A DNA stretch of 40,814 bases from Candidatus Desantisiibacteriota bacterium (GTDB taxonomy: Bacteria > JACRDZ01), in the NCBI GenBank assembly GCA_016209155.1, contig JACQWU010000022.1, positions 1 to 40,814 of the forward strand, in the 5' to 3' direction. The notes under the pieces are model-generated. The model saw only the letters and a program-made list of their open reading frames with translations, ran no database searches and was not told the DNA's origin. Within the stretch, counting starts at the first letter, position 1. Each line of letters starts with the position of its first letter. This document shows, one piece after another, positions 1-40,814 of this stretch. The position numbers and the translations under genes were made by a program.

Positions 1-2
1 CC

Positions 3-755
3 GGAGCTGTAGCAATATTGGTCAGTGATACTCCCCATGTTTTCCAAATTGATAAAGGTGCTAATGGATATTACGGATATGAAGTAATGGATACATGCCG
101 GCCTGTTCCTGATAGTGAGGCTGGTGATTCTGATTTATCTTTATTGTCCTATCTGGATTGTTGTGAACAGGCATTTTTGGAATATCAAAAACGTGTAACA
201 GGTGCGGATTATCGGCAAACATTCAATTATCTTGCTTTTCATACTCCTTTCGGTGGAATGATTAAAGGAGCGCATCGGACAATGATGCGGAAAATGGCTG
301 GAGCCAAACCCTCAGAGATTGAAATAGACTTTACGCAGCGTGTCATGCCAGGTCTGATTTACTGTCAACGAGTAGGGAATATGATGGGAGCCACTGTTTT
401 TATGTCGCTGGCAAGCACTATTGATAATGGTTGTTTTGATTCCCCCAAGCGAATCGGATGTTTTTCCTATGGATCAGGGTGCTGTTCTGAGTTTTATAGC
501 GGTGTTGTTACAACACGAAGCCAGGATATCCAGCGTCGTTTTGATATAGGCCGCTACTTGAGAGAACGCTATCAATTATCAATGGATGAATATGATGCTT
601 TATTAAAAAGCAATAGTGCAATTAAATTCGGCACACGAAATGTTTCATTGGATTTTCAATTATTTCCTAAAGCATTGACATTATGTCAGGGAAGAGAACG
701 TTTATACCTGGAAAAAATTAGAGAATTTCATCGTCAATACAAATGGATATCATAA
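3..755 (+). CDS. HMG-CoA synthase-like beta-branching enzyme (PksG type), 5' partial
   Basis: The reading frame is open from base 3, so the N-terminal part, including the catalytic Cys region, lies outside the window. About 250 C-terminal residues are present. The visible part matches the PksG/HMGS family: an FHTPFGGMIKGAH segment with the family's active-site His, and a GNMMGAT segment and GSGCCSEF segment typical of the C-terminal half. In trans-AT PKS pathways this enzyme adds an acetyl carbanion from acetyl-ACP to a beta-keto group on a carrier protein, the first step of beta-methyl branching. It stops 19 bases before the ECH2 gene, which acts later in the same reaction series. The donor ACP, decarboxylating KS and ECH1 that complete a cassette are not in the window and are presumably upstream. 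Family assignment is firm; the substrate is not visible. Confidence 0.9.
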   Translation, partial: GAVAILVSDTPHVFQIDKGANGYYGYEVMDTCRPVPDSEAGDSDLSLLSYLDCCEQAFLEYQKRVTGADYRQTFNYLAFHTPFGGMIKGAHRTMMRKMAGAKPSEIEIDFTQRVMPGLIYCQRVGNMMGATVFMSLASTIDNGCFDSPKRIGCFSYGSGCCSEFYSGVVTTRSQDIQRRFDIGRYLRERYQLSMDEYDALLKSNSAIKFGTRNVSLDFQLFPKALTLCQGRERLYLEKIREFHRQYKWIS

Positions 756-774
756 ATTGTTAGTGGAGAGAATA

Positions 775-1524
775 ATGTCAGAAGCAGTTGTTAAGGTACA
801 CGAAATAGAACAAGGTATTGTTCAATTGACTATGCAGGATCGGGTGAATAAAAATACGTTTTCCGAGGAAATGATCCTTGACCTGATCCAGTCATTTGAA
901 TTAATCAAATCCAATTTAAATTATAAGGTGGTAGTTTTAACCGGATATGATAATTATTTTGCTTCAGGAGGAACAAAGGAAGGTTTATTAGCTATACACC
1001 AGGGCAAGGCAAAATTTGCGGATAGGAACATTTATAGCCTTGCATTGGAATGTAAGATTCCTGTGATTGCTGCTATGCAGGGGCATGGAATTGGAGGCGG
1101 ATTTGTAATGGGATTATTTGCCGATTTTGTGATCTTAAGCAGAGAAAGTATTTATACAACTAATTTCATGAAATATGGATTTACTCCGGGAATGGGTGCA
1201 ACGTACATTGTACCTAAGAAACTAGGAATTAGTTTGGCAGAAGAATTATTGCTCAATGCCGGTAATTATCGAGGAGCAGAGCTTGAGAAGCGAGGCATTC
1301 CATTTCCTGTGTTGCCTCGAGAACAGGTCTTGGATCATGCATGTGAAGTGGCTAGACAATTAGCTGAAAAGCCGAGGATATCATTAATCACTTTAAAGGA
1401 TCATTTAACTACACCTCTTCGGGAAGAACTTCCTAAGGTTATTGAGCAAGAACTTGCAATGCATGAAAAGACGTTTCATCAAGAAGAAGTTAAAGATAGA
1501 ATTCTTGGATTATTTGGAAAATGA
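775..1524 (+). CDS. Enoyl-CoA hydratase-fold decarboxylase of the beta-branching cassette (ECH2, PksI-like)
   Basis: A 249-residue crotonase-fold protein. I chose ATG 775 because GTGGAGAG lies 4-5 bases upstream and the product then begins like PksI; a TTG six codons earlier has no such site. The sequence shows AMQGHGIGGGF (oxyanion-hole region) and NFMKYGFTPGMGAT, both characteristic of the ECH2/PksI group rather than ECH1/PksH. With this start, Lys80 and His230 occupy the positions I recall as catalytic in B. subtilis PksI. The family decarboxylates a 3-methylglutaconyl-ACP made by HMGS and ECH1, leaving a methyl (or exomethylene) branch on the polyketide. It sits between the HMGS gene and the PKS genes in one transcription direction, which supports a joint role. 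Which ACP it serves is not evident here. Confidence 0.9.
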   Translation: MSEAVVKVHEIEQGIVQLTMQDRVNKNTFSEEMILDLIQSFELIKSNLNYKVVVLTGYDNYFASGGTKEGLLAIHQGKAKFADRNIYSLALECKIPVIAAMQGHGIGGGFVMGLFADFVILSRESIYTTNFMKYGFTPGMGATYIVPKKLGISLAEELLLNAGNYRGAELEKRGIPFPVLPREQVLDHACEVARQLAEKPRISLITLKDHLTTPLREELPKVIEQELAMHEKTFHQEEVKDRILGLFGK

Positions 1525-1581
1525 TCAAAAGATTCCTGATAGATTTCAAAATATTTGTTCCAGGAACAAAGGAGAAGAGCT

Positions 1582-2757
1582 GTGGACATACAAGAAATAT
1601 TACGTGCTTTAAAGGCAAGGGAAATAACTCCTGAAGAGGCGAAAAAGGAAATAACAAAAATAAAAACAATTAAAGAGCAATCCTCGAACTCTTTTGCAAA
1701 GTTATCTAAAAAACATGATGTTTCTATACAGTTACCAAATTTAAATTCTGCATGCATGGATTTGGAACAATCATGTACAAAAAATAAAGAAAATACACCG
1801 GAAATAGAATCTATAAGAGAAGAGAAAATTTCTTCACCAACGGATACTAAAGAGGCTATTGCAATCATTGGTATGTCAGGAAGATATCCCGATGCAGGTA
1901 ATTTGGAACAATATTGGGACAATCTGGTTCATGCAAAAAATTCGATCAGAGAAATACCTTTATCTCGTTGGGATGTAAATCAATATTATGACCCGCAACC
2001 TTTTAAAAAAGGGAAAATATACTGTAGACGCATAGGATTGCTGGAAAATATAGAATATTTTGATCCTTTATTTTTCAATATTTCACCTGTTGAAGCAGAA
2101 CTTATTGACCCGCAGCATCGTATTTTTATGCAAGAAGCTTATAAAGCATTTGAAGATGCAGGTTACAACAGTAGCTCATTAAACAACAAAAAATGCGGTG
2201 TCTATATGGGAATTATGAGTAATGAATACGGGATGATAGTGAATAAAAACTATCCTGAACTGACCAATACAACTGGTAACAGTTATGCAATTGCAGCAGC
2301 GCGGATATCTTATTTCCTTGATCTTAAAGGACCTGCCATTTCAATTGACACTGCATGTTCTTCATCATTGGTGGCAACACATTTAGCCTGTCAGGCATTA
2401 TTAAATAAAGAAATTGATATGGCATTAGTAGGCGGTGCAACTCTTTACTTAACACCGGAGTCATATATCGGTATGTGTGCATCTGGTATGTTATCACCAG
2501 AAGGTCAATGTAAAACTTTTGATAATAGTGCTGATGGTTTTGTTCCTGGCGAAGGCGTCGGGGCCATTGTATTAAAAAGATTAAAAGATGCTGAGGCTGA
2601 CAATGATAATATATATGGCGTTATCATCGGCTCGGGGATCAATCAGGATGGTAAGACAAATGGGATTACAGCTCCGAGCGTTAATGGTCAAATGGAATTG
2701 GAACGAGATATTTATGACAAATATAGTATCCATCCTGAAAGTATTAGTTACACTTAG
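1582..2757 (+). CDS. trans-AT PKS 1, N-terminal fragment: helical lead plus first part of KS1, ended by an in-frame TAG
   Basis: The start is GTG 1582: AGGAGA at 1570-1575 gives good spacing and the product opens with MDIQEILRAL and a KxREITPEEAKKEI helical motif common at trans-AT PKS N-termini. A TTG at 1555 is in frame but lacks a site. From about residue 92 the protein is a beta-ketoacyl synthase: IAIIGMSGRYP, FFNISPVEAELIDPQHR and the active-site DTACSSS with Cys codon 2356-2358. Translation stops at TAG 2755-2757, where KS homologs usually have Glu or Asp-Ala before HGTGT (expected Y-T-E-M-H-G-T-G-T). The frame continues without shift into 2758-10581, so this and the next entry are one ancestral gene of 3000 codons. 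The fragment alone lacks both catalytic His residues and should not condense. Nonsense mutation, sequencing or assembly error, and readthrough remain possible. Confidence 0.85.
   Translation: MDIQEILRALKAREITPEEAKKEITKIKTIKEQSSNSFAKLSKKHDVSIQLPNLNSACMDLEQSCTKNKENTPEIESIREEKISSPTDTKEAIAIIGMSGRYPDAGNLEQYWDNLVHAKNSIREIPLSRWDVNQYYDPQPFKKGKIYCRRIGLLENIEYFDPLFFNISPVEAELIDPQHRIFMQEAYKAFEDAGYNSSSLNNKKCGVYMGIMSNEYGMIVNKNYPELTNTTGNSYAIAAARISYFLDLKGPAISIDTACSSSLVATHLACQALLNKEIDMALVGGATLYLTPESYIGMCASGMLSPEGQCKTFDNSADGFVPGEGVGAIVLKRLKDAEADNDNIYGVIIGSGINQDGKTNGITAPSVNGQMELERDIYDKYSIHPESISYT
2755..2757 (+). other. In-frame amber codon inside KS1
   Basis: TAG interrupts a KS domain that is otherwise collinear on both sides with no frame change. 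It lies two codons before the first catalytic His. A single G-to-T change from GAG (Glu) would explain it, since the context Y-T-x-M-H-G-T-G-T matches KS domains with Glu at x. TAG also ends several intact genes here (for example at 26598, 28514, 31031 and 35113), so a general reassignment of TAG is unlikely. Confidence 0.9.
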
Positions 2758-5700
2758 ATGCATGGGACAGGAACAAAACTGGGAGATCCCATTGAATTAG
2801 AGGCATTATCTACAGTTTTCAAAGAAAGGACACATCAAAAAAAATTTTGTGCAGTAGGATCTGTAAAAAGTAATATCGGTCATACATCAGCAGCAGCCGG
2901 TGTGGCAAGTGTTCAAAAAGTAATATTATGTCTTAAGTATAAAAAACTGGTGCCGACATTACATTTTAAAAATCCTAATGAACATTTTAATTTTGATGAT
3001 TCTCCATTTTATGTCAATACCCAATTGCGGCCGTGGGAAGATAGAAAGGGAAAACTGCTGCGTGCTTGTGTAAGTTCCTTTGGGTTTAGCGGGACGAATG
3101 CCCATATTGTTATCGAAGAATATCGTCCCAGAAACGACATGGCTCAAACAGCGATGCTTATCAGTAAAGATAAGCCTGTTTTATTTGTATTCTCTGCAAA
3201 GAGGGAGCAGCAGTTGAAAATCTATGCGGAATGCATGAAGAATTGGATCGAATCCAATGAAGATTTTAATCTGTCAGATATGGCCTATACTCTGCAGATG
3301 GGCAGAGAGGAGATGGACTATCGCCTTGTTTTTATAGCAGATTCGAGAGAGGCATTACTTATAAAATTAAAGGGGTTTATCGAAAATAGTCACGTGGCAG
3401 GATTCCTTACTGCACAGGTAAAAAAGAGCAAAGATGGAGTGACAATTTTTGAAACTGATGAAGATGCTAAATCTTTGCTGAGAACTTGGATGAAAAAAGG
3501 TAAATTGAAAAACATAGCAGAATTATGGGTGAAAGGTTTAAATATGGATTGGGAAGAACTATATGACGATATCAAACCTCGCCGCATCAGCCTTCCAACC
3601 TATCCCTTTGCCTGTGAGCGATATTGGGTTCCTGCTATCAAAGCCGAATCTTCATGCGGTAAAGCAGCATACATTACTGCTGCTGATATTCATCCCTTGC
3701 TACACCGCAACACATTCGATCTTTCTGAACAACGATTTAGTTCCACTTTTACGGGTAAGGAATTTTTCCTGGCGGATCATATCGTGAATAGTCAGCGGAT
3801 ATTGCCTGGAGTAGCCTATCTTGAGATGGCCTATGCAGCGTTATGCAGGATCAAAGTTGGTACTGTGAAGGGTCTCTCGAACGTAGTCTGGCTGAGGCCA
3901 TTGGAGGTAGGAGAAAACAGCGTCGAGGTGCATATCATTATTAATGAGAGATATCAGTATGAGATTCAGAGTAGTGATCATGAGGGGCAGAGTCGCGTAC
4001 ACTGCCAAGGTGAGCTATGTCTGAACGATCACGAGGGAGGGAGAGAGCAGCGGCTGTTGATAGAAGAAATTAAGGTACGGTGTACGCATCGGATCGACAA
4101 CCAAACGCTTTATGAACGTATTCGCAAGTTCGGCATTGAGCATGGGCCATCAATGCAGGGAGTGTGTGAGGTGTGGGTTGGAAAAGATGAGGCATTGGCT
4201 GTACTGGAGGTGCCGCATGGTCGTGAAGACGTGGGCTACTACACATTGCATCCTGCGTTGATGGATGGAGCACTTCAAAGCATCGCAGGACTTATGGACG
4301 GATCCACTACTAACAATAGAAGTCCCAGACTGCCATTCAGTGTTGAGAGCATGGAAGTGCTGCATCCTATCAAAGCACAGGGTTATGCGTATGTAAAGGT
4401 GTCAGATAAGGAAAGATTTAATATAGAAATAACGGATAAGAGCGGACTGGTTTGCCTCAGGGTTTATAATCTTGCGTTGCGGGAAATGAGAGATCCTTTT
4501 GATTCGTTCTTCTACGTACCAACATGGAAAGAGGCATTTCAGACAGTTCAGACATCGAGGGAAACTAAACATGTAGGCAGGAGGATTATTATTATCTATC
4601 ATGAGGATAGCGGAGGACTTGAAAGGGAACTGGCAAAGGCGCATGCGGGAGATGAGGTAGTGATGTTGAAGCTCGGGAGTAAAACAGTAAGACATTCCGA
4701 GTATCACTGGGAAATAGAAGAGAAAGATCCTGAGTCACTGGGCAGGTGCGTTGAGCAGATCGAAGCACTGCATACGGTCTATCATCTTGGAGGCATTGGG
4801 GATAGTGAAGTCATTTTAAATGATCCGAAGTCATTGAAGCGGAGCCAAGAAAGAGGAGTAATATCTCTGTTTAGGCTGATCAAATCGCTTTCAAGGCAAG
4901 GATACTATCTGCGCCCTCTTAATCTCAAAGTGATCACCAATAATGTACATCAGGTGATACATGATGGAGATGCCATCAGACCTTATGGAGCGAGTCTTCA
5001 TGGATTGGTGAAGTCAGCGGCAAAGGAGTACCCGAAGTGGAGCTTAAGTTGTATTGACATCAGTTTGCAAGATATGCACGAGAAGCATCTCCTTGCAGAA
5101 GCGATCATTGCAGAACAGGGAAATCCGATGGGCAATGAGGTCGCAATCAGAAAGGGAAGGCGATATGTGCGGGTGATCGAGCCGATACTGCTGCCTGCGG
5201 TCAATCAGTCGCCATTTAAGCATGAGGGGGTATATCTCATTATAGGTGGAGCCGGGGGAATCGGGCTGGAGCTGAGCCGGCATTTAGCAGAGACAGTACA
5301 GGCGAAGCTCGTGCTTATAGGACGGAGCGAACTCAAGAAGAAACAGAAGGAGAAAATATCCCTCATAGAATCGAGAGGTGGGCAAGTGCTCTATCTACGA
5401 GCGGATATCACTGATCTTGAGAGCATGAGAAAGGCAGTCAAGGAAGCGAAGGTATGTTTTGGCAGAATCAACGGAGTGATACATTCGGCCATTGTGCTGA
5501 GAGATAAGACCATAGAAAATATGGATGAAGAGATGTTTATGGAGGCATTGAACCCGAAGGTGAAGGGCAGTTTGGTGCTTCGTGCGGCTATAGAGAGTGA
5601 TAAGTTGGATTTTATGATGTTTTTCTCCTCAGTTCAATCATTTATAGGAGCAGCAGGCCAGGGCAACTATGCTGCTGGATGTGCGTTCAAGGACGCCTTT

Positions 5701-8700
5701 GCGCAGTATCTCAATGCAACGGAGCCTTATCCAGTGAAGATTATCAACTGGGGATATTGGGGTAGTGTAGGAGTAGTGGACTCAGAGGAATACAACCGGC
5801 GGATGGCGGCCAAGAGGATAAGCTCGATCTTTCCTTCAGAGGGGATGGAAGCAGTGCGAAGGGTAATGGGTAATCGGACAAATCAGGTGATACCGCTTAA
5901 GGCAGACAGAGCAGTGCTGAAGCAACTGGGAGTGGATCTTGCATATCCTCTTCATCTCTATCCTCTCGAGATACCATCGGTACTGGATGGAGCTTTAAGT
6001 CAGGTCAGAGCACCTGAGATGGACAGTAGCATTCTGGAACAGCTTCCGAAGGCTATGGATGAGCTCGAGCGGTTTGGATCCCTATCACTGCTCGATGCCT
6101 TTCATCGGATGGGAGTATTTCATAGACACGATGAAAAATATGAGAAAGAGGAGCTTAAGAAGAAGCTAAAGATCATTTCTCGTTACTCCCGTCTATTTGA
6201 TGCACTGTTGCGCATACTGGAGCGGTCAGGATTCATTACACTCAAGGAAAAGGAAGTGTTTATTACAGAGGATTCAGCAATCATTAAAGTGCAGGATGCG
6301 GTAAAAGAATTTGAAAAGAAAAAAAATGAGTTAGCCCTCATTCATCTTGAACTCAGAGCTCATTTAAATTTACTATCAACCTGTGTGAAGGAATACCCTC
6401 GGATCCTTACGGGAGATATTCCAGCAACTGACATCATGTTTCCTCATACCTCAATGGAATTGGTGAAGGGGATATACAAAGGGAATTTGTTGGTGGACTT
6501 TTTTAACAGCTTAGTAGTCTGGAGCCTAAGAGCATACATTCAGGCACTGATCCCCAATTTAGGTAAGGATGATAAGATCAAGATTCTTGAGGTGGGTGCA
6601 GGGACAGGGGGTACCAGTGCAGCGATATTTGATGGGATCAGGGAATATAGAGAGCGATTGCAGTATTTATATACGGATATTTCTGTTGCATTTACTCAGT
6701 ATGGAGAGAAGCATTATGGCGGGGAAAATCCCTATGTCGAATTTAGAGTTCTAAATATTGAAGATGATCCAATAAATCAGGGGTATGGGGCTGGGGAATT
6801 TGATGTGGTAATCGGAGCCAATGTGTTGCATGCTACAAAAGCAATACGAACTACCCTTCGTAATATCAAAATACTCTTGAAGACAAACGGGTGCTTGATC
6901 ATCAATGAGCTTACAAAGAATAATAATTTTGCTACGCTTACCTTTGGGCTGCTGGAAGGGTGGTGGTTGTTTGAGGACGAGGAGAATCGTTTAAAGGGAT
7001 CTCCTCTGCTCAGCCCGGATTTGTGGGAGAGGGTTCTCAAAGAAGAGGGATTTGAGCGTGTGCATATAGTGCGGCAGTCTAATTCGAGTGTTCAAGAATC
7101 AGGCCAGAGCATTGTCATTGCTGAAAGCAACGGCATAGTAAAACAACTTCGATCACAAGCAATACCTGCTGAGAGGTCCATATCTGAGCCGCAGAGATCG
7201 AGGCATTCTCTTTCTGCTCCGCATGTTATAGTCAAGGGTTCTTGCAAACCAAATCAAGATGCAACAAGGTCACAGGACGAGGAGGCTCAACAGAAAACAG
7301 ATGAAGAGGATATCAGGCATTATGCAGAGGAGAAAATTATAGAATGTCTGATTTATGCCCTTAAGATTGATAGACGGCACTTTGATCCGATTACACCGTT
7401 CACCGAGTTTGGCGTTGATTCGATTCTTGCTGTTGAGATCATCAACCAGGTCAATGAGAAGCTAGGCGTTACTTTGAGGACGACTGACCTGTTCAACTAC
7501 TCAACTATCGGCATGCTCAGTGAATACATTGCCAAAGAGTTTGGCGAGATATTAATCTGCAAGACCACGACTCATAATAAAATGCCTGCTGAAATCAGGA
7601 CAGAGGAATTATTTAAGACCAATTCTGAGAGCAGCAGTATACAGAGAGAGACACAAGAAGGGGACAACTATGCAGCAGCATCAAACATCAAAGGAGAAGG
7701 TTTTAGGGATTGCGCACAAGAAACTACAAGGCATTCGTCTCAGACTACCCATGCAGAGGACTCAGATATAGCCATAATAGGCATATCGGGACGGTTTCCC
7801 GGAGCTAATGATATTAATGAATATTGGATGAATTTGAAAAGTGGAAAAAATTCAATAGATGAGTTAAAAAGATGGAAGTTAAACACATTTTATGATCCTG
7901 ATCCGCAAGCACCAGACAAGAGCTACTGCAAGTGGGGTGGGATGCTGGAGGACATTGATAAGTTTGATCCTCTGTTTTTCAATATCTCACCAAAAGAGGC
8001 TGAACTGATGGACCCTCAGCAACGGCTATTTTTAGAAGAGGCGTGGAAGGCTTTGGAGGATGCAGGTTATTCTGACAGGGAGCTTGAGGGAAAAAGGTGC
8101 GGAGTGTTTGTGGGCAGTGGAGCAGGAGATTATACAACCATCTTAAAAGAGAGGGATATATCTCCAGATGCGTATGCCTTCGTGGGAAACAGCCAGTCCA
8201 TTTTGGCAGCACGCATATCATATTTTCTGAATCTGAAGGGACCGGGGATTGCCATTGATACTGCCTGCTCATCGTCACTGGTAGCAATTCATTTGGCATG
8301 TGAGAGTATTCTGAGCGGGACATGCGAGTTAGCAATAACCGGAGGTGTGACTATCCTTACTACATCATCCTTTCATATCATGGCGAGTCGGGCAGGCATG
8401 CTATCTCCTGACGGGCAATGCAAGGTCTTTGACCATAATGCAAACGGTTTTGTCCCGGCTGAGGGTGTGGGGGCAGTAGTTTTAAAACCTTTGGAGCAAG
8501 CCCTCAGAGATGGGGATCATATATATGGAGTTATTGTTGGATCAGGGATCAATCAAGACGGGAGGACTAATGGAATCACAGCTCCCAGCGGACCATCTCA
8601 GACTGCATTGGAATGTGAAGTGTATAACCGATATAGGATTCATCCCGAGAGAATTACCTATATAGACGCACACGGCACCGGGACCAAGCTTGGGGATCCG

Positions 8701-10581
8701 ATTGAGATTAATGCACTGACGAATGCTTTTAGAAAATACACAGATAAGAGGCACTTCTGTGCAATCGGATCAGTGAAAACCAATATCGGACATACAAATA
8801 TGGCTGCTGGGGTTGCCAGCTTGATCAAGGTACTCCTTTGTTTGAAACACAAGGAAATTCCATCCTTACTCAATTTTGAACGTGTAAACAAACATATTAA
8901 TTTTGAAGATAGCCCATTTTATGTGAATACTGAGCTTAAGGGTTGGGAAACAGAGAATGGAGTTCCAAGGTATGCTGCTGTCAGCTCATTTGGCTTTAGC
9001 GGAACGAATGCTCATTTAGTGGTCAGAGAGGCATGTGAACAAAAAATGAGGCAAAGAGTAAGCTCCTCAAGGTCTTGGCATCTTATTGTGCTTTCAGCGA
9101 AAACTGAAGAGTCTCTTAGACGCAAGTGGAAAGATCTTATAGAATGGCTTGAAAATGAGGAAGACGGTCACCTCATAGAAGATATTGCTGGAACATTACA
9201 GATTGGAAGAAGTCATTTCCAAATTCGTTTTGCAACAGTAGTAAGCAATGCAGGTGAGCTTAGGAAAAACCTTAGGGCTATTATAGAGGGCAGAGAGGCG
9301 AGCGATTATCTCACTGGGACACTCGACGAAGGACAAACTAAACTTGAGCCTTCGCTGAAACTGCTTGGAAAGAAACTGATTGATGATCTTGAAAATATTG
9401 GGATTCCTGAAATTGAATACAAAGATAAGCTTATGACCTTAGCAAATCTGTATATAAAGGGTTATGACATAGATTGGAATAGGATATATACTAATGGAAC
9501 ATGGCATCGTATTGCCCTACCAACCTATCCTTTTGCTGAAGAGCGATATTGGATACCGGAACAAAAGACTCCTAAAGCTGTAAATGATGGAAGACATCAT
9601 TTCACAAAACTGCATCCATTGATTGATGCAAATACATCTACCTTGGAAAAGCATGAATTTACCGTGCAGCTGAGAGGTAATGAATTTTATCTCGCAGACC
9701 ATATCATAGTAGGGAATAAAGTGCTGCCGGCAGTTGCCTATATAGAAATGGCACGCGCAGCAGGAGAGATAGCAGGTAAAAAGAGGGTGCGGTCCATTAG
9801 GAATCTTGTCTGGATGAAGCCCTTGATCATAGAAGATCAGCCTCAAGACGTGTGCGTGAGCTTGAATCTGAATGGTAAGGCGGTTGATTATAAGATAAGC
9901 AAGATTGAAGAAAATGGACGGAGTACATTGCATTCTCAGGGAACAATTGAATATGATGATAATGAAAACAACCTGTCTAATCCTAATGTAATTAATATTG
10001 AGACAATTAGAAAGAGATGTTGTGGATTAAAGAGTAGAGAGGATTTCTATAAAGAATTTCATAGTAAGGGGTTAAAGCTTGGACCTAGTTTTCAATCAAT
10101 TCAGGAACTATTGATCGGTGACACCGAAGTAGTATCCCGCATAAAGTTACCGGATAGTCTTGCAGAAGGAGCGCATGAGTTTATCTTGCATCCTGCATTA
10201 ATGGATGGAGCATTGCAGACAGTTTCAGGTCTGATAGGAAATGATGTGAGAGAGTGCTCTGAAACTGTTTATGTTCCATTTTCGATAGGAGAAGTTCATA
10301 TACATGGACATTTGGCAAAAGAGTGCTTTGCTTATGTAACCATGACGCCTGTGCAGTCTGTTACTGATTACAGCGTGTCTAAATTTGATATTTGGATAGT
10401 AAATGAAGAAGGATACGTATTGATACACTTAAAAGATCTCTCGGTTAGAGCGCTAGATAATACATCAAGGGCTTCAAAGGAAGCACGTGATGAGGAGATA
10501 ATAAGTTTATTGGAAATGCTTAGTAGTAGTAAATTGTGTGCTGATGATGTTGAGCAGCGTATTATGAAAGGGGATAAGTGA
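2758..10581 (+). CDS. trans-AT PKS 1, main part: rest of KS1, DH, KR, cMT, ACP, KS2, DH
   Basis: This is the same frame as the preceding fragment, after the TAG. Domain order by nucleotide: rest of KS1 to ~3120 (His codons 2761 and 2881); post-KS linker ending in LPTYPFACERYW (~3588-3630); DH1 3691-4480 (His 3778 in HIVNSQRILP, Asp 4264 in ALMDGALQ); KR with structural part 4504-5905 (GGAGGIG, Ser 5629, Tyr 5668); C-methyltransferase 6040-7120 (EVGAGTGGTS); ACP 7315-7545 (Ser 7420 in GVDSI); KS2 7765-9020 (Cys 8266, His 8671 and 8791); linker to ~9565; DH2 9610-10470 (His 9700, Asp 10204). There is no AT domain. Module 1 would give an alpha-methyl enoyl unit. Module 2 ends after its DH and is completed by the KR-ACP at the start of the next protein, whose GTG overlaps this TGA by four bases. 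ATG 2758 directly follows TAG, so re-initiation could at most make this fragment. Confidence 0.9.
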   Translation: MHGTGTKLGDPIELEALSTVFKERTHQKKFCAVGSVKSNIGHTSAAAGVASVQKVILCLKYKKLVPTLHFKNPNEHFNFDDSPFYVNTQLRPWEDRKGKLLRACVSSFGFSGTNAHIVIEEYRPRNDMAQTAMLISKDKPVLFVFSAKREQQLKIYAECMKNWIESNEDFNLSDMAYTLQMGREEMDYRLVFIADSREALLIKLKGFIENSHVAGFLTAQVKKSKDGVTIFETDEDAKSLLRTWMKKGKLKNIAELWVKGLNMDWEELYDDIKPRRISLPTYPFACERYWVPAIKAESSCGKAAYITAADIHPLLHRNTFDLSEQRFSSTFTGKEFFLADHIVNSQRILPGVAYLEMAYAALCRIKVGTVKGLSNVVWLRPLEVGENSVEVHIIINERYQYEIQSSDHEGQSRVHCQGELCLNDHEGGREQRLLIEEIKVRCTHRIDNQTLYERIRKFGIEHGPSMQGVCEVWVGKDEALAVLEVPHGREDVGYYTLHPALMDGALQSIAGLMDGSTTNNRSPRLPFSVESMEVLHPIKAQGYAYVKVSDKERFNIEITDKSGLVCLRVYNLALREMRDPFDSFFYVPTWKEAFQTVQTSRETKHVGRRIIIIYHEDSGGLERELAKAHAGDEVVMLKLGSKTVRHSEYHWEIEEKDPESLGRCVEQIEALHTVYHLGGIGDSEVILNDPKSLKRSQERGVISLFRLIKSLSRQGYYLRPLNLKVITNNVHQVIHDGDAIRPYGASLHGLVKSAAKEYPKWSLSCIDISLQDMHEKHLLAEAIIAEQGNPMGNEVAIRKGRRYVRVIEPILLPAVNQSPFKHEGVYLIIGGAGGIGLELSRHLAETVQAKLVLIGRSELKKKQKEKISLIESRGGQVLYLRADITDLESMRKAVKEAKVCFGRINGVIHSAIVLRDKTIENMDEEMFMEALNPKVKGSLVLRAAIESDKLDFMMFFSSVQSFIGAAGQGNYAAGCAFKDAFAQYLNATEPYPVKIINWGYWGSVGVVDSEEYNRRMAAKRISSIFPSEGMEAVRRVMGNRTNQVIPLKADRAVLKQLGVDLAYPLHLYPLEIPSVLDGALSQVRAPEMDSSILEQLPKAMDELERFGSLSLLDAFHRMGVFHRHDEKYEKEELKKKLKIISRYSRLFDALLRILERSGFITLKEKEVFITEDSAIIKVQDAVKEFEKKKNELALIHLELRAHLNLLSTCVKEYPRILTGDIPATDIMFPHTSMELVKGIYKGNLLVDFFNSLVVWSLRAYIQALIPNLGKDDKIKILEVGAGTGGTSAAIFDGIREYRERLQYLYTDISVAFTQYGEKHYGGENPYVEFRVLNIEDDPINQGYGAGEFDVVIGANVLHATKAIRTTLRNIKILLKTNGCLIINELTKNNNFATLTFGLLEGWWLFEDEENRLKGSPLLSPDLWERVLKEEGFERVHIVRQSNSSVQESGQSIVIAESNGIVKQLRSQAIPAERSISEPQRSRHSLSAPHVIVKGSCKPNQDATRSQDEEAQQKTDEEDIRHYAEEKIIECLIYALKIDRRHFDPITPFTEFGVDSILAVEIINQVNEKLGVTLRTTDLFNYSTIGMLSEYIAKEFGEILICKTTTHNKMPAEIRTEELFKTNSESSSIQRETQEGDNYAAASNIKGEGFRDCAQETTRHSSQTTHAEDSDIAIIGISGRFPGANDINEYWMNLKSGKNSIDELKRWKLNTFYDPDPQAPDKSYCKWGGMLEDIDKFDPLFFNISPKEAELMDPQQRLFLEEAWKALEDAGYSDRELEGKRCGVFVGSGAGDYTTILKERDISPDAYAFVGNSQSILAARISYFLNLKGPGIAIDTACSSSLVAIHLACESILSGTCELAITGGVTILTTSSFHIMASRAGMLSPDGQCKVFDHNANGFVPAEGVGAVVLKPLEQALRDGDHIYGVIVGSGINQDGRTNGITAPSGPSQTALECEVYNRYRIHPERITYIDAHGTGTKLGDPIEINALTNAFRKYTDKRHFCAIGSVKTNIGHTNMAAGVASLIKVLLCLKHKEIPSLLNFERVNKHINFEDSPFYVNTELKGWETENGVPRYAAVSSFGFSGTNAHLVVREACEQKMRQRVSSSRSWHLIVLSAKTEESLRRKWKDLIEWLENEEDGHLIEDIAGTLQIGRSHFQIRFATVVSNAGELRKNLRAIIEGREASDYLTGTLDEGQTKLEPSLKLLGKKLIDDLENIGIPEIEYKDKLMTLANLYIKGYDIDWNRIYTNGTWHRIALPTYPFAEERYWIPEQKTPKAVNDGRHHFTKLHPLIDANTSTLEKHEFTVQLRGNEFYLADHIIVGNKVLPAVAYIEMARAAGEIAGKKRVRSIRNLVWMKPLIIEDQPQDVCVSLNLNGKAVDYKISKIEENGRSTLHSQGTIEYDDNENNLSNPNVINIETIRKRCCGLKSREDFYKEFHSKGLKLGPSFQSIQELLIGDTEVVSRIKLPDSLAEGAHEFILHPALMDGALQTVSGLIGNDVRECSETVYVPFSIGEVHIHGHLAKECFAYVTMTPVQSVTDYSVSKFDIWIVNEEGYVLIHLKDLSVRALDNTSRASKEARDEEIISLLEMLSSSKLCADDVEQRIMKGDK

Positions 10582-13500
10582 GTAAACAAAGTTTAGACCT
10601 GAAAAAAATTCTTGAAATGGTGAAAAACAAACAAATAGCACCAAAAGAGGGATTTAAGTTAATCAAGCAGGTTCAACAGGGGATATCACAGGCAATAGAA
10701 GTTGCTGGTGATTTGGAGAACTCTGCTTCTCTCTATTATCAAATGCAATGGGAAAAGTCTGAAGCACCTGCAGAAAGTGAAAAAAAGAATCCATTGGCGA
10801 GTGTTTTGCTTTTTGCCACTGATGAGGGGGTATTTAAAACAATACAAAATCTAAAAGATTATGAAGGGAATGAATCATCAGTGATAATGGTTAAATATGG
10901 TGAATCTTATAGGGCTTTTGGTAAGCTGATATATGAAATTAATCCAGAAAGCCGTGAGGATTACTATCACCTCATCAAGGAACTGAGGAAAGAGGAATTG
11001 CTGCCGAGTAAAGTTATTTACCTCCGATCAGGAAAATCTTTATCCAATAATGAAGAAATCCTAATATCTCAGTTCAGGCAAGATGTATATCCAGTACTGT
11101 TTCTGAGCCAAGCAATTCTCGATGAGGGGATAAGAGATAAAATCAAATTTCTTTACATCTATTTATGTCAGAGCGATGAGCTGTACCCTCAGTATGCAGC
11201 AATGGGTGGATTTGCAAGGTCTGTTCACCTTGAGAACCAGAGGTTCTTTTTCAAGGTGATTGGTGTACGGAGTATGTCAAACTCCAATCAAATTGCCAAT
11301 ATAATAGCGTATGAATTTGAAACTGAAGATGCTGAGGCTGAGGTCTTATATGACGGAGATAACCGGTTAATAAGGCGTTGGAAGGAGATTGAAACAGAAA
11401 ATGACAAGGGAAAATCAGTACAATTGAGAGACAGGGGAGTGTATGTGATCACAGGCGGAACAGGCGGACTTGGACTGATCTTTGCTGAATATTTAGCCAA
11501 AAATGTGAGGCCGAGATTGGTGCTGGTAGGACGTTCCGAACTAACTGCGGACAAACAGAAAAGGATAAAAGATATAGAGGCATTGGGGGCTGACATAGAG
11601 TACATCAGGGCTGATGTATCCAAAAGAGAAGAGGTTGAAGAACTTATAGCCAAGATAAAGTCTCGCTTTATGGAAGTTCATGGCGTAATTCACGCTGCAG
11701 GAGTGATCAATGATTCTTTTGTAGTGAAGAAAACAAAGGAAGAGATGGATGAAGTCCTGTCTCCGAAGGTGTACGGAACAATCTGGTTAGATGAGTTGAC
11801 AAAAGAAGAGCCATTGGACTTTTTTATAACGTTTTCCTCAATAGCGGGGATAATAGGTAATATAGGGCAATGTGATTATGCATATGCAAACAGCTTTATG
11901 AACTATTATGCTGAAAAGAGGGCGGCATTAGGACGGCACGGCAAAACTCTTTCCATTATATGGCCATTGTGGAAAAAGGGGGGAATGAGAATTGATGAAC
12001 AGACAGAGAAATTATTGAGCGACACAATGGGAATAAGATTGATGGATCGAGAAACTGGACTGATGGCGATTGAAAAGGGGTTAAGATTGGGAGGAAGCCA
12101 TCTTATTCCCTTGGTAGGCGATACAGATAAAATAAGGCTTAGATTTGATAATATAGAAAGTCTGTCTTTATTAAAGACAGATGCCATGCAAACTTTGACG
12201 CAAACAGATGAGGTGAGTTTAACGAAAAATCTTCAAAAGGATATGTTGAGTCTCGTGTCGGATATTTTGAAGATCGATGAGAAAAGAATCAATCTTGATA
12301 GTAGCCTGACTAAGTTTGGATTTGACTCCATAACTTTTACAGAACTGGCAAATAAGATCAACGATAAGTATCACATTACCATTATGCCCACGGTGTTCTT
12401 TGAGCATTCATCTTTGAGATCAATAGTTTCATATTTGATCAAAGAACAAAGAGACAGTATGATTTATTACTACAAGAGCAAAATGAGCGTACCGATCAAT
12501 GCGTTAGCTGACAGTTTGATACAGAAAAAAGCTGATGAGAAGATAGCGGAGACGGAAACGATAGTCCGATCTCGGTATAATAAAAGTCACGAGGAGTTCA
12601 GAGAGCAAGGAAGGACGGCTATAAAAGATAATATAGCAATCGTTGGGATGAGTGGAGTAATGCCACAATCAGAGGATCTTGAGGAATTTTGGAGACATTT
12701 AGAGGAAGGTAGAGATATGATCACTCAAATTCCTATAGACCGGTGGGACTGGAAGGAATACTATGGCGACCCGATAACAGAGGCTAACAAGACCAACATA
12801 AAGTGGGGCGGATTCATGAAAGAGGTGGATAAATTTGATCCCCTGTTTTTTAATATCTCACCTTATGAAGCAGAACTGATGGATCCTCAAGAAAGAATTA
12901 TCATTGAATTGATATGGAAGACCATAGAGGATTCCGGATACAGGGCATTGGATTTCTCAGGTACAAAGACCGGACTTTTCATTGGGATATCTAGTGCAGA
13001 CTACCGAGAGTTAATGATAGAGCAACACATGTCAATGGGAGTAAGTCAATCAATAATAGCCAATCGAGTATCTTACTGCTTTAATTTTCGAGGTCCGAGT
13101 GAACCTGTGGATACAGCCTGCTCAAGCTCACTAGTCGCAATTCATCGTGCTGTAGAAGCGATCCAAAATGGCCATTGTGATACTGCGTTTGCAGGAGGGA
13201 TCAATGTTATTGCGAGTCCGAATTTGTATGTTGTGTTCAGCAGAATGGGTGCTCTCTCTGACAATGGCAAGTGTAAGACCTTTGACAAAAATGCGAACGG
13301 GTATGTCAGAGGAGAGGGAGCAGGGATTCTCATGCTCAAGTCTTTGAGCAGGGCTGAGGCAGATGGAGATTATATTTACGGCGTAATTAAGGGGACAGCG
13401 GTAAACCATGGAGGCCGTGCCAGCTTTTTTACCGCACCTAATCCCAATGCCCAGGCAGAGGTGCTGATAGAAGCTTATGAGAGAGCAGGAGTAGACCCTT

Positions 13501-16500
13501 CGACATTGAGTTACATAGAGACGCATGGAACAGGGACAAGTCTTGGGGATCCTATTGAAATTGAGGGTTTAAAGAAGGCATTCAAGGAGCTCTATAAGAG
13601 ATGTAATAAACCTATATCGAAAAAGGCGCACTGTGGATTAGGATCAGTAAAGACTAACATAGGTCATTTGGAAGCAGCATCAGGTGTGGCAGGTGTGATC
13701 AAGGTATTATTAGCTATGAAGCACCAGCGGCTCCCAGGATTGCTTAATTTTAAGGAGATGAATCCATATATTCAGTTAGAAGGCAGTCCTTTTTATATCA
13801 TAACCGAGTCAATGGCATGGGGTCGCTTAAGGGATGAAGAGAAAATGCCTATACCGCTTAGGGCAGGAGTGAGCTCTTTTGGCATGGGAGGGGTTAATGC
13901 TCACGTAGTGCTTGAGGAGTATAGGGACAATAATAAACAAATCATAGCAGAAAATAAGGAGACCCAGGTGTTTGTGCTATCGGCAAAGAATGAAAAGCAG
14001 TTGAAGGAGTATGCCGAGAAGATGGTAAAATTTTTTGACAGGGCATTTGATAAAAAAGAGGTTACCATTGCTAATATCGCCTATACGCTCCAGGTGGGCA
14101 GGGAGGCAATGGAAGAACGGCTTGCACTCATAGTGTCAAGCATACAGGATTTGAAAGAAAAGTTATCTCAATATGCTCAGGGAGCAGAGCATATTGAAAA
14201 TGTATATAGAGGAAATGTAAAAGCGAATAAGGGTATATCAGAACTTTTGGATGGAGGAGAGGAAGAGCATGCATTCATCAGGAGATTAATAGCTGTCAAA
14301 AGGATTAGCAAACTTGCGCAGATGTGGGTGTCAGGAGTAAATATCGAATGGAAGTTACTTCATGAATTGCAAACTACACGCCGTATCGCTCTACCGACTT
14401 ATCCATTTGCAAGAGAGAAGTGCTGGATACCAAAAATAGAACAAGCAGCTGTTATCGCAAGCAACAAACAAGTGCAAGTAACTGAAAGTAGTAACCTGAT
14501 ACATAATAACTATGTCAAAAATTTTGAGCAGGAACAGAGTATAATACCTCATCAAATAGTTAAAAATACGAATTTGGAGAATACAGAAGTACTATTTACT
14601 GCTACCTCAGAGTATTTTAAGAATGTATTTTCATCTGCATTAAAAATAGATTCGAAGATGATTGATATTGAAACAGATTTTCAGGAATATGGACTTGACT
14701 CAATTATGGTTAACCAGCTCAATAAAATCTTAGAAGGAAAGTTTGGCAAATTATCTCCAACATTGCTTTTCACACACAAGAATATAAAAACCTTAACCGG
14801 ATATTTTGTGAAGAACTACATTGAAAAATTGAGATATATCATTGGAGTGTCCCAGAATAATAATAAAGTTAATCTTACAACATCAAAACAGGAGAGACAA
14901 ATAGGAGAGGTCATCAAGGAGACAAGCAATAAGGATTCGTATAATGAAGAAATCGCAATCATCGGTCTAAGCGGGCAATTTCCCTTAGCCAGTAATGTAG
15001 ATGAGCTCTGGGAGAATTTAAAAGCAGGAAGAGATTGCATTACTGAGGTTCCCAAAGAGAGATGGGATTATAAAGAGTTTTATGATCCGGAAAAAAGGAA
15101 AATAGGGAAAACATGCTGCAAGTGGGGCGGATTCCTTAAAGAAGTGGACAAGTTCGATCCCGCTTTTTTCAATATAAATCCCGAAGAAGCTGTGATAATG
15201 GATCCGCAGGAGAGGTTGTTTTTACAAACCGTATGGGCATGCCTTGAGGACGCAGGATATACGCGTACAATGTTAAAAGATAATAATACAAAAGACATAG
15301 GTGCGGCTGTAGGGGTATTCGTAGGAGCGAGTTTTCATTCCTATCCGCTGCACGTTGCGGAACAATGGAAAAAAGGTGTATTAGTCCCATTACATACGCA
15401 AACATTTTCCATAGCAAATCGCATATCGTATTTCTTTAATCTCAGCGGTCCGAGCGTCTCAATGGACACTGCGTGTTCTTCATCGCTTTATGCCCTCCAT
15501 CTTGCCTGTGAAAGCATTAGAAGAGGAGAATGCAGGTTTGCAATAACCGGAGGAGTGAATCTTCCATTGCATCCCAGTCAATACATAACTCTATCTGCGG
15601 TAGGCATGCTTTCCGCTCAGGGTCATTGCCGATCATTTGGTGAAGGCGCGGATGGGATGGTTCCCGGAGAAGGTGTAGATGCAGTACTTCTGAAACCTCT
15701 TAAAGATGCAATAAGAGATCGAGATCATATCTATGCTGTAATTAAGGGAACTGCTGCAAATAATGACGGCAAAACCTATGGTTATACTACCCCGAATCCG
15801 ATTGCCCAGTCTGAAGTCATCAGGAAGGCCTTAACGAAATCGAATGTGGATACTAAAACAATAAGTTATATTGAGGCGCATGGAACCGGCATTGTCTTGA
15901 GCGATACGATAGAGATAGAAGCATTGAGCAACGCATACGAATCTTATTCAAAAGAGAGGAACTATCGCGCGATCGGATCCATAAAATCCAATATTGGCCA
16001 CATAGAAGCACCGGGTGGAATAGCTGGCTTAATTAAAGTGCTGCTACAGATGAAATATAAACTATTAGTACCTTCGATTCATTCTGAAAAATTGAACTCA
16101 CATATAAATTTTGAGAACACACCTTTTTATGTTCAACAGAAACTGGAAGAATGGAAACAACCGGTTATAGAGGAAAATGGAAAAGTTAAAATATATCCGA
16201 GACGCGCAGGCCTGAGTTCGTTCGGCGCAGGTGGAGTAAACGTACATATTATAGTAGAAGAGTATCCTTCTTTTGGCGCAGACCATAGTTGCACGGGCAA
16301 GGATAATCTAATTCCTTCAGCTTCATCACTAATTAATGCTGTAATGAATGAGGTAAGGCCATTATTGATTCAGTCGTTTAATAAAATCGACATAAACCTC
16401 TATGAAAAAGGATATAAGGATTTGAATAAGTGGACCCGTCTTTTGCTGTTAAACGCTTTCCAAAATATGGGCCTATTTAATAAATCCGAAGAAAGATATC

Positions 16501-18014
16501 AAAGACGTGAATTGGTGGAGAGGCTGAATATTCTAGTAAAGTACCGGCAACTGTTCGATGGTCTCCTTACTATATTAACGCAAGGCAGATTTCTTAAAAA
16601 AGACGGTGATGTTATAGCGTGCACCTCAAGAGTAGAAAGTGAGGAAACAAAGAAGCATCTTATGAATTTGGAACATACCAAGGAAGATCTAATACAAAAA
16701 TATCCATTATTAAAATCATACTTGTCTCTGCTCTGGATATGCATAAGCAATTATCCGGATATCCTGACCGGGAAAAAATTGGCAACAACTGTTATGTTTC
16801 CTAACTCTTCTATGGAATTGGTGGAAGGTATATATAAAGCTTTCAGCAAAGAATTTTCAATGGTCGCAAAATGCATAGGTTCATATGTTAAAAGGCGATG
16901 TGCGGAGTTGGGCGAGGGGGAAAAGATAAACATTCTCGAAATAGGAGCAGGAACAGGGGGAACCACGGTTTCAGTATTGGAAGCAATAGAAGAATATAGT
17001 GATAAAATACGGTATGTCTATACGGATGTATCAATAGGCTTTTTGTTTCATGGAGAGAATTTGTACGGTAAAAAATATGATTTTATGGAATTTAAATTAT
17101 TAGACATTGAAAAGAGTGCATTTGAACAGGGCATTAAGCAAGCCGAATATGACATTATTATCGGTGCTAATGTTTTCCATGCAACCAAAAAAATGGATAA
17201 CACATTACTGAATGTAAAAGAGTTGCTGAAGACAAATGGGCTATTGATTATGGAGGAAACAACTTCCAAAGTAGACTTTTTATTATTGACATTCGGCTTA
17301 TTAGATGGATGGTGGCTATATGAAGATAAAGAAAACCGTATTGAGGAATCTCCACTACTCAATATAGATAGTTGGAAGAGGTTGTTAGAAAAAATTAATT
17401 TTCAGAATGTTGGCTTTTTAGGTTATCAAGGCTCGATGCAACATATGATAGTGGCAGAAAATAGCTGTGTTCAGAGAATAGAATATCCTCTTTGTGAGTT
17501 TAAGGCACTAAACCATATAATCCTGCCCATATCAGCAATGAATAAGCAAAGCCTCTACTCTAATGCCAAACAGCTGAAGGATTTTTTGCGAAAGAACAAA
17601 GAACAAAGAAACTTTATATTGCTACTTGAGGATATTGCTTATACTTTGCAAGTTGGGAGAGAGCCTATGCGGCACAGGCTGGCCTTTACTGGCAAGACTC
17701 ATGATGAAATAATCGAGAAAATAGATATGTATCTTAATACTCCCCTCAAGAAAGTTGATATGTTTGAATTAAATAATGTTTCTCTGGACGAAATTGATTT
17801 AAAAGAAAAGACCTTTATTGGTAAAAAGGTTGATGCAGAGCAAATGAATAACCTTATTCAGCAAGGGGCAATGGACAAGTTGGCTGATCTATGGGTACAA
17901 GGAATGGAGGTTGATTGGAACTCACTTTACATGGGATACAAACCATCACGTGTCTCATTGCCTACTTATTCCTTTCTCAAGGAACGATATTGGGTATCTG
18001 ATAAAAATGGTTAA
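10578..18014 (+). CDS. trans-AT PKS 2: KR, ACP, KS3, ACP, KS4, cMT, post-KS linker
   Basis: The start GTG overlaps the previous stop (GTGA) and the first ~35 residues repeat the helical lead of PKS 1 (LDLKKILEMVKNKQIAPKEG), a likely docking element. Domains by nucleotide: KR structural part from ~10730 and Rossmann part 11440-12130 (GGTGGLG; FSSIAG; QCDYAYAN); ACP2 12234-12444 (Ser 12327 in GFDSI); KS3 12630-13920 (Cys 13119, His 13524, 13665); linker to ~14430 (LPTYPFAREKCW); ACP3 14610-14810 (Ser 14700 in GLDSI); KS4 14952-16262 (Cys 15474, His 15879, 15999); C-methyltransferase 16350-17460 (EIGAGTGGTT); then a lone post-KS linker 17505-18011 ending in LPTYSFLKERYW. It is 2478 residues long with no AT. 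KR-ACP completes the module begun by the DH at the end of PKS 1; KS3-ACP3 has no reducing domains. KS4 has HGTGI and LSDTIE instead of HGTGT and LGDPIE. The protein ends without ACP or thioesterase. Confidence 0.92.
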   Translation: MSKQSLDLKKILEMVKNKQIAPKEGFKLIKQVQQGISQAIEVAGDLENSASLYYQMQWEKSEAPAESEKKNPLASVLLFATDEGVFKTIQNLKDYEGNESSVIMVKYGESYRAFGKLIYEINPESREDYYHLIKELRKEELLPSKVIYLRSGKSLSNNEEILISQFRQDVYPVLFLSQAILDEGIRDKIKFLYIYLCQSDELYPQYAAMGGFARSVHLENQRFFFKVIGVRSMSNSNQIANIIAYEFETEDAEAEVLYDGDNRLIRRWKEIETENDKGKSVQLRDRGVYVITGGTGGLGLIFAEYLAKNVRPRLVLVGRSELTADKQKRIKDIEALGADIEYIRADVSKREEVEELIAKIKSRFMEVHGVIHAAGVINDSFVVKKTKEEMDEVLSPKVYGTIWLDELTKEEPLDFFITFSSIAGIIGNIGQCDYAYANSFMNYYAEKRAALGRHGKTLSIIWPLWKKGGMRIDEQTEKLLSDTMGIRLMDRETGLMAIEKGLRLGGSHLIPLVGDTDKIRLRFDNIESLSLLKTDAMQTLTQTDEVSLTKNLQKDMLSLVSDILKIDEKRINLDSSLTKFGFDSITFTELANKINDKYHITIMPTVFFEHSSLRSIVSYLIKEQRDSMIYYYKSKMSVPINALADSLIQKKADEKIAETETIVRSRYNKSHEEFREQGRTAIKDNIAIVGMSGVMPQSEDLEEFWRHLEEGRDMITQIPIDRWDWKEYYGDPITEANKTNIKWGGFMKEVDKFDPLFFNISPYEAELMDPQERIIIELIWKTIEDSGYRALDFSGTKTGLFIGISSADYRELMIEQHMSMGVSQSIIANRVSYCFNFRGPSEPVDTACSSSLVAIHRAVEAIQNGHCDTAFAGGINVIASPNLYVVFSRMGALSDNGKCKTFDKNANGYVRGEGAGILMLKSLSRAEADGDYIYGVIKGTAVNHGGRASFFTAPNPNAQAEVLIEAYERAGVDPSTLSYIETHGTGTSLGDPIEIEGLKKAFKELYKRCNKPISKKAHCGLGSVKTNIGHLEAASGVAGVIKVLLAMKHQRLPGLLNFKEMNPYIQLEGSPFYIITESMAWGRLRDEEKMPIPLRAGVSSFGMGGVNAHVVLEEYRDNNKQIIAENKETQVFVLSAKNEKQLKEYAEKMVKFFDRAFDKKEVTIANIAYTLQVGREAMEERLALIVSSIQDLKEKLSQYAQGAEHIENVYRGNVKANKGISELLDGGEEEHAFIRRLIAVKRISKLAQMWVSGVNIEWKLLHELQTTRRIALPTYPFAREKCWIPKIEQAAVIASNKQVQVTESSNLIHNNYVKNFEQEQSIIPHQIVKNTNLENTEVLFTATSEYFKNVFSSALKIDSKMIDIETDFQEYGLDSIMVNQLNKILEGKFGKLSPTLLFTHKNIKTLTGYFVKNYIEKLRYIIGVSQNNNKVNLTTSKQERQIGEVIKETSNKDSYNEEIAIIGLSGQFPLASNVDELWENLKAGRDCITEVPKERWDYKEFYDPEKRKIGKTCCKWGGFLKEVDKFDPAFFNINPEEAVIMDPQERLFLQTVWACLEDAGYTRTMLKDNNTKDIGAAVGVFVGASFHSYPLHVAEQWKKGVLVPLHTQTFSIANRISYFFNLSGPSVSMDTACSSSLYALHLACESIRRGECRFAITGGVNLPLHPSQYITLSAVGMLSAQGHCRSFGEGADGMVPGEGVDAVLLKPLKDAIRDRDHIYAVIKGTAANNDGKTYGYTTPNPIAQSEVIRKALTKSNVDTKTISYIEAHGTGIVLSDTIEIEALSNAYESYSKERNYRAIGSIKSNIGHIEAPGGIAGLIKVLLQMKYKLLVPSIHSEKLNSHINFENTPFYVQQKLEEWKQPVIEENGKVKIYPRRAGLSSFGAGGVNVHIIVEEYPSFGADHSCTGKDNLIPSASSLINAVMNEVRPLLIQSFNKIDINLYEKGYKDLNKWTRLLLLNAFQNMGLFNKSEERYQRRELVERLNILVKYRQLFDGLLTILTQGRFLKKDGDVIACTSRVESEETKKHLMNLEHTKEDLIQKYPLLKSYLSLLWICISNYPDILTGKKLATTVMFPNSSMELVEGIYKAFSKEFSMVAKCIGSYVKRRCAELGEGEKINILEIGAGTGGTTVSVLEAIEEYSDKIRYVYTDVSIGFLFHGENLYGKKYDFMEFKLLDIEKSAFEQGIKQAEYDIIIGANVFHATKKMDNTLLNVKELLKTNGLLIMEETTSKVDFLLLTFGLLDGWWLYEDKENRIEESPLLNIDSWKRLLEKINFQNVGFLGYQGSMQHMIVAENSCVQRIEYPLCEFKALNHIILPISAMNKQSLYSNAKQLKDFLRKNKEQRNFILLLEDIAYTLQVGREPMRHRLAFTGKTHDEIIEKIDMYLNTPLKKVDMFELNNVSLDEIDLKEKTFIGKKVDAEQMNNLIQQGAMDKLADLWVQGMEVDWNSLYMGYKPSRVSLPTYSFLKERYWVSDKNG

Positions 18015-18047
18015 ATAATTATTTTAACTGTATATAAAGGAGGGCTT

Positions 18048-19589
18048 ATGACTCAATGGTGCGGAAATTTTACAGAGTATGTTTGGCGTCTTTTAAATGA
18101 AAAAAAAATGTTAACCAACAAAGCATTCCAATTTTCTGAAAGAATAATAACGTATGAAGAACTTTTTGAGAATGTAAATAAAGCTGGTAACCTCTTAAAG
18201 GGAAAAGGGATAAAACCTGGAGATCGTGTTATGCTGATAATGCAGGACTCTGTCTCTCTTGTAAATGCTTTCCTTGGGGCAATCCGAATAGGTGCAATTC
18301 CTATTGTGCTTAATACTATGCTTTTCTCTAAAGATTATCCTTATTACTTTTCAGATAGTCAGGCTCGTTTATGCATTATTGATGAAGATTTTTTAGAAAA
18401 AATTGATGAATGCAAAAACCAGTGCCCTGTTATAAATACAGGTGAATTCGACAGGCTGACAGCAAAACAACCTGCATACACTGAGTTTTATAATTGCGAT
18501 CTTAAAACTCCTGCATTCTGGCAATATTCATCAGGAACCACTGGAAAGCCAAAGGCCGTTATTCATACACATTTCGGACCTGTTGAAATTTATAATACAT
18601 ATGCAACAGAGATTCTAAGCATTTCATCCACTGACAAGGTGCTTAGCACAGCACGAATGTTTTTCGGATATGGTCTTGGAGGCAGCCTCTTTTTCCCTAT
18701 TATGGCAGGCGCTATGACAATATTGTTCTCCGGTCGCATAAATCCCGAAAATTTTATTAAGGTTATTAATAGTTATAAGCCAACAATTTTTTTCTCAGTC
18801 CCATCGTTTTACAAGCAATTGTTGGATTATGAAGGGGGTGCTTATTCTCTGAATACATCGTCTCTTAGACTGGCAATATCAGCCGGAGAATCATTGCCAT
18901 CAGTAATATATTATAGATGGTTTGAGCGTACCGGTGTTGAACTGCTCGACGGCATTGGTACAACGGAAGCGCTTCATATTTTTATGTCAAATCGAGCGGG
19001 TGAAGTCAAACCCGGGAGTTGTGGTAAGCCGCTTAAGGGTGTTCAAGTTAAGCTTGTAGATGAGTCAGAAAATATCATACCAGGGTGCAAGCTGGGAAGG
19101 CTTCTTATCCATCACCCCGGAATCGCTGTTGGTTATTATAACCAGCAGGAGCTGAACTCAAAAGTATTTAGAGATGGGTGGCTAGATACCGGCGACATTT
19201 TCCGTGTAGATCAAGAAGGCCATTTTTGGCATATGGGCCGGTTTAATGATATGTTCAAAGTAAAGGCTATGTGGGTATCACCGATAGAAGTTGAAGAGGT
19301 ACTGTTACGTCATAAAATGATCTCTGATTGTGCAGTTGTCGGTGTTCCAAATAAACAAGGATTAACGGAAATTGTAGCATATATCGTGTTAAAAGATGGT
19401 ATAAAGCCAGAAGATTTTGTTGCAAATTCACAAATTCATAATCATTGTGAAGATATATTGGCGAGATATAAGATCCCCACAAGCTACAATTTTATAGAAA
19501 CAATCCCAAAAACTGCAACTGGCAAGAAAAAACGCTATGAGCTTCGGGAGAAATTTATTGAAACTTCATTGGGGAGGAATGAAATATGA
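18048..19589 (+). CDS. Benzoate-CoA-ligase-like AMP-forming acyl-CoA synthetase
   Basis: A 513-residue adenylate-forming enzyme, full length for the family, behind a strong AAAGGAGGG site 33 bases after PKS 2. It has the P-loop-like SSGTTGKPKAV, the aryl-ligase segments FGYGLGGSLFFP and TTEALHIFMSN, the YxTGD-type WLDTGD, and the C-terminal catalytic Lys context TATGKKKRYEL. These segments resemble benzoate- and related aryl-CoA ligases more than long-chain fatty acyl ligases. The reaction would be ATP-dependent activation of a carboxylic acid to an acyl-AMP and then to a CoA (or carrier-protein) thioester. The next gene, a type III PKS-like enzyme, overlaps it by four bases and could use that CoA ester as starter. 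The aromatic substrate is inferred from similarity alone. Confidence 0.88.
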   Translation: MTQWCGNFTEYVWRLLNEKKMLTNKAFQFSERIITYEELFENVNKAGNLLKGKGIKPGDRVMLIMQDSVSLVNAFLGAIRIGAIPIVLNTMLFSKDYPYYFSDSQARLCIIDEDFLEKIDECKNQCPVINTGEFDRLTAKQPAYTEFYNCDLKTPAFWQYSSGTTGKPKAVIHTHFGPVEIYNTYATEILSISSTDKVLSTARMFFGYGLGGSLFFPIMAGAMTILFSGRINPENFIKVINSYKPTIFFSVPSFYKQLLDYEGGAYSLNTSSLRLAISAGESLPSVIYYRWFERTGVELLDGIGTTEALHIFMSNRAGEVKPGSCGKPLKGVQVKLVDESENIIPGCKLGRLLIHHPGIAVGYYNQQELNSKVFRDGWLDTGDIFRVDQEGHFWHMGRFNDMFKVKAMWVSPIEVEEVLLRHKMISDCAVVGVPNKQGLTEIVAYIVLKDGIKPEDFVANSQIHNHCEDILARYKIPTSYNFIETIPKTATGKKKRYELREKFIETSLGRNEI

Positions 19590-20623
19590 AAGTCACGCAC
19601 ATATTTACATATAACGAAGGTCCCTGGTACTCGGCTTTGGAAGCGATGCATCTTTTGGGACAAAATAATATAATTACTGAAAAGGCTCTCAAAGCAACCG
19701 AATATGAAAAGCGCAGATTATTTGCCATAAATGACATTAAAAAAACACCACTTGATGACGCTACATTTTTTCATATTCTTACTAAAAGCTTTTTAACTAT
19801 GGCAAAATCTTTGGTTGATCAATATCTAAAATGGAAAGGCAATAATAAAAATATTAAATCCATTACTATTATAAACAGCCAGGGAATACCAAAACCTGGC
19901 TATGATGAAATGCTGAAAGAATTAATGAATATAAATAACATCCCAATTTATCATATCACGGGAATGAATTGCGCAAGTACTATTCTTGCCTTACAGCATT
20001 TGCATCATTTACGTAAAAAAGACCCTTTACGAAAAGAAGAAATCGATTTAATTTTTTCAATTGAGGTACCATCTATCATGATGCGCCTCAAAAGATCTAT
20101 ACTACAAATGCCTTATGTTCACTATGATGGAGTTGTATCCGATGGTGCCGGATTGGTTGTAATTGAATCTTCAGAAAGTAGCTTAGGTCTGGAAATTGTC
20201 GGACATCGTAATTTTCTCTATCCCAAAGCTCAAGAGAACTTAATGTCAAGAGCAATAGGGAATCAAGTAGAACATGGGCTAACCACAGAATCTATTGAAG
20301 ATATAAGACATGTCATCAAGGATGCTATCAATTATACCTTGTCAGATCTTAATCTGAATATGGAAAAGATCAATCACTGGATTTTACATCCTGGAGGAGT
20401 AAAAGTCATTAATACAGTATCTAAGGAACTCGGTTTAAAAGATGAGACTATGAAATATGCTCTTGATACTATACGCAGCCAAGGGAATTCCATGAGCAAT
20501 TTGATTCTCTATGTGTTGCAAAAATATTTCGAATCGAATACCTTTAGCAATAAAGATATTGCAATGCTAATCGGGATCGCTCCTGGTTTTGAAATTCAAA
20601 CGGTGACAGTACGCTATTGTTAA
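19586..20623 (+). CDS. Type III PKS / KAS III-like condensing enzyme
   Basis: A 345-residue thiolase-fold protein whose ATG overlaps the ligase stop (ATGA). The likely catalytic triad is visible: Cys in ITGMNCASTILAL, His in HWILHPGG and Asn in RSQGNSMSNLIL. HPGG followed by a GNxxS motif is the type III PKS (chalcone or alkylresorcinol synthase) signature, whereas FabH enzymes usually have HQAN. The protein is somewhat shorter than most type III PKSs, and the residues around Cys are not the usual plant-type GC-G pattern. It would condense a CoA- or ACP-bound acyl chain with an extender unit, acting either on the aryl-CoA from the neighbouring ligase or on the finished chain of PKS 2, which has no release domain. 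Fold is confident; the exact subfamily is less so. Confidence 0.75.
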   Translation: MKVTHIFTYNEGPWYSALEAMHLLGQNNIITEKALKATEYEKRRLFAINDIKKTPLDDATFFHILTKSFLTMAKSLVDQYLKWKGNNKNIKSITIINSQGIPKPGYDEMLKELMNINNIPIYHITGMNCASTILALQHLHHLRKKDPLRKEEIDLIFSIEVPSIMMRLKRSILQMPYVHYDGVVSDGAGLVVIESSESSLGLEIVGHRNFLYPKAQENLMSRAIGNQVEHGLTTESIEDIRHVIKDAINYTLSDLNLNMEKINHWILHPGGVKVINTVSKELGLKDETMKYALDTIRSQGNSMSNLILYVLQKYFESNTFSNKDIAMLIGIAPGFEIQTVTVRYC

Positions 20624-20639
20624 GGAAAGGGGGTGAATT

Positions 20640-21056
20640 ATGAATAATTTAAGTATTATTTGGTCCGCAGATTTTGATATCCGGAAAGGTTATCAAAAAA
20701 ATAAAGAACACGAACATATTGTATCGTTTATTCATGATCAATTGGTAAAACATGCTATTGAACTGAAAAAAATTGGTTTTCTGGGCATATTGTATGGCAT
20801 GAATCATGTGAGTGTTCGTGTTCCGTCCTTAACAGAACTAGCGTTTGGGCGTCTTTATAAAAAACACAAAGACAGGTATTTGTGTATATCTCTTCAACGA
20901 TTGTATTTAGTTGATGATTATCAGACTGGAATTGATAAATTAGCTGATGCTTTTCGTGCATTCGAAGCTAATTTGGGAATTATTTGTTGGTATGGAGAGG
21001 ATAAATTCGAAATTATGCTCGTCTCTTCTTCTGCCAATGATCTGTCTAAATCATAA
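20640..21056 (+). CDS. Small protein of unknown function in the PKS operon
   Basis: 138 residues, starting at ATG 20640 after a strong AAAGGGGGTG site only 16 bases past the type III-like gene, so it is clearly co-transcribed. I do not recognise the family. There is no signal peptide, membrane segment or repeat. It looks like a soluble alpha/beta protein with a charged N-terminal part (many Lys, Glu, His), a hydrophobic stretch IGFLGILYGMNHVSV, and a C-terminal half reading LADAFRAFEANLGIICWYGEDKFEIML. Its place between a condensing enzyme and the export genes would suit an accessory factor or a cyclase-like partner, but nothing in the sequence proves this. Confidence 0.65.
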   Translation: MNNLSIIWSADFDIRKGYQKNKEHEHIVSFIHDQLVKHAIELKKIGFLGILYGMNHVSVRVPSLTELAFGRLYKKHKDRYLCISLQRLYLVDDYQTGIDKLADAFRAFEANLGIICWYGEDKFEIMLVSSSANDLSKS

Positions 21057-21109
21057 AAGAGAAAGAATTTCAAATAATAATCCATTATTTTTTAAGAAAG
21101 GAATAACAA

Positions 21110-21799
21110 ATGATAGAATTAAAAGAAGTGAGTAAGACGTATACACAAGGTATAAAAAATATACCTGTTCTTCACAATATTTCGATTAGCATCAAGTTGG
21201 GTGAATTTGTCTCTATTATGGGTCCCAGCGGATCCGGCAAAAGCACACTTCTGAATCTCATCGGTGGAATCGACCAGCCTACATCTGGAGAGATATTTAT
21301 TAATAGCAAACCGCTTCATGGGATTAAGGATGATGAACTCACTTTAATCAGACGCAAACATGTGGGATATATTTTTCAGTTTTTTAACCTTCTTCCCATT
21401 CTTTCAGCTATGGAAAATGTTGGTCTTCCGCTTCTCCTCGAAGGTATACCTTTATCAAAAATAAAATCAAAGGTAGAAACGCTATTGCAAAAAGTTGGAT
21501 TGGAAGGCCGTATGGAACATCGGCCCGAGCAGCTTTCAGGAGGAGAAATGCAGCGTGTAGCGATAGCGCGCTCTCTAATTACAGATCCCGAAGTACTCCT
21601 TGCGGACGAACCAACAGGTAATTTGGATTCGCGTTCAAGTGAAGAGATATTCAATATGCTTAAAAAACTAAATGCCGAAGGCCAAACTATTATAATGGTA
21701 ACACATGATTCTAAAGCTGCTGATTGCGGTACACGGCTTATCACGATCAAAGACGGATTTCTGGCTTCCGATAAAAAGCTAAAGGAGGTTAGGGCATGA
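21110..21799 (+). CDS. LolD/MacB-type ABC transporter ATP-binding protein
   Basis: A 229-residue ATPase subunit preceded by AAGAAAGGAA. It has all core motifs: Walker A GPSGSGKST, Q-loop in FQFFNLLP, signature LSGGEMQRVAIARSL, Walker B VLLADEPTGNLDS, and the H-loop VTHDS. The FNLLP and DEPTGNLD pattern is that of the MacB/LolD/FtsE group, which pairs with FtsX-fold permeases; these act by mechanotransmission on periplasmic substrates instead of moving solutes through a channel. The stop overlaps the ATG of the permease gene (ATGA), confirming pairing. It is the first gene of a four-gene export unit embedded in the PKS cluster. The transported molecule is probably the polyketide or a lipidated form of it (inference). 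Confidence 0.93.
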   Translation: MIELKEVSKTYTQGIKNIPVLHNISISIKLGEFVSIMGPSGSGKSTLLNLIGGIDQPTSGEIFINSKPLHGIKDDELTLIRRKHVGYIFQFFNLLPILSAMENVGLPLLLEGIPLSKIKSKVETLLQKVGLEGRMEHRPEQLSGGEMQRVAIARSLITDPEVLLADEPTGNLDSRSSEEIFNMLKKLNAEGQTIIMVTHDSKAADCGTRLITIKDGFLASDKKLKEVRA

Positions 21800-24384
21800 G
21801 TATTTTAAATTTTTTTCGTTACATTAGCCTTAGACATATACGATTTCAAAAAACACAATCGATTGTTGTTTTGCTCAGTATCTGTCTAGGTATTGCAACA
21901 ATAGTCTCAATAACCATTGTAAATAGAAGCGTTCTATATTCATATGAAGATACATTTAATAAAATGTTGGGCCGCTCCAGTTTACAGATCTCAGGTCCCG
22001 AAACAGGATTTCCCGAGAATCTTGTAGATAAGGTTTTGAAAGTTCCCGGAGTGGAATATGCTGCACCAGTAATCGAAACTCAGGGGATACTTATCGGAGC
22101 AAAAGAACATTCTATTATGATCCTGGGTGTGGATGTGCTTCAGGATAATCAAATTCGAGATTACAGCATTTCAGGTGAAAGCGCGGATATACCAGATCCT
22201 CTTTTATTCCTCGCAAAACCTGGTTCTATTCTAATACCGCGCAGTTTGGCAGAATCTGAAAAAATAGAAATAGATCAGGATGTGCAGATACAAACAGTCT
22301 ACGGTATACAGAAATTTCGTGTTCGCGGACTTCTTAACCCGGAGGGACCTGCAAAGGCAGTGGGTGGTAACATAGCAGTAATGGACATCTTTGCGGCACA
22401 AATGGCTTTTGGAAAAGAAGCCCGTATCGATCGAATTGATATCGGTCTGTATCGTGGGACTGATATAGAAGAAGTGCAACACCATTTAGAGAAAACTATT
22501 CCTCAGGGATATAAAATTACGACTCCGGCAGGCAGGACTAAGCAGGTACAAAAAATTCTTTCCAGCATGCAGAGCAATATAGATCTTATCGGTTATATTT
22601 CGATCATTGTTGGCATGTATCTTATTTACAATGCAGTTTCAATCACTGTTGTACGCCGTAAAAAAGAAATAGGTATACTCCGTGCTCTTGGGGCTACGCG
22701 AAGTCAAATCATAAAAACATTTCTCGGAGAGCACATTATAATTGCTACTGTAGCCTCAGCATTAGGTGTAGCATTGGGGATTCTTTTTGCAAAAGCCGCG
22801 GTCGGCGCTGTTGGAGAGATTATATCCAGTATGTACATGAGGACATCAGTCTCTGAAATCAAAATCTATTGGGCTGATATTTTCTCAGGTTTTGCAGCTG
22901 GAATTCTTGCAACCCTGATTGCATCATTGATTCCTGCATTTTCAACCGCCAATATAACACCAATTTTAGCTATACGATCAGTTCCATATTCGGAAGAGAA
23001 AATGCTTACTGCCAGAACTGTCAGGATGGTGTCTATATTACTCGTATTTCTCTCTATAGTTCTTCTAATCTTCTATAAAGCTACAAAATTTTTTCCTGTA
23101 TTTCACAATAAAAGTATAATATTTTTATCCGTTACTGCGATACTGGTTGGAATTTCACTCTCAACGACCGATTTTCTCAGATGGGTACTTACTTTTTTTC
23201 AGCGTTTCATTTTACCCTTGTTTAGCGGTTCTCCCAGACTTGCCGGCCTAAATTTGCAGAAAAATATCTCCCGGAATGCTGTAGCCGTAGCTGCTGTGTT
23301 TTACAGTATTGCAATATTTGTGAGCTCAGCAGGCTTTATGTATAGCATTAAAGAATCTATACTCTCGTATACTGATTCCGTTGTGCGAGGTGATATCCTT
23401 GTAACTTCAGGACATCCACTTTCTGTAGGTTCTCAGAATATTCCTATGCCAGTTGAGTTAGGAAAAGAAATAGAGAAAATTCCCGGAGTGCTATCAGCAG
23501 ATCCCTTTCGCAAAACATATATTGACTATAGCGGTAAACGGGTTGTTCTTTTGACCGTGGATGTAGCACGAAGACTTGAATACAGTCCGTTTATGTTTGC
23601 CCAGGGAACACATGACGAGATGGTAAAACTTCTGCCACACAACGATGCTGCAGTAGTAAGCGAAGGTTTTGCTTCACATTTTAATGTCGTACCAGGAGAT
23701 ACAATTACTTTGTCAACACCGCAAGGTCCGGTACCCTTCCATGTAGTTGCAATAATTGTTGATTATATGTCAGATGTGGGGTCTGTGCTGGTAGATATCG
23801 ATACATATCAGCGCCATTGGGGTGATATGCTTGCAGAGACCTTTTCAGTGCGTGTGAAACCAGGGGAGAGCATAAATACTGTACAAGAAGCTATTATGAA
23901 GAAATTCGGAGCTAATCGAAAATTATTTGTTCTCTCAGGTCGTGAATTTAAGGAAGAGAGCCGTAAGTTAATCGATCAGACCTTTATCATGCACTATGCA
24001 GTAAACATCATAAGCATGATTATTGCTTGCTTTGGTATTATTGTTGCTCTGCTTGCATCAGTGCTCGAACGAACACGTGAGATAGGAATCCTGCGTTCTA
24101 TAGGTATGCTGCGCTCCCAAGTATCTCGAGTGGTAATGCTTGAATCAGTGATCCTGGGCATTAGTGGAGGGGTGCTTGGCTCTCTCACAGGAGTTCTTCT
24201 GGGATGGATAAGCCTGGATGGTTTTTATCGGGTAGATTACGGTGCAAGCATTGCTTATTACATACCTTATATGTATGTCATCTGGGCTATAATAATCTCG
24301 GCAGGGCTTGCAACACTTGCAGGACTCTATCCAGCACACCGAGCTGCGAAAACAAATATTGTGGAGGCATTGAACTATGAATAA
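21796..24384 (+). CDS. ABC transporter permease with two FtsX domains
   Basis: 862 residues, overlapping the ATPase gene by four bases. The layout is one N-terminal membrane segment (~20-42), a periplasmic MacB-PCD-like domain (~45-255), a first FtsX domain with three membrane helices (~260-385, containing RRKKEIGILRALGATRSQI), further helices around 405-520, a second periplasmic domain, and a second FtsX domain near the C-terminus (~735-855, containing RTREIGILRSIGMLRSQ). The two coupling motifs EIGILRxxG are the segments that contact the ATPase. Having both halves in one chain is the double-FtsX architecture often found in lipid or lipoprotein export systems, unlike LolC/LolE, which are separate chains. 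It overlaps the next gene by eight bases. Confidence 0.92.
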   Translation: MSILNFFRYISLRHIRFQKTQSIVVLLSICLGIATIVSITIVNRSVLYSYEDTFNKMLGRSSLQISGPETGFPENLVDKVLKVPGVEYAAPVIETQGILIGAKEHSIMILGVDVLQDNQIRDYSISGESADIPDPLLFLAKPGSILIPRSLAESEKIEIDQDVQIQTVYGIQKFRVRGLLNPEGPAKAVGGNIAVMDIFAAQMAFGKEARIDRIDIGLYRGTDIEEVQHHLEKTIPQGYKITTPAGRTKQVQKILSSMQSNIDLIGYISIIVGMYLIYNAVSITVVRRKKEIGILRALGATRSQIIKTFLGEHIIIATVASALGVALGILFAKAAVGAVGEIISSMYMRTSVSEIKIYWADIFSGFAAGILATLIASLIPAFSTANITPILAIRSVPYSEEKMLTARTVRMVSILLVFLSIVLLIFYKATKFFPVFHNKSIIFLSVTAILVGISLSTTDFLRWVLTFFQRFILPLFSGSPRLAGLNLQKNISRNAVAVAAVFYSIAIFVSSAGFMYSIKESILSYTDSVVRGDILVTSGHPLSVGSQNIPMPVELGKEIEKIPGVLSADPFRKTYIDYSGKRVVLLTVDVARRLEYSPFMFAQGTHDEMVKLLPHNDAAVVSEGFASHFNVVPGDTITLSTPQGPVPFHVVAIIVDYMSDVGSVLVDIDTYQRHWGDMLAETFSVRVKPGESINTVQEAIMKKFGANRKLFVLSGREFKEESRKLIDQTFIMHYAVNIISMIIACFGIIVALLASVLERTREIGILRSIGMLRSQVSRVVMLESVILGISGGVLGSLTGVLLGWISLDGFYRVDYGASIAYYIPYMYVIWAIIISAGLATLAGLYPAHRAAKTNIVEALNYE

Positions 24385-25231
24385 ATTAACTGTCGAAAAA
24401 GTGTTGTCAGGAGTTACTAATAATCAATCATGTTTTCTATCAGTGAGCTGGGGGGGCGTTATAGCTGTTACTATAGCTATGATGATACTTACTCTTGTAT
24501 CCGTCGCATATTCCATGAGCGGCCGGGAGATATATGAAAATGTGCATGCTGTAAGATCAAAGGCACTTGACCGAAAAACAGAGATCACTATGGTTCTATT
24601 TGATAAAGGCGGTGGCAAACGTACACGCACCCTAACAGAATTCAGCAAAAAAGTAGATACACAGGCTTACAAGATTCTTGTGGTATTTAATTCCCCAGCA
24701 GACCTTAAAGATGTCGGGTTTTTGATCCATGCTCGTACCTTTGCTGACCGGGACATCTGGGCATATTTTCCTGAATATAAACGCATCCGGCGCATTCCTA
24801 CGAATTCCCAGGATGATTCATTCTTCGGATCGGATTTTTCATATGACGACTTCAGTGGCCCGCCGAATCTCGAAGATTATTCATTTAAAATCTTATCAGA
24901 AGAAGTGTTAGACGGTAAATCGTGTTATGTTGTCGAAGTAATACCCAAAGTCAAGAGAAAGTACACTCGGTATATTGCATGGATAGCGAAAGACCTCTGG
25001 ATACATATGAAGATCGAATATTATCAGGAGGATGAGCTTTATCGTGAAGGAATATTTAAGGATATCAAAATCATAGACGGCATACCTACGCCCTTTAAGG
25101 CGAATATGGTGAACAAAAAGAGCAATCATGCAACAGAACTCACAATCGAAAATATTAAGTACAATACAAACCATCCGGATGGTCTCTTTACCCAGAGATC
25201 TTTGGAAGGCGGAGAAGTTAGCGAAAAATGA
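24377..25231 (+). CDS. LolA-like outer-membrane lipoprotein-sorting family protein
   Basis: 284 residues, overlapping the permease stop. A hydrophobic segment at about residues 26-46 acts as a signal anchor or uncleaved signal. The body reads DIWAYFPEYKRIRRIPTNSQDDSFFGSDFSYDDF, which is characteristic of the LolA-like family usually encoded beside RND/MMPL or FtsX-type exporters and a beta-barrel. These proteins have a LolA-like half-barrel that can hold an acyl chain in the periplasm. Here it would carry the exported lipid-like product from the FtsX permease to the outer membrane. The next gene overlaps by four bases and encodes the outer-membrane component. The family call is confident from motif and context; the cargo is unknown. 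Confidence 0.88.
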   Translation: MNKLTVEKVLSGVTNNQSCFLSVSWGGVIAVTIAMMILTLVSVAYSMSGREIYENVHAVRSKALDRKTEITMVLFDKGGGKRTRTLTEFSKKVDTQAYKILVVFNSPADLKDVGFLIHARTFADRDIWAYFPEYKRIRRIPTNSQDDSFFGSDFSYDDFSGPPNLEDYSFKILSEEVLDGKSCYVVEVIPKVKRKYTRYIAWIAKDLWIHMKIEYYQEDELYREGIFKDIKIIDGIPTPFKANMVNKKSNHATELTIENIKYNTNHPDGLFTQRSLEGGEVSEK

Positions 25232-26598
25232 AGAAATTTTCTTTTGTAATTATCTTTGTCTTTCTCATATTTTTCTCTGTATCAGTTGTATATTCCGATG
25301 ATATGGTTTTGGTTACAGGCAGAATGCTCAGTTCTGCACCGGTAAGGCTCAATGATCAGAGCACAGAAGAGTATCCGAGTGTTCTTGGAAGAATAAAATT
25401 AAAAGTATCAAAATCATCATTACATTTCCTTTCATTGATGGAAGGTGGAGTGGATGGGACTATTCGGTCGCCGAGGAGAGACCATTACTTATTTAAAAAC
25501 TATCACGATGTGTATCAAGATAATACACCCTACCTGGAATTTAAGGAGCTTTACCTTACGAAATCTTATAAAAGTTTCGATCTTAAAGTAGGCATTCAGC
25601 GATTTTCATGGGGAAGACTCGACGATTATCCGGTTAATGATCTCTTGAATCCTTGGGATTATACACGTTTCATTTTGAAATCGCTCGAAGACCGCAAGAT
25701 CGGTGTGCCTTCTATTTCAGCAAATGTGAGCAAAGAGGATTGGGCATATCAGGCGGTATGGGTTCCAATTTTTGTGCCCTACCGTCTTGCCAAGCCGAAT
25801 GAGCGGTGGTCGGGTATTCCCGTTGGAACAGTCTTTTCAAAAATTAATGATGCAGAAGTGCTCTCAGGGGAGCCTGATTTGGCGTCTAATAAGCTCGAAA
25901 ACAGTTCTTTTGGATTTCGCATGCAGCGGATGGGAGAAATAGAATGGGCGATTAATCTCTTCTACGGCTTTGATCCGCGTCCTGTATTCAAAACCACGGA
26001 ACTGAGCATCTCGGAATTTCAGGGGAAACTTCTCATCGATCCTGGAATCGTTCCATCGTTCCATAAGATCGCATCTGTGGGAACGGATGCTGCCATGGTA
26101 AAAGGTGATTGGAGTCTAAGAGCAGAATCAGCATATACATTTAATCGTTTTTTCAATATTAGGTCCGATCTTTGGGGATACCCTCAATCGCTTATAGCAG
26201 GAGTAACCCCTTTAAACCCAATTGAGATAAAGCGAGATACCCTTGATTATGGAATAGCGGCGGATTACAACCTTTTTGAGGATGGACTGCTGACCATGCA
26301 GCTGCAGCAGACCTTAATTTTTAAGAAACCCGATACATTGTACAATAAAACAATCGAAACCATACTATGGGCCAATCTTAAAGTCGGCTGGATGAACCAG
26401 AAGCTTGAAACAAATTTCAATTTAGCATCCAATCCCGAACACGGTGCAAATATGGTCAAGGCGAATGCATATTATGTATTTGATGATTCGTGGAAAACCG
26501 GTATTACCGCTATATTATTGGATGGGCCACCACAATCTCTGTGGGGTATGTATTCAAAGAATGATCAGATAGGGATGGAAGTTGTATATTCATGGTAG
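25228..26598 (+). CDS. Outer-membrane beta-barrel protein of the export operon
   Basis: 456 residues with a clear Sec signal peptide (KK followed by a run of Phe, Ile and Val, likely cleavage after VYS, about residue 23). The rest shows alternating aromatic and polar strands and ends in VVYSW, an aromatic C-terminus typical of outer-membrane barrels. The segment FDLKVGIQRFSWGRLDDYPVNDLLNPWDYTRF resembles DUF1302-like porins that accompany LolA-like proteins and MMPL or FtsX exporters. It overlaps the LolA-like gene by four bases (ATGA) and closes the operon. The expected role is to accept or anchor the exported compound at the outer membrane. It ends with TAG, read here as a normal stop. No hairpin terminator follows before the next gene 51 bases away. 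Confidence 0.85.
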   Translation: MKKFSFVIIFVFLIFFSVSVVYSDDMVLVTGRMLSSAPVRLNDQSTEEYPSVLGRIKLKVSKSSLHFLSLMEGGVDGTIRSPRRDHYLFKNYHDVYQDNTPYLEFKELYLTKSYKSFDLKVGIQRFSWGRLDDYPVNDLLNPWDYTRFILKSLEDRKIGVPSISANVSKEDWAYQAVWVPIFVPYRLAKPNERWSGIPVGTVFSKINDAEVLSGEPDLASNKLENSSFGFRMQRMGEIEWAINLFYGFDPRPVFKTTELSISEFQGKLLIDPGIVPSFHKIASVGTDAAMVKGDWSLRAESAYTFNRFFNIRSDLWGYPQSLIAGVTPLNPIEIKRDTLDYGIAADYNLFEDGLLTMQLQQTLIFKKPDTLYNKTIETILWANLKVGWMNQKLETNFNLASNPEHGANMVKANAYYVFDDSWKTGITAILLDGPPQSLWGMYSKNDQIGMEVVYSW

Positions 26599-26649
26599 AT
26601 ATATATCTTTAGTTTCTAGATCCACGTTCATAAATAAATTAGGGAAAAT

Positions 26650-27630
26650 ATGTCTAAAAATATTGTTTTTATGTTCTCTGGGCAAGGAGCCCAATATTTT
26701 CATATGGGTAAAGAATTATTTATTAATAATGAAACTTTCAGAAAATGGATGTTGTTATTAGATAAACAGATAGAGGATATTATTGATATTTCAATTATTG
26801 AAATAATGTATAGTAATGTCAAAAAGAAGAGTGATAAATTTTCTCGTTTATTATATTCGCATCCTGCTATTTTTATGATTGAATATTCATTGGCTCAGTG
26901 TTTATTGGATGAAGGGATTATCCCTGATTATGTTTTTGGATCAAGCATGGGGGAATTCGCTGCTTGTGCTATTGCAGATGCATTGGATTTGGAAAATATA
27001 ATTTTGGCTATAATAGAGCAAGCTTTTACTTTGGAACAAAAATGCCCTGAAGGGTCTCTGATTACTATTCTTGGGGATCAATCAATGTATGAAAATATTT
27101 TGATGATTAAAGAAAATAGTGAGCTTGCCGGTATCAATTTTAAATCACATTTTGTAATTTCAACCGATTTGGAAAGAAAAAGCATTATAGAAAAATTTTT
27201 AAAAGATAATAATATTGAATACTATATTTCACCTGTATCCCGGGCATTTCATTCTTCGTTAATTGAACCTGCAAAAGACACATATATATCATTTCTTAAA
27301 AAACAATTTTATAAGTCTCCTAAGATTCCCATTATCTCATCGACCTATGCTGATTTTATTTATAATATTCATGAAACTTATTTATGGGATATTATTCGAA
27401 AGCCTGTTTTAATAAATGAAACTATAAAGAAAATAGAATCAGTTCATGAATGTATATATTTGGATTTGGGACCAACAGGTACAATGGCAAATTTTATAAA
27501 ATATAATTTGGAAGCGAAATCCAATTCGATTTTTTTCCCAATTATAACACCTTTTTCTAATGATCTTGCGAATTTTTATAAATTAAAAGATTGGTTTGTA
27601 AAAAACAATAAAATAAAACATCTTATGTAA
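26650..27630 (+). CDS. Acyltransferase-fold acyl hydrolase (PedC-like proofreading enzyme) of a trans-AT PKS
   Basis: 326 residues of AT fold (FSGQGAQY at the start). The nucleophile motif is GSSMGE (Ser99) rather than GHSxGE, and the Arg that binds the malonyl carboxylate in true ATs (RGxLM region) is replaced by Gln124 in IIEQAFTLEQ. The catalytic His201 is kept in AFHSSLIEP. Loss of that Arg is the feature described for acyl hydrolases such as PedC, which clear stalled acyl groups from ACPs in trans-AT pathways. So hydrolysis is more likely than malonyl transfer (inference). The gene is more AT-rich than the PKS genes and sits just upstream of a second AT gene with intact residues, a common hydrolase/transferase pairing. 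Confidence 0.82.
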   Translation: MSKNIVFMFSGQGAQYFHMGKELFINNETFRKWMLLLDKQIEDIIDISIIEIMYSNVKKKSDKFSRLLYSHPAIFMIEYSLAQCLLDEGIIPDYVFGSSMGEFAACAIADALDLENIILAIIEQAFTLEQKCPEGSLITILGDQSMYENILMIKENSELAGINFKSHFVISTDLERKSIIEKFLKDNNIEYYISPVSRAFHSSLIEPAKDTYISFLKKQFYKSPKIPIISSTYADFIYNIHETYLWDIIRKPVLINETIKKIESVHECIYLDLGPTGTMANFIKYNLEAKSNSIFFPIITPFSNDLANFYKLKDWFVKNNKIKHLM

Positions 27631-27656
27631 ACAATTATAAAATATAAAGAGCAAAT

Positions 27657-28514
27657 ATGAAAACATATGTTTTTCCTGGACAAGGGACTCAAAGAGTAGG
27701 TATGGGTAAGGATCTATTTGAAGAATATAAAAATCTGATTTCGATAATAAATGAAATATTGGGTTATTCTATTGAGGAACTTTGTTTAAAAGATCCGGAG
27801 AACAATCTAAATAAAACACAATATGCTCAACCTGCAATATTCGTTGTTAATTCGTTGGCATATTTAAAAAAAATAAAGGAAACCGTAATTAAACCTGATT
27901 TTGTTATAGGACATAGTCTTGGAGAATATAATGCGTTATTTGCTGCCGATGCTTTTAATTTCGAAACAGGATTAAAATTAGTCAAAAAACGCGGAGAGTT
28001 AATGAGTCGTATGTTGGATGGTGGAATGGCTGCTATTATTGGTTTGTGTGATAATGATATTAAGAGAATAATAAATGATAATGAACTTAATACATTAAAC
28101 ATTGCAAATTACAATACTCCATTACAAATAGTAATCGCAGGACCAAAATCCGACATAATTAAATCTCAAACAGTTTTTGAAAAAAATGGATGTGCATTAT
28201 TTGTTTTATTAAATGTTAATGGAGCATTTCATACACATTATATGGAAGCAGCCAAAAGAGAATTTGATGTTTTTTTAAAAGATATTTCTTTCTCAGAATT
28301 ACAAATTACTGTTATAGCAAATATAACAGGAAAGCCCCATAAAAATAATGAAATTAAAAAAAATCTGGTTGAACATTTTACAAATCCTGTTAGATTTACA
28401 GACAGTATCCTGTTTTTGCTTTCTCAAGGCGTATCTCAATTTGAAGAAATCGGAGAATCAAAAGTTTTAACAGGATTAATTCAAAAAATGAAAAAAGAAA
28501 TAAAACCACAATAG
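27657..28514 (+). CDS. Discrete malonyl-CoA:ACP transacylase (trans-AT)
   Basis: 285 residues, FabD/PksC-like. It has PGQGTQ at the N-terminus, GHSLGE with nucleophile Ser87, Arg112 in VKKRGELMS for malonate binding, and catalytic His192 in GAFHTHYMEAA. These are the residues of a working malonyl transferase, so this is the best candidate to load all ACPs of the AT-less PKS proteins. It follows the hydrolase-like gene by 26 bases and shares its low GC. A housekeeping fabD cannot be excluded, but the neighbourhood (no fabH, fabG or acpP) argues for the pathway enzyme. It ends with TAG. Confidence 0.9.
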   Translation: MKTYVFPGQGTQRVGMGKDLFEEYKNLISIINEILGYSIEELCLKDPENNLNKTQYAQPAIFVVNSLAYLKKIKETVIKPDFVIGHSLGEYNALFAADAFNFETGLKLVKKRGELMSRMLDGGMAAIIGLCDNDIKRIINDNELNTLNIANYNTPLQIVIAGPKSDIIKSQTVFEKNGCALFVLLNVNGAFHTHYMEAAKREFDVFLKDISFSELQITVIANITGKPHKNNEIKKNLVEHFTNPVRFTDSILFLLSQGVSQFEEIGESKVLTGLIQKMKKEIKPQ

Positions 28515-28694
28515 CATTTTAAATATCATTGATCTTATAGCTGTCGGATTGGATTATACCAAATAAGATATAAAATAATTCTTAATAAACTAAAAAATAT
28601 TTCCCTGCTATTAAACTCTGATCCGAAGATTTTGGAAAAAGCTGGATAATAATAGAAGTGCAAAGTTCAACTACTTGTCAAAGTTATAATTTAG

Positions 28695-28717
28695 TACTAC
28701 TATATGCAATAGTAGTA
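28695..28717 (+). repeat. Perfect 8-bp inverted repeat (hairpin)
   Basis: TACTACTA, 7-base loop, TAGTAGTA. No T-tract follows on either strand, so function (weak terminator, regulatory hairpin or none) is open. Confidence 0.5.
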
Positions 28718-28757
28718 TATTGGATTGTATTAAATTTAAAGCATAGGAAATTGAAAC

Positions 28758-28812
28758 GCTCGATAAATCGAGCAACTACATTAAAATTTTGTAGTTGCCT
28801 GATTCATCAGGC
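28758..28812 (+). repeat. REP-like palindromic element, copy 1 (three nested hairpins)
   Basis: Three consecutive perfect stems: GCTCGAT/ATCGAGC around AA; GCAACTAC/GTAGTTGC around an AT-rich loop; and GCCTGAT/ATCAGGC around TC. The two outer hairpins are inverted versions of one unit (GCYYGAT-NN-ATCRRGC joined to CAACTAC), so the whole 55 bases is one large imperfect palindrome, like a paired REP/BIME. A second copy lies at 33413-33460. It is 31 bases upstream of the truncated ABC gene. Confidence 0.8.
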
Positions 28813-28842
28813 TAACTGTCAAAAGTAAAAAGAAGGGAAAAT

Positions 28843-29276
28843 ATGAGTATTCAGATTGAGTCAGTTACAAAAGAGTATAAGCTCGGGAAAACCACAGTAA
28901 ATGCTCTGCGCGGTGTTTCTCTAAAGATTGATCAAGGTGAGTTTGTCGCGTTGGTTGGGCCGTCAGGTAGCGGAAAATCCACAACACTTCATATTATTGG
29001 GGCGCTGAATCGACCGACATCAGGGGATGTGAGAATTAATGAAATGCAGGTCAAACAAATGAGTGATAAAGACTTGGCTCGCTTGCGCCGCGAACATATC
29101 GGATTTATTTTTCAATCATTTAATTTGATTCCTGTGTTAAGTGTTTATGGAAATGTGGAATTTCCTCTTCTTTTAATGAAGATTCCAAAACAAGAACGCA
29201 GGGAATGGGTTATGGCAACCTTAAAATGTGTTGAATTAGAAGACAGAGCAGAGCACAATACTGAGGAATTGAGCGA
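28843..29276 (+). pseudogene. LolD/MacB-type ABC ATPase, 3' end lost at an IS junction
   Basis: About 144 N-terminal residues of an ATPase closely like that of the gene at 21110: Walker A GPSGSGKST and Q-loop FQSFNLIPVLS are present. The chain breaks at EHNTEELS, exactly where the LSGG signature should follow; the frame then reads on as transposase (ELSAFGYNRDGKKGKK). Signature, Walker B and H-loop are missing, so it cannot hydrolyse ATP normally. The start ATG 28843 has a good ribosome site. It is the remnant of a second exporter ATPase, or of a duplicate of the first, cut by insertion followed by deletion. The fused frame runs to a stop at 29376. Confidence 0.85.
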
Positions 29277-30205
29277 GTTGTCAGCATTTGGATATAATAG
29301 AGATGGAAAGAAAGGCAAAAAACAAATAGTAATTGGTCTTTTATGTGATGAAAATGGTATCCCTTTATCAATATAGAAGTGTTTATTGGTAATACACAAG
29401 ACCCTGTGACATTTACTCCTCAAATTAAAAAAGTTGCAGAACGTTTTGGAAATGTTGATGTAACATTCGTCGGGGATCGCGGAATGATTAAAAGTAAACA
29501 GATAGAAGAATTGGGATCAGCAGGATTTCATTATATCACGGCAATTACAAAACCGCAGATAGAAAAATTGCTTAAGGAAGAAATAATCCAGATGGAACTT
29601 TTCCAGCAGGAACTTGCAGAAATAAAAACCACGGAAGGAGTCAGATATGTGCTCAGGCGGAATCCGATGCGAGCTGAAGAAATAAAAAAATCAAGGCAGG
29701 AGAAATTAGAAATATTAAAAAAAGAAATTGATAAACAAAATCAATATGGATGTTATATACTGAAGACTGATTTATCGGATATATCGGTAACAAAAGAAAT
29801 AATTCACAACCGGTATAAAGATATTGCATTGGTAGAAACCGCATTCCGAAGCAGTAAAACAGTAGAACTGGAGCTTCGTCCAATTCATGTCCGTCTTGCA
29901 ACACGGACACGAGGACATGCATTTGTTGTAATGGCAGCATATCGGATTATTAATGAATTATCAAAACGCTGGAAGCAATTTAATTTAACAGTACAAGAAG
30001 GGATAGATGAACTTGCTTCTTTTTGCGCTATTGAATTATCGCTTGATGGTGTAGCACAATTTAATAATATTCCAGAACCTCGTGAGTCAGTTAAAAAATT
30101 ATTAGATGCTGCAAATGTTCGTCTGCCAAAATGTTTGCCGTGTAGTGTAGCGGAATAAATGTAACCACTAAAAAAAAGCTGCAATTACATCGTAAAAATG
30201 CTTAA
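29277..30205 (+). pseudogene. IS1634-type transposase remnant, N-terminus missing, frameshifted
   Basis: The C-terminal ~300 residues of a DDE transposase of the IS1634/IS4 type: QIVIGLLCDENGIPLS, GNTQDP, TFVGDRGMI (second catalytic Asp), and LVETAFRSSKTVELELRPI (catalytic Glu region). The N-terminal half and the left inverted repeat are absent because the sequence joins directly to the ABC fragment. At ~29370 a two-base insertion (TCAATATAGAAG where TCAATAGAAG would read LSIEV) creates a stop and changes the frame; the main open part is 29379-30158. Near 30156 a further one-base shift would restore a basic tail (NVTTKKKLQLHRKNA) ending ~30205. It is therefore inactive. Confidence 0.85.
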
Positions 30206-30350
30206 TTTTCAAAGACTTATGCGTGTTTTGTTGCGTAAATTTAAGGGGACCACCTCTTGAAATATAGCGCGTTAAAAACAAAATGTCGCATTTTTGAAAA
30301 TTGGGAATTCAGCAAAAACATTGTTAATTAAGGTTTTTCAGCTTTTTTGA
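29277..30350 (+). mobile_element. Truncated IS1634-family insertion sequence
   Basis: The element is seen through its transposase remnant and ~150 bases of AT-rich sequence after it. The left end is gone. The right end is not fixed: it must lie before the PPTase codons that begin around 30360. Its two sides join two incomplete genes (ABC ATPase without 3' end, PPTase without start), which suggests a deletion between the insertion and flanking DNA. Confidence 0.65.
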
Positions 30351-30365
30351 AATATAAAAAAGCTG
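30339..30365 (+). repeat. 10-bp perfect inverted repeat at the IS/PPTase border
   Basis: CAGCTTTTTT, 7-base spacer, AAAAAAGCTG. The 12-base word AAAAAAGCTGCA at its right side (30356-30367) also occurs at 30172-30183 just after the transposase. It may mark the insertion sequence end or be a terminator-like hairpin. The PPTase frame starts inside it. Confidence 0.5.
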
Positions 30366-31031
30366 CACCTTTGGTATGCCTCTACAGCTGCTGCCGAGAT
30401 AAATTTAACGTATCTCCGAGATATAATCTCTGAAGAGGAGCTCCAGCGAGCTGAGCGGTTTTACTTTGAGCGTGATCGCATAAGGTTTGTGGTGGCACGT
30501 GGCGTGCTCAGGCTTATTCTCAGTCGTTATATGAATACTTCACCTACCGAGTTAACTTTTACTCATAACGAGTATGGCAAACCATCACTCAACGCATGCC
30601 GTGGAAATAGGCTTTGCTTTAATGTATCCCATTCAGCAGAAAGAGTCCTTTATGCAGTAGCTTATGGCCGCGAGGTTGGTGTTGATATAGAATATATCCG
30701 TCCATTTGAAAACGCTGAGGAAATTGTGGAACGCTTTTTTTCAGAACAGGAGAAAGTGGAGTTCCGTAATCTTCCATCGCAGCTTAAAAACAATACGTTC
30801 TTTATATGGTGGACAAGGAAGGAGGCTTATGCGAAAGCGATTGGTCTAGGAATGTCAGTTCCATTTGATAATTTTTCGGTCTCATCAATCTCAGATGAAC
30901 CCTTTACCCCAATTCGATGTGAAGATGCTACAAGGTGGATTATCAAAGATGTTAAGGTAGATTCCAAATATGTTGCAGCAGTTGCTGCAGAAGGGTCAAA
31001 AATGAATCTTTATTTCTGGAGATGGGTATAG
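30351..31031 (+). CDS. Sfp-type 4'-phosphopantetheinyl transferase, start lost
   Basis: The frame is open from 30351 (after TGA 30348) and matches Sfp-family PPTases from LHLWYAS (~30363) on, through EEELQRAERFYFERDRIRFVVARGVL, GKPSL, FNVSHS, the Mg-binding GVDIE and WTRKEAYAKAIGLG. Only the first few residues of a normal protein are missing, but no ATG, GTG or TTG precedes LHLW; the first usual start is GTG 30486/30489, which would remove ~45 conserved residues. So the gene appears to have lost its start at the IS border. The enzyme would convert apo-ACPs of the PKS to holo form. If the lost start disables it, another PPTase must serve. An ATA at 30354 or a fusion transcript start cannot be excluded. 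It ends in TAG. Confidence 0.85.
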   Translation, partial: NIKKLHLWYASTAAAEINLTYLRDIISEEELQRAERFYFERDRIRFVVARGVLRLILSRYMNTSPTELTFTHNEYGKPSLNACRGNRLCFNVSHSAERVLYAVAYGREVGVDIEYIRPFENAEEIVERFFSEQEKVEFRNLPSQLKNNTFFIWWTRKEAYAKAIGLGMSVPFDNFSVSSISDEPFTPIRCEDATRWIIKDVKVDSKYVAAVAAEGSKMNLYFWRWV

Positions 31032-31186
31032 GGCAATGTAACGATTTGTAGCTGTAATTGCTAACATTATTTTTTCACCAATTTATAAGAATAAAATAGT
31101 CTAAAAAATGAGTTAAAATAAATGCAAGTGAGGAATAAAATTTCACTTTTCGCATAAAAATACAATATTTGATTTAGAAATAAAAA

Positions 31187-31211
31187 AAGCCTTCTTAATC
31201 AAAGAAGGCTT
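31187..31211 (-). terminator. Hairpin with T-run on the minus strand
   Basis: A perfect 10-base stem AAGCCTTCTT/AAGAAGGCTT with a 5-base loop. On the - strand it is followed by seven T, the form of an intrinsic terminator. No - strand gene is apparent here, so it may act in both directions after the PPTase gene or be left from a lost gene. Confidence 0.5.
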
Positions 31212-31318
31212 GTAAGTAGTTATTACTCAAGTTGACTGACTTTTTTTACTTGATCTACGCAAATCTATTGCGCAGTAAGCCTTTCAAAAATCCTCAAACT
31301 TACCTTAAGTATTTTTGA

Positions 31319-31552
31319 TGGAGGAGAGATGCAGTAATCCCGGTTATACCAATTAATTTAAGCACTGAAAGCAATAAAGCAAAGCTTGCTTCTACAGCAG
31401 GAATTCCAGAAGATGATGCTAAAAAAATAATTGATTTGAGAAAATCTCGAAATGCTGAGTTCCATTCATGGAATCAATTGGAGGTGATTAAGGAATTAAA
31501 TATTACTAAACTTAAAGAATTATCAGAAAAAGGAAAAATCAAATTAAAATGA
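31319..31552 (+). pseudogene. ComEA-like helix-hairpin-helix reading frame without a good start
   Basis: The frame reads PINLSTESNKAKLASTAGIPEDDAKKIIDLR then a second helix-hairpin-helix half, and ends at TGA 31552. The INLSTE...AGIPEDDAKKII pattern resembles the ComEA/competence HhH motif (ININTAT...PGIG...A..II). No ATG lies in this frame. An ATG at 31329, close behind GGAGAG, is in a frame that stops after two codons, and a one-base change there would join them. It is therefore a broken or mis-sequenced small gene, 24 bases before the hydrolase gene. Confidence 0.55.
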
Positions 31553-31576
31553 ACCATAATATAAGGAGAAAATATA

Positions 31577-32713
31577 ATGAAAAATTTAACACTCTATTAC
31601 GCAACCAATCGCAAGCACAAAGGATCAGATCGTTTTAAACCAGATTCGTATGAAACTGCTTTTAGCGATGATGGGATGGAAAATCTGCGTTTTGGTAAAG
31701 TTACTTTGTCAGCAGATGAAAATGAGATTGCAAAATACGTTAGTATTACTAAAAAGTTTGGAACAGGGGATGGCGTTGGATTATCCGAATATCTTACTGA
31801 ATGCGCGAAATCAGCTACAATTGAGGCATTTAAGGAAGAGCTTAACCCAAAAATATCTGACATACATCAAAAAGATGCCAAATTCGGTTCAACGGCTATG
31901 TTTGATGAGTTAAAGAAAATAATGGAGAATAAAAGTGATGTCTTAATTTATATTCATGGTTTTAATGTTTCCTGGCATGAGGCTGTTGGGTCTGCATTAT
32001 CTTTGCAAGAGATGCTCAACAATTCTAAAGTTAAAGACCCCAAACAAAATTTACTTGTTATTCTATTTACCTGGCCATCAAATGGACAGGCGCTTCCTTT
32101 TGTATCATATAAGTCAGACAGAACAGATGCAAAAACTTCCGGGTATGCTTTTGCCAGAGGAATGTTAAAAGTCAGGGATTTTCTTATGAAAATTAAAAAA
32201 GATGGGGGGATCCTTTGCGGACAGGATATTCATCTGCTTTGTCATTCTATGGGGAATTATGTCTTGCAGAATAGTCTTGAACGTATAGATCAATTTACTC
32301 CGGGTTCAGTTCTTCCAAGAATATTTGAACATATATTTCTCTGTGCTCCTGATGTTGATGATAACGTTCTTGAACCAGGTGAACCAATGGGTAATCTGCA
32401 TGAACTTGCCAGAAGTGTAAGCATTTATCATAACAAGGAAGATAAGGCAATGTATGTCTCAGACTATACTAAAGGTAATCCAGAACGTCTGGGAACAGGA
32501 GGAGTAGCACGCCCTTCAATATTGCATAATAAAATTCAACAGATAAATTGTACTCCCATTGTACAGGGGGAGGGGTTTGTTGAGCATAGTTATTATTTTT
32601 CCGGTTATGTAAACGAAGATATCAGGTATAGCATTGATAGTGTATCACATGAAGACAGCAAACGTCGACGTACCCGTGATATTAGTTTGCCAAATGTCTG
32701 GAGAATGAAATAA
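31577..32713 (+). CDS. DUF900 alpha/beta hydrolase
   Basis: 378 residues with ATAAGGAGA before ATG 31577. The protein begins YYATNRK, the hallmark opening of DUF900 hydrolases, and has VLIYIHGFNVSW (oxyanion-hole strand) and the nucleophile elbow LCHSMGNYVLQ (GxSxG variant with Cys in place of the first Gly). Asp in LCAPDVDDNV and a late His (VEHSYYF) are candidates for the rest of the triad. There is no signal peptide, so it is probably cytoplasmic. Substrate is unknown for most of this family. It lies in a zone of decayed small genes and is intact itself; a link with the PKS pathway is not supported by spacing or composition. Confidence 0.85.
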   Translation: MKNLTLYYATNRKHKGSDRFKPDSYETAFSDDGMENLRFGKVTLSADENEIAKYVSITKKFGTGDGVGLSEYLTECAKSATIEAFKEELNPKISDIHQKDAKFGSTAMFDELKKIMENKSDVLIYIHGFNVSWHEAVGSALSLQEMLNNSKVKDPKQNLLVILFTWPSNGQALPFVSYKSDRTDAKTSGYAFARGMLKVRDFLMKIKKDGGILCGQDIHLLCHSMGNYVLQNSLERIDQFTPGSVLPRIFEHIFLCAPDVDDNVLEPGEPMGNLHELARSVSIYHNKEDKAMYVSDYTKGNPERLGTGGVARPSILHNKIQQINCTPIVQGEGFVEHSYYFSGYVNEDIRYSIDSVSHEDSKRRRTRDISLPNVWRMK

Positions 32714-32720
32714 ATAAAAA

Positions 32721-33462
32721 ACCTGTATATTATATGGTAAAATTAATTTTTTTGATACATCCTTATTTGAGGTTGTTAAATCATATTATGCAAACAAGTC
32801 TTTTGATTCATCATTAAATCATATAAAGAACGATTTATTCTGGATAAGATCAAATCTTGGGGGTACACTAAATAACTATGAAAGCAGTTTGACAAAAAAA
32901 TGGAAAAAGACTAAAGATTATCTGAAGAAGGATTCTCCAGTCATTCAATATTATGCAGATGAAGATTTAGATGATTATGAATGGGAAATAGGGAGTTTTT
33001 AATGTATTTTTTAATTATAAAAAACTTTTTGGTTTTAATATTAAAGTAGCAGGTTCACAAATTACAGAAGATTATACAGCATATTATCTTAATACTTTCC
33101 TTAAGCTCCCAGAATTTATTGTTTTTAATCCTAATGCAGAGCATAATTTTGATTTAGAAACATATGTAAATGAAAGTTATAAAAGATTATTTAGTAAAAA
33201 ACAATTTTCATCAAAAAATTTTTATTTTAGTGTGGAGTAGAACCTTTTTTTAGTATAGCTGTTTCTGCAGGTTTATTAGATCCATTTTGGCACATAAACC
33301 AAAGACAAGGGGTAAGGTTGTATCATGATAAAATTGGAATAAAAAAATTATTGGTATAAATCCCAGAACTATGACAGAATATCATATAAATCTTTATGCA
33401 GGTGGAATTGAGTATCGAGCAACTACATTGAGATTTTTGCAGTTGCCTGATTTATCAGGCTT
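32721..33462 (+). pseudogene. Decayed gene with several frameshifts, family not recognised
   Basis: Several open pieces follow each other in changing frames. Piece 1 ends at 33002 with DDYEWEIGSF; removing one T from the T5 run at 32996-33000 continues it as NVFFNYKKLFGFNIKVAG to a stop at ~33240. A second shift there gives VEPFFSIAVSAGLLDPFWHINQ (to ~33358), and a third gives GINPRTMTEYHINLYAGGIE, which runs into the second REP-like element. All pieces have protein-like composition and together would make about 240 residues. I see no start codon with a ribosome site. The several independent shifts favour true decay over one sequencing error. No function can be given. Confidence 0.55.
33413..33460 (+). 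repeat. REP-like palindromic element, copy 2
   Basis: Same arrangement as the copy at 28758-28812: ATCGAGCAACTAC, AT-rich loop, CAGTTGCCTGAT, TT, ATCAGGC. The left outer hairpin is cut short and the central stem has one mismatch (GCAACTAC/GCAGTTGC). The preceding decayed gene reads into it. Confidence 0.75.
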
Positions 33463-33503
33463 AATTTAAAAATCAGTCAACTATCGATGGAGGTGAAAAA
33501 ATA

Positions 33504-34100
33504 ATGAAAATAATAACAAAAGTTTTATTAATATTAGTTTCAATCATAATATTGAATAGACCTGTATGCACTCAAAATGAAATACCTGAAATTTATGTAA
33601 CACCAAAGAAGCTCTCTTTTAATAAAGTCCTAAAAGACACTGAATCAGCACCTTTACCAATTTTTATAATAAATACAGGTGAAGCTAATTTAATTATTAG
33701 AACAGCATTAAACGATACAACAAATTATAGGTATGATCTTAAATCATTGGCGGATTCTACTGTATTAAAACCAAAAGAAGAATCCCAAATTCCTATAGTA
33801 TTTCATCCATCAGCAATTGGTTCATTAAATTCATATATTACAATAAATTCAAATGACCCTGTAAAAAATATTGTGATTGTTGACCTTGAAGGCATCGGTA
33901 TTAGAGCAGACAGCACTGTTAGCGATAAAAAAAGCGGGTGTTTAATTACTTCAATAAATAAAAAAATATTATTTAAAAATATAAATACTTTTACTAGATT
34001 TCGAGATTTAGAAATCATGTCCTCGAAATATAGTACCTTCTTTGCTAAAATTTATTACAAAATAAGTCCTGCTGTAATTTTTAAGGAGATAAAACATTAA
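33504..34100 (+). CDS. Secreted protein with DUF1573/ASH-like domain and CFI-box-CTERM-like tail
   Basis: 198 residues behind GGAGGTG. A signal peptide (about residues 1-23, ending near VCTQ) is followed by an immunoglobulin-like segment of the DUF1573/choice-of-anchor type: IYVTPKKLSFNKV, IINTGEANLII, FHPSAIGSLNSYITINSNDP. The C-terminal ~55 residues, from SGCLITSIN through TFTRFRDLEIMSSKYSTFFAKIYYKISPAV, resemble the CFI-box-CTERM domain (Cys-Phe-Ile, then LRxFRD..L, then FVxxYYxxSP) found at the ends of exported bacterial proteins. The tail may serve sorting or anchoring at the surface; its mechanism is not established. Its end overlaps the next reading frame by five bases. Confidence 0.7.
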   Translation: MKIITKVLLILVSIIILNRPVCTQNEIPEIYVTPKKLSFNKVLKDTESAPLPIFIINTGEANLIIRTALNDTTNYRYDLKSLADSTVLKPKEESQIPIVFHPSAIGSLNSYITINSNDPVKNIVIVDLEGIGIRADSTVSDKKSGCLITSINKKILFKNINTFTRFRDLEIMSSKYSTFFAKIYYKISPAVIFKEIKH

Positions 34101-34631
34101 CAACATTTCAAATACTCCCAAAAACGAAAAAAATCCAATAGATATCCAAACATTTCTCAAATTATTTGCAAGTTTAATAGGAGGTTTGGGTGGTGTTACT
34201 GCAATTTTTGCTATTCTGGGATATATTATTATTTTATTAACATTAAAACTTGAAATTATTGTTGGTTTTGAGAGATGGAGAATATCAGATGATATTGCAA
34301 AATATATAAAAAATTTTATCTTATTTTCTATCTCTATTCCAACGGGGAATTTAATGCCCTTTATTTATTAGGACATACAAGCAGCAATAGAGATATTTTT
34401 TTTGATGCCTCGACCGAACCATCAAGTTCAATAATCATAGATAAAAATGCAATAAAAGCAATTAAAATAGATGATATAGACCGTGATAGGGATGATGAAC
34501 CAATGACTCTAAGAAGTTTTCGCGAGAAAACTAATAAAATAAAGCAACTTCCACAAAAAATGGGTAAAAATATTAAAATAGTAACTTTTGATACTGCGGA
34601 GGAGAAAGAATGGGCAGAATTTATAAAATAG
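34096..34631 (+). pseudogene. Small membrane protein, frameshifted; possible ATT start
   Basis: From ATT 34096 (AAGGAG at 34083-34088, spacing ~7) the frame reads NNISNTPKNEKNPIDIQTF and then a long hydrophobic helix (LIGGLGGVTAIFAILGYIIILLTL), ending at 34371. The nearest ATG in frame, 34186, would start inside the helix. After an A/T-rich run (~34305-34315) the +1 frame carries on with YLYSNGEFNALYLLGHTSSNRDIFFDASTEP and a charged tail (DDIDRDRDDEP...EEKEWAEFIK) to TAG 34631. The two parts look like one ~178-residue protein with one N-terminal membrane helix and a cytosolic tail. No family recognised. The tail overlaps the next gene by 22 bases. Confidence 0.55.
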
Positions 34632-35113
34632 AAAAATATCTTTTTTTATTTATTATCACTTTGTTTATAAGCAATATTAATGCGGCGGATTTCAAAGACT
34701 CTTTAATTCAACCGGGTGTTGGTGTCGGAGTTCTGAAATTAGGAGATACACCTGTAGATATATCCAGAAAACTTGAAGGGAAAAAGGCAGACATTGCAAA
34801 AAAGATAGTCTATGATTCAACAGTAGAAATGTGGCTTTCATATGTAGATATGGGAGTTACTTTAATTTATGATACAAATAAATCCATAAAAAGTATTATT
34901 GTTACCAATAAAGAATTATTACTTGAAGAATCCGGAATACATGTTGGCAGTGCAAAATCCAATGTTTTGAAAAATTATAAAGGAGAAAAAAGACCAATAA
35001 GACAAATAAATAATAATATTGAACTATGGGAATATCCTGATCTGGGGATTATTTTTTTTGTAAATATAACCAAAGAATTGGTAGACTCAATAAAAGTAAT
35101 ACCTAAAAGATAG
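34610..35113 (+). CDS. Small secreted protein of unknown function
   Basis: 167 residues from ATG 34610 with GGAGGAGAAAG just upstream. A signal peptide is clear (hydrophobic FLFIITLFISNINA, cleavage about residue 25). The mature part begins FKDSLIQPGVGVGVLKLGDTPVDI and has a repeated layout: two segments of the form GVGxxxLGD/GIHVGSAKSN followed by beta-strands (MGVTLIYD and LGIIFFVN). This resembles small periplasmic proteins with two beta-lobed repeats, but I cannot name a family. No lipobox Cys and no membrane helix beyond the signal. It is probably translated together with the frameshifted membrane protein it overlaps. Confidence 0.7.
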   Translation: MGRIYKIEKYLFLFIITLFISNINAADFKDSLIQPGVGVGVLKLGDTPVDISRKLEGKKADIAKKIVYDSTVEMWLSYVDMGVTLIYDTNKSIKSIIVTNKELLLEESGIHVGSAKSNVLKNYKGEKRPIRQINNNIELWEYPDLGIIFFVNITKELVDSIKVIPKR

Positions 35114-35167
35114 CTTTCTATTTTATTTGATTTCAAAATTAAATATATGTATAATAAAATATATTAC

Positions 35168-35195
35168 TAAGCGTTCAGCTATCAGCAGTCAGCTA
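35168..35195 (+). repeat. Left arm of an inverted repeat around a broken toxin-antitoxin locus
   Basis: TAAGCGTTCAGCTATCAGC, continuing into CAGTCAGCTA. It matches the reverse complement of 35549-35581 (TAAGCGTTCAGC-C-ATCAGC and so on). The AGCTATCAGC-like motif also repeats within each arm. Such paired arms around a small cargo look like a MITE or other non-autonomous element. Confidence 0.7.
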
Positions 35196-35255
35196 AATCA
35201 ATGTAAAAAAGTATTCTTGGCATTTCCAGATAAAGAAGTGGGAGGAAAAGTCAAT

Positions 35256-35480
35256 ATGAAGACAAAAGATCTTATAGAAGAAGCAATTTCATTACCTGTT
35301 GAAGAAAGGGCAATGTTTGTTGATTCGTTATTAAAAAGTCTTAATCCACCAGAATCAGAAATAGATAAAAAATGGGTATTAGTGGCTAAACGACGTCTAG
35401 AAGAACTTCGTTCCAGTAGAGTGGAAACAGTACCAGGGGAAGAAGTATTTAAAAAGATAATGAAAAGATATATATTGTAG
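35256..35480 (+). CDS. TIGR02574-family antitoxin (addiction module component)
   Basis: 74 residues. ATG 35256 was chosen because GGAGG lies 11-15 bases upstream and the product then matches the family from the first residue: MKTKDLIEEAISLPVEERAMFVDSLLKSL, then W-VLVAKRRLEELRSS and VPGEEVF near the end. These antitoxins (PF09720) bind RelE/ParE-type toxins. The usual toxin gene directly downstream is absent except for its last codons (see next entry), so the antitoxin is an orphan. A longer frame from 35127 would include the left repeat arm and is not credible. Confidence 0.8.
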   Translation: MKTKDLIEEAISLPVEERAMFVDSLLKSLNPPESEIDKKWVLVAKRRLEELRSSRVETVPGEEVFKKIMKRYIL

Positions 35481-35530
35481 CCGTAATGCATCTGCATAGA
35501 GAACCAGAATATTGGAAATATAGAATTTGA
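35465..35530 (+). pseudogene. C-terminal remnant of a RelE/ParE toxin
   Basis: In a frame different from the antitoxin the DNA reads IYIVAVMHLHREPEYWKYRI and TGA. The pattern I-x-V-x-AVMHxxREPxYW-x-R is the typical C-terminal end of ParE/RelE-like toxins that accompany TIGR02574 antitoxins. The preceding ~80 toxin residues are missing, and the remnant overlaps the antitoxin end. This indicates a deletion between antitoxin end and toxin end. Confidence 0.75.
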
Positions 35531-35548
35531 GTTTTAATATCTTTAAAA

Positions 35549-35581
35549 ACTGATAGCTGAAAGCTGATGGCTGAACGCTTA
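35549..35581 (-). repeat. Right arm of the inverted repeat around the antitoxin
   Basis: Reverse complement of the left arm at 35168-35195, with a few differences (ACTGATAGCTG..., GCTGAACGCTTA). The arms bracket 35196-35548, which holds the antitoxin and the toxin remnant. Confidence 0.7.
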
Positions 35582-35605
35582 CATATATAATCAGGAGCAA
35601 ATAAA

Positions 35606-36457
35606 ATGCCTGCTACAATTCAATTATTAGGAATCTTTGGGTTCCCGATTTCTCATACTTTATCACCATATATGCATAATGCTGTTTGCAAGAAATTAAA
35701 TCTGCCCTATTTTTATGCTCCATTTGAAATCTCGTCTGAAAAACTCGATAAAGCAATTGATAGCGTGCGTACGTTAAAAATTTCTGGAATTAATATTACC
35801 ATTCCTCATAAAGAAAAAGTTATTCAGTATCTGGATGAAATTTCTTCTGAAGCGAAATTAATTGGAGCAGTTAATACAATCAAAAATGATAATGGGAAAT
35901 TAATTGGATACAATACTGATGGGAAAGGTTTTATCGCTGCGCTAAAAGAGGATACCGGAATATTACCAGGAAAAAGATCGTTTTTAATTTTTGGCGCTGG
36001 CGGCGCCTGTCGTTCTATAGCTATACAGCTGGCTCTGGATGGAGCAAAAAAAATTATTATTGCTAATCGCACTCTGGATAAAGCGGAAAATATTGCTGAT
36101 AATATTAGAAAAAATATTCCTGCCTGTGATGTTCAAGCAATTTTGCTAAATAAAATTGCTGATATTATTTCTGATGAATATATTCTGATTAATACCACTC
36201 CATTGGGAATGAAGGAAAGTGATTCTCCAATTTTTGATTATTCCTTATTATCCAAAATTAAAATTGTGGTTGACATTATTTATAACCCGCCTCAGACACC
36301 TTTATTAAAAGAAGCTCAAAAATTTGACGCTCGTACAGCCAATGGTCTAAATATGCTGGTTTTTCAAGGAGCGCTTGCATTTGAAATATGGACTGGCATA
36401 AAACCGCCAATTTTAGTTATGCGTGAAGCATTAATTGAAAAAATGTTTAAATTATAA
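35606..36457 (+). CDS. aroE: Shikimate dehydrogenase
   Basis: 283 residues, full length. It has the substrate motif GFPISHTLSPYMHN, the catalytic Lys in NITIPHKEK, Asp in YNTDGKGF, the NADP-binding GAGGACRSI followed by ANRT (NADP-type Arg), and NTTPLGM. It reduces 3-dehydroshikimate to shikimate with NADPH in aromatic amino acid synthesis. The start ATG follows TCAGGAGCAAATAAA. It stands alone here with recA downstream (76 bases), and no other aro genes are visible. It is housekeeping, though shikimate flux also feeds benzoate-type acids such as the likely substrate of the ligase at 18048; that link is speculation. Confidence 0.95.
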   Translation: MPATIQLLGIFGFPISHTLSPYMHNAVCKKLNLPYFYAPFEISSEKLDKAIDSVRTLKISGINITIPHKEKVIQYLDEISSEAKLIGAVNTIKNDNGKLIGYNTDGKGFIAALKEDTGILPGKRSFLIFGAGGACRSIAIQLALDGAKKIIIANRTLDKAENIADNIRKNIPACDVQAILLNKIADIISDEYILINTTPLGMKESDSPIFDYSLLSKIKIVVDIIYNPPQTPLLKEAQKFDARTANGLNMLVFQGALAFEIWTGIKPPILVMREALIEKMFKL

Positions 36458-36504
36458 AATACTGTATGGGATAGGAATTTTATTTAAATTTTAATGATTT
36501 GTAG

Positions 36505-36510
36505 TATAAT
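36505..36510 (+). promoter_or_regulatory. Possible -10 box of the recA promoter
   Basis: A perfect TATAAT lies 24 bases before the recA start. The -35 region 17 bases upstream (ATTTAA) is a poor match, and no clear LexA-type palindrome is visible around it. Confidence 0.35.
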
Positions 36511-36533
36511 ATAAGATTACTAAGGAGAAACTC

Positions 36534-37571
36534 ATGACAACTGAAAAAGAAAAAGCTGTTGAGCTGGCATTAACTCAGATTGAAAAGCAATTTGGTAAAG
36601 GTTCAATAATGCGATTGGGCGCAAATGCTATTAAAATGGATATCCCGACTATTTCCACTGGCATAATTTCGATTGATGCGGCACTTGGTATTGGCGGTGT
36701 TCCGCGCGGAAGAATAGTAGAGATTTTTGGCCCTGAATCATCAGGAAAAACAACAATTGCTTTACATATAATCGCTGAAGCGCAAAAAGTAGGCGGGATA
36801 GCGGCGTTTATAGATGCCGAACATGCTCTTGATCCGCGATATGCAAATCAATTAGGAGTTGATACTGAAAATCTGCTTGTCTCACAGCCGGATACAGGCG
36901 AGCAGGCTCTGGAAATAGCTGAAGTATTAATTCGCAGCAATGCTGTTGATATTGTGGTAATAGATTCTGTGGCAGCATTAGTTCCAAAAGCTGAAATTGA
37001 AGGTGAAATGGGTGACCAGCATATGGGATTGCAGGCGCGTCTTATGTCGCAGGCATTAAGAAAAGTCACTGCATGTATCAGCAAATCAAAAACATGCGCG
37101 ATTTTTATTAATCAGGTTAGAGAAAAAATAGGTGTAATGTTCGGCAATCCGGAAGTTACAACAGGCGGCAGAGCTTTAAAATTCTATTCAACTATCAGAA
37201 TGGAAGTACGTAAAGTTACTTCAATTAAAGAAGGAAATGATGTCATTGGAAATAGAGTTAAAGTTAATATTGTTAAAAATAAAGTCGCTCCTCCATTCAA
37301 GCAGGTTGAAGTTGATATACTTTTTGGAGAAGGGATGTCCAAGCTTAATGATATATTAGATAAAGGTGTTGAATTAAATATAATTGAAAAAAGCGGCGCA
37401 TGGTTTTCTTATGGAAGTGAACGCATTGGACAGGGACGCGAGAATGTTAGAATTTATTTAAAAGCCCATCCTGATATAACCGATGAAATAGAAAAAAAGG
37501 TCAGAGAAAAATTGGGACTGATAAAATCTTCTACCCCAGCGCCAGAAACGGAAAAAAATATTAAGAAATAA
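36534..37571 (+). CDS. recA: Recombinase A
   Basis: 345 residues, full length, with AAGGAG six bases before the ATG. Walker A is GPESSGKTT, Walker B is [11 protein letters not shown], loop L1 is [22 protein letters not shown], and L2 includes [27 protein letters not shown]. The DNA-binding and ATPase parts are fully conserved. The C-terminal tail is short and Lys-rich (TEKNIKK) and lacks the usual acidic end. It acts in homologous recombination and SOS induction. No recX follows; a toxin-antitoxin pair comes next. This gene is the best taxonomic marker in the window. Confidence 0.98.
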
Positions 37572-37612
37572 AATGAAAGTATTTTTTAAATTCTTTAGGA
37601 GGTGAAATACAT

Positions 37613-37897
37613 ATGGGACTTGCAGTTAAAAAAATGAACGCGCATCCGTATGTTTTTTCTAAGAAGGGTATATGTGGAGGACGAAGCATAATAGAAGGGA
37701 CAAGAATTCCAGTCTGGGCAATTATCAAATGGTATAAATTTGGTTTATCATTGGAAGAAATCATGCGGGAATTTCCTCAATTGTCTCCTGCACAGATTCA
37801 TGATGTATTTTCGTATTATTATGATAATCAGAAAGAAATAGAAAAAGATATTGCAGACAATGAAAATGAAAATTATATTAGAGGAAAGTGTATCTAA
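37613..37897 (+). CDS. DUF433-family antitoxin
   Basis: 94 residues behind a strong TTAGGAGGTGAAA site. The core, KGICGGRSIIEGTRIPVWAIIKWYKFGLSLEEIMREFPQLSPAQIHDVFSYYYDN, is the DUF433 domain (PF04255): a small beta hairpin with the GxxxIxGTRIPV motif plus a winged helix-turn-helix. These are antitoxin partners of DUF5615 PIN-like toxins. Stop and next start overlap by one base (TAATG), typical of such pairs. It is expected to bind its toxin and repress their shared promoter. Confidence 0.88.
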   Translation: MGLAVKKMNAHPYVFSKKGICGGRSIIEGTRIPVWAIIKWYKFGLSLEEIMREFPQLSPAQIHDVFSYYYDNQKEIEKDIADNENENYIRGKCI

Positions 37898-38247
37898 TGA
37901 TAAAGCTTTATCTTGATGAAAATGTTCCAGAATCCGTAGCAATAGCATTAAGATTAAGAGGATACGATATTATAACTGTAAAAGAAGCGACGTTAAAAGG
38001 GTTGTCGGATATTGATCAACTTAAATATGCAACATCGGAAAACATGACTATTTTTACATTTAACATTGCTGATTTCTATAAAATTCATATTGAATTTATA
38101 AAAAATAAGATAAATCATAATGGCATTATTCTCTCAAAGCAACTTCCTATAGGAACAATCGTTAAAGCACTATCAAGATTACTTTCAAATGCAGATCGTA
38201 ATAACTTACAGAATAATATAATCTGGTTAAGCGATTGGATTAAATAA
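37897..38247 (+). CDS. DUF5615 PIN-like toxin
   Basis: 116 residues. ATG 37897 is preferred over an in-frame GTG at 37888 because GAGGAAAG ends 8 bases before it and the protein then opens MIKLYLDENVPESVAIALRLRGYDI, the exact start of the DUF5615 (Mut7-C/PIN-like) family with its first acidic pair. Further conserved acidic sites are SDIDQLKYA and FTFNIADFYKI. Family members are predicted ribonucleases. With the DUF433 gene it forms an apparently complete type II toxin-antitoxin module directly downstream of recA. Confidence 0.85.
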   Translation: MIKLYLDENVPESVAIALRLRGYDIITVKEATLKGLSDIDQLKYATSENMTIFTFNIADFYKIHIEFIKNKINHNGIILSKQLPIGTIVKALSRLLSNADRNNLQNNIIWLSDWIK

Positions 38248-38324
38248 TATGCTAAGAGCTTACGAAAAAATAATAAAATTAACTCTATTACTGCGCCAGG
38301 GTTCTATTCTACATTTATATGCAT

Positions 38325-40161
38325 TTATATAATCCTCTCAATAATTCTTCTAATGTCATCAGGGCCTAAAACAGCCATTAAACTATCGCGTATTTCCGGA
38401 TGACAATAAATTCGTCCTTTTGCAGTAATATTCATTAATCTATTATATATTTGTTTCCAAACATCGGAAACTTTATTCCCCGCCTCTTTTCTAGAGGGAT
38501 AATTCTTTTGTAATCTTTGCGGCTCCGGTATAAATCGTAAAATATTTTTTGTAGTACCATAACTTGGTTCCGGAGCATCGCATAAAATTTGATTTGGTAA
38601 AAATAGTCTTTCTAGAGTTTTATCTATAATTTCGGGTGCAAGTAATGAAACATTATTACATTGTGTATGAAAAATAAAATTAGAATACTCTTTTTTTATT
38701 TCTTCTTGTAATTTAGAATTAAATCCTTCTTTTTTAACAGCTATACGAAACTTATTAAGAAGAGAATTTGATAACCCATTATCTGTAGGGTCATAATGTA
38801 TTGTAAAAATTCGTTTATAATAAGAACGATTTTGTATTAAGTAAATTAGTTCCTTGCTGTTATCATCAGAATATTTGAGAATCAATTTAAGATAGTCTTC
38901 TAAATGTATTGCTCTTATTTCTTCGTCTAATCCAATTAACTTATTAAAATCAGGAATAAAAGAAGATTTCGTTTTTTTCTTATGAGTCTGATTAGCATTG
39001 TAAATAGCTTGAAGTAGCATACTCGAATACTTCTTACAGTATGATGCCAGTACAGAGATTGATAAAGGAGATAACGTGCGAAAGTTAAAGATTCAGCTGC
39101 TGTCTGTCCTTTCTCATAGCAACCAACAGAAAAGTTTATTTCATTATTATCATCGGTATAAATTATTATTGTTAAATTGCTGAGTAATCTTTCAAAATCA
39201 ATTATTTCGCCATATTTTAAATGACAATTTTTACTATCTCTTATTAAAAAATCTACTTTATCAACATCAATAGGTCCATCGATTATTGATGATAGCATTT
39301 TTTTCTTAAGGTTTTTTTTTGGAAAAAGTGTGTTTTCATCTTTTTGTCCTAATAGAATATTTTTAATGTCTTCAGTTTTTATTCCCCAACCCCAATCATC
39401 ATTCTCAATAATATTTTTAATAGTATTTCCATCTTTATCTTTTGTTGTATTTTCTAAAAGTTTGTTTCCTATTACTTCATGTTTTAATTCTGGTAATACT
39501 TCTTCAGTTTCATGTGCAAGTGGATAATGACCAATATCATGTAAAAGGCTGGCAAGTAATAATGATTTAATATCATTTACATTTACAAGTTGTCTAAAAA
39601 GTGGATTGTATGGATCATTATATAAGGCATTTATATAAAGACAACAATTTCTAAAGACACCAATTGAATGTTCTAATCGATTATGAGTAGAAGTGGGATA
39701 AATCGTATTTACTAAACCCAATTGTAATACTTTAGATAATCTCGAAAATACAGGATGTTCAATAATCCTTTTGACTCTTTTACTAAAAGATAAGGATAAT
39801 ACTTTATTACACTATTTTCAGTAATAGACACTTCACCAAGTGCATAAATATTAATTATATTATCGTGTTTAAGACTTTTAAGATTTTCAATCTCGGTTTT
39901 TATTGATTCTATTAATTCATTCGTCTTAGGACGAGGGAACTTAAGTGCTTTTGGAATTTTTAGTTGTTTATCAACTAATTTTACAATAATGCCTGTCCCT
40001 CCTCTTCCTATCGGAGAAATAAAATCATAAATTGTTGTTATTTCCTTCTCTACTGCATTGAGTATGGCTATAACTTTATCCTTTTCTTTATTAAAGCTGT
40101 CAGAATTATCATCCTCTTTTTTATAAATATTTTCTAATTGTTTTATAAAGTCATCAGTCAT
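38325..40161 (-). pseudogene. Kinase-N-lobe / HD phosphohydrolase gene broken by two frameshifts
   Basis: Read on the - strand from ATG 40161 (GAGGGAAAA site; MTDDFIKQLENI). Part 1 is a Ser/Thr-kinase N-lobe: IGRGGTGIIVK (Gly loop), ALKFPRP (Lys), IKTEIENLKSLKHDNIINIYALGE, up to YYPYLLVKE. Near 39780 the frame shifts and continues as an HD domain of SAMHD1/dGTPase type: KRIIEHPVFSRL, STHNRLEHSIGV, LLASLLHDIGHYPLAHE, DVDKVDFLIRDS. Near 39020 a second shift leads to the C-terminal ~230 residues (38325-39020). The kinase C-lobe (HRD, DFG) is absent, so either a deletion or a natural N-lobe-HD fusion is involved. Metal-binding HD residues are kept. Role may be in signalling or nucleotide-based defence (speculation). 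Confidence 0.7.
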
Positions 40162-40215
40162 TTTTCCCTCAATAATTGAGTGATGTCGAATATGTATAAG
40201 TAAATCAAAAATCAA

Positions 40216-40516
40216 TATAGCTTATTAAACTAAAAAATAGTGAAAAGGTAAAGTGATTTTTTAGTTTTTTATAACAAATAGAATATTCTAAGGTCAAAAG
40301 ATGCAAGAGAAATGCAAAACGATGAAGGTATATTATTTTATAAACTAAATTTTTATATTCTTCTAAATCTATAAATATAATTTGAGTATGTTGTCAATTT
40401 TTTGTTAAAACATGTATTTTTAATACCCACTATATACCCATTCTATCATAGTTGTAATTTTCCATATTATGTGGATACTATTATCTATAGATACTGACAG
40501 CAATCTTCTGACATTT
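40216..40516 (-). other. 301-base AT-rich spacer upstream of the kinase/HD gene
   Basis: No protein-like frame seen. An 11-base perfect inverted repeat of A/T-rich sequence (AAACTAAAAAA 40227-40237 and TTTTTTAGTTT 40257-40267) may be a weak terminator for the gene at 40517 or part of the promoter region of the kinase/HD gene. Confidence 0.45.
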
Positions 40517-40814
40517 TCACCGAGAATTGCTGTTAATACTTACATTAAAATTTGATGTCCCTGATAAAAAATATTTTTTAAATTCATTATAAGAATTATT
40601 TGCCAGATCTAAAGTCATATAATATTTCCCAATTTTACTAATTTCATGAGCGTCAGAAAAGGTAAGAGGTATAATATTATACTTTTTATAATTATTTACA
40701 AATTCCTCTTTCTTTTCTGGATTACGCAAATCAAAAAAAGTAATACCATAATCAATCAGATTCGGGATAAATGAACTTCGTGAAGGATTTTTATCCTGAT
40801 GAGAAGAAATTATT
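40517..40814 (-). CDS. C-terminal end of a PHP-domain-like protein, 5' partial
   Basis: The frame is open from the right window edge to the stop at 40517, giving the last ~98 residues. The segment IPLTFSDAHEISKIGKYYMTL matches the final metal-binding strand and helix of PHP phosphoesterase domains (SDAHxxxxIG). IPNLIDYGITFFDLRNPEKKEEFVNNY just before it fits the preceding helix. It could be a stand-alone PHP phosphatase or the end of a PHP-containing NTPase of the TrlF type; only the end is visible. It lies in the same direction as the kinase/HD gene. Confidence 0.6.
   Translation of the reverse strand, partial: IISSHQDKNPSRSSFIPNLIDYGITFFDLRNPEKKEEFVNNYKKYNIIPLTFSDAHEISKIGKYYMTLDLANNSYNEFKKYFLSGTSNFNVSINSNSR

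What the first reader, a model, noticed from the sequence alone, without database searches (positions are those of the whole stretch)
2700..2800. Amber codon splits the first KS domain of an otherwise continuous 3000-codon PKS gene
TAG 2755-2757 sits between catalytic Cys (2356) and first catalytic His (2761), in frame, with no shift on either side. One base change from GAG restores a normal KS. It is followed at once by ATG, so TAG-ATG could allow re-initiation and make a two-piece KS. TAG ends at least four intact genes nearby, so recoding is unlikely to be general. Either the pathway is dead in this strain, the base is wrong, or there is suppression or re-initiation.
Basis: partly seen in the sequence, partly recalled or inferred. 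Interest (0 to 1): 0.75.

Follow-up and report, generated by a model that had tools for sequence, protein, structure and literature searches.

The report
Chance stop codon in polyketide gene
A single in-frame stop codon cuts the first condensing domain of a large polyketide-making gene in an incomplete metagenome-assembled genome; everything tested points to an ordinary chance nonsense change (a real broken copy or an assembly error) and not to a recoded or deliberately split gene.

Summary
TAG at 2755-2757 lies in frame between the catalytic Cys (2356) and the first His (2761) of the first KS of a trans-AT polyketide synthase, and the frame continues unbroken to 10581. The KS is closest in sequence to the bacillaene-synthase PksL KS. 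Its relatives carry an acidic residue at the stop position, and the closest two read E-M-H-G-T-G-T, so the ATG after the stop is the normal Met codon of this subtype. That ATG has no Shine-Dalgarno pairing. The genome is a 352-contig MAG, 79% complete. In 1.13 Mb of it TAG ends 83 of 482 long genes, RF1 is present, no PylS was found, and none of the 29 tRNAs found reads UAG. In-frame TAA, TAG or TGA also interrupt other conserved genes (CheB, Lon, DHH-CBS, a YafQ-like toxin), at roughly one per 160-230 kb, so the event is neither unique nor amber-specific. The rest of the PKS cluster is open. Best reading: a chance nonsense substitution, either a recent real null allele or a consensus error. 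Reads were not available to separate these two. Re-initiation or readthrough is not excluded but has no positive support.

The parts
1582..2757 (+). PKS piece 1: docking/linker region and N-terminal part of the first KS, ending at the amber codon; likely GTG start at 1582
   Evidence: PF00109 308.8 bits, PF02801 positions 1-47 only; SD pairing -8.7 kcal/mol before GTG 1582
2356..2358 (+). catalytic Cys codon (DTACSSS) of the interrupted KS
   Evidence: sequence read
2755..2757 (+). in-frame amber codon at a position that is acidic in the related KS domains
2758..2760 (+). ATG directly after the stop; native Met of the E-M-H-G-T-G-T subtype, no Shine-Dalgarno pairing
2758..10581 (+). PKS piece 2: rest of the first KS (both catalytic His), DH, KR, methyltransferase, ACP, second KS, DH; one unbroken frame
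   Evidence: Pfam; ORF list
10578..18014 (+). second PKS gene: KR, ACP, KS, ACP, KS, methyltransferase; intact
   Evidence: Pfam; no stops inside its KS matches
3..755 (+). HMG-CoA synthase-like protein, cut by the contig start (beta-branching cassette)
   Evidence: NCBIfam TIGR01835 107 bits, below its cut-off as the protein is truncated
757..1524 (+). enoyl-CoA hydratase-like protein of the beta-branching cassette
   Evidence: NCBIfam NF005496 391 bits
26650..28514 (+). two stand-alone genes read as acyltransferases (trans-AT) from their sequence
   Evidence: ORFs 26650..27630 and 27657..28514; assignment from the GHSLGE/GSSMGE-type motifs, no profile search run
30489..31031 (+). 4'-phosphopantetheinyl transferase-like protein
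   Evidence: NCBIfam NF042922 141.7 bits, below its cut-off

Best explanation
The amber codon is a chance nonsense substitution at a conserved acidic position in the first KS of a PksL-like trans-AT polyketide synthase. It is either a recent real null allele in the sampled population or a wrong base in the metagenome consensus. If real, translation ends at 2757 and leaves a KS fragment that has the Cys but neither His, so the product of this assembly line is probably not made by that genotype. Shown: the stop, the frame, the conserved acidic residue and native Met in relatives, no amber-decoding tRNA or PylS found, and other in-frame stops in the same genome. Inferred: loss of function, and the split between a real mutation (somewhat more likely) and a consensus error.
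For: Single stop in a 3012-codon frame with full KS profiles on both sides. The residue at the stop is Glu or Asp in every genuine KS motif read from the related loci and in the seven other KS motifs read in this genome. PksL KS (PDB 5erf) and a Paenibacillus brasilensis KS carry Glu-Met there. In-frame stops of all three kinds interrupt other conserved genes of the genome: CheB (TAA), DHH-CBS (TAA), Lon (TAG), YafQ-like (TGA). A genome of the same phylum shows what looks like the same kind of event in a histidine kinase, TAA (read by eye). The source is an assembly in 352 contigs, 78.8% complete. TAG is a normal stop: 83 of 482 long ORFs, with no coding signal after TAG and no clear excess of backup stops over TAA. 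No CUA tRNA among 29, no PylS.
Against: The rest of the cluster is open: 2607- and 2478-codon frames here and a 6522-aa PKS ORF on contig C290. A long-dead pathway would show more damage, so the event must be recent, or the base wrong, or the stop tolerated. Absence of a suppressor tRNA is not proven in a genome that is 79% complete with only 29 tRNAs found.
Confidence: 0.9

Rival explanations
1. Consensus error or strain mixture in the metagenome assembly: the organism's KS gene is intact and the base at 2755 is wrong. (This is one half of the best explanation, given separately because reads would decide it.)
For: Fragmented assembly. Sporadic in-frame stops in several otherwise well-conserved genes. 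The rest of a PKS system of more than 11,000 codons is undamaged.
Against: No read data here. The genome also has clear real decay: a frame-broken kinase/HD region and an ABC gene cut short before an IS1634 transposase fragment in the same window, so real null mutations are expected too.
Confidence: 0.38
2. Two-piece KS by termination and re-initiation at TAG-ATG: ribosomes stop at 2757, restart at 2758, and the two fragments assemble into a working KS.
For: ATG abuts the stop, and piece 2 keeps both catalytic His and all downstream domains.
Against: Met at this place is native in the closest relatives, so the ATG needs no special explanation. SD pairing before 2758 is -0.4 kcal/mol, weaker than the median random site (-2.2), while 15 other starts in the window range from -2.1 to -12.3. 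The cut falls inside the KS fold between Cys and His.
Confidence: 0.03
3. Readthrough or suppression of UAG: a tRNA inserts an amino acid at low or regulated level and full-length PKS is made.
For: The position tolerates at least Glu and Asp within this genome's own KS domains. RF1 of this genome lacks about 46 aa of domain I compared with the one relative aligned, and its profile match starts at position 55 where 30 relatives start at 2-13, which could in principle weaken UAG termination.
Against: No CUA tRNA among 29 tRNAs and no PylS. RF1 keeps its PVT and GGQ motifs. TAG ends 17% of long genes, with no coding signal after it. TAA and TGA interrupt other genes too.
Confidence: 0.04

Closest known systems
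PksL ketosynthase of the bacillaene synthase, Bacillus subtilis (PDB 5erf, 5eny, 5e5n)
   Same: Matches along the whole domain (761 bits, query residues 2-430) with the same SISY-x-x-MHGTGT context, native Met included.
   Different: Intact, with Glu where the window has the amber codon. Whether the product of the window cluster resembles bacillaene was not determined.
Nonsense-mutated (pseudogenised) secondary-metabolite genes in bacteria
   Same: One stop in an otherwise open biosynthetic gene.
   Different: No sign of further decay in the gene, and the source is a metagenome-type assembly, so error is possible.
Amber recoding (pyrrolysine, suppressor tRNA, TAG-recoded lineages)
   Same: An in-frame TAG with continuing homology after it.
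   Different: No PylS or CUA tRNA found, RF1 present, TAG widely used as a stop, and the interruptions are not restricted to TAG.

Membership tests
trans-AT modular polyketide synthase | KS-bearing modules without built-in AT, acyltransferases encoded as separate genes | tested here: met
   No AT domain among the Pfam hits of either PKS protein; two stand-alone AT-like ORFs at 26650-28514, read from motifs only
trans-AT modular polyketide synthase | RhiE-type linker after the KS | tested here: met
   PF22336 RhiE-like_linker 134.9 and 136 bits
PksL-like KS subtype | closest solved KS is PksL, over the full domain | tested here: met
   among single-domain matches PksL is best by far (761 bits against 415 for the next); the multi-KS chain 7zma sums two domains of about 410 bits each
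functional type I KS | Cys-His-His triad on one continuous chain | tested here: not met
   triad codons are present but an amber codon lies between Cys and the first His
Amber-recoded genome | tRNA with CUA anticodon | tested here: inconclusive
   none among 29 tRNAs found, but the genome is 79% complete
Amber-recoded genome | TAG rare or absent as a gene end | tested here: not met
   TAG ends 83 of 482 long ORFs in 1.13 Mb
Pyrrolysine system | PylS | tested here: not met
   no match at E <= 0.001 in G000; one control genome over the cut-off; genome incomplete
Translationally coupled split gene | start codon with SD, or a stop-start junction conserved in relatives | tested here: not met
   no SD pairing; relatives have an uninterrupted Glu-Met or Glu-Thr there

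The most novel reading that the evidence does not exclude
The KS is made despite the stop, either by UAG readthrough helped by a release factor 1 with a shortened domain I, or as two chains restarted at TAG-ATG that reassemble into a working ketosynthase.
Probability: 0.05. Interest if true: 0.6.

Novelty: already known. Interest (0 to 1): 0.08.

Why it matters
Little, as it stands. It warns that this cluster should not be assumed productive, or its sequence taken as correct, without reads. If readthrough or a two-piece KS were shown, it would be an unusual way to make a ketosynthase.

Tried and rejected
(1) General TAG recoding: rejected by stop usage, RF1 and the tRNA survey. (2) Pyrrolysine: no PylS. 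(3) Evolved TAG-ATG restart: the Met is native in relatives and there is no SD. (4) Backup-stop enrichment after TAG as a sign of leaky termination: 55% after TAG against 52% after TAA and 65% after TGA, no difference that favours it. (5) Another copy of the same DNA: an exact-pattern search of viral contigs found none, and the relatives search returned no genome of the same genus or family. (6) HMGS split across C290 and this contig: the C290 end carries no HMGS piece and no overlap. (7) Several in-frame stops fall on positions that look acidic in relatives, which hints at one kind of base change, but this rests on about five cases, read by eye outside the KS, and was not pursued. (9) Paper searches gave nothing on point.

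Full report
What is there. The window is contig C43 (40,814 bases) of an assembly of 3.08 Mb in 352 contigs, 78.8% complete, 2.3% contaminated, which I take to be a metagenome-assembled genome. The nearest genomes returned belong to other families of the same phylum. The first 31 kb carry part of a trans-AT polyketide cluster: a truncated HMG-CoA synthase, an enoyl-CoA hydratase, two large PKS genes, a CoA ligase, a KAS III-like protein, transporter genes, two stand-alone AT-like genes and a phosphopantetheinyl transferase. Contig C290 of the same genome carries further modules in one open frame (6522 aa from its GTG), plus an enoyl-CoA hydratase, a KSDC-like KS and a PfaD-like protein (these last names are from reading the sequence).

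The stop. TAG 2755-2757 is in frame with both flanking ORFs. The catalytic Cys codon is at 2356, the two catalytic His codons at 2761 and 2881. A read-through profile search finds 12 KS C-terminal matches in the genome, and only this one has a stop inside. With X at the stop, both KS halves match their Pfam models end to end.

What stood there. Eight KS motifs were read in this genome: six have Glu, one has Asp, and the eighth is the amber. All genuine KS motifs in the related loci have Glu or Asp; the remaining motif hits are judged to be other frames or unrelated sequence. The closest solved KS is that of PksL from the bacillaene synthase, 761 bits along the full domain, and it reads SISYVEMHGTGT against SISYT-stop-MHGTGT here. 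The 75%-identical Paenibacillus brasilensis KS also has Glu-Met. The Met codon after the stop is thus the ordinary residue of this KS subtype and needs no explanation as a start.

Is it re-initiation? The 17 bases before the ATG (3-base spacer left out) pair with the anti-Shine-Dalgarno at -0.4 kcal/mol, weaker than the median of random sites (-2.2). Fifteen other starts in the window range from -2.1 to -12.3. Coupled re-initiation without an SD is possible in principle and is not excluded, but nothing supports it.

Is it recoding? In 1.13 Mb of this genome, long coding ORFs end in TAA 288, TGA 111 and TAG 83 times. The stretch after TAG has no coding signal, and backup stops are about as frequent as after TAA (55% and 52%). 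Twenty-nine tRNAs were found and none reads UAG. There is no PylS. RF1 is present with its PVT and GGQ motifs. The genome is incomplete, so a missing tRNA is not proof.

Is it special? A scan for coding signal on both sides of an in-frame stop, followed by Pfam with X at the stop, showed the same kind of event in CheB (TAA), a DHH-CBS protein (TAA), Lon (TAG) and a YafQ-like toxin of a toxin-antitoxin pair (TGA), with one or two weaker cases. In the Lon and DHH cases the stop falls between or at the edge of Pfam domains, so continuity there also rests on reading the flanking sequence by eye. That is about one per 160-230 kb, in all three stop codons. A sample of a genome from the same phylum shows what looks like one in a histidine kinase (by eye). 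The PKS stop belongs to this background.

Real or error? Reads are not available here. For a real mutation: the genome does hold decayed genes, for example the kinase/HD region at 38325-40215 (two frame breaks) and the ABC gene at 28843 that ends just before an IS1634 transposase fragment. For an error: the remaining cluster is undamaged, and fragmented assemblies carry wrong bases. I put a real nonsense allele slightly ahead. In either case the feature is ordinary.

An oddity. RF1, the factor that reads UAG, lacks about 46 residues of domain I compared with the one relative aligned, and its profile match starts at 55 while those of 30 other genomes start at 2-13. It is the only thread by which a readthrough story could be continued. 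Since TAG is a common stop here I give it little weight.

Noticed in passing
L176 (G000:C117) about 6400-7340, + strand: RF1 (prfA) lacks about 46 aa in domain I; the profile match starts at position 55 where 30 other genomes start at 2-13. GGQ and PVT motifs are intact.
   Followed up: partly
window 38325-40215, - strand: Kinase-like and HD-domain pieces in overlapping frames: a decayed gene with at least two frame breaks.
   Followed up: partly
window 28843-30158, + strand: ABC transporter ATPase cut short (match ends at profile position 110 of 137), followed at once by a partial IS1634-family transposase.
   Followed up: no
L116:1294 (-), L143:2384 (+), L146:3976 (+), L115:5055 (+): In-frame stops inside CheB, DHH-CBS, Lon and YafQ-like genes; several sit at positions that look acidic in relatives, which may reflect one mutational or error bias.
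   Followed up: partly
L114 and L136 (G000:C290): Further modules of what may be the same trans-AT cluster: a 6522-aa PKS ORF with four KS C-terminal matches, and beta-branching cassette genes. The contig end after the PKS stop has an inverted repeat and no HMGS piece.
   Followed up: partly
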